Of a stretch of 43,326 bases of DNA, positions 1-43,326 are shown one piece after another; the stretch's first letter is position 1; every line of letters begins with the position of its first letter. The position numbers and the translations under genes are program-made. Under the pieces are notes generated by a model. It saw only the letters and a program-made list of their open reading frames with translations. It searched no databases and was not told where the DNA came from. The stretch is from a virus. The stretch spans positions 1 to 43,326 of the IMG/VR virus record IMGVR_UViG_3300021963_000240, one strand, 5' to 3'.

Positions 1-309
1 CAAGCTGAATCATGGTTAGTTGATTTATGTGTTAAGAATAATAAAGGTGAAAATGACTCAAATGCTTACACTTCATATTTGTTAATTCAACAAGTTACTA
101 AATCAGGTGAGTTTGTAGGTTCAAATAAATTGAAACATATGACCGATGCAATGATGGAAATGAGAAGAAGAAGTGACCGTGACGGAGGAGGTACATATAT
201 GAACTTTATTAAGAATAGAAATGGTAATGTTGATCAACAATTCAGTTACGATTTACAAAACGATTACATTTACTACGGTTCAATTGTAGAAACAGAAGAC
301 GAAGAATAA
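1..309 (+). CDS. RecA/RadA-like ATPase, C-terminal part (5' end outside window)
   Basis: The reading frame is open from the first base to a TAA at 307-309, so this is the last 102 residues of a longer protein. The end reads like the C-terminal part of a RecA-fold ATPase of the RadA/DnaB type: a hydrophobic strand (SYLLIQQVTKSGEFVGSN), then KLKHMTDAMMEM, then a KNRNGNVDQQ segment that corresponds to the 'K.R.G...' strand of RadA. In RadA the segment 'VTK.G.IAGP..LEHMVD' occupies the same place. A role in phage recombination or replication would fit, but the Walker A part is not in the window and a DnaB-like helicase cannot be excluded. The tail is acidic (ETEDEE), as in many single-strand DNA-interacting proteins. 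Confidence 0.55.
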   Translation, partial: QAESWLVDLCVKNNKGENDSNAYTSYLLIQQVTKSGEFVGSNKLKHMTDAMMEMRRRSDRDGGGTYMNFIKNRNGNVDQQFSYDLQNDYIYYGSIVETEDEE

Positions 310-330
310 TAAAATTAAAATATATAAGTT

Positions 331-468
331 ATGATTAGAATGATTAAAAACCTTTACGGTTATGTGAGTTGTAAGTATTGTGGACGTAATTGTGACTCCA
401 CAGGTTCAGGAATGTCCATTAATGGAATGTGTGAACGTTGTTATGAAAATGGAGGTGATGAAGAATAA
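331..468 (+). CDS. Small zinc-ribbon protein, 45 aa
   Basis: A short ORF fills the gap after the RecA-like gene, with an ATG preceded by the leader ATATAAGTT that is typical of this phage. The protein has two CxxC knuckles (C14/C17 and C34/C37) separated by 16 residues, so it can bind one structural zinc. It ends in acidic residues (GGDEE). Nothing else identifies it. Small treble-clef or zinc-ribbon proteins are common among phage accessory genes and may bind nucleic acid or a host protein. The ordered cysteine pairs and the tight fit between neighbours are the reasons for calling it a gene. Confidence 0.6.
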   Translation: MIRMIKNLYGYVSCKYCGRNCDSTGSGMSINGMCERCYENGGDEE

Positions 469-502
469 TTCTAACCTCAATTAACTAACTAAATTAAACT
501 AT

Positions 503-688
503 ATGAAAAAAATGAATTTATACATTATTGAATGTTACAATAAAGCAGGATATCCAATAGGAGATTCTCATGTAATAGCTTCAAGTGAACGTAAAGCAAA
601 AACTGCTTTAAGAGAGGATGAAAGTACTAAAGGATGGTTGGGTAAAATGATAGTTGAAAATGTATTAAGTGTAATTATAACAGATTAA
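503..688 (+). CDS. Hypothetical protein, 61 aa
   Basis: This is an unrecognised small protein. It starts with a predicted beta strand (MNLYIIECYNKAGYPIGDSHVIA), followed by a charged helix (SSERKAKTALREDE) and a last hydrophobic strand. This beta-alpha-beta pattern resembles small phage proteins that modify host functions, but no motif supports a specific role. The start is preceded by an A-rich leader (AAATTAAACTAT) without a Shine-Dalgarno sequence. It lies in a same-strand series with the neighbouring small genes. Confidence 0.6.
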   Translation: MKKMNLYIIECYNKAGYPIGDSHVIASSERKAKTALREDESTKGWLGKMIVENVLSVIITD

Positions 689-699
689 AAAATAAAAAT

Positions 700-888
700 A
701 TGAGTGATAATAAATCATCAAATGGATTAGGGTTTACAACAGTATTGTTTTTAATATTCATGACCCTTAAATTAGCAGGTTTTATTGATTGGTCTTGGTG
801 GTGGGTTACTTCACCGTTATGGATTCCAATTGCTATATTATTAGGAATAGCTTGTGTCGCATTATTAATTGCACTTTTTAAAATATAA
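700..888 (+). CDS. Small membrane protein with two transmembrane helices, 62 aa
   Basis: Two hydrophobic segments are visible, at about residues 11-28 and 42-60, joined by a Trp-rich loop (DWSWWWVTSPLW). The N-terminus is polar (MSDNKSSNG). This is the layout of a small inner-membrane hairpin protein. Possible roles include membrane remodelling, superinfection exclusion or a holin-like function, but nothing in the sequence chooses between them, and its position in a replication/chaperone-like region does not favour lysis. The leader AAAAATAAAAAT before the ATG is purely A/T. Confidence 0.6.
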   Translation: MSDNKSSNGLGFTTVLFLIFMTLKLAGFIDWSWWWVTSPLWIPIAILLGIACVALLIALFKI

Positions 889-891
889 ATT

Positions 892-2028
892 ATGTTAAAC
901 AGTATTACTAAAATAAGATTTACCCAATATTATAAAAGTGGGAAAACGATTCAAGGATTTAGACAAGCAGGATACTGGAGTGATAATACTTCATTCATTA
1001 ATGAGAAAGATAGTATCCAACTACAGAAAGCACTTAAAATAATTACTAAATCAGATCCAATTCAAATTGGAGGTAAAGATATTATTTATGCTACTAAGGC
1101 AAGTGATATACCTCGTTTTAAATTAAAGGAGTTTATTAAGGAGAAAAATCTAAAGAAAACATCTAGAGCTAAAATGGCTAATATATTCATAATGAATAAA
1201 GGTATGTTTTTAGACTTAATTAAGAAATTAGATTATGATGAACATTATTTTGTAAATGAATATCATGCAATAAGTAGTCATAGACTTTGGGGTGATGGAG
1301 GTAATTGGGAGAATTGTATAAAACAATTCAACTCATATAAGGATAGAAACAACTATTGGCTTGTAGAAAAAGATAAGAGTGGTTGGAAGGATATGTTTAA
1401 GGATAGTACTTTAGAACAATTATTTAAAGATAATACTCACACAACTAAAGGTACTTTACTTTGTGTTTATAGAGAACAAAAACTAATTGACTTACTTAAT
1501 GTTATTGTTGATAATGTAAGTGATATTATAAGTGGAAAAAAGAAAATTGTATTTGATGAAGATTTGTTTGTTGAGTTAAATAAAGAAGGAATTGAACTTG
1601 ATGAGGAATATTTACAAACACTTCGTGATATGTTGTTTAGTAAAGATGATTCTAATGTTAAATTAGGTTTTGAAATGATGTCTAATTTAGTACTTAATCA
1701 AAGTACAATATTATCAATTTCGTTCCTACTGAATGAATTAATTTATCAAACTAGATTCAGACCAAGTTATTATACTAATAATAATACCAACTTAAAAGCG
1801 TTATTAAAACTACTTAAAACAAAAGGTATATATTGGGAACGTGATTGGAAAACGTTTGGTACTGGGTTGAGAAAGAATTTTAAAACAGGAAAAGAAGGTG
1901 CTATTGTTAAGAAATTCTTATTAGATAATATTAACCGTGAATTTAAATTGAACAATTCAGCCGCTGAACAATTAGTTGATATTGTTTTTTCAACCGAGGT
2001 TCAAGAAGTAAATTTAATAGAAAAATAA
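892..2028 (+). CDS. Hypothetical protein, 378 aa, upstream of the VWA/MoxR pair
   Basis: I do not recognise this protein. It is mostly alpha-helical and charged, with no Walker motif, metal-binding motif or membrane segment. A central aromatic and Gly-rich stretch (HRLWGDGGNWENC) may mark a domain border. It begins three bases after the stop of the small membrane protein and ends six bases before the VWA-type gene, so the three large genes 892-4849 look co-transcribed. Its constant spacing suggests that it is a partner or substrate adaptor of the VWA/MoxR module, but that is inference from position only. Confidence 0.7.
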   Translation: MLNSITKIRFTQYYKSGKTIQGFRQAGYWSDNTSFINEKDSIQLQKALKIITKSDPIQIGGKDIIYATKASDIPRFKLKEFIKEKNLKKTSRAKMANIFIMNKGMFLDLIKKLDYDEHYFVNEYHAISSHRLWGDGGNWENCIKQFNSYKDRNNYWLVEKDKSGWKDMFKDSTLEQLFKDNTHTTKGTLLCVYREQKLIDLLNVIVDNVSDIISGKKKIVFDEDLFVELNKEGIELDEEYLQTLRDMLFSKDDSNVKLGFEMMSNLVLNQSTILSISFLLNELIYQTRFRPSYYTNNNTNLKALLKLLKTKGIYWERDWKTFGTGLRKNFKTGKEGAIVKKFLLDNINREFKLNNSAAEQLVDIVFSTEVQEVNLIEK

Positions 2029-2034
2029 AAGCAT

Positions 2035-3276
2035 ATGATAGATAATATACATGGCGATATAGCCAAACACTCCAAGACATTAATGTTTCGTGAACCGTTT
2101 TATGGATTGTTCCTAATCGGTTTAAATAAAGAATTAAGTGATTCTGTTGCTACCGCTTGTGTAGCTAAAGATGGTATTAACACTAAATTAGTTGTCAGTC
2201 CTAAATTTTGGGAGACATTAGGTGATGGTTGTAAAGTAGCTGTTTTAAAACATGAATTGTTACATATTGCATTTAAACACTTACAAATGTTTGATGAGTA
2301 TGAAGACAAAACATTATTGAATGTAGCTGCTGATTTAGAAATTAATCAATACATTCAAGACGAGTATAAAGATAAAACATGGGATGGTTTAGAAATTGAT
2401 AAAGCACCTTGGGCTGAATTGAAATTACCTGTTAAAGCAGGTACTAGAAAATATTATGAACTAATTAAAAAGGAAGCAGAACAAAATCCAGATGGTGATG
2501 TTGCTAAGTTTTTAGATGCTGCTAAAGCAGCTAATGGTGATGGCGAGCCTAGAGAAATAACTTTAGGAGACGGTACTAAAGTAACTGTTAAAGCGTCTCA
2601 TGAGTTTTGGAAACAATATGAGAATATGGATGAAGCAGAAAAGAAATTGATGGAGAAACAAATTGAACATCAATTAAAAGATACTGCTAACCAAGTACAA
2701 AAACAAAGAGGACATATACCAGGTGAGTTAAAAGAATTAATTGATAGTTTATATGTGAGTGAAGAAGCTGTTATCGATTGGAGAGCTTATTTAAGACGTT
2801 TCAATGGTATGGCTAGTAAAGTATTTACTAAAAAAACAAGACGTAAACCAAATAAACGTTTCTATGGTAACCCAGCTCTTAAAATTAAACAAAGAAAAAA
2901 TACATTAGTTGCTATTGATACTTCAGGTTCAGTTTCAAATGATGATTTAAGAGAATTTTTAAGTGAAATTCATCACATATATAAAACAGGTACTGAAATA
3001 ACTGTTATTGAATGTGATGCTCAAATAGGAAATGTTTATGAGTATAAAGGACAGTTTAGTGATGATTATAAAGCATCAGGTAGAGGAGGTACAAGTTATG
3101 AACCAGTATTAGATTACTTATGGGAACATAAAGATAGATTCCAAAACTTAATTTACTTAACTGATGGTGAATGTTCAGTTAGCACTATACCATGTAAGCC
3201 TACTTTATGGGTTCATTGTTCAGGAAGAAGTATTAATGAAGATTTACCAGGTGCTAAAGTTCAAATTAAATCATAA
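2035..3276 (+). CDS. VWA-type protein with N-terminal metallopeptidase-like domain (DUF2201-like), 413 aa
   Basis: The N-terminal half contains LKHELLHIAFKH, a zinc-metallopeptidase HExxH motif at residues 73-77 followed by a further His. The C-terminal half has a VWA-type MIDAS motif, DTSGS at residues 295-299, followed later by a TDGE strand. This combination is that of the DUF2201 family (putative metallopeptidase domain plus VWA-like domain), which usually sits next to a MoxR-type AAA+ ATPase, as it does here (3659-4849). The basic segment just before the VWA domain (KKTRRKPNKR) could bind nucleic acid. MoxR-VWA pairs generally act in assembly or disassembly of metal-dependent complexes. 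The substrate in this phage is unknown. Confidence 0.82.
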   Translation: MIDNIHGDIAKHSKTLMFREPFYGLFLIGLNKELSDSVATACVAKDGINTKLVVSPKFWETLGDGCKVAVLKHELLHIAFKHLQMFDEYEDKTLLNVAADLEINQYIQDEYKDKTWDGLEIDKAPWAELKLPVKAGTRKYYELIKKEAEQNPDGDVAKFLDAAKAANGDGEPREITLGDGTKVTVKASHEFWKQYENMDEAEKKLMEKQIEHQLKDTANQVQKQRGHIPGELKELIDSLYVSEEAVIDWRAYLRRFNGMASKVFTKKTRRKPNKRFYGNPALKIKQRKNTLVAIDTSGSVSNDDLREFLSEIHHIYKTGTEITVIECDAQIGNVYEYKGQFSDDYKASGRGGTSYEPVLDYLWEHKDRFQNLIYLTDGECSVSTIPCKPTLWVHCSGRSINEDLPGAKVQIKS

Positions 3277-3626
3277 TGGAAAATATACACGACTTAGATC
3301 AAGATCAAATTTACAACTTGAAGAATATGCTTACAAGTTGGGATGTAGATAATATTAGAATAGCATTAACATTATTAAACAATGCTAATTTTGAAAACCC
3401 AGATATTGCTCAACAAGTAAATTACTTAATGAATGAATGTCCAGGACTAAGATTCGCTGTGTTTAGTAATATTGAAGGTGGTCAACGTGTTCGGTTTCAT
3501 TATGAGGAAAAAAGATTAGATAATACTCGTGAACAGAATTTATATGTTGATGATGAATCAGACACAATGAGTTATAATCCACTTCCTTATCCTTGGGATA
3601 AAATGAAATATGACCTTGGTAGATAA
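3276..3626 (+). CDS. Hypothetical protein between the VWA and MoxR genes, 116 aa
   Basis: This gene overlaps the VWA gene by one base (TAATG), which indicates translational coupling. The first 50 residues are helical and acidic. The C-terminal half has alternating strands (LRFAVFSNIEGGQRVRFHYEEK) and ends in a Tyr/Pro-rich tail. I recognise no family. Because it is locked between the VWA and MoxR genes, it may belong to the same complex. A T4-consensus TATAAATA lies 13 bases before the next gene, so the operon may be re-initiated there. Confidence 0.68.
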   Translation: MENIHDLDQDQIYNLKNMLTSWDVDNIRIALTLLNNANFENPDIAQQVNYLMNECPGLRFAVFSNIEGGQRVRFHYEEKRLDNTREQNLYVDDESDTMSYNPLPYPWDKMKYDLGR

Positions 3627-3638
3627 ATTAAATTTAGT

Positions 3639-3646
3639 TATAAATA
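3639..3646 (+). promoter_or_regulatory. TATAAATA element, possible T4-type late promoter
   Basis: An exact match to the T4 late-promoter consensus TATAAATA lies in the gap before the MoxR-like gene, with 12 bases between the motif and the ATG at 3659. The window encodes a gp55-like sigma factor, which supports use of such sites. The surrounding DNA is AT-rich, so a chance match is possible. Confidence 0.45.
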
Positions 3647-3658
3647 AAAAGTAAAAAA

Positions 3659-4849
3659 ATGGCAAAGACAAGTAAAAAACAAAACGCAACCGTATCATTA
3701 AATGTCCACGAATTAAAGGACTTTTTGAAACACATTATTGATAACAATCGTTATCTACAAGAAAACAATAAACCAATGGTATCAACCGAAGTTATAGGTG
3801 ATAGTGGTATTGGTAAAACATCTTCTATCGTCCAATTAGCAGACGAATTAGGTTTGAATTTCGTTAAGTTAAACTTAGCTCAAATTGAGGAAATAGGTGA
3901 CTTAGTAGGTTTTCCAATTCGTCAATTTGAAATGAAGGATAAAAAATTGAGTGAATGGGTTGATGAGAACTCAGTTGAGGACTATCGTAAGAAAGGTTAT
4001 GAGGCTACAGGTTTGAATCGTATGAGTTACTGTCCACCTGAATGGATTAGTGGTAAAACAAATGGTGGTATTCTATTATTGGATGACTGGAATAGAGCTG
4101 ATATGAGATTCATTCAAGCTGTAATGGAGTTAATTGACCGTCAACAATATATTAGTTGGAAGTTACCTAAAGATTGGCATATCATATTAACCGCTAATCC
4201 TGATAATGGAGACTATTTAGTTAATAGTATTGATAACGCTCAGAAAACAAGATTTATTAGTGTTAACTTAAAGTTTGATCTTAAATGTTGGGGTAAGTGG
4301 GCTGAACAAGCTAAGTTAGATGGTCGTTGTATTAACTTTATGCTGATGCATCCAGAATTAGTCACTAAAGAAGTTAACAGTAGAAGTGTTAGTATGTTCT
4401 TTAACAGTATTAGTTCACTTAAATCGTTTGAAGAGTCATTACCATTAATTCAAATGATTGGAGAAGGTAGTGTTGGTAGTGAGTTTAGTACTTTATTTAC
4501 TATGTTCATTAATAATAAATTGGATAAGATGATTTCACCTGAAAACATCATGAGCCAAGATGAAACATATGTTATGAATACACTTAAGAGCCTAGTGGGT
4601 AAAGATAAGAATTATAGAGCAGATATTGCCGCTACATTAGGTACTAGGGTTGCTAACTATTTAGAGTTCTATGCTAAGGATAATGCGGTTGAAAAACCAT
4701 TAACTGAACGTATCAGTAAAATTGTAACAGAAAAAATATTCGCAACTGACGTTTGTTACAATATGGTGAAATCTATTTACAATAGTAATCCGAACAAATT
4801 TAAATTAATGATGTTAAATAAAGAATTGGTTAAATATATAACTAAATAA
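3659..4849 (+). CDS. MoxR-like AAA+ ATPase, 396 aa
   Basis: The Walker A motif GDSGIGKT is at residues 47-54 and the Walker B motif ILLLDDWNR has its acidic pair at about 142-143. A sensor-1-like segment (WHIILTANPDNGDYLVNSID) and an Arg-containing KTRFISV segment follow. This order is that of MoxR/RavA-type AAA+ proteins, with an aromatic and Asn rather than Glu after the DD of Walker B. It stands next to a DUF2201/VWA protein, the usual partner. Such ATPases remodel protein complexes in the cytoplasm. The target could be a host complex or a phage assembly step; the sequence does not say which. A TATAAATA element precedes it and a hairpin terminator follows. Confidence 0.88.
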   Translation: MAKTSKKQNATVSLNVHELKDFLKHIIDNNRYLQENNKPMVSTEVIGDSGIGKTSSIVQLADELGLNFVKLNLAQIEEIGDLVGFPIRQFEMKDKKLSEWVDENSVEDYRKKGYEATGLNRMSYCPPEWISGKTNGGILLLDDWNRADMRFIQAVMELIDRQQYISWKLPKDWHIILTANPDNGDYLVNSIDNAQKTRFISVNLKFDLKCWGKWAEQAKLDGRCINFMLMHPELVTKEVNSRSVSMFFNSISSLKSFEESLPLIQMIGEGSVGSEFSTLFTMFINNKLDKMISPENIMSQDETYVMNTLKSLVGKDKNYRADIAATLGTRVANYLEFYAKDNAVEKPLTERISKIVTEKIFATDVCYNMVKSIYNSNPNKFKLMMLNKELVKYITK

Positions 4850-4873
4850 TACAGGTTCGTTGCTTTTACTATG

Positions 4874-4903
4874 ACTCCTAACCCTGCTATATGGGTTGGG
4901 AGT
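4874..4903 (+). terminator. Hairpin terminator after the MoxR-like gene
   Basis: ACTCCTAACCC (4874-4884) pairs with GGGTTGGGAGT (4893-4903) with one G-U pair and an 8-base loop. ATGAC (4871-4875) and GTCAT (4906-4910) could extend the structure. It begins 24 bases after the ATPase stop codon, so it plausibly ends the upstream operon. The T-run after it is weak, so RNA stabilisation is an alternative role. Confidence 0.6.
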
Positions 4904-4948
4904 TTGTCATTAAAACCGACTTAACCCCACTTTAAACGGCTAACTCCT

Positions 4949-5080
4949 ATGGTTCATATATATTTATATAACAGCACTTGCCCCGTTAAAACCCCGGTAA
5001 AGGCCGATGGAGAAGTTTGGATGACCTCAATTAAGAGTTTGGAATCCCAGGATTTTTTCCATATTTTTTTAGAGCACTAA
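4949..5080 (+). CDS. Doubtful small ORF, 43 aa, in an otherwise gene-free stretch
   Basis: The 241 bases between 4850 and 5090 hold a terminator, a TATTTATA element and this ORF (MVHIYLYNSTCPVKT at the start, FFHIFLEH at the end). It has no A-rich leader, it overlaps the TATTTATA element, and its base composition (several runs of C and G) differs from the surrounding genes. It may be a chance ORF in a structured leader or a small RNA gene. I list it so that the gap is described, not because I am convinced it is translated. Confidence 0.2.
   Translation: MVHIYLYNSTCPVKTPVKADGEVWMTSIKSLESQDFFHIFLEH
4961..4968 (+). promoter_or_regulatory. TATTTATA element
   Basis: This lies within the alternating AT stretch CATATATATTTATATAAC upstream of the glutaredoxin-like gene, about 120 bases from its ATG. 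It is one of at least a dozen such elements in intergenic gaps of this window. If used as a promoter, it would give a long leader for the 5091 operon. Confidence 0.35.
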
Positions 5081-5090
5081 ATTAATTAGA

Positions 5091-5405
5091 ATGAGTAATA
5101 GAGGAATGAATGGAGAAGTAGGAGTAAGGTTATTAACGTTAAGTGACTGTGATTATTGCACATGGTTGAAGAGTGAATTAGACAGTTGCGGAATATCCTA
5201 TGTCGACATTGATGCTAACCAACAATCCGAGTTTTCGGATGAAATAGAAAAAAAGTTTAGAACCGATCGTTACCCGATGGTGTTCATAGAGAAAGATAGA
5301 GAAGTATTCATCATTGTTCCTGGAACGAAGTTGGATACGAGTGAAACATTACGTACATTTAACACGATACCTGAATTAATTGGTATCATAAAATCATACT
5401 TATGA
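5091..5405 (+). CDS. Glutaredoxin-like thiol oxidoreductase, 104 aa
   Basis: The beta-strand VRLLTLSDCDYCTWLKSEL carries the redox motif C20-D-Y-C23 in the position typical of the thioredoxin fold. The next segment (GISYVDIDAN) and the strand before a cis-Pro-like element (RYPMVFIEKDREVFIIVPG) match glutaredoxin or NrdH-type proteins. T4 and relatives carry a glutaredoxin (nrdC) that reduces ribonucleotide reductase. No nrd gene is in this window, so that pairing is untested. The gene overlaps the next by ATGA. Confidence 0.75.
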   Translation: MSNRGMNGEVGVRLLTLSDCDYCTWLKSELDSCGISYVDIDANQQSEFSDEIEKKFRTDRYPMVFIEKDREVFIIVPGTKLDTSETLRTFNTIPELIGIIKSYL

Positions 5406-5575
5406 GATATAAACAACCCGTAGAAAGAAAATTAGATCAACTTGATAATATGTTAGTTGGGTTCGGAGCTAGATTTTCCGATCCTACATTTAATATTTTA
5501 GATGCTAAGGAAATGCTTAGTCAAATGAAAGACAAAGTTGAGGAAATTAGAACATTAATCAATTCTGAAGAATAA
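5402..5575 (+). CDS. Small helical protein, 57 aa
   Basis: This ORF starts in an ATGA overlap with the glutaredoxin-like gene, which is good support for real translation. The protein is almost entirely helical, with heptad-like spacing (VERKLDQLDNMLVGFG and MLSQMKDKVEEIRTLI), and could form a short coiled coil. I recognise no family. It is followed by an A-rich leader and the HD-domain gene. Confidence 0.62.
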   Translation: MRYKQPVERKLDQLDNMLVGFGARFSDPTFNILDAKEMLSQMKDKVEEIRTLINSEE

Positions 5576-5594
5576 AAAATAAATAATCAAAGTT

Positions 5595-6368
5595 ATGTTA
5601 ACACCAGAACAAATTAAAGACAATTGGGATAAATTTCTATCTAATATAGAACTATATATCTCAGAACCACGTAAACAACTATTACTTGAGTTTTATACTA
5701 AACATGAGGAACGTTTCATTATGATGCCTGCGTCTCATAAGTCTCAATATCATAATTGCTTCCCAGGTGGTTATGTCGACCACGTAAATAGAGTAGTTGC
5801 CGCTGCTTTAGCATTTAACACGCTATGGCATGAGTTCGGAATGATAGACACTTATACAACTGAGGAACTAGTATTCTCAGCTATCAATCATGACTTAGGT
5901 AAGTTTGGAGATGAGGAAAACGCCGCGTACATTGAACAGACAGATCAATGGAGACGAGATAAACTAAATGAAACTTATATGTTTAACGATCGTTTAGAGT
6001 ATATGACTGTCCCTGATCGTGGTTTACATTTGTTACTTAGTAATGGTATTATACCTACTAAAAACGAAATGATAGCTATTAGAACTCATGATGGACTATA
6101 TGATGAATCAAATAAGGCTTACTTAATGGGTTTTACACCTGAAACTAAGCCTCGTACTTCACTTGTATATGTCTTACATCAGGCGGATTTAATGGCGGCT
6201 AGAATTGAGTTTGAAAAGGAATGGTTACCTAAATTATTAGGTCCTAAACAAGAAACACCTAAGAAAGAAAATAACTTTAAATTAAATAAAAACAACTCAG
6301 CTGTTAAGCAGAAGGCTCTTAAAACAATGGCCAACCCAGCTTTAGCTGAACTAATGAAAAATATATGA
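5595..6368 (+). CDS. HD-domain phosphohydrolase-like protein, 257 aa
   Basis: The metal-binding residues of the HD superfamily are in order: H63 in GGYVDHVNRVV, the His-Asp pair H99-D100 in SAINHDLGKFGDE, a later His in IRTHDGLYD, and an Asp in VLHQADLMAARIE. HD proteins hydrolyse phosphate esters, often nucleotides, in the cytoplasm. In phages they are usually placed in nucleotide metabolism. The C-terminal 40 residues are basic and disordered-looking (KQETPKKENNFKLNKNN) and may contact nucleic acid or a partner. The leader is AATAATCAAAGTT. The stop overlaps the next start. Confidence 0.82.
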   Translation: MLTPEQIKDNWDKFLSNIELYISEPRKQLLLEFYTKHEERFIMMPASHKSQYHNCFPGGYVDHVNRVVAAALAFNTLWHEFGMIDTYTTEELVFSAINHDLGKFGDEENAAYIEQTDQWRRDKLNETYMFNDRLEYMTVPDRGLHLLLSNGIIPTKNEMIAIRTHDGLYDESNKAYLMGFTPETKPRTSLVYVLHQADLMAARIEFEKEWLPKLLGPKQETPKKENNFKLNKNNSAVKQKALKTMANPALAELMKNI

Positions 6369-6640
6369 TATTAGGAATTATTTCAATTATTTTATGGGTA
6401 GCCACTGTTGTTGGCTACATCATTTGGAATCTAAATAGTAAAGTAGCTAAATTAGAGGCTATTGCTACTCAACAAAAAATTGTAATCGATAGTGTAGCCG
6501 CTATTGTAGAAGAATCTAATAAACAACTTAACGCTATTGAATTAACTGAGGCATTCAAATCAGATGATCAGATAGGATTCTTCTTCCGCAATTTAAAAAA
6601 TATTCAAGATTCGTTAAACCACTACCTTAAGAACATTTAA
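6365..6640 (+). CDS. Membrane-anchored small protein, 91 aa
   Basis: A single transmembrane helix lies at about residues 2-22 (ILGIISIILWVATVVGYIIW), followed by a helical, coiled-coil-like cytoplasmic or periplasmic domain (KVAKLEAIATQQKIVID). The ATG overlaps the end of the HD gene (ATATGATAT). I do not recognise the family. The arrangement resembles small inner-membrane proteins with a soluble helical tail. Its place directly before the late sigma factor gene does not reveal its role. Confidence 0.68.
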   Translation: MILGIISIILWVATVVGYIIWNLNSKVAKLEAIATQQKIVIDSVAAIVEESNKQLNAIELTEAFKSDDQIGFFFRNLKNIQDSLNHYLKNI

Positions 6641-6642
6641 AC

Positions 6643-7395
6643 ATGGGAGAAGAAGAAGTATTATTGACGAAGAAGGGGACTGTACGTAAACGCAAACCTA
6701 AAAAGGCTAACATCTACTTTACTCAAGAAACAGAAGATGCTATCATTGAGTATTTAAAATGTAAAGATCAAGATGAAAGAAATAAAATATTCAATGAAAA
6801 AATTAACTACTCGTTTCACAAACTGGCTGAAAACATCATCCATACGTTTAAGTTTTATTATACGGAAGTGGATACTATCCCTGAGTTACAGCATGAAGTG
6901 GTGGCCTTTTTATTAGAGAAATTACACTTATATAATCAAAATAAGGGTAAAGCATTTAGTTACTTTGGTACTATTGCTAAACGTTATCTTATTCTTTACA
7001 ATAATGCTAACTACAAGAAGCTAAAAGATAAGGCACCTGTTGAAGCAGTTGACGAGGACAAAACAATTTTGATTGATATTGTTAATAACAATAACGATCC
7101 TCAAATTGATCAATTACCCTCATATGTTCAGCAATTTGCTAAGTATGTAGACGTTAATTTATTCGTTTTATTTCCTAAACCTAATGACGCTCGTATAGCT
7201 GATGCTATATTAGAGTTATTCCGTAAAAACGAAAATTTAGATATATTTAATAAAAAAGCATTATATATCTACGTTAAGGAAATGACAGAAGCATCAACCC
7301 CTCAGATAACTAAAATTATCAAGCGATTGAAAGTAATATATGTTAAGAAATATAACGAATATTATGAACATGGACGTATTACACTATCGATCTAA
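6643..7395 (+). CDS. 55: gp55-like late transcription sigma factor, 250 aa
   Basis: The core resembles T4 gp55, the sigma-70-region-2-like factor that directs RNA polymerase to late promoters. It has a helix for core binding with the sequence NYSFHKLAENIIHTFKF, an acidic helix DTIPELQHEVVAFLLEKL, and the segment KAFSYFGTIAKRYLI, which corresponds to the region 2.3/2.4-type DNA-melting helix. At 250 residues it is longer than T4 gp55 (185). The extra length is an N-terminal basic tail (TKKGTVRKRKPKK) and a C-terminal helical region. Its presence supports the interpretation of the TATTTATA/TATAAATA elements as late promoters. It lies immediately before the virion module. Confidence 0.8.
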   Translation: MGEEEVLLTKKGTVRKRKPKKANIYFTQETEDAIIEYLKCKDQDERNKIFNEKINYSFHKLAENIIHTFKFYYTEVDTIPELQHEVVAFLLEKLHLYNQNKGKAFSYFGTIAKRYLILYNNANYKKLKDKAPVEAVDEDKTILIDIVNNNNDPQIDQLPSYVQQFAKYVDVNLFVLFPKPNDARIADAILELFRKNENLDIFNKKALYIYVKEMTEASTPQITKIIKRLKVIYVKKYNEYYEHGRITLSI

Positions 7396-7411
7396 CTCTT
7401 CACATCTCTCA

Positions 7412-7419
7412 TATTTATA
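7412..7419 (+). promoter_or_regulatory. TATTTATA element before the virion module
   Basis: The gap 7396-7431 contains CATATTTATATAAAACG, with 12 bases between the motif and the ATG at 7432. It stands at the boundary between the gp55-like gene and the long virion operon, where a late promoter is expected. Confidence 0.5.
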
Positions 7420-7431
7420 TAAAACGTAAAT

Positions 7432-7791
7432 ATGGATTTTAATCAAGTTTTATTCAAAGATAAAACCTTTTCGAGCTTACTTGAGGACATATATAAAAAT
7501 GCCAACCGTAAGGAAAAGGAAATCAAAGCATTAATCGATCAACTGAAACCTATGATACAGGAGCCAGGTGACGCGATGATGCTTGTTCCTTTGTTAAAGG
7601 AATATATGGAATTAGCAATTAAGAATGATGACGCCTTAATTAAAATGGCGGGTATTGTTCAACGTGGAATGAATAGTAATAGTGGAAATACTGATGATGG
7701 TATGTTAAGTGAGCGTGATAAAGAATTATTATTCCAAGAAATTAGTAATATTGGTCATAATGTTGAAGTAAAGCAACTTGAAAATAAATAA
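7432..7791 (+). CDS. Hypothetical helical protein at the head of the virion module, 119 aa
   Basis: This protein is acidic and helical, with long amphipathic helices (KEKEIKALIDQLKPMI and DAMMLVPLLKEYMELA) and a Gly/Asn/Ser-rich linker before the last helix. I do not recognise a named T4 homologue. It is the first gene after a TATTTATA element and its last base is the first base of the next gene (TAATG), so it is translated with baseplate genes. A role as a small baseplate or tail assembly protein is plausible by context only. Confidence 0.7.
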   Translation: MDFNQVLFKDKTFSSLLEDIYKNANRKEKEIKALIDQLKPMIQEPGDAMMLVPLLKEYMELAIKNDDALIKMAGIVQRGMNSNSGNTDDGMLSERDKELLFQEISNIGHNVEVKQLENK

Positions 7792-8597
7792 TGGGTAAGG
7801 AGAATACTATAGTAACAGGTACTACAAGACGACCTAACTACGGTTCGTCTAATAATAGTGGTAATAATTTACACACTATGTTACCTTCATCTCCGTATCA
7901 ATTTGGAATTGTTGAGGCTGTAGATGCTACTTCTAGAGAGATAATATACCGTATTATTGAAAACAATGTTGCTGATAATAAAAGAGGTAAAGCTAAACCA
8001 TTATATAAAAGTAATGTACGCTTACCTGATATAGGCTATGTTGTTCCTTTATTAAGAGGTCCAGATCCAAGTATTAGTAATATTAATGAACAATATTCTA
8101 AAACAGTTTATTACTTAGACCCAATTGGTATTTGGCAAACTGTTGATAAAAATATTATTGAAAGATCAAAACCGAAGGTAGATAACGTAGTAAAAGTTAG
8201 TAAAGATACTATTAATCAATCATTGATAGGAGTACCTGCTAATCAAACAACAACTGAACAGAATAATACAGTGCCTTACACTCCAGAACCTCCAGCACCA
8301 TCACCTTCACCTTCTGTTCCTGCTACATCACCTGTGGCAGCAGCAATACCTCCTACTACACCACCTCCACCACCTGCTCCAACAGCTAATTATACTTTTA
8401 ATATAAGAATATCATATGATACTTGGTATGCTTCAATATATGACAATGGAAAATTAATTGATAGAAGAATGTATGTAGCTAAAAACTACACTGAACAATC
8501 TATAAAAGAATCATTAGTAATGGAAGGGCAAACCTTTGGATTTTATGATAACCAAAACCAAAGCGGAAATCATCCACCTCAACCCGATTTAAAATAA
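7791..8597 (+). CDS. Probable baseplate spike/hub protein with proline-rich linker, 268 aa
   Basis: Residues 30-125 look like an OB-fold-type beta domain (SSPYQFGIVEAVDATSREII, then KSNVRLPDIGYVVPLLRGPD), a pattern that occurs in baseplate hub proteins. A long Pro/Ala/Ser/Thr linker (about residues 160-200) follows, then a C-terminal beta domain (ANYTFNIRISYDTWYASIYD) of about 65 residues. It lies just before a protein with a peptidoglycan-peptidase domain, the usual neighbourhood of gp5-like spikes. The identification is by fold pattern and context, so a different minor baseplate protein is possible. Confidence 0.6.
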   Translation: MGKENTIVTGTTRRPNYGSSNNSGNNLHTMLPSSPYQFGIVEAVDATSREIIYRIIENNVADNKRGKAKPLYKSNVRLPDIGYVVPLLRGPDPSISNINEQYSKTVYYLDPIGIWQTVDKNIIERSKPKVDNVVKVSKDTINQSLIGVPANQTTTEQNNTVPYTPEPPAPSPSPSVPATSPVAAAIPPTTPPPPPAPTANYTFNIRISYDTWYASIYDNGKLIDRRMYVAKNYTEQSIKESLVMEGQTFGFYDNQNQSGNHPPQPDLK

Positions 8598-8598
8598 C

Positions 8599-10386
8599 AT
8601 GGCTAATAATTACTTATCATCTCAAAATCCTACTGATGTCTCCCTTCAATCCGAAGATGGAGGTGGGTTAATTTTTACTGATAAAGGAAAATTTTTATTT
8701 GGAGCTAAAACACAAGCTGAACTTAAAGACTTAACTGAAAAGGGACATCAAGGTGATGTGGATGTTAATCCAAATACAAATACTTCATTTATTGGTATAA
8801 TGAATGATACTAGTGACGCTGTGCCTATTGATGTAGCGAGTAAAAACCAATATTCTTTATATTCACCTCCTGATGTAACAGCTGCTAATCCTCCTAATGT
8901 TGAATGCAGCAATGAAGTTATTGAAACATCTGTTGTTTTATTACTTACAATGAATGAAGCAATTAAAAAGAAATACCCAGATCAATCTCAAAAATACGGC
9001 GCTTATAACCTATATGATCAAAGTATTAAAGATGGAGATATAAATAAAGCTAAAGAAGTATTTTTATATAGATATTGGAACAATAATTTCGGTAGCGATT
9101 TCTTACTTAAATATGAAAATGAAGTTTTAAAACCTAGCAATTTCCCTCCAGGTTTACGTATTATGATAGCAGCTAGTAATTACACACGTAATGAATGGAT
9201 TAATAGTATATTAAGTACTGTTGGACCTGATTATCTAAATAGTAATATAGGAGTACCTTATAGATTATTAGATGATTATTTTTTTAAATTTAATAGAGAT
9301 ACTGAAGTTTCAATACAATATTATGATATAAATGGAAAAGTTAAGAGTGGTAAATTTGTTTATAACCCACGATTTAAAGATATAGAAAAAGATAAAGAAT
9401 TCACACTTACTTCTGAAGAACGTGTTGATTTATTTTTAAAGCAATATAATCAAATTATAGATGTATATAATACAGACAAAGAAGATTTTATTGATAACCT
9501 ATATGATGATATTATAAGAAATATAGAACAAACTTATAATAGAAATACATATGATGGTACAACAGTATTTTCTTTTGAAGCAAATGAAAAAGAGTGGAAT
9601 ATAGCTTTACTTGATAAAGCAAAAGAATTAGCAATAAAATATATGGATTGTCCTGCGGGAACACAAATGCGTAATACAGAAATTCCACAATCAACTCCTG
9701 CACCAACTCCTACTCCAACACCACCAGTTTCAAAAACTGCTCAAGAAGTTTTAGATGGAATATATGAAGCTAATTTTTTACCATCTAGTGAAGATGATCA
9801 ACAAGTGACTTATGTTTATGATGATGATCAAAAAATAAATGAAGAAATTGTTAAATTAATTGGTATAGGTACAATCAAAACAGAAAATATTAGTACAGCT
9901 AATACCCCTGCTAAATATAATATTTCTGCTGTTACCTTAGGTAATATAGGTCCTTATGTAAAATTCGCAGCTGTGGGTACTGTAGGTAAAAGTAATGCTT
10001 TACAAGATTGGAAAGATGGAATTATTAATCCAAACACTGTTATTGATATAGCTACAGCTGCAAAAGCAGCAGGTGTTGTAGCTACTATTACCACAGCTAA
10101 AACAGGACATTCTGAAAAAACAAAAGGAGGCAAAAATACAAGTCGACATATGGATGGTACAGGTGTTGACGTTGCTATTATAGATGGTATTGGAGCTGGT
10201 GGTGCTACTGATGCTAGTAATGGTAATGCTAAATTTAGAGAATTAGGTTATAAATTAAAAGACGCTTTAGTACAAATGGGGTATAAATGGAACTCTGAAT
10301 CTGGATATGATAAAGCAGTATTATGGCAAACAAATACAGGCGGCAACCACTATAACCACTTACATGTAAGTAATAGAATAAAATAA
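8599..10386 (+). CDS. Baseplate-associated peptidoglycan peptidase (M15-like), 595 aa
   Basis: The C-terminal domain (about residues 430-595) carries the zinc-site pattern of M15/LAS-type DD-peptidases: S515-R-H517...D524 in SRHMDGTGVDVAI, and H584-Y-N-H-L-H589 at the end. In that family His, Asp and the last His bind zinc. A Thr/Pro linker (PAPTPTPTPPVS) at about residues 370-382 separates it from a large N-terminal part of unknown fold. The N-terminal segment FTDKGKFLFGAKTQ and the position in the hub region suggest a virion protein that opens the cell wall during entry, comparable in role to the T4 gp5 lysozyme domain but with peptidase chemistry. Confidence 0.78.
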   Translation: MANNYLSSQNPTDVSLQSEDGGGLIFTDKGKFLFGAKTQAELKDLTEKGHQGDVDVNPNTNTSFIGIMNDTSDAVPIDVASKNQYSLYSPPDVTAANPPNVECSNEVIETSVVLLLTMNEAIKKKYPDQSQKYGAYNLYDQSIKDGDINKAKEVFLYRYWNNNFGSDFLLKYENEVLKPSNFPPGLRIMIAASNYTRNEWINSILSTVGPDYLNSNIGVPYRLLDDYFFKFNRDTEVSIQYYDINGKVKSGKFVYNPRFKDIEKDKEFTLTSEERVDLFLKQYNQIIDVYNTDKEDFIDNLYDDIIRNIEQTYNRNTYDGTTVFSFEANEKEWNIALLDKAKELAIKYMDCPAGTQMRNTEIPQSTPAPTPTPTPPVSKTAQEVLDGIYEANFLPSSEDDQQVTYVYDDDQKINEEIVKLIGIGTIKTENISTANTPAKYNISAVTLGNIGPYVKFAAVGTVGKSNALQDWKDGIINPNTVIDIATAAKAAGVVATITTAKTGHSEKTKGGKNTSRHMDGTGVDVAIIDGIGAGGATDASNGNAKFRELGYKLKDALVQMGYKWNSESGYDKAVLWQTNTGGNHYNHLHVSNRIK

Positions 10387-10823
10387 TGGCATACAACGAT
10401 ATTAAAACATACAGAGGAGAACAAATTCAATTAGCATCAGGACGTTTAGTCTTTAATGCTAAAATCAATGATGTATATGTTAACGCTAAACGCTATATTA
10501 ATCTAGCAGCAGGTGATAAAGTAACTATTGACGTTGGTAGTATTGATAGTGATAATGAAGAAAATATGTTTTTAGTTAACGCCCCTAAAATGCAGTTGGG
10601 TTTAGAAAGATACGGTATTGTAGAACCAATAGTTAAAGGAGAAGAATTAGATAAAATATTAAGTTCTTTAATGGAAGCATTATCTGAATATAGTAATATG
10701 GTAGCGATATTAGCACCTACTCCTTCTTTAGCATTTTTACCTCCTAAATTTTTGCAAGGACGATTACAAAATATAAAGGAACAATTAGACAATTTTAAAT
10801 CAACTAAATCATTCACAATATAA
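10386..10823 (+). CDS. Baseplate-region hypothetical protein, 145 aa
   Basis: The start overlaps the previous stop (TAATG). The N-terminal half is beta-rich (GRLVFNAKINDVYVNAKRYINLAAGDKVTIDVG), and the C-terminal half is helical with a Pro-rich turn (APTPSLAFLPPKFLQGRLQNI). The N-terminal strands would suit a small virion protein that packs on the spike complex. No family name can be given with confidence. Tight coupling to genes on both sides places it in the baseplate operon. Confidence 0.68.
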   Translation: MAYNDIKTYRGEQIQLASGRLVFNAKINDVYVNAKRYINLAAGDKVTIDVGSIDSDNEENMFLVNAPKMQLGLERYGIVEPIVKGEELDKILSSLMEALSEYSNMVAILAPTPSLAFLPPKFLQGRLQNIKEQLDNFKSTKSFTI

Positions 10824-11866
10824 TGGCTTTATCACTTCCTACAAATATAGATCCAGCTCAAGCAAAAGCATTAGCAGAACAGGCTGCTATCCAAGCTAAA
10901 AAGAAGTATGAAGATTCTAAGGATAAATTAGACAAAGCAAAATCTACTGCTAATAAAGCTAGAAGAGAATTTAATAAAGCTAAGGATGCTAAAGGATTTT
11001 TAAAAAGTCAAAATAGTTTAAGCTCAGCTGATGTTAAAAATATACTAGCCGCAGCTGCTATACCTATTTTAATGAAGTTTATTAACGCAGAAAAAGTAGC
11101 AAATTATTTAATAGAAAAACTTACTAGAGAAGTTAAAAAGAAATTAAGTAAATATGGTACTGTTGAAGTAGTTGATGGTACAATAATATTCACTCCTAGA
11201 GATAAAAATAGTGCCTTTACAAAAACTGTTAGAAATTTTAAACGTCAAGTAGATAGTATAAAAAAAGTAATTAGTACTATAAAAACTATAATTGATACTT
11301 TAGTTACTTTACTTAAAATAATTAGAGCAGGTCTAGTCGCTCTTAAATTATATATTGTTTTATTAAAAGTTAAACTTAAAAAACTAGAAATAAAAGCAGC
11401 AGCAGAAGCTGCACTCCCAACAGAATCAAAACCAGCCCTGGCTGAATATATAGCATTCAAAGCAAAAGTTGATCCTATAATAAATGTATTAGAAAAAAAA
11501 GTAGATGATTATCTATTAATGGCAACTGTTATTAGTGGTATATTAGGTATATTTAAGAAAATGATTGATAAACTTAAAGAAAAACTAGACAAATTCAATA
11601 TCATCATCAATGAATTACCTGATTATTCAGCCATAGTAGAACCAGAATACACAGCACCAACAACAACAGAAAGTGCTAATTTAGAAGAAGATTATGAAGA
11701 TATGAATGGTAAACAATATACTATTAAAACTATAACTTTACCTAACGGATTATTACAAGTTACAGCATATGATAAAATAAGTAACTTACCAGTAACAAAA
11801 ACAGCTCCTAGTAAAACACGCGGAGCTGATCAATTAGTTGATGAAATTAAACAAATATTAGGATAA
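10823..11866 (+). CDS. Long coiled-coil protein of the baseplate region, 347 aa
   Basis: Residues 10-60 are an Ala/Lys-rich helix (AEQAAIQAKKKYEDSKDKL), followed by long amphipathic and hydrophobic helices including VISTIKTIIDTLVTLLKIIR, and a second heptad region at about 190-265. The last 80 residues are beta-like (GKQYTIKTITLPNGLLQVTAYD). The hydrophobic central part could insert in membranes or pack inside the tail. A tape-measure-like or hub-bound role is conceivable but unproven; the length is short for a tape measure of a myovirus. Confidence 0.65.
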   Translation: MALSLPTNIDPAQAKALAEQAAIQAKKKYEDSKDKLDKAKSTANKARREFNKAKDAKGFLKSQNSLSSADVKNILAAAAIPILMKFINAEKVANYLIEKLTREVKKKLSKYGTVEVVDGTIIFTPRDKNSAFTKTVRNFKRQVDSIKKVISTIKTIIDTLVTLLKIIRAGLVALKLYIVLLKVKLKKLEIKAAAEAALPTESKPALAEYIAFKAKVDPIINVLEKKVDDYLLMATVISGILGIFKKMIDKLKEKLDKFNIIINELPDYSAIVEPEYTAPTTTESANLEEDYEDMNGKQYTIKTITLPNGLLQVTAYDKISNLPVTKTAPSKTRGADQLVDEIKQILG

Positions 11867-11871
11867 TAAAA

Positions 11872-11879
11872 TATTTATA
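11872..11879 (+). promoter_or_regulatory. TATTTATA element directly before a start codon
   Basis: The motif ends only three bases before the ATG at 11883 (TATTTATAAACATG). If transcription began about six bases after the motif, as in T4 late promoters, the mRNA would start inside the start codon. So this copy either serves another function or makes a leaderless message from a later start. Confidence 0.35.
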
Positions 11880-11882
11880 AAC

Positions 11883-12335
11883 ATGAAAGCGGATACATTC
11901 GTAAAATTATTAAGAAAAGTCGTACGTGAAGAAGTACAAGCTGTTGTAAGGGAAGAGCTAGGATTATTACTTGAGGCACCAACCCCTAAACCGGTAGTGG
12001 CAGAGTCCAAAAAACCGGCTATTAAAAATTCCATGGTCGAATCAATACGACCTGCCAAACCTACACAGCCTTCAAAATCTATGAATTTTTCTAGTAACAA
12101 CGTATTAAATGATATTCTAAATGAAACAGCTAATGCTGGTGAGTGGAGAAGTGTAGCAGATATGAAATCAAACGATGTTATGGGATTTGGAGGAAATGAA
12201 TCAATGGTGGTAGAAAGCGTAGACCAAATGCTAGCTAGTACAAGACCAGCAGGAGATATCAACGCTGTTAGAATTGATGTTGTACCTGACTTTACAGCTT
12301 TAATGAGTAAAATGAAACAAGAAGGACAAATCTAA
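11883..12335 (+). CDS. Hypothetical protein, 150 aa, before gp25
   Basis: The N-terminal 30 residues form a basic/acidic amphipathic helix (LLRKVVREEVQAVVREELG), followed by a low-complexity Pro/Lys/Ser region (residues 38-75) and a more ordered C-terminal part. I do not recognise it. It overlaps gene 25 by one base (TAATG). The helix plus disordered linker recalls small scaffolding or tail-completion proteins, but that is only a resemblance. Confidence 0.65.
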   Translation: MKADTFVKLLRKVVREEVQAVVREELGLLLEAPTPKPVVAESKKPAIKNSMVESIRPAKPTQPSKSMNFSSNNVLNDILNETANAGEWRSVADMKSNDVMGFGGNESMVVESVDQMLASTRPAGDINAVRIDVVPDFTALMSKMKQEGQI

Positions 12336-12754
12336 TGTTAAAAAGACAAACATATAAAGTTAACCCTCAAGACATAGGCCAAGCTAAAGGTATAGGTATT
12401 AGTGTCCTTTTTAATAACGGTGATAATGTTTTTAATACAACAATAACAACTAAAGAACAAGTTAAATCTAACTTAATTAATTATATATTAACTAATAAAG
12501 GTGAACGCATGTTCAATCCCAATTTTGGTGGTGATTTAAGAGCATCATTATTTGAACAAACAACAGGATTTGATAGTGTAGCGGCTAGACTAGAACAAGA
12601 AATATATGCCTATGTTCCAAATATAATAATAAAAAACATAGGTATAACCCCATACCCAGACGAAAATGCGATAAATATATCTTTAGATTATTCAATTAAT
12701 AATCAAGATGATACTTTAACTATTAACGTTTCAACAGATAACTTAACTAAATAA
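12335..12754 (+). CDS. 25: gp25-like baseplate wedge protein, 139 aa
   Basis: The sequence has the recognisable gp25/IraD-like core: KEQVKSNLINYILTNKGERM, then FNPNFGGDLRASLFE, then a helix ending in RLEQEIYAYVPNI and the strand pair around IGITPYPDENAINISLDYSI. gp25 forms part of the conserved baseplate wedge core that initiates sheath assembly in contractile tails. The length fits (T4 gp25 is 132 aa). It is followed two bases later by the gp6-like gene, which is the conserved order in T4-like phages. Confidence 0.93.
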   Translation: MLKRQTYKVNPQDIGQAKGIGISVLFNNGDNVFNTTITTKEQVKSNLINYILTNKGERMFNPNFGGDLRASLFEQTTGFDSVAARLEQEIYAYVPNIIIKNIGITPYPDENAINISLDYSINNQDDTLTINVSTDNLTK

Positions 12755-12756
12755 TA

Positions 12757-14631
12757 ATGGCAAACGTACCTGATATAAAATATTTTGATAAAGACTTTAC
12801 TACGTTAAAGCAAGACTTAATTAATTATGCTAAAACCTATTTCCAAAATAGCTACATGGACTTCAGTCCTTCAGCTCCAGGTAATATGTTCATGGAAATG
12901 GCTGCTTATGTAGGTGATGTATTATCATTTTACACTGATACTCAGTTACAAGAAACATTATTATTATACGCTCAAGAGAGAAAAAATATTATTGCTTTAG
13001 CTTATGCTTTAGGTTATCGTCCTAAAGTAACTACAGCATCATCAGTATTATTAGATGTATTTCAATTAATACCATCTAATGGTGCTCCTAACTATAATCC
13101 TGACTATAGATATACTGTTAAAGTAGGCAAAAACTCATCAATTAAATCTATATCAAATCCTGATATTAATTTTATCACTCAGGATACGGTTGATTTTAAT
13201 TTTTCTTCATCATTTGATAAGACTGAAATAACACCATATCAATACTATACTTCAACAAATCATCCTCAATATTACTTAGTTAAAAAACAAGTTGAAGCAG
13301 TATCAGGACAAATTAAAACAGCTGAATTTACATTTACAACTCCTCAGCAATTCCAATCCGTAACTATAAGTGATAGTAATATCATTCAAATATTAAATGT
13401 TACAGACAGTGATAATAATACATGGTATGAAGTTCCTTATCTAGCTCAGGATACTGTATTTGATGAGTCTCTTAATTTACCAATTAATGAACCTAACTAT
13501 TATACTCAAGATGATAACGCTCGTTTTTTATTACGTCTAAAAAAAGTACAAAGACGTTTTGTAACTCGTTTTGATGATGATAATAACTTAAGATTAGAAT
13601 TTGGTAGCGGTGTTTTATCCACATCAGATGAAACTATTATTCCTAATCCTGATAATGTAGGTTTAGGTTTAGTAGATGGTATAAGTAAAATGAATATGGC
13701 TTATGATCCATCAAATTTTATGTATACTGCTGAATATGGTATTGCTCCTTCAAATACAACATTAACTATAACTTATTTAGTTGGTGGTGGTATAAAATCT
13801 AATTTACCATCAGGCGATATAGGTTTAAATAATAGTATTAATATATCTTATAATTCTTATAATTTAGATCCTGCTATACTTAATATAGTAAGTGGTTCTG
13901 TTAGATTTAACAATCCATCCCCATCATCTGGAGGTGGACCTGGAGAAACTACTGAACAAATTCGTTTACAAGCATTAGCTAATTTTCCTACTCAAAATAG
14001 AAATGTTACTAAAGCTGACTATTTAGTTCGTACTTTATCTTTACCTGCTAAATATGGTTATATAAGTAAAGCTTATGTAACACAAGATTATTTAGTAGCT
14101 AACGATACTGATAAACAAAATTTTGTTACTAGTAATCCATTAGCAATTTCTATTTATGTTTTATCAAATGATATAAATGGTAAAATAACAACAGCCGCTA
14201 ATGTTATTAAGCAAAACTTAAAAACATACTTATCATATGAAAAAATGATGAGTGACGCTGTTTTAATTAAAGATGCATATTACGCTAATATTAAAGTCAA
14301 TTTTGATATAACTGTACTACCAGCCTATAACTCTCAAGAAATATTAACTAAATGTATCAATGAGTTAAAAACATATTTTGATATAGCTAAATGGCAAATC
14401 AACCAACCAATTATATACTCAGATATTTACAATTTAATAGGTGCTGTTAAGGGTGTTCAATCAGTAATTAAAGTAACTATTGATAACTTAGCAGGCGGTA
14501 ACTACTCTCCATTTGGGTATGATATAACATCAGCAACTAAACAAGGTGTTGTATATCCATCTATAGACCCAATGATTTTTGAAGTAAGATATCCAGATTC
14601 AGATATTTATGGTCGCGTTGTAACCTACTAA
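12757..14631 (+). CDS. 6: gp6-like baseplate wedge protein (gpJ family), 624 aa
   Basis: The N-terminus contains the characteristic gp6 segment: FDKDFTTLKQDLINYAKTYF, then FSPSAPGNMFMEMAAYVGDV, then QETLLLYAQERKNIIALAYA and LGYRPK. The C-terminal region has the gpJ-like segment EQIRLQALANFPTQNRNVTK and ADYLVR near residues 405-425. In T4, gp6 dimers form the inner ring and wedge core of the baseplate. The length is close to T4 gp6 (660). It directly follows gene 25. Confidence 0.93.
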   Translation: MANVPDIKYFDKDFTTLKQDLINYAKTYFQNSYMDFSPSAPGNMFMEMAAYVGDVLSFYTDTQLQETLLLYAQERKNIIALAYALGYRPKVTTASSVLLDVFQLIPSNGAPNYNPDYRYTVKVGKNSSIKSISNPDINFITQDTVDFNFSSSFDKTEITPYQYYTSTNHPQYYLVKKQVEAVSGQIKTAEFTFTTPQQFQSVTISDSNIIQILNVTDSDNNTWYEVPYLAQDTVFDESLNLPINEPNYYTQDDNARFLLRLKKVQRRFVTRFDDDNNLRLEFGSGVLSTSDETIIPNPDNVGLGLVDGISKMNMAYDPSNFMYTAEYGIAPSNTTLTITYLVGGGIKSNLPSGDIGLNNSINISYNSYNLDPAILNIVSGSVRFNNPSPSSGGGPGETTEQIRLQALANFPTQNRNVTKADYLVRTLSLPAKYGYISKAYVTQDYLVANDTDKQNFVTSNPLAISIYVLSNDINGKITTAANVIKQNLKTYLSYEKMMSDAVLIKDAYYANIKVNFDITVLPAYNSQEILTKCINELKTYFDIAKWQINQPIIYSDIYNLIGAVKGVQSVIKVTIDNLAGGNYSPFGYDITSATKQGVVYPSIDPMIFEVRYPDSDIYGRVVTY

Positions 14632-14642
14632 AAATTAAAATT

Positions 14643-15242
14643 ATGGACTTAAGTAAATTAAAAGGACATGTTCCTGATAAAGTAATCGATCAAATCCCAG
14701 GAGTAATGGATAAATTCCAAATTAATACTCCATTACGTTTAGCACATTTTTTAGCCCAATGTGGCCACGAATCAGGTGGATTTAGATTAACTAAAGAAAA
14801 TTTAAACTATAGTGCTAAAGGATTAGCAGGTACATTTAAAAAATATTTCCCAACAGAAGCCGCAGCCGCATCATATGCTAGACAACCTGAGAAAATTGCT
14901 AATAAAGTGTATGGAGGTAGAATGGGTAACGGCCCTGAATCATCTGGAGACGGTGCAAAATATTGTGGTCGTGGTTATATACAGTTAACAGGTAAAGATA
15001 ACTATACAGCATTTGGCAAATCAATTAATGAAGATATTTGCGCTAACCCACAAGTAGTGGCTGACAAATATGCTTTGTTATCAGCTGCTTGGTTCTTTAA
15101 TAAGAATGGTTTACATAAAATGGCTGATGAAGGTGCTACTGACGCGGTTGTAACTAAAATTACAAAGCGTGTTAATGGAGGTACTATTGGATTGCCTGAT
15201 CGTATTAAGCATTTTAAAGAATACCACGCCTTACTAGCTTAA
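14643..15242 (+). CDS. GH19 chitinase-like endolysin, 199 aa
   Basis: The GH19 catalytic region is clear: AHFLAQCGHESGGFRLTKEN with the catalytic Glu at residue 43, followed by NYSAKGLAGTFKKYFP and the GRGYIQLTGKDNY motif typical of the family. GH19 enzymes of phages cut the glycan backbone of peptidoglycan and act as endolysins. There is no signal peptide, so export would depend on a holin or it may ride in the virion. It sits between the gp6-like and other baseplate genes, an odd place for a lysis gene, and this supports a possible virion role. Confidence 0.9.
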   Translation: MDLSKLKGHVPDKVIDQIPGVMDKFQINTPLRLAHFLAQCGHESGGFRLTKENLNYSAKGLAGTFKKYFPTEAAAASYARQPEKIANKVYGGRMGNGPESSGDGAKYCGRGYIQLTGKDNYTAFGKSINEDICANPQVVADKYALLSAAWFFNKNGLHKMADEGATDAVVTKITKRVNGGTIGLPDRIKHFKEYHALLA

Positions 15243-15259
15243 TCTCTATAAACATTCCA

Positions 15260-15267
15260 TATTTATA
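15260..15267 (+). promoter_or_regulatory. TATTTATA element
   Basis: This is found in the 45-base gap after the endolysin, 20 bases before the ATG at 15288. The spacing would suit a late promoter for the following structural genes. Confidence 0.45.
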
Positions 15268-15287
15268 CTAGAATAATACTAATATAA

Positions 15288-16379
15288 ATGGGTGTTTACA
15301 AAATATTTCCTTCACAGGATACAACAATCTATACAGATTATAAAACTCTGAATGCAGGGTTGGATTCAATTTTAGATTTATCTAAAAATGCTCCATACCA
15401 ATTTGCATCATCATCAACTAGTCGTATATTAATTAAATTTGATAATACTGATATAGCTGATGCTGTTTCTAAATCAGGACCTAATTTTACTGCGTCCTTA
15501 AAATTATACAACGCTCACGTTGAAGGTATTCCTACTAATTTTGATATTGAGGTGCATCCTGTATATCAAAGTTGGGCTATGGGTACAGGACGTTTTAATA
15601 ATCTTCCTGAATCAAGTGATGGGGCTAGTTGGACATATAGAAATCCAAATCAAACAGATGCTTGGACTATAACTAGTCTACCATCAGGTATTACATCATC
15701 ATACTTCACAAGAGATGAAGGCGGTGCTAACTGGTACACAGCTTCTGTTACTCAATCATTTGATTATTTTTCAACTAAAGATATTAATGTTGATGTTACT
15801 CAATTTGTAGGATGGTGGACAGGAAGTGTTATTACTAATAACGGCTTCTTAATTAAAAATACAGGTAGCATTGAGTTTGATTATAGTTACAAATATACAT
15901 TTAATTTCTTTTCTAGAGATACTAACACTATTTATCCACCTTGCTTGGAGTTTAAATGGGATGATAGTACATTCAACCCGGGCTCAACCCCATATGTTCC
16001 TAATGAAGAAATAAACATTGCTCTTGCTAATAACAAGAGTATGTTTTATGAAACAGAATATGTGAAGTTTAGAGTGTATGCTAGAGAAAAATATCCTGCT
16101 AGAGTTTACTCACAAACATCATTATATCCATATAATAAACTATTGCCTACAGCATCTTATTATTCAATTATAGACATGAATTCAAATGTTAAAATTGTTG
16201 ATTTTGATAATGTAGCTACTAAATTAAGTAATGACACAACTAGTAGTTATTTTAGATTACATATGGCTGGATTAGAACCTGAACGTTATTATAAAATACA
16301 AATTAAGTCTATCATTGATGGTGGTACTTATATTTTTGATGACGATTATTATTTTAAAGTTTTACAAACAGTTAACTAA
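15288..16379 (+). CDS. DNRLRE-like virion structural protein, 363 aa
   Basis: The first 200 residues resemble a DNRLRE-type beta domain: FPSQDTTIYTDYKTLNAGLD at the start, SRILIKFDNTDI after it, and WAMGTGRFNN with SSDGASWTYRN further on. Such domains are beta-sandwiches found in surface and phage structural proteins. The C-terminal part is beta-rich (NKSMFYETEYVKFRVYAREKY). It follows gp6 in the order and could occupy a baseplate position like T4 gp7/gp8, but I see no specific similarity to either. The stop overlaps the next start (TAATG). Confidence 0.72.
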   Translation: MGVYKIFPSQDTTIYTDYKTLNAGLDSILDLSKNAPYQFASSSTSRILIKFDNTDIADAVSKSGPNFTASLKLYNAHVEGIPTNFDIEVHPVYQSWAMGTGRFNNLPESSDGASWTYRNPNQTDAWTITSLPSGITSSYFTRDEGGANWYTASVTQSFDYFSTKDINVDVTQFVGWWTGSVITNNGFLIKNTGSIEFDYSYKYTFNFFSRDTNTIYPPCLEFKWDDSTFNPGSTPYVPNEEINIALANNKSMFYETEYVKFRVYAREKYPARVYSQTSLYPYNKLLPTASYYSIIDMNSNVKIVDFDNVATKLSNDTTSSYFRLHMAGLEPERYYKIQIKSIIDGGTYIFDDDYYFKVLQTVN

Positions 16380-16726
16380 TGGCTGAACAAGTAAAGATAC
16401 AAAAAACTATTTATAGCACTGCTACTTTTAATAAAGTTGTTGATACTGACTTCACTCAACTTGCCAACAGCAAACGAGCAACAACCCCACCAGAAAAAAC
16501 AGTTACTGTAAATAAATTTTTTAATGAATACGATGAGTTATTTTATCAAATACCTCCAAGCGGCTCAGAAGAATCACATTTAGCTTTAGCTACTAGAAGT
16601 TTAGACTATTTAGGTTTATCACTAGATGTTTTACAAAGTGAAATTACTTATTTAAGAGAAGAAAATATTGATTTAAAAAATCAAATAGTATTATCTTCTC
16701 AAATTAACCTAGGAACAGAAATATAA
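16379..16726 (+). CDS. Small structural-region protein with C-terminal coiled coil, 115 aa
   Basis: Residues 1-55 are beta-like with a conserved-looking NEYDELFYQIPPSGSEES segment. Residues 65-110 are a helix with heptads (LDYLGLSLDVLQSEITYL, then REENIDLKNQIVL). This would suit a small trimeric fibre-attachment or wedge protein. It is translationally coupled to the DNRLRE-like gene and stands two bases before the giant structural gene. Confidence 0.7.
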   Translation: MAEQVKIQKTIYSTATFNKVVDTDFTQLANSKRATTPPEKTVTVNKFFNEYDELFYQIPPSGSEESHLALATRSLDYLGLSLDVLQSEITYLREENIDLKNQIVLSSQINLGTEI

Positions 16727-16728
16727 CA

Positions 16729-19700
16729 ATGATTGAAGTAAAAAAAATACCATCCAACAATAATATCCTTACAGGATCGGCTTCACAGTTAGTTGTGACT
16801 AGAGATATGACTCGTAATTTTGGTTCCGTTGGGGACTATGTCGAGTTACATATATCAGACCCATCAGGTAAAGTTGTATATTCATTAACTCCATTTACTG
16901 GATATACCATTCCTGGTAATTTTCAGTCTACTTCTTCAATACAAGAATTAACTTTTGATCCAACTCAAGATCTAAAGAATATAGGTATACAATCTGGTAA
17001 GTATAATTTAACTTATAATATTTTAAGACCTGTTATTGTTAAGGATTATAACTTAGGATTATTCATTAGTGAAATATCAGGTGATAGAACTGAAATTAGA
17101 TTAACTACTAATAATATTACTAGTGATGAACTTGTAAATAATGCTAATGAATTTATTTCATCATTAAAAAACTCCTCTTATTTTAAAGAATTCTACTTAA
17201 ATTTTGGTAGAAATCAATTAATAACAGCCGTTAATATTGCTTTAGATTTTAATAAATCTTCTCCTACTGTATTAATAAAATTATTAGATCCTTTACCTAT
17301 CAAATATAACGTAAATGATTTATTAAATGTAGTTGATGAAATATCTAACCCACAGAAATTTTCAGCTGCTATTTCTCCTGATCCTGTTAAGACTACATTT
17401 CCTACATTACGTGGTCCTAACTTTGATTTAGATTTAGATAATTTAAGAGTAGGACCTACTCCATATTATAACTTTAATGAGATAACAACTTCTCAAGCTT
17501 CATTTGCTCCATTACAAAAATTATTAGGACAATTAAGTGCCTCTAATTTTGCTCTTAATGTTGATTATACTGATTATGAAGAATTTGTTCATTACTCATC
17601 CGCCGCTCGTAGATTAGAAGGTTTCAAATGGAAATTACAAAATATAGAAACAACTTCTTCACTTAGTTCTTCAGCAGCAGCTAGTCCATCTCCTGTTTCT
17701 AATTTAGAAGCAGAAAGATATCAAACTAGTATAAATAAAATAATTCAAAGTTTTGATGGCTATGAGCAATACTTGTATTATACATCCGGTACTTATGCTT
17801 GGCCAAAACAAAACTCTACTAAACCATATATAAATTATTCTGTTACAGCATCACAAGCTATAACTTGGTATAATGGCAATTATGATTCTGCTTCATTATA
17901 TGATGAAAATAATCAAAACTATTTACTATACACATTACCAGGTTATATAGCTGAGAATACAGATAATGAATTAGCATTTCAATTTGTAGCTTCAGTTGGA
18001 CAAATGTTTGATGATATTTGGATTCATATTAAAGCTATAACTGATTTATATCAAGCTAAAAACGCTTTAGACCAAGGTATATCTAAGGATTTAGTATATT
18101 TTGCTTTACAATCTTTAGGTATTAATGTTTATACTGATCAAGATGGTAAAGAAGTATTCCAATATTTGTATGGTATTAGCGCTGATGGTACTTATAAACC
18201 TATGACAGGTTCATATGAAACCTTAATTAGCGCTTCTAATTATCAAACATCTGGACAAGACCAACAAAAAGAAGTTTACAAACGTATATATCATAATTTA
18301 CCTTTACTTTTAAAATCTAAAGGTACAACTCGTTTTGTACAATATTTAAATACTATATTCGGTATTCCTGACACAATTATGGGTTATACTGAGTATGGTG
18401 GTGTAGATAAAATAACATCTTCATTTGAATATGAATACAATAGATTTACTTATGCTTTAAAATCATCAGGTTCTAACGCTATTAGTATACCTTGGAACTA
18501 CGCTTCACAAAGTAAAACTAGAACAGGATATTCAGATATAGCACCTAATGGTATTGAATTTAGATTTAAAGCATCTCCATCATATACTACTACTCAATCA
18601 TTATTTTATAGTGGTTCTAATTTAAGCCTTAATGTTTTATATACAAACACAGGATCTAATAACTCTATATATAGTGGTACTATAGGTAATTTTGGATATT
18701 TACAATTTAAATTAGGTACAACAGTAGTTACCTCATCTACAGTTCCTGTATTTACAACAGGCTCAGATACTGAAAATGATTGGTATAATGTTTTAATACA
18801 AAGAAGAACACCTGACTTAAGAATAGGACAAACATCTACTTCTCAAACATATGATGTTTATATTAAAAATAATGTTTGGGGAGAAATAGGACACGTAGCA
18901 AGTGCTAGTTTAACAACAGCAACCGCTGCTTCTAACTCATTATGGTACACACAAGGAGCTATGACATTTGGAGGAGGCTCTTACCCATTCTCAGGCTCAT
19001 TACAAGAAATAAGATTATGGTCTAATTATGTGTCTCAATCTACATTTGATTCACATGTGCTAAATCCTGAATCAATTGAAGGTAATACTTATTCTTCATC
19101 ATTCTCAGATTTAATGTCTAGATTTACCTTAGGTAATAATCTATATACATACAACCATAGTTTGACAAGTAGTGTTAATTCAACACATCCTGATCAAAAG
19201 ACACAAATATTAACAGCTACATTTACTAATTTTCCAAATCAAAATAATTATACTTCATTTACTGAAACATATTATGCTGATGCGGCTAATTCAGGATATG
19301 CTAATCCTGTTAATGATAAAATTAGAATAATAAGCGGAAGCAATTTTGGAACAACATTAAGTGCTATCAGAAGTATTCAATCTCCAGAATTAATTCCAAC
19401 AACAAAAGATATACATTTATTAGACTCTAGTTTATCACCTCAAGATGAGATAGATAGAGCTATTATAGCAGCGTTTGGTTCATCTTATAGTATAGATGAT
19501 ATTATTGGTAATCCTGCTACAGGTTCATATTCCCAATTACAACCATTACAAAATGAGTTCTTTAAGAAATTTACTAACAAGTATAATTATAAAGATTATA
19601 TTCGTTTAATTGAGTTCTTCCATAATTCATTATTTAGAACACTTAAAGATTTTACCCCTGCTAGAACTAATTTATCTTCAGGTATTGTTATTAAACCACA

Positions 19701-21582
19701 TTTGCTTGAAAGACCTGTTATATATAGAAGTGAACCTACATTTACTCACTTTGAGATTGAAGGCACAATTGATACAGCATTTATAAGTGCTAGTAATGGT
19801 GGTAACTATAGCCAATCAGTATACCCAATAACATATAAAGGAAACGCGGGAGATGTTACTATAACATCTGATGCTAGAGATTTCTTCACTGGAGAATTAC
19901 CTAGTTCATCAATTGATTATCATAAAATATTCATATCAGGAAATAAAAATCCTTATAATCGTTTTGATCAAAACAATACAAGTTCAGTTTCAAGTTCAAT
20001 ATGGAATTACTCATACAATCCATTATTTAATAATGTTAATACTTCATCTTATATATCAAATATAAGACAAAAAATAACTTGGATTAATAGTGGAAGTAAA
20101 TTAATTGAAGCATACGAACCAAGTTCTATACAAGATTTCACTTATGATTATGCTCGTCATGCTAGACCAAGATATTTTGGTTCTAATACAACAAGTATTA
20201 ATTTTAATTTTGGTAATCAAGATGATTATAAATTTGGTTTAAATAGACCATTAGGTAAAAATGCTACTATTGATGATAATTCAATTTATTTTGGTTATTT
20301 TGCAGAAGCTGTATGTACAGGTTCTCAATTAATAGGAGCTCCTGAACGAACTAATTTATATTTAAAATACTTAATTGACGGAAGTGGATCATTAAATGAA
20401 TTATTCCAACGTAATTATGACACTGTAATTGACTCTCAACATTATGATCTTTATAGAGTTCAAAGTATATTTAAACCACAAGAAACATTAAATGTATCTT
20501 TATTTGATAATCAATCTCCATCCCATCAAAAATCATTAGACGGTAACCATACTATATTTGCTAGTGGAATTAAATACTATCCTACATTATGGAGAGCGGA
20601 TAATTCTACTACAGGATCAAATGGAGCACAATATTCAATCCCAACAGGATATTCTACAGAAGGATATTTAAAACCATCAAATTATAGAATAATTAATAGA
20701 AGAGAAAGAAGTTGGTTGACATGGAGTGGAAGAGAAATAAGTGTTGAAGGAGATGTTGAATACTACCCAAATGGCTCTCCCGCTTCTGGATATTTAGCTT
20801 TTGATATTACTGTTCAAATCTATATTGATTTAGGCGTAAATGCTACTATAGGCTTATTTAATGGAGGTCATGTTCTTTTAGATGTAGTCATACCAGCTAA
20901 AAATCCTGATGGTTCTCCAAACTATAAAGGACACTTTAGACATGATTCATCTAATCAAATTAATAACATAACTCCATTCAAGGTTACACCAACTAATGGT
21001 ATCGATCCTGGAGTTGAATATGTGAAAACAGATACTACACCTCAATTAACAGTGAATTCATCAGATAAACGTATAGTATCTTGCTCAGCGTTAATGTCTG
21101 AACTTTATCCGTATGGATTTTATTTTTCAGGTAGTGTAATATCATCTAATAAAACTATAGGTACTACACAAACACTATATAATTCTTTTTGTCCTCTTGA
21201 TTATAATTTTCAAATAGGAGTAGGAGATCTTATACGTTTTACAAATGAACATGACACAGGTTCTATTACAACTAGATTTAGACCTGAAAATGAATATACT
21301 ATTATTGAAGCATACACTACTGGATCTGTTATAGCATTTAAATTAGATAGAGAAGTGCAAAACGCGATGACATCTAGTACTGCTTACAAAATTGAAAGAT
21401 ATGTATTTTCAAGAAAAATAATAGATGAAACAAATGTGGTTATCCTACATGAAAAAAGAGAAGGTCAAACATCAGCCGGTATTGCTAAAAACATTGATTT
21501 ACGTCGTGATATTGATGAAAATGTAGGAAACATAGTAAGTGAATTGAAGAGTAAGATATTTAGTACAGTTCTGAAACAATAA
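16729..21582 (+). CDS. Giant virion structural protein with LamG-like domain, 1617 aa
   Basis: This is the largest gene of the window. The N-terminal 100 residues are a beta domain (NNILTGSASQLVVTRDMTRN). The middle holds helical and aromatic segments (KEVYKRIYHNLPLLLKSKGT, RFVQYLNTIFGIPD). Residues about 600-800 look like a concanavalin/LamG-type sandwich, with GIEFRFKASPS at the start and GSLQEIRLWSNYVSQSTFDS at the end. The C-terminal third is beta-rich. Such proteins in marine T4-like phages are baseplate or peripheral tail proteins. The LamG-like fold suggests glycan contact. Its position after gp6 would be compatible with a functional counterpart of gp7, but I cannot show homology. Confidence 0.75.
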   Translation: MIEVKKIPSNNNILTGSASQLVVTRDMTRNFGSVGDYVELHISDPSGKVVYSLTPFTGYTIPGNFQSTSSIQELTFDPTQDLKNIGIQSGKYNLTYNILRPVIVKDYNLGLFISEISGDRTEIRLTTNNITSDELVNNANEFISSLKNSSYFKEFYLNFGRNQLITAVNIALDFNKSSPTVLIKLLDPLPIKYNVNDLLNVVDEISNPQKFSAAISPDPVKTTFPTLRGPNFDLDLDNLRVGPTPYYNFNEITTSQASFAPLQKLLGQLSASNFALNVDYTDYEEFVHYSSAARRLEGFKWKLQNIETTSSLSSSAAASPSPVSNLEAERYQTSINKIIQSFDGYEQYLYYTSGTYAWPKQNSTKPYINYSVTASQAITWYNGNYDSASLYDENNQNYLLYTLPGYIAENTDNELAFQFVASVGQMFDDIWIHIKAITDLYQAKNALDQGISKDLVYFALQSLGINVYTDQDGKEVFQYLYGISADGTYKPMTGSYETLISASNYQTSGQDQQKEVYKRIYHNLPLLLKSKGTTRFVQYLNTIFGIPDTIMGYTEYGGVDKITSSFEYEYNRFTYALKSSGSNAISIPWNYASQSKTRTGYSDIAPNGIEFRFKASPSYTTTQSLFYSGSNLSLNVLYTNTGSNNSIYSGTIGNFGYLQFKLGTTVVTSSTVPVFTTGSDTENDWYNVLIQRRTPDLRIGQTSTSQTYDVYIKNNVWGEIGHVASASLTTATAASNSLWYTQGAMTFGGGSYPFSGSLQEIRLWSNYVSQSTFDSHVLNPESIEGNTYSSSFSDLMSRFTLGNNLYTYNHSLTSSVNSTHPDQKTQILTATFTNFPNQNNYTSFTETYYADAANSGYANPVNDKIRIISGSNFGTTLSAIRSIQSPELIPTTKDIHLLDSSLSPQDEIDRAIIAAFGSSYSIDDIIGNPATGSYSQLQPLQNEFFKKFTNKYNYKDYIRLIEFFHNSLFRTLKDFTPARTNLSSGIVIKPHLLERPVIYRSEPTFTHFEIEGTIDTAFISASNGGNYSQSVYPITYKGNAGDVTITSDARDFFTGELPSSSIDYHKIFISGNKNPYNRFDQNNTSSVSSSIWNYSYNPLFNNVNTSSYISNIRQKITWINSGSKLIEAYEPSSIQDFTYDYARHARPRYFGSNTTSINFNFGNQDDYKFGLNRPLGKNATIDDNSIYFGYFAEAVCTGSQLIGAPERTNLYLKYLIDGSGSLNELFQRNYDTVIDSQHYDLYRVQSIFKPQETLNVSLFDNQSPSHQKSLDGNHTIFASGIKYYPTLWRADNSTTGSNGAQYSIPTGYSTEGYLKPSNYRIINRRERSWLTWSGREISVEGDVEYYPNGSPASGYLAFDITVQIYIDLGVNATIGLFNGGHVLLDVVIPAKNPDGSPNYKGHFRHDSSNQINNITPFKVTPTNGIDPGVEYVKTDTTPQLTVNSSDKRIVSCSALMSELYPYGFYFSGSVISSNKTIGTTQTLYNSFCPLDYNFQIGVGDLIRFTNEHDTGSITTRFRPENEYTIIEAYTTGSVIAFKLDREVQNAMTSSTAYKIERYVFSRKIIDETNVVILHEKREGQTSAGIAKNIDLRRDIDENVGNIVSELKSKIFSTVLKQ

Positions 21583-21584
21583 TA

Positions 21585-21592
21585 TATTTATA
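21585..21592 (+). promoter_or_regulatory. TATTTATA element
   Basis: Within AATATATTTATATAAAAC, in the 27-base gap after the giant gene, 17 bases before the ATG at 21610. The form is almost identical to the copy at 7412 (both continue TATAAAAC), which argues for a conserved element longer than eight bases. Confidence 0.5.
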
Positions 21593-21609
21593 TAAAACAA
21601 CATTAACAA

Positions 21610-22278
21610 ATGGCGTATTTAAATAACCAATATGTAACAATTGACGCGGTCCTAACAAAAAAGGGTCGTGAATTGTTAGCTCGTAATGACGGGTCTTTTC
21701 AAATAACTCAATTCGCATTAGCCGATGATGAAGTTGACTATACCCTTTATAACCCAAACCATCCTTCAGGTTCTGCTTTCTTCGGAGAAGCAATTGAATC
21801 AATGCCTTTATTAGAAGCATTTGTAGATGAGACACAGATCATGAAGTATAAACTAGTTACACTTAGTCGTGGTACAAGTAAATTACCTGTATTAAACTTA
21901 GGATACACAGCTGTTTCATTACGACAAGCAGCATCAGTTAACATTACGCCTCAAACATTAAACTACTTAGGTGCTGTTTCAACTTTTGAACCATCAGGTT
22001 ATTTAATGACTGTGGGAGACTCAAGATTCTTAAGTACATTCACTGGTACTGGTATTGATACAACAGGATTGAGTATTACTGCACCTACTCCAAACGCAAG
22101 TGGAGCTAGTCTATCAGTTACTCAAGTTGGTACTTCATTTAGTTTAATTGCAACAACAATTAATACTTTGTTCCCAACAAGTGCTCTTCCAGGTGCATCA
22201 ATTTCTACAACAATAACAGTGATGGGTAGAGATAGTGGAGCTAGATTTACTATACCTTTAACATTAATTAAAACCTAA
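21610..22278 (+). CDS. Conserved phage structural protein, 222 aa
   Basis: The N-terminal half has a pattern I associate with virion proteins of marine T4-like phages: MAYLNNQYVTIDAVLTKKGR, then ELLARNDGSFQITQFALADD, then EVDYTLYNPNHPSGSAFFGE. The C-terminal 100 residues are Thr/Ser-rich beta (TGTGIDTTGLSITAPTPNAS). It is the first of a series of five proteins that likely build tail fibres or neck/tail decorations. No enzymatic motif is seen. Confidence 0.72.
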   Translation: MAYLNNQYVTIDAVLTKKGRELLARNDGSFQITQFALADDEVDYTLYNPNHPSGSAFFGEAIESMPLLEAFVDETQIMKYKLVTLSRGTSKLPVLNLGYTAVSLRQAASVNITPQTLNYLGAVSTFEPSGYLMTVGDSRFLSTFTGTGIDTTGLSITAPTPNASGASLSVTQVGTSFSLIATTINTLFPTSALPGASISTTITVMGRDSGARFTIPLTLIKT

Positions 22279-22285
22279 TTAAAAT

Positions 22286-23365
22286 ATGTCTTTCGGAACA
22301 TACGCAAGTGATGACCAAGTACTTAGCTCTGATGCTATAGTAGCTCCTATGTGGAGTAATAATATCACTAACTTAACCACTTATTATAGTTGGTCAAACC
22401 AAGAACAAGCTACAAGTCAAGGTAAATTTTTCCTTAACGTGTATTCTGTTAACCCTGCTACTACACAATCTGCTGAGACTCAATTCTCAATAGCTTATGG
22501 TCATTATGCCGGTTCAGGTTCAGCTTATTTTAATGCTTTAGTACCATCAAAAACTCCAACAAGAGATGTTTATGGTCAATTTAGATCATTAATTTTTGGT
22601 GATGAAAATGCAGCATTTACTTTTGGTTCAAATAACGCATCTGGATCAAAAGATATTATTATTATATCTGTAGCTAGATCTCGTTTTAAAGAATCATTCA
22701 ACCCAGGTTCATTTTATTTAACTTTAAAGAGTGGTTCTAGCCAAATCGGTTTAGTAGATGATTCTACAGTAACAACAACTTCTACTTATATTGGTACATC
22801 TCGTGTTTATCAATTATTAAGTGGTTCTTATAATACAAATACAGGATTAAGTACACCATCTTCTTCTAACTACACAGTTAGTGGTTCTTATGGTATGATG
22901 ATTCCTGATGAAGGTTTAATTATTTTAAACCCAAGAGCTTTAGCTTTACCAGCAGGAGCATTAGGTGGTATAGGTGCTGTATTCAATGAATATAGTTCAT
23001 CTCAAGCAGCTACTTTCTTTTCAGCAATCGCTTCTTATAACATTAATAATAGAATGATATATGATATGATAGCTACTATACCTGCTTCACCTTCATTTGG
23101 TTTACAAAGTTATGAAACTATTTCATCACGTTATTTCTTCACTCGTGTTAAAAACGGTGAATTTAACTATACAACTAACCCAACAGTAATTGATTCAAAC
23201 GGTAATTTACTTTATACTCAACTAGTATATAACCCTCAAACGTTTATTACAACTGTAGGTTTATATAATAATAGTGGTGATTTATTGGCAGTAGCTAAAT
23301 TAAATAAACCATTAGTAAAAGATTATACTAAAGAATTATTATTAAGAGTTAAATTAGACTTCTAA
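22286..23365 (+). CDS. Tail or fibre structural protein, 359 aa, with a module shared with the 25475 protein
   Basis: This is a beta-rich protein rich in Ser, Thr and Gly (SGSAYFNALVPSKTPTRDVY, SFYLTLKSGSSQIGLVDDS). Its last 45 residues (ITTVGLYNNSGDLLAVAKLN and on to the end) match residues 95-130 of the protein at 25475 (ITTIGLYNDAQDLLAVAKMA), so the two share a module. It has no signal peptide and no enzyme motif. By neighbourhood it is a tail-fibre or adhesin base component. The A-rich leader TAATTAAAAT precedes the ATG. Confidence 0.74.
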   Translation: MSFGTYASDDQVLSSDAIVAPMWSNNITNLTTYYSWSNQEQATSQGKFFLNVYSVNPATTQSAETQFSIAYGHYAGSGSAYFNALVPSKTPTRDVYGQFRSLIFGDENAAFTFGSNNASGSKDIIIISVARSRFKESFNPGSFYLTLKSGSSQIGLVDDSTVTTTSTYIGTSRVYQLLSGSYNTNTGLSTPSSSNYTVSGSYGMMIPDEGLIILNPRALALPAGALGGIGAVFNEYSSSQAATFFSAIASYNINNRMIYDMIATIPASPSFGLQSYETISSRYFFTRVKNGEFNYTTNPTVIDSNGNLLYTQLVYNPQTFITTVGLYNNSGDLLAVAKLNKPLVKDYTKELLLRVKLDF

Positions 23366-23375
23366 TGTTACGCCC

Positions 23376-24854
23376 ATGTCAGCAAATGTGTATAAAAGAC
23401 TTAATGTATCTGATACTTTTGTAGTACCATATACAGCAAACAAAAGCTGGGATATCACCTCAGAGTCTTTTGCTGCTAATAGAATTAACGTACTTGTAGG
23501 AATTAATCATAGTGGATCTACATTTAATCCTACTTCAGAATATATTTCTAATAATCAATATGATAGATTAGTTTATGATTCTGTTAATTTAACTTATTAT
23601 CCTAATTTCTTACCTAGATATATTAATATATCATCAAAATTAAATACATTACTTAATGATGGTACTTTAACTACATCATCATATTTTAGAGGACATATTG
23701 AATTAGGTAACTCAAATACGGTAAAATATTTTCCAACTGGAGCTAACGCTTATATCTATGTTTTAAACATACCTAAAAGTTTAACTAGTGAAAAAATATT
23801 ACCTACTACTTTTGAAGCATATTTCGCTACAGGTTCAGCCGCATTAAAGATATATGATGATGGAAATTATAATTTACTTTATAGTGGAAGTGATGTAAGT
23901 TCATCTATTGGAACTGTATTAACATATGGTTCTCAAGTTGGTAATATATTTTACGAACAAAATATTGCTATTTTAACTGTTGTACCTGATAGTATATTAG
24001 CTACATCATGGAGAGGAGCTGATCCTTATTGTATTCAAGCATCTCCTTCTCCAACACCTACAGTTAGTGCAACACCAAGTGTTACTCCAACAGTGACTCC
24101 TTCAGTAAGTGTAACTCCAAGTGTTACAATTAGTGTAACACCATCAATAACTGCTTCACCAAACTTAAGTCTTACACCTACTCAAACAATAACACCAACA
24201 CCAACTGTTACACCTACTATAACATCAACCCCATCAATAAGCATTACACCAACTCCTACGGTAACACCAACCCCTACAACAACACCAGTATATAATTATT
24301 ATTATTATGGATTGACTGCTTGTGGCGGAGGCGGTTCAGAATGTGCTATAATTGGTAGAAGTGCTACTTATGGATTAAGCGGAACATACTACAACGCAGG
24401 AAGCTGCGCGACTATTCAATGTGATGGATTGCCAGATCAACCATCATACGATTGGGATTTAGATAATGCTACACCTGTACCAAACTGTATAGATCCATCA
24501 TGTTCAGGTGGTCCAGCTCCATCATTATCTCCCTCTCCAACTCCAACACCATCAACTTCAAATCCAACACCAGATTATCCAACAGTGACAGGAGTATTTA
24601 ATGTTGATAATGTGAGTGGAGAATGTTATAGCGACCCAGGAAACTACGAAACAGTTCAAACATGGTATGTAACATTTGCTTCCGCAGCTACAATAAACGG
24701 AACAGTTAGAATCACATTTGATGATTCAGGATACGCTGATTGTGCCTTTAATATAGGTGAAACTCAATCATTTGAAAGTACTGGATATAATTGTGGATGT
24801 AGTGGAACATCATGTAGAGGCACTAGTAATGTAGTATCAACCACTTTCGTATAA
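23376..24854 (+). CDS. Adhesin-like protein with Thr/Pro-rich stalk, 492 aa
   Basis: Residues 1-220 are a beta-rich N-terminal domain that may attach to the virion. Residues 225-305 form a stalk of Thr-Pro and Ser-Val repeats (such as TPTVTPSVSVTPSVT). Then come a Cys-containing aromatic region starting YNYYYYGLTACGGGGSEC, a second Ser/Pro stalk (PSLSPSPTPTPST) and a C-terminal Cys-bearing beta domain (CYSDPGNYETVQTWYVTFAS). This bead-on-stalk design is typical of receptor-binding tail proteins of Bacteroidota phages. The Cys pairs suggest disulfides or a compact tip. Confidence 0.72.
   Translation: MSANVYKRLNVSDTFVVPYTANKSWDITSESFAANRINVLVGINHSGSTFNPTSEYISNNQYDRLVYDSVNLTYYPNFLPRYINISSKLNTLLNDGTLTTSSYFRGHIELGNSNTVKYFPTGANAYIYVLNIPKSLTSEKILPTTFEAYFATGSAALKIYDDGNYNLLYSGSDVSSSIGTVLTYGSQVGNIFYEQNIAILTVVPDSILATSWRGADPYCIQASPSPTPTVSATPSVTPTVTPSVSVTPSVTISVTPSITASPNLSLTPTQTITPTPTVTPTITSTPSISITPTPTVTPTPTTTPVYNYYYYGLTACGGGGSECAIIGRSATYGLSGTYYNAGSCATIQCDGLPDQPSYDWDLDNATPVPNCIDPSCSGGPAPSLSPSPTPTPSTSNPTPDYPTVTGVFNVDNVSGECYSDPGNYETVQTWYVTFASAATINGTVRITFDDSGYADCAFNIGETQSFESTGYNCGCSGTSCRGTSNVVSTTFV
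24045..24290 (+). repeat. Degenerate ACWCCW-type repeats coding a Thr/Pro stalk
   Basis: Short units that code for T-P-x-V/I and S-V-T-P are repeated many times with base changes mostly in third positions. The repeats at 25015-25215 and 25905-26130 are of the same type. Such tracts can recombine with each other and change stalk length or join different tips. Confidence 0.7.
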
Positions 24855-24868
24855 AATATGTATAAAAA

Positions 24869-25465
24869 ATGAGGAATACAGGATATAAAGCATATACAAA
24901 TCTAGAACAATACTATGTACATAATAGTGTAGCTACAGGCGTCACTAAAGTAAATAGTGTTGGTGATCCTGATTACATTGAACCTACTTACGATACTACT
25001 TATTGTCCGTTACCATCAATGTCACCCTCACAAACCCCAAGTGTTACACCTACAATTAGTGTAACTCCAACTGTTACTCCAACTGTCACACCAAGTGTAT
25101 CAACTAGCCCACCAGCATTAAGTTTATCACCTAGTGTTTCTGTTACTCCAAGTGTTACACCTACAATTAGTAAAACACCAAGTATTACTCCAACCCCTAG
25201 TATAACACCTACAAACGCGATAGTATATAATTATTATGTAGCAGATAGATATGAATGTAATGGTGACTATTGTTCTTATGTAGAAACATTAAATATTGCT
25301 AACCCAACAGCTTTAGCTTATAACGATGGTAAATTCTATTATGACTTTGCTAATGATTATATATTCTCTATAGTCACTCCAGGATCTCCATCTTATAATT
25401 TAATAACTAATATAGCACAAGCCGGTACTAAAAATTGTACAACATTGTGTCAACAGACTCCATAA
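24869..25465 (+). CDS. Adhesin-like protein with Thr/Pro stalk, 198 aa
   Basis: A short N-terminal segment (about 50 residues, NTGYKAYTNLEQYYVHNS) leads to a stalk of SVTPTISVTPTVTPT type (about residues 50-115) and a C-terminal tip starting VYNYYVADRYECNGDYCSYV with four cysteines. That tip start resembles the region YNYYYYGLTACGGGGSEC of the previous protein, so the tips are probably related. It lacks the large N-terminal domain of its neighbours. It could be a separate subunit or a remnant of a longer adhesin. Two consecutive stop codons (TAATAA) end it. Confidence 0.66.
   Translation: MRNTGYKAYTNLEQYYVHNSVATGVTKVNSVGDPDYIEPTYDTTYCPLPSMSPSQTPSVTPTISVTPTVTPTVTPSVSTSPPALSLSPSVSVTPSVTPTISKTPSITPTPSITPTNAIVYNYYVADRYECNGDYCSYVETLNIANPTALAYNDGKFYYDFANDYIFSIVTPGSPSYNLITNIAQAGTKNCTTLCQQTP
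25015..25215 (+). repeat. Thr/Pro-coding degenerate repeats, second copy
   Basis: This encodes the stalk of the 198-aa adhesin-like protein. The nucleotide phrase AGTGTTACACCTACAATTAG occurs twice within it (from about 25039 and again from about 25151), so the tract contains exact internal repeats as well as similarity to the neighbouring stalks. Confidence 0.65.
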
Positions 25466-25474
25466 TAATTTAAA

Positions 25475-26557
25475 ATGAATTTTAGAAACGTAAATATAAA
25501 CCTTACAAGAGTAAAATTTAAAAACAACCACGTTGTTTATGAGAATTTTGCTAAATGTACTATAAAGGATTATGAATTCAATTTAAGTTATAATCCAACT
25601 TTATTATCTGGGTCTCAAGCATTGCTTGTTCCTTACAGATATACAAGTGGTTCATATACAGGTAGTCAGACTTTTTATGAAGTTACAGGATCTGAATACT
25701 ACGGAATACTAAAAGATTTTGCTACTGGCTCTACTTCAGGGTCAGAGTTTTCACCATATATTACTACAATTGGTTTATATAATGATGCTCAAGATTTATT
25801 AGCGGTAGCTAAAATGGCGGTTCCAACACCATTATCTCCTAACACAGATATGACTTTCTTAGTGAAGTTTGATACTCAATGGAATAATAAACCTTATTTC
25901 ACTCCAACCCCATCACCATCAAGAACTCCATATCCAACACTAGAAGTACCTTCAAATAGTCCTTCTCCAACCCCAACAAATACTCCAACTGTTACACCAA
26001 CAGTAACTCCTACTATTAGTGCCACACCTAGTATTACTCCTACTATTAGTACAACTCCTAGTATATCAGTTACTCCTTCTATAACACCAACAGTAACAGT
26101 AACACCATCAATTACAGTAACACCTTCAACACCTGCTGAAAATTACACTTTAACTATAACTGACCCAGGAACTAATGTACTTTCAAATTATCAATTAGGA
26201 GGTGATTTTAATACTGATGATGTAGTTGTAATACAAGCCGTTTTTGGTGGTTATTCTACAGCTGTAACATATAATGGTAGAGTGGATTTAACTTTATCAA
26301 ATAGCTCTGCTGGTGTTTCTAATAGTGCTACTTCTACTTGTTTCTCTGTAGGAAGTACAATGACTTGGAATTTGACAACCCAAATTACTTTCAATTATAA
26401 CTCATCAAATAGAAATTTCTTAACCACCGCTGTGGTTAATAACGGTAGCGCTGTTACAAGTGGTTTAACTGTAAGATTAATTAGCGTAAATGGTATTCCT
26501 GTTAGTGGAGTATCTGTAAGCGGTAATAAAAATAACAGTGGTGGATCTGTATGTTAA
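25475..26557 (+). CDS. Adhesin-like protein with shared base module and Thr/Pro stalk, 360 aa
   Basis: Residues 1-130 contain the base module also found at the C-terminus of the 22286 protein (EFNLSYNPT, then YITTIGLYNDAQDLLAVAKM). The stalk (about residues 145-220) is Pro/Thr/Ser-rich (TPTPSPSRTPYPT, then many TPSI/TPTV units). The C-terminal 140 residues are a Ser/Thr/Asn-rich beta domain (SGVSVSGNKNNSGGSVC) that is probably the receptor-contacting tip. It is the last gene of the virion module; the next gene is a nuclease. Confidence 0.72.
   Translation: MNFRNVNINLTRVKFKNNHVVYENFAKCTIKDYEFNLSYNPTLLSGSQALLVPYRYTSGSYTGSQTFYEVTGSEYYGILKDFATGSTSGSEFSPYITTIGLYNDAQDLLAVAKMAVPTPLSPNTDMTFLVKFDTQWNNKPYFTPTPSPSRTPYPTLEVPSNSPSPTPTNTPTVTPTVTPTISATPSITPTISTTPSISVTPSITPTVTVTPSITVTPSTPAENYTLTITDPGTNVLSNYQLGGDFNTDDVVVIQAVFGGYSTAVTYNGRVDLTLSNSSAGVSNSATSTCFSVGSTMTWNLTTQITFNYNSSNRNFLTTAVVNNGSAVTSGLTVRLISVNGIPVSGVSVSGNKNNSGGSVC
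25905..26130 (+). repeat. Thr/Pro-coding degenerate repeats, third copy
   Basis: This is the same repeat type as at 24045 and 25015, with units such as ACTCCTACTATTAGT repeated in tandem (from about 26005 and again from about 26036). It encodes the stalk of the 360-aa adhesin-like protein. Confidence 0.65.
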
Positions 26558-26567
26558 AATATAAGTT

Positions 26568-27020
26568 ATGTTTCAAACAAAAAATCCTCTATACGTAGAG
26601 GATCTAATCAATGATCCCGATTTTAATATCGAAGAATTTTATGGTTATGTGTATTTGACAATGCATCCAAAGTCAAATCGTTCTTATATTGGTAAAAAAG
26701 CATTTCAACACACCACAACTAAAAAGTTAGGTAAAAAAGAATTAGCAGAAATACCAGTAACTAGAGGTAAACGTCCATCTAAAAAATCTGTAATTAAAGA
26801 AAGCGATTGGAAAACATATTATGGTTCTAATACTGAGGTAAAATCATTACCTAAAAATGAATTAACACGAATGGTGTTGCGTTTATGTAAGACAAAAAAA
26901 GAACTAACATACTATGAGACAAAATATTTGTTCGCATTTAATGTTTTAGAAAATGACTCATATATGAACGACAATATATTAGGTAAGTTCTATAGAAAAG
27001 ATTTGTCTACTCAAGAATAA
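26568..27020 (+). CDS. GIY-YIG-like nuclease (SegE-like), 150 aa
   Basis: The two halves of a GIY-YIG-type motif are visible: YGYVY at residues 25-29 and YIGKK at residues 40-44. A conserved-looking KESDWKTYYGSN segment and a helix ending in ELTYYETKYLFAFNVL with a following Asn fit the small phage family usually annotated as SegE-like. In T4, Seg proteins are homing endonucleases; the short single-domain form here may instead act in recombination or host DNA breakdown. No DNA-binding repeat domain is present. It starts the replication-nuclease block before the primase. Confidence 0.72.
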   Translation: MFQTKNPLYVEDLINDPDFNIEEFYGYVYLTMHPKSNRSYIGKKAFQHTTTKKLGKKELAEIPVTRGKRPSKKSVIKESDWKTYYGSNTEVKSLPKNELTRMVLRLCKTKKELTYYETKYLFAFNVLENDSYMNDNILGKFYRKDLSTQE

Positions 27021-27038
27021 TGCATTATATTACCGGTT

Positions 27039-27974
27039 ATGATCAATGCAGCCTTACTACATACGGTTAATAGTGTGTTAGGGAAAGGAAAAGAAACAAG
27101 TAGTAATAACTACGCTTACAAATGTCCTTTCTGTAACCATCATAAACTAAAACTTGAAGTGAACATGGTTCCTAATTTAAAAGGAGAAAATCCATGGCAT
27201 TGTTGGGTATGTAATGCTAAAGGCAAAACATTAGTAGGTTTATTTAAGAAAATAAAGACAGTTCCTGACAAAATATCTGAATTAAGATCAATACTTGGGT
27301 TTACTCAAAAAGAAGAAGTAGTTAGTGACAAAACAAAAGTTGAATTACCTAAAGAATATAAACCACTCACTAACCTCGCACGCACAGATATCGCCGCTAA
27401 ACACGCTTTAATGTATTTAAAAAAACGAGGTATCAATAAGGCGGATATATTGAAGTATAATATAGGCTATTGTGAAGAAGGCAGATATGCAAACAGAATT
27501 ATTGTACCATCATATGATGCTAACGGTGAATTAAATTATTTTATAGCCAGAGATATTAATCCTGACTCTAAGAAAAAATATGACGCACCAAAATGTAATA
27601 AAAACGAACTAATAGGACTAGAATATTTCATAAATTGGGATGTTCCTGTTATATTATGTGAAGGAATATTTGATGCTATTGCCATTAAACGTAACGCAGT
27701 ACCATTATTAGGTAAAACAATACCTAAAGCACTAATGCTAAAATTAGTACAACCAAATGTAAAAACAGTATACGTGTCTTTGGACAGGGACGCCTTAAAA
27801 GATGCTCTAGGATATGCAGAACAACTTCTCAATTTAGGTAAAGACGTTTATCTAGTTGACTTACAAGATAAAGACCCATCAGATATGGGTTTCGAAAAAT
27901 TCACCAAATTAGTTCATGATGCTAATCAATTAACACTCGGACAACTAATTTATAAAAAACTAGAATTAGCATGA
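27039..27974 (+). CDS. 61: DNA primase, gp61-like, 311 aa
   Basis: The N-terminal zinc ribbon has CPFC at residues 29-32 and WHCWVC with cysteines at 55 and 58. The TOPRIM core follows, with VILCEGIFDAIAI (E208 and D212) and the metal-binding D-R-D at 249-251 in VYVSLDRDAL. The length is close to T4 gp61 (342). It makes RNA primers for the lagging strand together with a gp41-type helicase, which is not in the window. The stop codon overlaps the start of the next gene (ATGA). Confidence 0.9.
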   Translation: MINAALLHTVNSVLGKGKETSSNNYAYKCPFCNHHKLKLEVNMVPNLKGENPWHCWVCNAKGKTLVGLFKKIKTVPDKISELRSILGFTQKEEVVSDKTKVELPKEYKPLTNLARTDIAAKHALMYLKKRGINKADILKYNIGYCEEGRYANRIIVPSYDANGELNYFIARDINPDSKKKYDAPKCNKNELIGLEYFINWDVPVILCEGIFDAIAIKRNAVPLLGKTIPKALMLKLVQPNVKTVYVSLDRDALKDALGYAEQLLNLGKDVYLVDLQDKDPSDMGFEKFTKLVHDANQLTLGQLIYKKLELA

Positions 27975-28753
27975 GTATAGATAAACACTCAAATATTATT
28001 CACGATCCTAAAATTAAAAGAATTGTAGAATATAGTCAAGATAACAAACAAGTAAATGTATTAGACCAACGTTTTTATAGACGAGATGGTAAATACTATC
28101 CTTCTATCACTAGCATATTAAACTTTTTCCCTAAAAATCAATTCTTTCATAACTGGCTTAAAGACGTAGGACATAATTCAGATATTATTGCCTCGAAAGC
28201 GGCTGCTGAAGGTACTCAAGTACATAATGCTTGTGAGGAACTTATGTTAGGTAAAGAAGTAACATGGATGAATCAAGACGGCAAAGTAAATTATTCGCTT
28301 GATGTATGGAAAATGATTTTAAAATTTGCTGAGTTTTGGAAACAAACAAAACCAGAATTAATAGCAACCGAATATCATTTATTTTCAGACGAACATCAAT
28401 ACGCGGGTACAACAGATATCATTTGTCGTATTGATGGTAAATTATGGTTGATAGATATTAAAACATCTAATTCAGTTCATACATCATACAATTTACAATT
28501 AGCCGCTTATGCTAAAGCATGGAATGAAACTCATAATGAACATGTAGAAGGAATAGCTATTTTGTGGTTAAAAGCAAACACACGTGGTGAGAAAAAAGAT
28601 AAAATACAAGGTAAAGGATGGGAACTAAAAGTTATTGAGAACATGGAAGACAATTTTAGTATGTTTCTTAAAGTATACGACATATACAAACTTGAAAATC
28701 CTGACGCAAAACCAAGTACAGAAACTTTACCTATTTCGGTTAAAATAGATTAA
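27971..28753 (+). CDS. PD-(D/E)XK nuclease, RecB/Cas4-like, 260 aa
   Basis: The catalytic signature is complete: YHLFSDEHQYAGTTDIICRI with D149, then LWLIDIKTS with D162 and K164, then the downstream QLAAYAKAW helix that is typical of RecB-like exonucleases. An upstream helix with GTQVHNACEELM carries the conserved His. The enzyme likely degrades or processes DNA ends in recombination-dependent replication. It is coupled to the primase by an ATGA overlap and followed by a strong terminator, so these two genes and the GIY-YIG gene may form one transcript. Confidence 0.88.
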   Translation: MSIDKHSNIIHDPKIKRIVEYSQDNKQVNVLDQRFYRRDGKYYPSITSILNFFPKNQFFHNWLKDVGHNSDIIASKAAAEGTQVHNACEELMLGKEVTWMNQDGKVNYSLDVWKMILKFAEFWKQTKPELIATEYHLFSDEHQYAGTTDIICRIDGKLWLIDIKTSNSVHTSYNLQLAAYAKAWNETHNEHVEGIAILWLKANTRGEKKDKIQGKGWELKVIENMEDNFSMFLKVYDIYKLENPDAKPSTETLPISVKID

Positions 28754-28774
28754 TAAAATTCATACTGTATAGAG

Positions 28775-28798
28775 GCGGTTCGGTTAATTCCGAACCGC
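28775..28798 (+). terminator. Strong rho-independent terminator
   Basis: GCGGTTCGG (28775-28783) and CCGAACCGC (28790-28798) form a perfect 9-bp stem with a TTAATT loop, followed by TTTCTTTA. It lies 21 bases after the nuclease stop codon and directly before the first of two identical promoter cassettes. Confidence 0.88.
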
Positions 28799-28806
28799 TT
28801 TCTTTA

Positions 28807-28849
28807 TTGACCGCGACTACTATGCTAAATTTATTATATAATAAGAAAT
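28807..28849 (+). promoter_or_regulatory. Early-type promoter, first copy of a duplicated cassette
   Basis: TTGACCGCGA (28807-28816) is followed by TAAATTTATTATATAATAAG beginning at 28826. The same two boxes occur at 29055 with the same 19-base distance between box starts and different DNA between them. TTG followed by TAnnTTT resembles the Bacteroidota vegetative promoter (-33 TTG, -7 TAnnTTTG). The placement straight after a terminator supports a promoter function. The second box runs up to the ATG at 28848, so the leader would be extremely short. Confidence 0.68.
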
Positions 28850-29048
28850 GAAAGATATGAACACACAAGAATTAATGAATAAAGTTTGTTTGACCGCGGA
28901 AGAGCGTGACAGTATTAACTCTATTAATCCAGGATGGGTTAAGCAGTTTTTATTTCATAATACGTGGAATAATACGTATCTAAATTTAGACGTATATAGT
29001 GAGGTTGACCACGAAAAACGTCAATTTGAAATGGAACGCGGTTATTAA
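28848..29048 (+). CDS. Hypothetical small protein, 66 aa, probably early
   Basis: This is an acidic protein with no recognised motif (ELMNKVCLTAEERDSINSIN, then WVKQFLFHNTWNNTYLNLDV). It is the only gene between the two copies of the promoter cassette, so it has a transcription unit of its own. Small, separately promoted genes of this kind in T4-like phages are often early host-takeover genes. An alternative ATG at 28857 (M4) would leave a longer leader; I keep the first because the frame is open from it. Confidence 0.6.
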   Translation: MKDMNTQELMNKVCLTAEERDSINSINPGWVKQFLFHNTWNNTYLNLDVYSEVDHEKRQFEMERGY

Positions 29049-29054
29049 GATTGA

Positions 29055-29097
29055 TTGACCGCGATTTTTTCACTAAATTTATTATATAATAAGAAAT
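29055..29097 (+). promoter_or_regulatory. Early-type promoter, second copy of a duplicated cassette
   Basis: TTGACCGCGA (29055-29064) and TAAATTTATTATATAATAAG (from 29074) repeat the cassette at 28807 base for base in both boxes. Only the 9 bases between them differ. The ATG at 29105 follows after the leader AAATAAAAGTT, so a normal short leader is possible here. Confidence 0.7.
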
Positions 29098-29104
29098 AAA
29101 AGTT

Positions 29105-29296
29105 ATGGTAAACGAACAATTAGTACAAGAAGCGGTGGATTTATTTATTGAAACACTTCCATTAGAAAATATGGACGCTGAAGACCCAATGTTTAATGAA
29201 TTGTATGAGAAAGAATGTCAATTATATGTGTTATTTGGTCAAATGACAGAGGAGGAAGGTAATGAATATAGAATTGCTGTAAAATATATAAAATAA
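29105..29296 (+). CDS. Hypothetical acidic small protein, 63 aa
   Basis: A strongly acidic, helical protein (EAVDLFIETLPLENMDAEDP, then MTEEEGNEYRIAV). Such highly acidic small phage proteins can act as DNA mimics or inhibitors of host DNA-binding proteins, but there is no specific motif. It is the first gene after the second promoter cassette, with the leader ATAAAAGTT. The next gene follows after five bases. Confidence 0.6.
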   Translation: MVNEQLVQEAVDLFIETLPLENMDAEDPMFNELYEKECQLYVLFGQMTEEEGNEYRIAVKYIK

Positions 29297-29301
29297 AAGT
29301 T

Positions 29302-29562
29302 ATGAATAAGTCTGAAATTAGAAAAGCCGTTAATAAGGCTGTGTTTGAATTTGCTGAATCTTTAGGTTATATGGTTGAAGATGATGGTTTTGGAGGTCGT
29401 GTGACATTTATTAAACCCGAAGCTAAAACTATAGACGATTCAATTGAATATAGTCGCTCACAACAATCAACTTGTACATTAAATTGGGCGAGTAAAGCTA
29501 CAAAAGCTGACGAAACTAAGATTGAGAAATTTATTGAAAATATTGTTAAAATTATTAAATAA
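29302..29562 (+). CDS. Hypothetical small protein, 86 aa
   Basis: The pattern is helix-strand-loop-helix, with an N-terminal helix (KSEIRKAVNKAVFEFAESLG), a short strand pair (GGRVTFIKPE) and a C-terminal helix (DETKIEKFIENIVKIIK). I recognise no family. It shares the ATAAAAGTTATG leader with the preceding gene. It probably belongs to the same early transcript. Confidence 0.58.
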   Translation: MNKSEIRKAVNKAVFEFAESLGYMVEDDGFGGRVTFIKPEAKTIDDSIEYSRSQQSTCTLNWASKATKADETKIEKFIENIVKIIK

Positions 29563-29567
29563 GAATT

Positions 29568-30050
29568 ATGAAAGTAATTGAAGTAGAAGCACCTATCTAT
29601 CCACGTAAAGCATATGTGGTAGAAGTTAATGAACAAGAATACCTGAATTTTACTGAAGGTATTGAAGTATTACCTGCCCAATATTATGAAAATGATAACG
29701 GTAACAAATTCTACTTCAAAAAATACCACCCAGACGGAACTCCAGGTTGGAAAGGTGGTGGATATGAATGTACTGATACTACAGGTGCTAGTAGAGCATT
29801 TCATACTGACTCATTAATTATACATCCTAGATACTTTAAACGTAAAGCAAAAGCTGAAAAAATACGTACAAGTAAAAGTACAGGTAAACGTGGTCGTCCA
29901 AAAATGGATCCATCTCTTAAAAAAGAACCTACAGTATACGTTAAAACAGGTGGTAAACGTGGTCGTCCAAAAATGGACCCAACATTAAAGAAATCAATTG
30001 TTTACGTTAAGACAGGCGGAAAACGCGGACGCCCAAGGAAAGATAGTTAA
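29568..30050 (+). CDS. Protein with three C-terminal AT-hooks, 160 aa
   Basis: Residues 1-95 form a compact domain (SH3-like or beta-barrel by pattern: RKAYVVEVNEQEYLNF, then KFYFKKYHPDGTPGWKGGG). A basic linker leads to three repeats of GKRGRPK or GKRGRPR at residues 106, 129 and 151, each inside a unit like VYVKTGGKRGRPKMDP. The GRP core with flanking basic residues is the AT-hook, which binds the minor groove of AT-rich DNA. The phage genome itself is AT-rich, so self DNA is a possible target. It is the last gene of the early-type block; a TATTTATC element follows. Confidence 0.78.
   Translation: MKVIEVEAPIYPRKAYVVEVNEQEYLNFTEGIEVLPAQYYENDNGNKFYFKKYHPDGTPGWKGGGYECTDTTGASRAFHTDSLIIHPRYFKRKAKAEKIRTSKSTGKRGRPKMDPSLKKEPTVYVKTGGKRGRPKMDPTLKKSIVYVKTGGKRGRPRKDS
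29883..30041 (+). repeat. Three tandem AT-hook coding repeats
   Basis: The repeat unit is about 66-69 bases. The first two units share GGTAAACGTGGTCGTCCAAA exactly. The third (GGAAAACGCGGACGCCCAAG) keeps the amino acids but differs at many third positions. This suggests that the first two copies arose or were homogenised recently and the third is older. Confidence 0.75.
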
Positions 30051-30058
30051 TATTTATC
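30051..30058 (+). promoter_or_regulatory. TATTTATC element before the tagged-protein cluster
   Basis: A one-base variant of the TATTTATA element in the 14-base gap between the AT-hook gene and the kinase gene, six bases before the ATG. It marks the switch from the early-type block to the genes with capsid-targeting-like N-termini. Confidence 0.4.
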
Positions 30059-30064
30059 GATAGC

Positions 30065-30814
30065 ATGAAAATTAGAATAAAAGAAACAAGTAATACACCA
30101 CAAGCGATATTTTTAGCAGGTCCTGCTGGGGCTGGTAAGTCGTTTATCGCGAAATCATTACCATTATCTAAATTTCGTGTCTTAAATATTGACGATACTT
30201 ATGAAGAATTGCTTAAAGCATCTGGATTAGGTATGAAACAAAAAGATTTTGATGCTGACCAATTGTCTCAAGCCGCTAAATTAATGGGACAAGCGCAAAA
30301 AGCTACTAAAGAAAAATACGCTGACGCACTCAGTAATTTACACGACATTATTATTGATGGAACAGGTGCAGCTTCTAAACCTTTACTTAAGAAAAAGGCA
30401 GAATTAGAGGCTTTAGGCTATGAAACAATGATGGTAATGATATGGGTTTCACCTGTAACATCACTTGAACGTAATGCTAATAGAGACCGCTCATTAATGC
30501 CAGGTATTGTTTTAAGAACATGGAGAGATATTAATTACAATGACGAAATATATGCTAAAGCATTTGGTGACAATTTAGTTGTTATAAATAACGATCCAAA
30601 AGATGCTGATAAAAGCTTTGATCCCCAAGAAATAAAGCGTAGATTTTTCGACACATCTAAGGCTAAAGGTAAACCAAAAACACCTGAAGAATTAGAAAAA
30701 GCAAAAGCGGATATTGAAAAATTAAATAAAGACATTGAATTAGCACTTCAACAAAAACCAAAATTCACTCCAGCTGCGACAGCTGTGGCTAAAATAAAGG
30801 CATTTATTAAATGA
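30065..30814 (+). CDS. P-loop kinase (zeta-toxin/PNK-like) with N-terminal tag, 249 aa
   Basis: The Walker A motif GPAGAGKS is at residues 19-26 after a strand (QAIFLA). A later IIIDGTGA segment and an Arg-rich region (SLERNANRDRSLMPGIVLRT) fit kinases of the zeta-toxin or polynucleotide-kinase type, which phosphorylate sugars or nucleic-acid ends. The N-terminus MKIRIKE ends in I-K-E and is identical to that of the membrane protein at 36458, although the two proteins are otherwise unrelated. This suggests a targeting tag removed by the prohead protease. The C-terminal 50 residues are Lys-rich. ATGA overlap with the next gene. Confidence 0.78.
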   Translation: MKIRIKETSNTPQAIFLAGPAGAGKSFIAKSLPLSKFRVLNIDDTYEELLKASGLGMKQKDFDADQLSQAAKLMGQAQKATKEKYADALSNLHDIIIDGTGAASKPLLKKKAELEALGYETMMVMIWVSPVTSLERNANRDRSLMPGIVLRTWRDINYNDEIYAKAFGDNLVVINNDPKDADKSFDPQEIKRRFFDTSKAKGKPKTPEELEKAKADIEKLNKDIELALQQKPKFTPAATAVAKIKAFIK

Positions 30815-32679
30815 TAGATTTAAATACAATACTAAATGAATTAACTGAAGACGATGACCAAAAATCAACTTCAGCTATTTGTTTTTATCCAGGAGGTTTT
30901 AAACCACCACATGAGGGACATTATGAAGTAGTTAAGGATTTAGCTGCTCGCCCGTATATTACTAAAGTAATAGTTTTAATTGGACATAAAACTCGTGATG
31001 GTATAACTAAAGAACAAAGTAAACGTATTTGGGATTTATATTTAGCTGCTTCACCAATGGCTAAAGTAGAAGTTAAAATAGCTACTAACCCAGCTCCAAT
31101 TAAAGATATTTTCTCTATAATGGATGGTGATTTAGAATTACAAGCATATGTAGCTGGTACTCCTGAAGGTGGAGAAGACCAATCCTATTTTGATTCATTA
31201 ACTAAAGCATTTGGTACTAGAATAAAACCATTATCAATTGAAGAAAAAGTAGTTACTCAAGGTAAGAGATTATCAGGAACTGATGTTCGTAACCTAATTA
31301 CTCAATTGAAACAATCAGTACTTGCTTTACGTTCAATATCTGATAAAAATTCAACAGAATATTCTAAAGCAAGAAACGCATATTTGAATACTTTAGAAAC
31401 ACTTAAAGGATGTTTTCCTGAAGTAATAATTCAGAAAGGACAATTTGATGATATATTAAAAATATTAGGTATTCCTGTTTTAAATGTTGGTCAATTACAA
31501 GAACAAGACCCACTAACATATAAACCCGAATCAGAAGATTTACCTGTTGATAGTGATGATAATATAACACCAGGTAAAGATTTAGTATTAAAAATACCTT
31601 ATCATTTAACTCCAAAAATTGAAAATTACTTAAATAGTAATTTAATTCCATTTGAATACTCTCAATATAGTTTTGGAGATCAAGCTAGAAGAATGGTTAT
31701 ACCAAGTTTAGATGATAGTGATAACCAACGAGCACAAGTATTACAATATCTATCTAAACATAACATACCAGTTAATGTAGAAGAAGATATGTTTACTATT
31801 AAATGGTGGAAAAAAAGTTTAGATGAATCATTAGACCAACCTGAAGAAACATCAGATAATCTTATTGCTGATTTTATTGATTTTGCTGCTCAAGCTCTTG
31901 AGTTACAACAAGTACCTAAAATCACTTTCACAGATGATGAAAAAGTATCTAAACAAATGCATGCTTTAGGTTCTTATCAACCAAGTACTGACACTTTATT
32001 AGTGGTAAAAGGACCAAGATTAACAGCTGATGTTTTACGTACATTAGCTCATGAATTAGTACATCGTAAACAAGCTGAAATAGGTCCTTTAGGAGCTGAG
32101 GATGGTAAAACAGGTTCAGAAGCAGAAAATGAAGCAAATGCCGCAGCAGGTGTTTTATTAAGACAGTTTGGTAAGTATAGACCTGAAATATTTGAAGAAG
32201 GAGTTGGAGAAGAAGCACATAAAATATATTGTGACATGGATGGTGTGTTAGTTGATTTTGAAAAAGGATATGAAGAATTAACTGGACAAGATATTAAAGG
32301 ACAACATGTAGCAAGCAGTGCTGATTTTTGGGGCCCTATATCTAAAGCAGGAGCTGCATTTTGGATTAAACTAAAATGGATGCCTGATGGAAAACAACTA
32401 TGGGAATATATTAAACAATACAACCCAGTTTTATTATCAGCTCCATCACGTGAAGAATCATCAAAAATAGGTAAACGTGTTTGGGTAAAAAGAGAATTAC
32501 CTGGTGTTAAATTAGTTTTACGCTCAGCTGAACGTAAACAAGAATTTGCTACACCAAAATCTATACTAATAGACGATAGAAAAGACAATATTGAAAGATG
32601 GAAAGAAGCAGGTGGTGTAGGAATTTATCACACATCCGCAGCTGATACTATCCAACAATTAAAAAAATTAGGGTTATAA
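30811..32679 (+). CDS. Nucleotidyltransferase-metallopeptidase-HAD fusion protein, 622 aa
   Basis: Three domains can be read. First, residues 20-165 form a cytidylyltransferase-like nucleotidyltransferase with FYPGGFKPPHEGH (HxGH at 34-37) and the second signature GKRLSGTDVRN. Second, residues about 355-450 contain a zinc-peptidase motif H414-E-L-V-H in TLAHELVHRKQA with a downstream Glu-rich helix. Third, residues 472-622 are a HAD-type phosphatase: YCDMDGVLVDFEKGYE (D475, D477), then LLSAPSREES and ILIDDRKDNIERW. A beta linker (260-350) joins the first two. The N-terminus MIDLNTILNE ends in L-N-E like its neighbours. The combined role is unknown; NAD, nucleotide-sugar or RNA-end chemistry are candidates. 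Confidence 0.84.
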   Translation: MIDLNTILNELTEDDDQKSTSAICFYPGGFKPPHEGHYEVVKDLAARPYITKVIVLIGHKTRDGITKEQSKRIWDLYLAASPMAKVEVKIATNPAPIKDIFSIMDGDLELQAYVAGTPEGGEDQSYFDSLTKAFGTRIKPLSIEEKVVTQGKRLSGTDVRNLITQLKQSVLALRSISDKNSTEYSKARNAYLNTLETLKGCFPEVIIQKGQFDDILKILGIPVLNVGQLQEQDPLTYKPESEDLPVDSDDNITPGKDLVLKIPYHLTPKIENYLNSNLIPFEYSQYSFGDQARRMVIPSLDDSDNQRAQVLQYLSKHNIPVNVEEDMFTIKWWKKSLDESLDQPEETSDNLIADFIDFAAQALELQQVPKITFTDDEKVSKQMHALGSYQPSTDTLLVVKGPRLTADVLRTLAHELVHRKQAEIGPLGAEDGKTGSEAENEANAAAGVLLRQFGKYRPEIFEEGVGEEAHKIYCDMDGVLVDFEKGYEELTGQDIKGQHVASSADFWGPISKAGAAFWIKLKWMPDGKQLWEYIKQYNPVLLSAPSREESSKIGKRVWVKRELPGVKLVLRSAERKQEFATPKSILIDDRKDNIERWKEAGGVGIYHTSAADTIQQLKKLGL

Positions 32680-32682
32680 ATA
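32675..32682 (+). promoter_or_regulatory. TATAAATA element
   Basis: An exact T4 late consensus overlapping the stop codon of the fusion gene, 10 bases before the ATG at 32693. It may restart late transcription for the following genes. Overlap with the coding end lowers confidence. Confidence 0.35.
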
Positions 32683-32692
32683 AAAAATTGTT

Positions 32693-33268
32693 ATGAGTGA
32701 ATCAAACTTAAAAAAAGAATTCTCTAAACGTGATGTTCAGAGAATGCGAAATATTATCTCTCAAAAATCAGGAGATGCTACAGGTACTCAAGTAGGATAT
32801 AATAAACAACATCAAGATTACCAAGAAGGAGACGTTTGGGAAGAAAGTGGCAAACAATGGACTATTAAAAACGGTATTAAACAAACTGTAACTAAGTTTG
32901 ATAAACTTAAACAAATGTTCATTATGCCTATCGCATGTCCTAAATGTAGTCAAGCAATGGTTGTTAATGACTTGAATAAGAAAATGTGGAATATACATCA
33001 AATGTGTTTTGATTGTGTTATTAAAATGGAAGCACAACTTAAAGTTGAAGGTAAGTATGAAGAGTATGAGCGTAATATGATGAACAAAAATAAAAATGCT
33101 ATGGTTGATGATTTTGAAAAAGCTGTAGAAGATTTTTATAATACTCGCGCTGAATCATATGTTACTGAACAAGGTGATGTTGAAACATGGGGAGGTGGTA
33201 AAATTAATGAAGAAGAAATTAAGAATGTTAAAGAATATATTAAAAAACTTCGCGAACATCAGATATAA
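32693..33268 (+). CDS. Zinc-ribbon protein, 191 aa
   Basis: Four cysteines form a zinc ribbon (C82-x2-C85 and C105-x2-C108) in the context MPIACPKCSQAMVVND and HQMCFDCVIKME. The N-terminal region is basic (KKEFSKRDVQRMRNIISQ), and the middle has a WEESGKQWTIKNGIKQT beta segment. The C-terminal 80 residues are helical and charged. The family is unknown to me by name. It has no [I/L]-x-E tag close to the N-terminus, unlike most of its neighbours, so it may not belong to the putative packaged set. Confidence 0.7.
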   Translation: MSESNLKKEFSKRDVQRMRNIISQKSGDATGTQVGYNKQHQDYQEGDVWEESGKQWTIKNGIKQTVTKFDKLKQMFIMPIACPKCSQAMVVNDLNKKMWNIHQMCFDCVIKMEAQLKVEGKYEEYERNMMNKNKNAMVDDFEKAVEDFYNTRAESYVTEQGDVETWGGGKINEEEIKNVKEYIKKLREHQI

Positions 33269-33271
33269 GGA

Positions 33272-33279
33272 TATTTATA
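33272..33279 (+). promoter_or_regulatory. TATTTATA element close to a start codon
   Basis: The sequence is GGATATTTATACTCATG: the motif ends three bases before the ATG at 33283, as in the copy at 11872. The identical spacing in two places suggests a role that involves the start codon, or leaderless transcripts. Confidence 0.35.
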
Positions 33280-33282
33280 CTC

Positions 33283-33579
33283 ATGAATGATAATATCTAC
33301 ACCGTCTTAATGACAGCTATTACCGTATTGGGTAGCGCCGCTGCGTTTCGATTTTATGAAAAGAAAGCAATGCATAGAGAACGTGATGAAGATTTTATCC
33401 GCCATGACTGCAAAGATAGAATCGCCAAATTAGAAGCACTATTAGTAACATCTGCCAGAGAAAAAGATGAATTACGCAGTATGGTATTACAACTTACTAA
33501 AGAAGTAGCCGCACTTACAGTTAAAGTCGAGTTTTTAACTGCTGAAAATTCTAAGCTCGAAAAATCACTAAAGAAATAA
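33283..33579 (+). CDS. Membrane-anchored coiled-coil protein, possible i-spanin, 98 aa
   Basis: There is one N-terminal transmembrane helix at about residues 5-23 (IYTVLMTAITVLGSAAAF) and a long coiled coil over residues 45-98 (DRIAKLEALLVTSAREKDEL, then LTKEVAALTVKVEFLTAENS). This layout, an inner-membrane anchor plus a periplasmic coiled coil, matches inner-membrane spanin subunits, which disrupt the outer membrane in the last step of lysis. No separate lipoprotein partner gene with a lipobox was found nearby. A tail-associated or membrane-scaffold role is an alternative. Confidence 0.6.
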   Translation: MNDNIYTVLMTAITVLGSAAAFRFYEKKAMHRERDEDFIRHDCKDRIAKLEALLVTSAREKDELRSMVLQLTKEVAALTVKVEFLTAENSKLEKSLKK

Positions 33580-33598
33580 TTAATTCGCCCCATTAATA

Positions 33599-33606
33599 TA
33601 TTTATA
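33599..33606 (+). promoter_or_regulatory. TATTTATA element overlapping a hairpin
   Basis: This motif lies in the gap before the Dps-like gene, 21 bases before the ATG at 33628. It overlaps the left arm of the hairpin at 33602-33625. Confidence 0.45.
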
Positions 33607-33625
33607 TAGGATAAAACCTATATAA
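33602..33625 (+). promoter_or_regulatory. Hairpin immediately before the start of the Dps-like gene
   Basis: TTATATAGG (33602-33610) and CCTATATAA (33617-33625) form a perfect 9-bp stem with the loop ATAAAA, ending two bases before the ATG at 33628. In mRNA it could hide or present the start codon. With no T-run behind it, a terminator is unlikely. An inverted operator is possible too. Confidence 0.45.
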
Positions 33626-33627
33626 TT

Positions 33628-34203
33628 ATGCCATATACTCGCAAAGGAAACTGCGTTTACAAAGAAACAGGCGCTAAAGTTGGATGTTCAAAAGACGCGG
33701 CTGGTGCTGATAAATACATGAAAGCGTTATACGCAGCAGATAAAGGAAATCTTAAGGAAGGATTCACAACTGAAGAAATTGATCCTGATCAACCCGAAAT
33801 AGCAGTGACTATCGCATTGCCTAGCCCAACACAAGTTATGGCTAGCTTTGTTTCAACGTTATTCGCATCACGTACACAAGCTCACATATTACATTTCCGT
33901 TGTAAAGGAGTTGGCGCTGGATGGATGCACACAGCTTTAAACGCTTATTATGATGGTATCATCCCGTTAGTAGATGGATTAGTAGAATCAGTACAAGGCC
34001 GTTACGGTTTATTAGAAGGATACAAAAGTGAAAGTCAATTTATTGAAGATACAAGTAAAACAATTCAATATTTTGAAGCATTATGTTTATATGTTGAAAA
34101 GAATCGTGGTTCTTTACCTCAAGATTCGTATATTCAAAATCAAATAGATGAAATAGTTGCTTTAATTGAAACAACTAAATATAAATTAATAAACTTACAA
34201 TAA
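33628..34203 (+). CDS. Dps/ferritin-like phage protein (DUF5856-like), 191 aa
   Basis: The N-terminal 45 residues form a short motif common in phage proteins (KGNCVYKETGAKVGCSKDAA, then KYMKALYAADKG), ending in L-K-E at 42-44. The main part (about residues 60-190) is a four-helix bundle that resembles Dps-type proteins: TQAHILHFRCKGVGAGWMHT, then ALNAYYDGIIPLVDGLVESV. Dps proteins bind DNA and oxidise iron. I associate this phage family with DUF5856. The His/Asp pattern (H in HILHF, D in YYDGIIPLVD) could form an iron site. The hairpin and TATTTATA element lie just upstream. Confidence 0.7.
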   Translation: MPYTRKGNCVYKETGAKVGCSKDAAGADKYMKALYAADKGNLKEGFTTEEIDPDQPEIAVTIALPSPTQVMASFVSTLFASRTQAHILHFRCKGVGAGWMHTALNAYYDGIIPLVDGLVESVQGRYGLLEGYKSESQFIEDTSKTIQYFEALCLYVEKNRGSLPQDSYIQNQIDEIVALIETTKYKLINLQ

Positions 34204-34577
34204 TGCGTATTCGTATAGTAAAAGAAGAAGATTTTACACCAATAGCTGACCCAAAGGAACCAAAACCCGCAGCTAAACAATTTCAAATATTAGCATCAAT
34301 GATCACTAACACTAAAGTTAATGATCAAACTAATATTTTGTCTGCTATGCGCGCGTTACCAGGTGTAACAATTGTAAATTCACAAGCAGCTATCCCCGGT
34401 TCTAATTCAGAAGGTCAATTACGTTATAAAACAAATGTTGATATCAAGATTGATACATCAGCTTTAGAAGGTGATGTGAAAGAAGGTATTAGAAAAATTG
34501 TTGAAGATATTAAAACTATAGAAGGTGTAGTTGAATTCAAAATATTACCTAAAGCTAAAGAAACAACTCCGTATTAA
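34203..34577 (+). CDS. Hypothetical protein, possible ferredoxin-like fold, 124 aa
   Basis: The last 95 residues show helix-strand-strand-helix-strand order (QFQILASMITNTKVNDQTNI, then AMRALPGVTIVNSQ, then RYKTNVDIKIDTS and IRKIVEDIKTIEGVVEFKIL), which suits a ferredoxin-like or ACT-like fold. The N-terminus MRIRIVKEEDF resembles the tag MKIRIKE of two other proteins here but gives I-V-K-E instead of strict I-x-E. It overlaps the Dps-like gene by one base (TAATG), so the two are coupled. Confidence 0.66.
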   Translation: MRIRIVKEEDFTPIADPKEPKPAAKQFQILASMITNTKVNDQTNILSAMRALPGVTIVNSQAAIPGSNSEGQLRYKTNVDIKIDTSALEGDVKEGIRKIVEDIKTIEGVVEFKILPKAKETTPY

Positions 34578-34579
34578 TC

Positions 34580-35230
34580 ATGAATAAGATTCAATTAAAA
34601 GAACATATTGAGAAAATCATTGACTATGTAGGCCAGGAGTATAATCATGGTCCTAAACTTGTAATGAATGAAAGTAAAAATCCAATTTTTATTTCTGAGG
34701 GTCTATTTTATCACATTGAGAATAATTTACCACTTAACGAATCTATATACCGTCCTCAATCCATGATGTTTTTAAAATTATTTGTTGAGGCAAGAAATTT
34801 ATACAACAATAAACATTTAGTATTATGCGAAGCTGATAAGAGATACTTTGATAATACTGATATAGGCACATTTGGTAACTATAATGGTATTAAAGTACCA
34901 CTAGACTTACCCTTGACCGAGGAATTTTTGAGTGAAGCCCTAAATGAAGAAGACAAAAAACAACCAGCATTAGGTAAACCTAAAAGAGGTGGTGCTAAAA
35001 AATTCTATGTGTATGTTAAGAAAGGTGATAAAATAAAAAAAGTATCATTTGGTATGGCTGGTGGAGGCTTAAGAGCAAAATTAAACAACCCAGAAGCTAG
35101 ACGAGCATTTTCAAAAAGAATGAACTGTCCTAAAGCAACTGATCGAACAACAGCCCGCTATTGGAGCTGTCGTTTACCTCGCTATGCTAAATTATTAGGT
35201 TTTAAAACAACATTTAGTGGATATTGGTAA
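34580..35230 (+). CDS. Phage protein with C-terminal DUF5872-like domain and N-terminal tag, 216 aa
   Basis: The tag MNKIQLKE ends in L-K-E (residues 6-8), and further [I/L]-x-E sites lie at FISEGL and LPLNESI, so processing at several places is possible. The C-terminal 80 residues form a conserved basic domain: KKFYVYVKKGDKIKKVSFGM, then GLRAKLNNPEARRAFSKRMN, then DRTTARYWSCRLPRYAKLLG. I associate it with DUF5872, found in many phages, but this is from memory of the pattern. The basic character and Arg/Lys clusters suggest DNA binding. Confidence 0.68.
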   Translation: MNKIQLKEHIEKIIDYVGQEYNHGPKLVMNESKNPIFISEGLFYHIENNLPLNESIYRPQSMMFLKLFVEARNLYNNKHLVLCEADKRYFDNTDIGTFGNYNGIKVPLDLPLTEEFLSEALNEEDKKQPALGKPKRGGAKKFYVYVKKGDKIKKVSFGMAGGGLRAKLNNPEARRAFSKRMNCPKATDRTTARYWSCRLPRYAKLLGFKTTFSGYW

Positions 35231-35486
35231 ACCATATACAGATCTGTTAATAACAGATGAATATATAATTAGGGAATTTGATGAAAACATTGACCCTATA
35301 GAATTAATGTGGCATCGAGATGATGAAAACAGGTTAGTTGAAGCAATAGAACCAACAAATTGGTTGGTACAACTTGATAATCAACTACCAATGTCTATGG
35401 ATAAACCAATATTTATACCAAGACATGAATGGCATAGAACCATAAAAGGAACAGGTAAATTAAAGATTAAAATATATAAATCATGA
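35217..35486 (+). CDS. Cupin-like conserved phage protein, 89 aa (GTG start)
   Basis: The pattern ELMWHRDDENRLVEAIEPTN, then WLVQLDNQLPM, then IFIPRHEWHRTIKGTGKLKI matches small cupin-like phage proteins with His/Glu metal-ligand candidates (H and E around WHRDDEN, and H in HEWH). The function in phages is unknown. The start is GTG at 35217, which overlaps the end of the previous gene by 14 bases. The next in-frame Met is too far inside the conserved region to be the start. It has no [I/L]-x-E tag. Confidence 0.7.
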   Translation: MDIGKPYTDLLITDEYIIREFDENIDPIELMWHRDDENRLVEAIEPTNWLVQLDNQLPMSMDKPIFIPRHEWHRTIKGTGKLKIKIYKS

Positions 35487-35701
35487 AACTAATAGATATC
35501 CTAAAAGAAGATTATAATAAACCAACAGTTGAACAACTTGACAAATATTGGACTATTATGATTGAAAACCAACCAGAAGATGTTGTTAAAACATTAACAG
35601 GTTTAGTAACAGGTGAAGTATCATTTGAAGCATTTAAAGAATCCACTATAGAGGATACATTTGATTCATTTAGAGATGATTTATATAATAACGAAGACTA
35701 A
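35483..35701 (+). CDS. Small tagged acidic protein, 72 aa
   Basis: The N-terminus MKLIDILKE ends in L-K-E (residues 7-9), and the rest is an acidic helical protein (TVEQLDKYWTIMIENQPEDV). Its small size and the tag recall T4 internal proteins, which are small and packaged in the head. The gene overlaps the cupin-like gene by four bases (ATGA). No other motif is seen. Confidence 0.64.
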   Translation: MKLIDILKEDYNKPTVEQLDKYWTIMIENQPEDVVKTLTGLVTGEVSFEAFKESTIEDTFDSFRDDLYNNED

Positions 35702-35721
35702 ACTATTTAAATAAAAATAAA

Positions 35722-36165
35722 ATGAAAAAATCTGAATTAAAACAATTAATCAGAGAAGCAATCGAAGAGATTAAACCTCAAGTTGAGGAAAATGAAATAA
35801 TCAACGAAGCTTTCGCTCCAGAAACTGACGAAGTAGGCGCATTTTGGGTGGTAGAAAAACCATCTATCAGCTCTACTATAGACGATATTTGCTTTGAATG
35901 CGAGAATGTCGCTTATTTTGCTAACCAAGTTAGAGGTGGTTTAGACCCAGCTAACGTTAAAGGTATCTTCACTAAAGAAGCTAAAGCTAAGAAATTAGCT
36001 GAAAAATTATTAGCAGATCTTGACAAAAAGAAAAACGAAGTTAAAGCTGCTGCTGACGCTTACAAAAAGATGAAGGAAGAAACTTTAGCTAAAGTAAGTG
36101 AATATATGAAAAATAAAAAAGCTACTAAAGCAGTAGTTGACGAATTAAAAGACGAGACTAAATAA
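35722..36165 (+). CDS. Tagged helical protein, 147 aa
   Basis: The first residues MKKSELKQLIRE end in I-R-E (residues 10-12). A globular segment (EVGAFWVVEKPSISSTIDDI, then CFECENVAYFANQVRGGLDP) follows, then a long Lys/Glu/Ala helix with coiled-coil character over the last 60 residues. The first seven residues (MKKSELK) are nearly the same as those of the next protein (MKRSELK), while the rest is unrelated. The tag suggests packaging in the head. A short gap with an AT-rich leader precedes the ATG. Confidence 0.68.
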   Translation: MKKSELKQLIREAIEEIKPQVEENEIINEAFAPETDEVGAFWVVEKPSISSTIDDICFECENVAYFANQVRGGLDPANVKGIFTKEAKAKKLAEKLLADLDKKKNEVKAAADAYKKMKEETLAKVSEYMKNKKATKAVVDELKDETK

Positions 36166-36458
36166 TGAAACGCTCCGAATTAAAAAATATAGTTAAAGAA
36201 CTAGTTGAAAGAGAAATTGGTCAAAGTGAAACTGATCCTGAAACAGGCATCAAAACCACTTTAACTAATGTCGACCCAGAAACAGATAAATATTCTTGGG
36301 ATGTGTCGTATGAAGTTGATCCCCAATTTTTATATACTAAATTAAATCAATTAGTTGACTATTTAAAAAAAGCTCCTGAAGGTTCTGAGTTAGCTCAATT
36401 TAGAGATATTCTTAAGAATTTAAAAAACAGAACTGCTAGAGTAATAAACAATAAGTAA
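36165..36458 (+). CDS. Tagged small protein, 97 aa
   Basis: MKRSELKNIVKELVEREIG carries L-V-E at residues 13-15 and a near match I-V-K-E before it. The rest contains an acidic Gly/Thr loop (ETDPETGIKTTLTNVDPETD) and a C-terminal amphipathic helix (LYTKLNQLVDYLKKAPEG). It overlaps both neighbours by one base. The family is unknown. It looks like another small internal-head-protein candidate. Confidence 0.64.
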   Translation: MKRSELKNIVKELVEREIGQSETDPETGIKTTLTNVDPETDKYSWDVSYEVDPQFLYTKLNQLVDYLKKAPEGSELAQFRDILKNLKNRTARVINNK

Positions 36459-37000
36459 TGAAAATTAGAATTAAAGAAGACGAAGCAACAAGTGCATTAT
36501 CACAAATAAAAACTCAAATGAGTGCTTTTATGGGTGGTATGGAAGATGCTCTTGAAGATAAAGCAAAAGATCAAAAAGAAAGTGCGATACTTACTACCTC
36601 AAGTCTTTTATTAGCATTACCTGCTATTTTAGGCTTAATCGCTCGTTTAGGCAAAGCAATGAGTTCAATTATTAAAAGAACTATTGGTACTGCTTCACAA
36701 CATCAATCAGACTCTGAAAAATATTTCCAACAAATGGGTCGTATAGCTGATGAATTACATCATTTATATATTAAACCTATTGAATTAATAGTTAGACGTT
36801 TTGTAAAAGATCCAACTAAAGCAGCAAAAGCAGCTAACTTTATTTTTCACGCTATTATAGCAATAATGTGTATCGCATCAGGTGTTACAGCTGTAAAAGC
36901 ATTAAGAGCAAAAGCAATTAACTTAGCTACTTTAGAAACTGCGTTAGCAGCTGTTAAAGGTGGTGAAGTAAAAACATATATTTCTAAATTAATAGCATAA
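36458..37000 (+). CDS. Tagged membrane protein with two hydrophobic helices, 180 aa
   Basis: The N-terminus MKIRIKE is identical to that of the kinase at 30065. Hydrophobic segments lie at about residues 43-63 (AILTTSSLLLALPAILGLIA) and 126-146 (ANFIFHAIIAIMCIASGVTA), with a helical middle domain (DSEKYFQQMGRIADELHHLY). If it is packaged in the head and released on infection, it could act at the host inner membrane, for example as part of a DNA or protein entry channel. That is inference. It overlaps both neighbours by one base. Confidence 0.68.
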   Translation: MKIRIKEDEATSALSQIKTQMSAFMGGMEDALEDKAKDQKESAILTTSSLLLALPAILGLIARLGKAMSSIIKRTIGTASQHQSDSEKYFQQMGRIADELHHLYIKPIELIVRRFVKDPTKAAKAANFIFHAIIAIMCIASGVTAVKALRAKAINLATLETALAAVKGGEVKTYISKLIA

Positions 37001-37872
37001 TGAAAGATAATTTTAACATACATAGCTGGCAACTAAAACAAGCTATAAACGAATTAGAAGAAACAGAAAAAATAAAAGGTAAAGACGGTAAAGGCTGTTG
37101 GAAAGGATACAGATATGCTGGTACTGAAAATGGTAAAGATAAATGTGTACCTGTAAAAGAAGGAGAAATTGGATTATCTGATATCTTAGCTCGTGAATTA
37201 TTTAAATTACAAGGTAAAATTTCTGATGATTTATTCTATAAATTAAGAAAAGCTATTAACTCACAAGACCCAGCTGCTTTAGCTAAAGCTAAAGAAATTA
37301 TGAGTCGTATCAAACCAGAAGATGATCGTATCTACATGAGTGAAAATGAAGGACAATGTCCTGAATGTGGATGTGAGATGGAAGGTAAAATGTGTAACGA
37401 ATGTGGATACGCAATGAATGAAAATAAATCATCATTTTATTCTCGTGACTATGTTGAACAAAAATACGGCGCTGAAAAAGCAAAAGAAATAGAACAAAAT
37501 ATCGAATACGAAGAAGATAATAATCCTAATATTTGGGATTTATATGTGAATATGCAATCACCAGAAGAAGTAGATGATTTTGTACAAGGATTTATTGATG
37601 AATCAACATTTACAGGAAAATACAATGACGATCCTAAATTAAAAGGTGGTCAAAAAGATTTACCTGATGAAGTACAAGCTAAAATTGTAGCTAAAGAAGG
37701 CGAAATGGATGAAGCAATGTTTACATCTGCTAATTCTAACAATCCAGAAGGTGATAAATTAGTATTACGTTTCTTACAAGGTATAGCTAAGAAATTTGAC
37801 TATCCTGTAGAACAAGCAGCTATATTCGTTAAAGAAAGAATCAAAAAATTAGGTTTAGATAATGAAGCTTAA
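37000..37872 (+). CDS. Tagged zinc-ribbon protein, 290 aa
   Basis: The N-terminus MKDNFNIHSWQLKQAINE ends in I-N-E (residues 16-18). Next comes GKGCWKGYRYAGTENGKDKC, a short motif common near the start of phage proteins. A zinc ribbon lies at residues 120-135 with CPEC, C and CNEC. The C-terminal 60 residues (ANSNNPEGDKLVLRFLQGIA) form a small helical domain. The overall role is unknown. The start is coupled to the membrane protein by a one-base overlap, and the end overlaps the next gene by 11 bases. Confidence 0.72.
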   Translation: MKDNFNIHSWQLKQAINELEETEKIKGKDGKGCWKGYRYAGTENGKDKCVPVKEGEIGLSDILARELFKLQGKISDDLFYKLRKAINSQDPAALAKAKEIMSRIKPEDDRIYMSENEGQCPECGCEMEGKMCNECGYAMNENKSSFYSRDYVEQKYGAEKAKEIEQNIEYEEDNNPNIWDLYVNMQSPEEVDDFVQGFIDESTFTGKYNDDPKLKGGQKDLPDEVQAKIVAKEGEMDEAMFTSANSNNPEGDKLVLRFLQGIAKKFDYPVEQAAIFVKERIKKLGLDNEA

Positions 37873-39727
37873 AATTATAAAGGCACGTCCATTAAAAGAA
37901 GAGGAAGAAGTTGTAGATCAACAGCCTGATGCTGTAACTGAACCAAAACCAGAAATTACATTTGAATCTAACCCGTTAGAATTCATGTTAATGAAATATC
38001 CTTCATTAGAGGAAACATTAGTAGAATTATTAACTGAAGATTTTAGAGATTATCTTACAGGTATCTATATTATGGCTCCTAAGCCAACTATATTTAAGAT
38101 TGTTTTACATAACAATCAATATTTCTATTTAACATGGATGGGTAAGAATTATCAAGCTAAAGTAAGTGGTAAAAAACATTACTTATCTAATTTAGGTGAT
38201 AAAGAAAGAGCAACTATTGATATTGCTGATTTATTAACAATGGGAGCGCCACCACAAGCAGCTGGTCCTGATGCTGAAACAACAGCAACAGTAGAACCTG
38301 AAACATCAACTGAAGAAGAAGTACCAGCAGAAGAAGCACCTGAAGAAATAGCTGAGTCAAAAAAAAAGTTTCTTTTAAACTTGTTGGAAAGTACAATCAC
38401 TGAGTTAACTATATCTCCTGATTATCAAACAAAAAAAGGACCTAATCCATATTATACTATCACACCTGAAGCTGAGTCTAATATTAAAAAAGCTTTAAAA
38501 GGTAAAACAGATACTAATAATCTACTATTTAAAAATGTAGAAACACCCGGTACTTTAATTTACCAAGAAAAAGGAAATAATTATTTTCAAGTAATGAATT
38601 TAATTGGTGATAAAGCTAAAGCTACAAAATACTATGTAGCCTTATCTAAATCATCAGTAACAGGACATTACGGAGAATCAAGTAAAGGATCTGGTGGTGG
38701 AGCTGAACAAACAGCAGTTCAAGAATCTGCTCAATGTTTAGTTAACGCTATTCGTTATAGTAAAGGAAAAGATATAACACCTAAAGATTTAACAGCAACC
38801 AACATTAAATCTACTTCAAAACGTGTAAATACATCCTCATCAGTTGAAGAAATAGTAACATTCCTTAAAAATAATCCAGATTGGCAAACAACTGCTTCTA
38901 ATACAGCTAATATTTTAGCTAAACAATACCCTGGTAACTTTACTTTTTATAGACAATCAGGTATTGTCCCTAAAATAGAAACTGCTGCTAAAACAGCTCT
39001 TAAAAATGCTGGAGTAGATGCTAATATAAATAAATGGAACCCAGCTGACATATGGATGGCTACTGATGAAATTAAAGATATTGAGTTTCCAACTGATTTA
39101 ACTAAATTAAATACTTTAATAAATAAATTATTTAATGCTAAAAAATTAATTGGTGTATCATTAAAGAAATGTAGCTCTTGTAAAATCGAAGTTTATAACA
39201 ATCCTAAAGAAGCAAAATCATCTACTAAATTTGATAAAGTAGAACCTAAAGATAAAAATGTATTTGCTACTAAAGATATTTATTTGAGTTTTGATGGTGG
39301 TAAAGTACAATTTAGAAATTTTAACGATATAACTAGCTGGCAAGGAGAAATTAAAGGAAAAGAAGCATCAGCTGGAAAAATAGGGCAAGGAATTGTAAGT
39401 TCTATTCTAAAAAGTTTAGGACAACGTGGTTTATCTAACCAAAAAGAAATATTAACATCTTGCCAAAAACCAGATACTGATTTTATAAATAATTTTTACA
39501 AATTATATAATAGTACTAAATCATTATCTAAAGTAAATGCTAATGAATTTAATACTAACTTTAAAAAAGCACCATTAGGTAATAGAACAAGTAATTACTT
39601 TAATGTTGAATTTTTAAGTCAATTTGATAAATTAAGCGGTAATGGTAAAGATAAATTTATAAGTGAATTAGTTGGGTATGCTAAATCAAGTTCTAGCTTC
39701 TCATCTATGTTCGTTAAAGTATCATAA
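37862..39727 (+). CDS. Large tagged protein of unknown function, 621 aa
   Basis: MKLKIIKARPLKE ends in L-K-E (residues 11-13). Residues 45-125 look like a small globular domain (TIFKIVLHNNQYFYLTWMGK). A Pro/Glu/Ala/Thr-rich linker (about 135-165) follows. The rest (about 180-621) is a large Lys-rich domain with the segments ESAQCLVNAIRYSKGKDITP and NKWNPADIWMATDEIKDIEF, which recall restriction-enzyme-like or virion-protein folds but give no clear family. It ends at a TATTTATA element. By size and tag it could be the counterpart of T4 Alt, a packaged enzyme, but I see no ADP-ribosyltransferase motif. Confidence 0.7.
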   Translation: MKLKIIKARPLKEEEEVVDQQPDAVTEPKPEITFESNPLEFMLMKYPSLEETLVELLTEDFRDYLTGIYIMAPKPTIFKIVLHNNQYFYLTWMGKNYQAKVSGKKHYLSNLGDKERATIDIADLLTMGAPPQAAGPDAETTATVEPETSTEEEVPAEEAPEEIAESKKKFLLNLLESTITELTISPDYQTKKGPNPYYTITPEAESNIKKALKGKTDTNNLLFKNVETPGTLIYQEKGNNYFQVMNLIGDKAKATKYYVALSKSSVTGHYGESSKGSGGGAEQTAVQESAQCLVNAIRYSKGKDITPKDLTATNIKSTSKRVNTSSSVEEIVTFLKNNPDWQTTASNTANILAKQYPGNFTFYRQSGIVPKIETAAKTALKNAGVDANINKWNPADIWMATDEIKDIEFPTDLTKLNTLINKLFNAKKLIGVSLKKCSSCKIEVYNNPKEAKSSTKFDKVEPKDKNVFATKDIYLSFDGGKVQFRNFNDITSWQGEIKGKEASAGKIGQGIVSSILKSLGQRGLSNQKEILTSCQKPDTDFINNFYKLYNSTKSLSKVNANEFNTNFKKAPLGNRTSNYFNVEFLSQFDKLSGNGKDKFISELVGYAKSSSSFSSMFVKVS

Positions 39728-39735
39728 TATTTATA
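39728..39735 (+). promoter_or_regulatory. TATTTATA element
   Basis: Directly after the stop codon of the 621-aa gene, 14 bases before the ATG at 39750. Confidence 0.45.
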
Positions 39736-39749
39736 ATATATAACAAAAA

Positions 39750-40298
39750 ATGAAAAAACAAATTAACGAAATTAAAAAAATGCAGCGTTTAGCTGGATTA
39801 ATCACTGAAAGTGAATATCAAGAATCATTACTAAATGAAAATAATAATTATGATATATTAAAAGCAGCGTGGGAAACTATGCTTAATGATCCAAGTATTA
39901 ATTCAAAAGAATTAGCTATTAATGGTTTTAAGAATAGATTAGAGTATAAATTTAATAGTCTTGAAGAAAAAGAATACATAACACAATTAGCTAAAAGTCA
40001 AGGACTAGATTTATCAGGATCAGAAGGTAATAAACTGTATTTTTCTCTTCCAGGAACTGAACAACCTACATCAAATATAGCAGGAGGAAGTGAAGTTCCA
40101 CTTACTCCAAAAGTAAGAAGATATATTGATAAAGTAGTAACTGATGCTAAAGCAGATGGAGAATTTGAAAATTTAGTAAAATATGGATTCTTTGATACAG
40201 AATTAATAGACAATATTATTGAAGATATATTTCCAGATAATGATTATGATAGTGCTTCAAAAGAAGTAATGGATTATATTGCAAAAGTAACTAGTTAA
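39750..40298 (+). CDS. Tagged acidic protein, 182 aa
   Basis: MKKQINEIKKMQRLAGLITE contains I-N-E at 5-7 and I-T-E at 18-20, so two possible processing sites. The IKKMQRLAGLITE.EY pattern is a recurring start in marine phage proteins. The rest is helical and acidic with a Gly-rich spacer (AGGSEVPLTPKVRRYIDKVV). No enzyme motif is visible. It is the last gene of the cluster and is followed by a terminator hairpin. Confidence 0.66.
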   Translation: MKKQINEIKKMQRLAGLITESEYQESLLNENNNYDILKAAWETMLNDPSINSKELAINGFKNRLEYKFNSLEEKEYITQLAKSQGLDLSGSEGNKLYFSLPGTEQPTSNIAGGSEVPLTPKVRRYIDKVVTDAKADGEFENLVKYGFFDTELIDNIIEDIFPDNDYDSASKEVMDYIAKVTS

Positions 40299-40352
40299 TA
40301 AACATATAGACAGATTCATAGCCTGTCGACATAAATAATACTATGCAGCTGT

Positions 40353-40373
40353 GGCGCACCCAAAAGGTGTGCC
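40353..40373 (+). terminator. Hairpin terminator after the tagged-protein cluster
   Basis: GGCGCACC (40353-40360) pairs with GGTGTGCC (40366-40373), with one G-U pair and a CAAAA loop, followed by the pyrimidine run TCTCTCTATCT. A smaller hairpin (GACAG and CTGTC near 40311-40329) precedes it. It closes the 30065-40298 series. Confidence 0.65.
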
Positions 40374-40397
40374 TCTCTCTATCTGACCTAAAAAATA

Positions 40398-40405
40398 AAT
40401 TTATA
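40398..40405 (+). promoter_or_regulatory. AATTTATA element
   Basis: A one-base variant of TATTTATA between the terminator and the gene at 40416, ten bases before its ATG. Position after a terminator supports a promoter role. Confidence 0.4.
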
Positions 40406-40415
40406 TTTAGTTATT

Positions 40416-40910
40416 ATGAATATATTTTACATAGATCCAAATCCAAGATTAGCTGCTAAACAATTAGTAGACGACCACATTCGTAAAATGCAAATTGAAT
40501 CAGCACAAATGTTATGTACAACATTTCATCATTATGGTATTGAAGCACCATATAAAAAAGCTCATTATAATCACCCATCTACAAAATGGGTTCGTGAATC
40601 AATAAACCATGCTAAGTGGTTACTTGAACATGGATTAGAGATATGTGATGAGTTCGTTATTAGATATGGTAAGTCACATGCTACAGAAAAAGTTTTGCTA
40701 TGGATAAAAGATAACTTATCTTTATTAGAAGGTAAAATTCCGAATAGTGAATTTATACCACCACCACAATGTATGCCTGATGAATATAAAGCAGATGATA
40801 CATTAGAAGCATATAGAAACTTTTATATTAAAGATAAAATAGGAATTAAAAAATTAAATTATAACAAACTAAATAACACACCAGAATGGATAAAAAAATC
40901 GTTATTGTAG
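40416..40910 (+). CDS. Conserved phage protein of the 'pyrimidine dimer glycosylase-like' annotation group, 164 aa
   Basis: The sequence NIFYIDPNPRLAAKQLVDDH, then IRKMQIESAQMLCTTFHHYG, then YKKAHYNHPSTKWVRESINH and AKWLLEHGLEICDEFVIRYG follows a pattern of a widespread phage family that databases sometimes label as pyrimidine-dimer DNA glycosylase-related. Several invariant-looking His, Arg and Glu residues suggest an enzyme. The glycosylase label is weakly supported, so I would treat the function as unknown. The gene end overlaps the next by 25 bases. Confidence 0.68.
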   Translation: MNIFYIDPNPRLAAKQLVDDHIRKMQIESAQMLCTTFHHYGIEAPYKKAHYNHPSTKWVRESINHAKWLLEHGLEICDEFVIRYGKSHATEKVLLWIKDNLSLLEGKIPNSEFIPPPQCMPDEYKADDTLEAYRNFYIKDKIGIKKLNYNKLNNTPEWIKKSLL

Positions 40911-42208
40911 GAGCAGGAGTAGCAGGGATAAACGCTGCTACTAAGTTAGTAGACAATGGATATGATGGTAGTTTAATTACAATCATAGATAAAGGTAATG
41001 ATCCAATCAATCGTTTACCTGAAGAAGTAATGACAGGAATGTTAGGTGCTGGAGGTTGGAGTGATGGTAAATTAACTTATCATACTGCAATTGGTGGACA
41101 GTTAGCTAAATACTGTGGTGAAGAAAAAGCAATGGATTTAATGAAACAAGTAGTAGATAACTTTACTCGTTTTCATCCTAAACCAGAAGAAATCTTTATG
41201 TCTGATCCACAAGAAGAACCTGAATTTATTAAACCGTATTTTGGTTTAAGAATGTTTCCTGTATGGCATATTGGTTCAAATTATTTACATGAGATTGCTA
41301 AAACATGGTATCAATATCTATTAGATAAGGGTGTTAGATTTGAATGGAATACAACTGTTATTAACATTGATTTCCAGAAACAAGATATTACAACAGTATG
41401 TGAAAATCCTAAATTAGCAGAGTATTATAATTACGATGAATTAATATTCGCAGTAGGTAAATCAGGTATTGATTTCGCTCAACATTTATCAAATCTATAT
41501 GAATTACCAACTGAACCTAAATCAGTACAAATTGGTGTTCGATTTGAAGCACCACAAAAATATTTCCAAAAACTAATTGATGTTAGTTATGATTTTAAAT
41601 TATATCAAAAATTTGATAATGTATCTTTAAGATCATTCTGTACTAATAATAATGCCGCTTATGTCGCTGTAGAAGAAACATATGGTGATTTAAGTTATAA
41701 TGGCCATGCTAAGAAAGGTGAGGAATTTAGAAACGATATGACTAACTTTGGTATTTTAATGGAAATTAAAGGTATTGAAGATCCATTTAAATGGAGTAGA
41801 GATGTAGTTAGTAAATTACAAACTGATGGAAAAGGATTATATTATAGTCCATCTAGAACTGTAAGTAAAACATCTGAAGGTACAGATGTAACAGCTTATC
41901 AAATTGAGTTTTTAGATGGATTTAAAGAAGCAATGGGTGAATATGCTGATTATGTTTTAAACTTTATTGATGATATGAATAAAGTATTTGAATTTGGCGA
42001 TGATTGGGGTATGTATATTCCTGAAGTGAAGTACTTATCACCTGAACCATTAGTTAATTATCATAATTTATCATTAACAACTTATCCAAATGTTTACTTT
42101 GTAGGAGATGCTTTAAGTGCTCGTGGTATCACAGTATCAGGTGCTCATGGTATTTATGTAGCTGAAAAATTAATTCAACTTAGTCATCTTAAAGACTTAA
42201 CACAATAA
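40886..42208 (+). CDS. FAD-dependent dehydrogenase (COG2509-like), 440 aa
   Basis: An N-terminal Rossmann dinucleotide-binding motif GAGVAG at residues 9-14 follows the strand KKIVIV. A Gly-rich GMLGAGGWSDGKL segment at about residues 50-62 and a C-terminal FAD-contacting motif YFVGDALSARGITVSGAHG are typical of FAD-dependent dehydrogenases similar to COG2509. The substrate is unknown. It is not a standard T4-like gene, so it may have come from a host as an auxiliary metabolic gene. The ATG lies 25 bases inside the end of the previous gene, which suggests translational coupling. Confidence 0.82.
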   Translation: MDKKIVIVGAGVAGINAATKLVDNGYDGSLITIIDKGNDPINRLPEEVMTGMLGAGGWSDGKLTYHTAIGGQLAKYCGEEKAMDLMKQVVDNFTRFHPKPEEIFMSDPQEEPEFIKPYFGLRMFPVWHIGSNYLHEIAKTWYQYLLDKGVRFEWNTTVINIDFQKQDITTVCENPKLAEYYNYDELIFAVGKSGIDFAQHLSNLYELPTEPKSVQIGVRFEAPQKYFQKLIDVSYDFKLYQKFDNVSLRSFCTNNNAAYVAVEETYGDLSYNGHAKKGEEFRNDMTNFGILMEIKGIEDPFKWSRDVVSKLQTDGKGLYYSPSRTVSKTSEGTDVTAYQIEFLDGFKEAMGEYADYVLNFIDDMNKVFEFGDDWGMYIPEVKYLSPEPLVNYHNLSLTTYPNVYFVGDALSARGITVSGAHGIYVAEKLIQLSHLKDLTQ

Positions 42209-42258
42209 TTATGCTTTTAACCTCAATAAATAAATTATATTTAATTAAATAAAATAAT

Positions 42259-42489
42259 ATGGCTAAAGATACAGGAGTAAAACGAATGAAAACAGTTGAT
42301 GGTAAAATTGTTTACCATCTAGACGGTAAATTACATAATTGGGAAGAACCAGCGATAATTCATCCAGATGGTAAAAAAGAATATTGGTTATTTGGTATTC
42401 AATACACTAAAGATGAATTTATGGATCGTAAACGTGATTCAAATGGTGTACCACCAGCAAAGGACCCGAAATATGATACACGTCTCTAA
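42259..42489 (+). CDS. Small conserved phage protein with HxDGKxH-type repeat, 76 aa
   Basis: The segment YHLDGKLHNWEEPAIIHPDG, then KKEYWLFGIQYTKDEFMDRK follows a pattern seen in small phage proteins: DGKLHN-x-EGPA, DGK-EYW, G-x-x-YTKEEF. The family is beta-rich with repeated turns. Function unknown. It is preceded by a 50-base AT-rich gap (42209-42258) with no clear promoter apart from AT stretches. Confidence 0.66.
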   Translation: MAKDTGVKRMKTVDGKIVYHLDGKLHNWEEPAIIHPDGKKEYWLFGIQYTKDEFMDRKRDSNGVPPAKDPKYDTRL

Positions 42490-42493
42490 TTAA

Positions 42494-42501
42494 TATTTAT
42501 A
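42494..42501 (+). promoter_or_regulatory. TATTTATA element
   Basis: In the 25-base gap before the kinase gene, 13 bases before the ATG at 42515. Confidence 0.45.
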
Positions 42502-42514
42502 TCAAATACACAGT

Positions 42515-43036
42515 ATGAAAATAGGATTATGTGGTACAATGTCAGTTGGTAAAACAACGTTAGTTAAAGCGTTGTCAAAAACTGCTGAATTTAAAAATTA
42601 TAAAACTGCTACTGAACGTAGTAAGTATTTACGCGATTTAGGTATTCCATTAAATACTGATTCGACTGTTAATGGTCAATTTGTATTTTTAGCTGAACGT
42701 GCTAGTGAATTATTACATGAAAATATATTGACAGATAGAACAATATGGGATGTATGTTCATTTACAATGTTAGCTAAATCTATTGGAACGCATAATAAAT
42801 CTCAGTTTGTAAATGCAGCGATGACATTAAGAGATCAATATGATATTGTATTCTATATTGAACCTGTTGGTGTGGAAATGGAAGATAATGGTGTAAGAGA
42901 GACAAATCTTGAATATAGAGCTGATATTAATCAAGAAATATTGCGTCTGTTAGCATTATTTCCGCCTAAAAAATTGGTGATATTACATGGTCCAACTAAA
43001 GATCGTGTTAAAACTGTATTAGACGCTTTAAAATAA
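42515..43036 (+). CDS. P-loop NTPase/kinase (AAA_28 or NadR-like), 173 aa
   Basis: Walker A is GTMSVGKTT at residues 7-15 after the strand KIGLC. A NILTDRTIWDVCSFTMLAKS segment with the D-R pair resembles the DR(S/T)-type motif of nucleotide and nicotinamide-riboside kinases. The Arg near VRETNLEYRADI could serve in the lid. It may phosphorylate a nucleotide or nucleoside in the phage precursor pathway. The C-terminal part ends with a typical strand and helix (KLVILHGPTKDRVKTVLDAL). Confidence 0.78.
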   Translation: MKIGLCGTMSVGKTTLVKALSKTAEFKNYKTATERSKYLRDLGIPLNTDSTVNGQFVFLAERASELLHENILTDRTIWDVCSFTMLAKSIGTHNKSQFVNAAMTLRDQYDIVFYIEPVGVEMEDNGVRETNLEYRADINQEILRLLALFPPKKLVILHGPTKDRVKTVLDALK

Positions 43037-43038
43037 AA

Positions 43039-43046
43039 TATTTATT
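43039..43046 (+). promoter_or_regulatory. TATTTATT element
   Basis: A one-base variant of the TATTTATA element in the 29-base gap after the kinase gene, 19 bases before the ATG at 43066. Confidence 0.4.
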
Positions 43047-43065
43047 AACATAACAATAACAAATC

Positions 43066-43326
43066 ATGGCAGATTTCGATTACAAAAAGTTTATAACTGA
43101 AGCAAAACTTAAAATTAAAGTTCCTGTAAAGGAAATGGCACGTATTGCTAAAGAAAAATATAAATTAAACCCTGACTTTCCAGAAATTAAAGATAGAATT
43201 AAAAATCCATCAGGATACAAGACAGATAGAAAACAACAAGTAATTAACTACTTTATAGCTCAAGCTAAAGAACAAGGTATCAAACCATTTGATGTTGAGT
43301 TATTAAAGAGCGATATTGAAAAAAAT
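43066..43326 (+). CDS. Tagged protein, N-terminal part (3' end outside window)
   Basis: The frame is open from the ATG to the window end (87 codons). The N-terminus MADFDYKKFITEAKLK has I-T-E at residues 10-12 and is the closest match in the window to the T4 capsid-targeting sequence (MKTYQEFIAEA in internal proteins). The next part is Lys-rich and helical (KVPVKEMARIAKEKYKLN, then DRIKNPSGYKTDRKQQVINY). The function is unknown. The leader is AACAATAACAAATC and a TATTTATT element lies 19 bases before the start. Confidence 0.66.
   Translation, partial: MADFDYKKFITEAKLKIKVPVKEMARIAKEKYKLNPDFPEIKDRIKNPSGYKTDRKQQVINYFIAQAKEQGIKPFDVELLKSDIEKN

Follow-up and report, generated by a model that had tools for sequence, protein, structure and literature searches.

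Unrelated proteins with exchangeable T4-like N-terminal tags form a cluster of probable internal head proteins in a T4-superfamily phage

The stretch of viral DNA analysed here (the window, 43,326 nucleotides) carries, from position 30065 to its end, a gene cluster in which a first-pass annotation had listed eleven plus-strand ORFs whose products contain [I/L]xE close to the N-terminus. Re-examination of the window translations confirmed all eleven, with the motif located inside residues 7-21. Start codons are secure, most being pinned by a stop 0-2 codons upstream or by a 1-14 base overlap with the preceding gene, and gene 43066 is open-ended at the window end. The first gene (30065..30814) encodes a Zeta_toxin/AAA_33-like P-loop kinase (Pfam Zeta_toxin, E 1.5e-8) tagged with MKIRIKE, in which the motif ends at residue 7, and [IL]xE is found in 18 of 20 distinct N-termini of its orthologues despite variation of the tag itself (MKIRIKE, MIKLFDLLQE, MISLVQLLKE). 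It is followed by a fusion protein (30811..32679; MIDLNTILNE) composed of an NMNAT/cytidylyltransferase-like nucleotidyltransferase with a PPHxGH motif, a metallopeptidase-like part and a HAD 5'-nucleotidase, whose residues 469-622 match the 5'-3' deoxyribonucleotidase family phrog_2643 (E 8.5e-27). Here the motif ends at residues 10 and 13, the Glu at residue 10 conforming to the T4 pattern, and the sequence PEIFE is invariant ahead of the nucleotidase domain in five orthologues. A PDB sequence search with the N-terminal domain gave no match; 21 of 37 orthologues contain [IL]xE, and many of the orthologues match only the nucleotidase domain.

The gene at 34580..35230 encodes a protein with a basic C-terminal phrog_7595 domain and the tag MNKIQLKE (motif end at residue 8), and all 37 distinct N-termini of its orthologues contain [IL]xE, among them MKISELRQLIKE, MDKTRLKKLIQE and MTRLQTLIKE. 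A small protein (35483..35701; MKLIDILKE, residue 9), whose gene shares 4 bases with the preceding one, bears the full hydrophobic-xx-hydrophobic-[IL]xE pattern, as does the product of 35722..36165 (MKKSELKQLIREA, residues 12 and 16), with IRE/IKE at residue 12 retained in 8/8 close orthologues. The latter and its neighbour (36165..36458; MKRSELKNIVKELVE, residue 15; motif in 8/8 distinct orthologue N-termini) start, as had been noticed, with MKKSELK and MKRSELK, respectively; their N-termini are alike (score 44), and their bodies are without similarity. Likewise, the tag MKIRIKE of the kinase was verified to recur unchanged on a protein with hydrophobic stretches (36458..37000; residue 7), whose body is fronted in relatives by MKIRIKE, MMKLKDILLE or MNYIITEEILLLQKRAGIITE. 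Next comes a protein with Cys-rich stretches (37000..37872) and a tag of a weaker class, NFNIHSWQLKQAINE (residues 18 and 21), conserved as [IL]xE in 10/11 distinct orthologue N-termini; a related N-terminus, MENNFDIHKWQ, sits between the protease and scaffold genes in Flavobacterium phage immuto, which is grown on strain LMO8. The 621-aa product of 37862..39727 has the weakest N-terminus of the eleven (MKLKIIKARPLKE, residue 13), its distant homologues being partly tagged (MTKLAILRQLIKEE) and partly untagged, with [IL]xE in 45/85. Its C-terminal domain belongs to phrog_1462 (E 2.9e-53), but since the confident AlphaFold model of this domain found no PDB structure match at E <= 0.001, no function is given. 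The two remaining proteins, both with the full pattern, are encoded at 39750..40298 (MKKQINEIKKMQRLAGLITE, residues 7 and 20), with a tag of the RMQxLAGIITE class found on several unrelated proteins, including some encoded between the portal and capsid genes in relatives, and at 43066..43326 (MADFDYKKFITEA, residue 12), where the site is kept in 8/8 distinct orthologue N-termini; complete orthologues of the latter have 319-323 aa and lie directly upstream of terL.

In every tagged family other than those of 30811 and 37862, most orthologues retain [IL]xE. Tag strength is uneven among the eleven, 37862 and 37000 being weakest, and a strict T4-like pattern fits five of them. Two neighbouring genes needed reassessment. 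The product of 34203..34577 (plus strand) (tag MRIRIVKE) had been called a weaker version; it belongs in the set as a probable twelfth member, because orthologues bear full tags and start with MRIRIKE, MRIRIVEA, MKLSELKQHIKEE or MKKSELIQLIKEE. A Val at the matching position (LVxE) is also found in the capsid proteins of relatives, in the apparent counterpart of the T4 gp23 cleavage region. The protein at 35217, said to lack the motif, does contain IRE at residue 20 (GTG start), but this lies inside the conserved part of the protein body and hence is not a tag.

By itself, [IL]xE is a weak marker. The earlier estimate that about a quarter of proteins would contain it by chance was borne out, the count being 348/1609 (22%) for the remaining genes of relatives and 72/269 (27%) for the genes of T4, and with such a background the plain motif was used as a screen only. 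In the window it is present in 11/23 cluster genes as compared to 4/34 others (Fisher p = 0.003), a count in which the gene caller omitted the open-ended 43066 and included the mis-started 35217, giving net 11-12/23; the stricter T4-like pattern does not reach significance when the window is taken by itself (5/23 vs 2/30, p = 0.12). The strong case for the tag rests on relatives. In 11 related genomes, 125/242 genes between the exonuclease and the large terminase encode [IL]xE as compared to 348/1609 elsewhere, about a twofold excess that answers whether the motif is equally frequent in other phage proteins, and the direction is the same in 11/11 genomes. After dereplication, the proportions are 52.5% in the cluster, 25% in other genes and 21% in internal stretches, and among 754 dereplicated N-termini the motif density is highest at residues 8-14 and at background level past residue 24. 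Some tagged genes are located outside the head region. The residue following the Glu (P1') shows a modest excess of Ala (15% vs 8-9%), too weak for use alone.

Beyond its frequency, the tag behaves as a module separable from the body that it precedes. Similar N-termini were found in 23/1644 unrelated pairs, as compared to 2/1644 when internal stretches were paired and 16/10896 among other genes, and at least five tag classes can be recognized (MIKLxDILKE, MKKSELKQLIRE, NFDLKKFLxEN, RMQxLAGIITE and MKIRIKE), with phage immuto bearing the same classes as the window. Eighty tagged sequences, drawn from about 60 body families, begin with a consensus that is essentially MxxxxLxxIxxE. There are body families with a tag on almost every member and others with a tag on almost none, and within a single family the tag can change from phage to phage. 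Hydrophobic residues occupy positions -6 and -3 from the Glu at frequencies of 0.65 and 0.61, as compared to 0.37 and 0.27 at internal sites. In T4, mutagenesis assigned targeting to residues 4 and 7 and processing to residues 8 and 10 (PMC9026906), and both T4 targeting positions are hydrophobic in 246/521 sites at N-termini as compared to 168/1680 internal ones. The derived T4-position pattern, which fails to recognize T4 IPI and Alt and whose false-positive level in T4 is about 5%, gave 84/754 vs 13/1414. Because unrelated proteins share tags, one family swaps them and hydrophobic residues are enriched at -6 and -3, the tag is real and exchangeable, with a T4-like layout. A common short motif accidentally clustered on Lys/Glu/Leu-rich N-termini could draw on the 22-27% background and on shuffled N-termini of the same composition, which yield about 6 matches against the 11 observed in the window, but it accounts neither for the agreement of all 11 genomes and the positional peak nor for tag sharing, swapping and the -6/-3 enrichment; for the whole cluster, chance is accordingly refuted and its probability negligible, but single proteins such as 37862 may owe their motif to it.

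The gene order gp6-primase-exonuclease-[cluster]-terL-portal-protease-MCP is conserved in relatives. The 43-kb window is a fragment that contains no prohead protease, capsid or scaffold gene. Among relatives, a gp21-family (Peptidase_S77) prohead protease was found in 15 of 34 record searches (two records searched twice), including every record >110 kb. Close to their N-termini, the capsid and protease orthologues of relatives contain conserved [LV]xE sites. Tagged cargo of relatives includes superoxide dismutase and the anti-Thoeris protein Tad3, whose match in L193 starts at residue 11, directly after the tag; a PADLOC scan of the 80 tagged proteins gave no match. Tags might instead dock proteins to the prohead core as core or scaffold parts that build the head and are not injected. 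Similar tags on proteins encoded between portal and capsid genes, and the influence of T4 IPIII on head assembly (PMC9026906), would agree with such a role, which is nonetheless unlikely given that the bodies are enzymes or inhibitors (kinase, nucleotidyltransferase, nucleotidase, Tad3, superoxide dismutase) and, in contrast to scaffold genes, differ strongly from one phage to another. A host assignment narrower than a relationship to an isolate infecting Flavobacterium was rejected, because the sole phage records to match the baseplate protein share 39-47% identity and include a Microcystis phage. Matches to the late-promoter motif TATAAATA in the window (18 vs 15 expected) were uninformative.

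No published virion proteome was found for the phage group of the window, and packaging was assessed from those of other T4-like phages. In the S-CREM2 virion mass spectrometry data, the T4-position tag is present on 5/28 detected non-structural or hypothetical proteins as compared to 0/163 undetected ones (p = 5e-5). Virion-detected nucleotidyltransferases of the 30811 class from S-CREM2, S-SZBM1, S-SCSM1 and S-SM1 are all tagged (MKNFSSFLTEA, MRFRQFIIEA, MKSFLQFLKEA, MKKFSAFLNEA), and so is a cyanophage virion kinase (MKRFDAFLTEE). In the shallow S-SZBM1 proteome taken whole, enrichment was not significant (1/8 vs 10/181), and detection failed for two proteins that bear textbook tags. The tag is not named in the parts of these cyanophage reports that were consulted; host and most cargo differ from those of the window, and by BLAST the nucleotidyltransferases are only marginally similar (E 0.019). 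Placement of the cluster between tail and head modules, and the many purposes served by amphipathic N-terminal helices, could also suggest that the peptides direct proteins to another assembly in the cell (tail, baseplate, membrane or RNA polymerase) without head packaging. This is improbable, since the layout agrees with the T4 targeting positions, tags occur on the virion-detected enzymes just described, and the T4-position pattern is found in 0/24 S-CREM2 structural proteins, mostly of tail and baseplate. The original proposal of T4-type capsid targeting is hence sustained by enrichment in 11/11 genomes, the positional peak, tag sharing and swapping, the T4 positions and the cyanophage virion enzymes. 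Packaging in the head, which it also inferred, is well supported by analogy with these virion proteomes, and none of the counter-evidence that it had named (such as complete genomes without a prohead protease gene or an equal motif frequency elsewhere) was encountered.

Among known kinds, the window set comes closest to the T4 internal proteins (Alt, IPI-III), of which it represents an expanded version that uses several classes of tag. As in the window, T4 IPI, IPII, IPIII and Alt share, though unrelated, a short N-terminal tag ending in [L/I]xE, and IPII/IPIII (MKTYQEFIAE) are hydrophobic at -6 and -3 from the Glu (Y4, F7); the cargo gene set is variable in both, and a gp21-family protease is present in complete relatives. 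Unlike the few scattered genes of T4, about a dozen tagged candidates stand in one block beside terL, with at least five tag classes, many enzymatic bodies and cargo that may comprise several domains separated by internal cleavage sites; for the window set, packaging and cleavage are predictions. In phiKZ and SPN3US, head-packaged proteins lose N-terminal propeptides by prohead protease cuts after Glu (PMC5694885), but several of those propeptides exceed 100 residues, whereas the window tags span about 7-20 residues, with the motif at background past residue 24 and Tad3 of L193 beginning at residue 11.

Taken together, the eleven proteins and that of 34203 are very probably tagged internal head proteins, and their phage a member of the T4 superfamily with a Flavobacterium-infecting relative. 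On this reading each starts with a capsid-targeting sequence of 7-20 residues, whose hydrophobic residues at -6 and -3 would, by analogy with T4, bind the prohead core, and a gp21-type protease is predicted to cut after the Glu of [I/L/V]xE during head maturation. The mature proteins would remain in the head, and, since a T4-like head-loading tag precedes roughly a dozen unrelated proteins, these probably enter the host along with the DNA. Judging from their domains, they may there affect NAD metabolism, nucleotide metabolism and host defence, besides further targets of the first minutes. Since tags are exchangeable modules, as comparison of phages established, new cargo could be recruited by gaining one. 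A further and more tentative proposal, to which we give somewhat less than an even chance, is that the lineage keeps a dedicated, fast-changing cassette of head-delivered effectors, in which tag gain drafts any inhibitor or enzyme, some polyproteins are split by the prohead protease and anti-immunity proteins of the Tad3 type act before phage gene expression. Candidate polyproteins would then be the tag-Tad3-site-second domain protein of L193 and the nucleotidyltransferase-peptidase-nucleotidase fusion of 30811.

As a rule, virion-borne phage proteins become known only when phages in culture are analysed by proteomics. If one tag layout is consistent with T4 mutagenesis, cyanophage proteomes and many uncultured phages, it would allow candidate injected effectors to be listed directly from genomes, and would explain why anti-defence genes, NAD/nucleotide enzymes and superoxide dismutase stand beside the terminase gene, as such cargo may arrive with the DNA, ahead of host defences or oxidative stress. 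In T4, the restriction enzyme that is blocked differs among IPI, IPII and IPIII (PMC12373910), and new anti-defence functions may therefore well be sought among uncharacterised tagged proteins. T4 denV lies beside ipII/ipIII, and a denV-like gene (40416) is likewise found inside the window cluster.

A real, exchangeable and T4-like N-terminal tag, a short peptide ending in [IL]xE, is carried by about a dozen proteins of the window and by many protein families in its relatives. The window, a full IMG/VR record of 43,326 bases, is a fragment of a T4-superfamily myovirus, whose gp6-like baseplate protein shares 46% identity with that of Flavobacterium phage immuto, one among few isolates matching this protein, and about 80% identity with those of many environmental contigs. 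The motif ascribed by the first-pass annotation to eleven proteins (starts 30065, 30811, 34580, 35483, 35722, 36165, 36458, 37000, 37862, 39750 and 43066) was found in 11 of 11 where it had been placed, and start codons are secure because most genes overlap their neighbour or begin 0-2 codons after an in-frame stop. Taken alone, [IL]xE is a poor marker, and it occurs within residues 5-21 in 22% of other genes in relatives and in 27% of T4 genes. Counted over other phage proteins, as the first-pass annotation had proposed, it was indeed enriched in the cluster, the genes between the exonuclease and terL: 11/23 versus 4/34 in the rest of the window (p = 0.003), and 125/242 versus 348/1609 when 11 genomes were pooled, with the cluster richer in 11/11 genomes. 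After dereplication, 52.5% of cluster N-termini (n=754) contain the motif, as compared to 25% of those of other genes (n=1,414) and 21% of internal control stretches, with a Fisher p of ~5e-37; such p-values overstate independence, the genomes being related, and the direction of enrichment never fails. Motif density along cluster N-termini is maximal at residues 8-14 and at background beyond residue 24.

In T4 IPIII, residues 4 and 7 of the tag direct targeting, while 8 and 10 govern processing (review, PMC9026906), so that residues 4, 7 and 8 correspond to -6, -3 and -2 counted from the Glu at residue 10. At these positions, taken from T4 work without fitting to cluster sequences, hydrophobic residues occupy -6 in 65% of cluster N-terminal [IL]xE sites versus 37% of internal sites of the same proteins, -3 in 61% versus 27%, and both in 47% versus 10%. 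When the T4 positions were required exactly (Glu at residue 10, with hydrophobic residues at 4, 7 and 8), this T4-position pattern was present in 84/754 cluster N-termini versus 13/1414 others, and in four T4 proteins, namely IPII, IPIII, gp24 and a small orf starting MKTFKEFIKED. This 54-aa orf (L324:16753-16917, record OL964735), which fits the tag pattern, is possibly an internal protein of T4 that has gone unrecognised. A looser pattern gave ~5% false positives in T4 and missed IPI and Alt, and its enrichment within the window alone was not significant; single-protein calls therefore lean on orthologues.

Among cluster proteins with unrelated bodies, the first 24 residues are similar in 23/1644 pairs, as compared to 2/1644 for internal stretches and 16/10896 for N-termini of other genes. 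When 80 tagged sequences were aligned with MAFFT, with every one of ~60 body families represented, almost nothing was conserved except 'MxxxxLxxIxxE' at the start. Body families are either almost wholly tagged (distinct N-termini with [IL]xE: 37/37 for 34580, 18/20 for 30065, 8/8 for 43066) or almost wholly untagged (0/44 for 32693, 0/17 for 33283, 1/48 for 40886). Comparison of orthologues showed that one body bears different tags across phages: MKIRIKE or MIKLFDLLQE on the kinase 30065, MKIRIKE, MMKLKDILLE or an RMQxLAG-type tag on 36458, and MRIRIKE or MKKSELIQLIKEE on 34203. The MKIRIKE class fails the strict tag pattern, and is regarded as equivalent to the other tags because the same bodies swap it with them.

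The gene order gp6-primase-exonuclease-cluster-terL-portal-protease-MCP is conserved in relatives. A gp21-like prohead protease, for which the first-pass annotation had called, is present there: the gp21 family (Peptidase_S77) was found in 15/34 record searches (two records counted twice), including every record >110 kb. Capsid proteins of relatives have conserved LLES, GLLEG and LVxE sites up to residue 70, and an LxE lies near the N-terminus of the protease. Strict tags occur in 43/147 genes of the cluster and 14/62 of the head module, versus 29/1329 genes elsewhere and 9/1290 internal stretches.

Outside experiments support that such tags mark virion-packaged enzymes. For the T4-like cyanophage S-CREM2, 52 virion proteins are tabulated with their coordinates (PMC10665884), and the T4-position pattern is present in 5/28 detected proteins not assigned to structure, 0/24 structural and 0/163 undetected proteins (p = 5e-5). 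These five are an S-adenosylmethionine hydrolase (MKDFDSFLEE), an APH-like kinase (MKRFDAFLTEE), a cytidylyltransferase (MKNFSSFLTEA), ORF13 (MKDLHSFLTEQ) and ORF136 (MQTFSMFFSED); a Cas9-like virion protein has FASFMAEA a little farther from its N-terminus. The sole enzyme detected in S-SZBM1 virions is a cytidylyltransferase starting MRFRQFIIEA, and the virion-detected NMNATs of S-SCSM1 and S-SM1 start MKSFLQFLKEA and MKKFSAFLNEA; the whole-proteome test of tag pattern versus virion detection in S-SZBM1 was not significant. Two small S-SZBM1 orfs close to the terminase gene, 191 and 192 (L331:32311-33125), have textbook tags (MKSFKSFLSES, MKTFKQYITEA) and were not detected in the published virion proteome. 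Behind its own tag, protein 30811 of the window contains a nucleotidyltransferase domain that shares the PPHxGH motif with the virion-detected cyanophage ones, and its gene adjoins that of a kinase. In Pelagibacter phage HTVC008M, likewise, a kinase gene (MIPFILKEG) is followed by one for a nucleotidyltransferase. Similarity of 30811 to the cyanophage nucleotidyltransferases is marginal (E 0.019), and they are therefore assigned to the same enzyme class, orthology not being demonstrated. Tagged proteins would be cleaved after the Glu and injected into the host, and their individual functions are predicted ones.

Among known systems, the internal proteins of T4 come closest, and for T-even phages at least 10 such proteins, found via the signal, had been described before (Repoila et al. 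1994, cited by PMC12373910). New in phages related to immuto are the scale of the system, how many tag classes it has, a cargo rich in enzymes and a locus dedicated to it, of which no published description was found in the literature searched, most subscription journals lying outside its scope. Tagged cargo of the window includes a kinase resembling zeta toxin, a fusion of nucleotidyltransferase, peptidase and nucleotidase, and one protein each of phrog_7595 and phrog_1462. Relatives carry anti-Thoeris Tad3 behind MRLVDILKE (Tad3 match from residue 11, E 1e-32) and, in phage, an iron/manganese superoxide dismutase behind MIKLTDILKE (L245:7786-8484, also in records L246, L247 and L248). Untagged genes inside the cluster, encoding a pyrimidine-dimer glycosylase, an FAD oxidoreductase and a deoxynucleoside-kinase-like protein, look like enzymes working in the infected cell.

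In a relative, a single ORF (L193:2887-3621) contains a tag, a Tad3 domain and, besides these, another [IL]xE stretch and a domain of the 34203 type, a layout like that of a polyprotein for the prohead protease. In the fusion protein (30811-32679), PEIFE is invariant in 5 orthologues at the junction that leads into the HAD nucleotidase domain, with a variable linker after it, and other relatives encode this nucleotidase in a gene of its own. The C-terminal phrog_1462 domain of 37862 (38612-39724), with invariant KWNPADIW and SLK motifs, gave a confident AlphaFold model (pLDDT 89.5, pTM 0.84) without a PDB match at E <= 0.001, and may represent a fold for which no structure has been solved. The denV-like pyrimidine dimer glycosylase gene (40416-40910) adjoins tagged genes, as denV adjoins ipII and ipIII in T4. 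Just upstream of the cluster, a protein (29568-30050) has three AT-hook-like KRGRP(K/R) repeats at its C-terminus, and in the tail region (23376-26557) three adjacent proteins contain long Thr/Pro/Ser repeat stretches.
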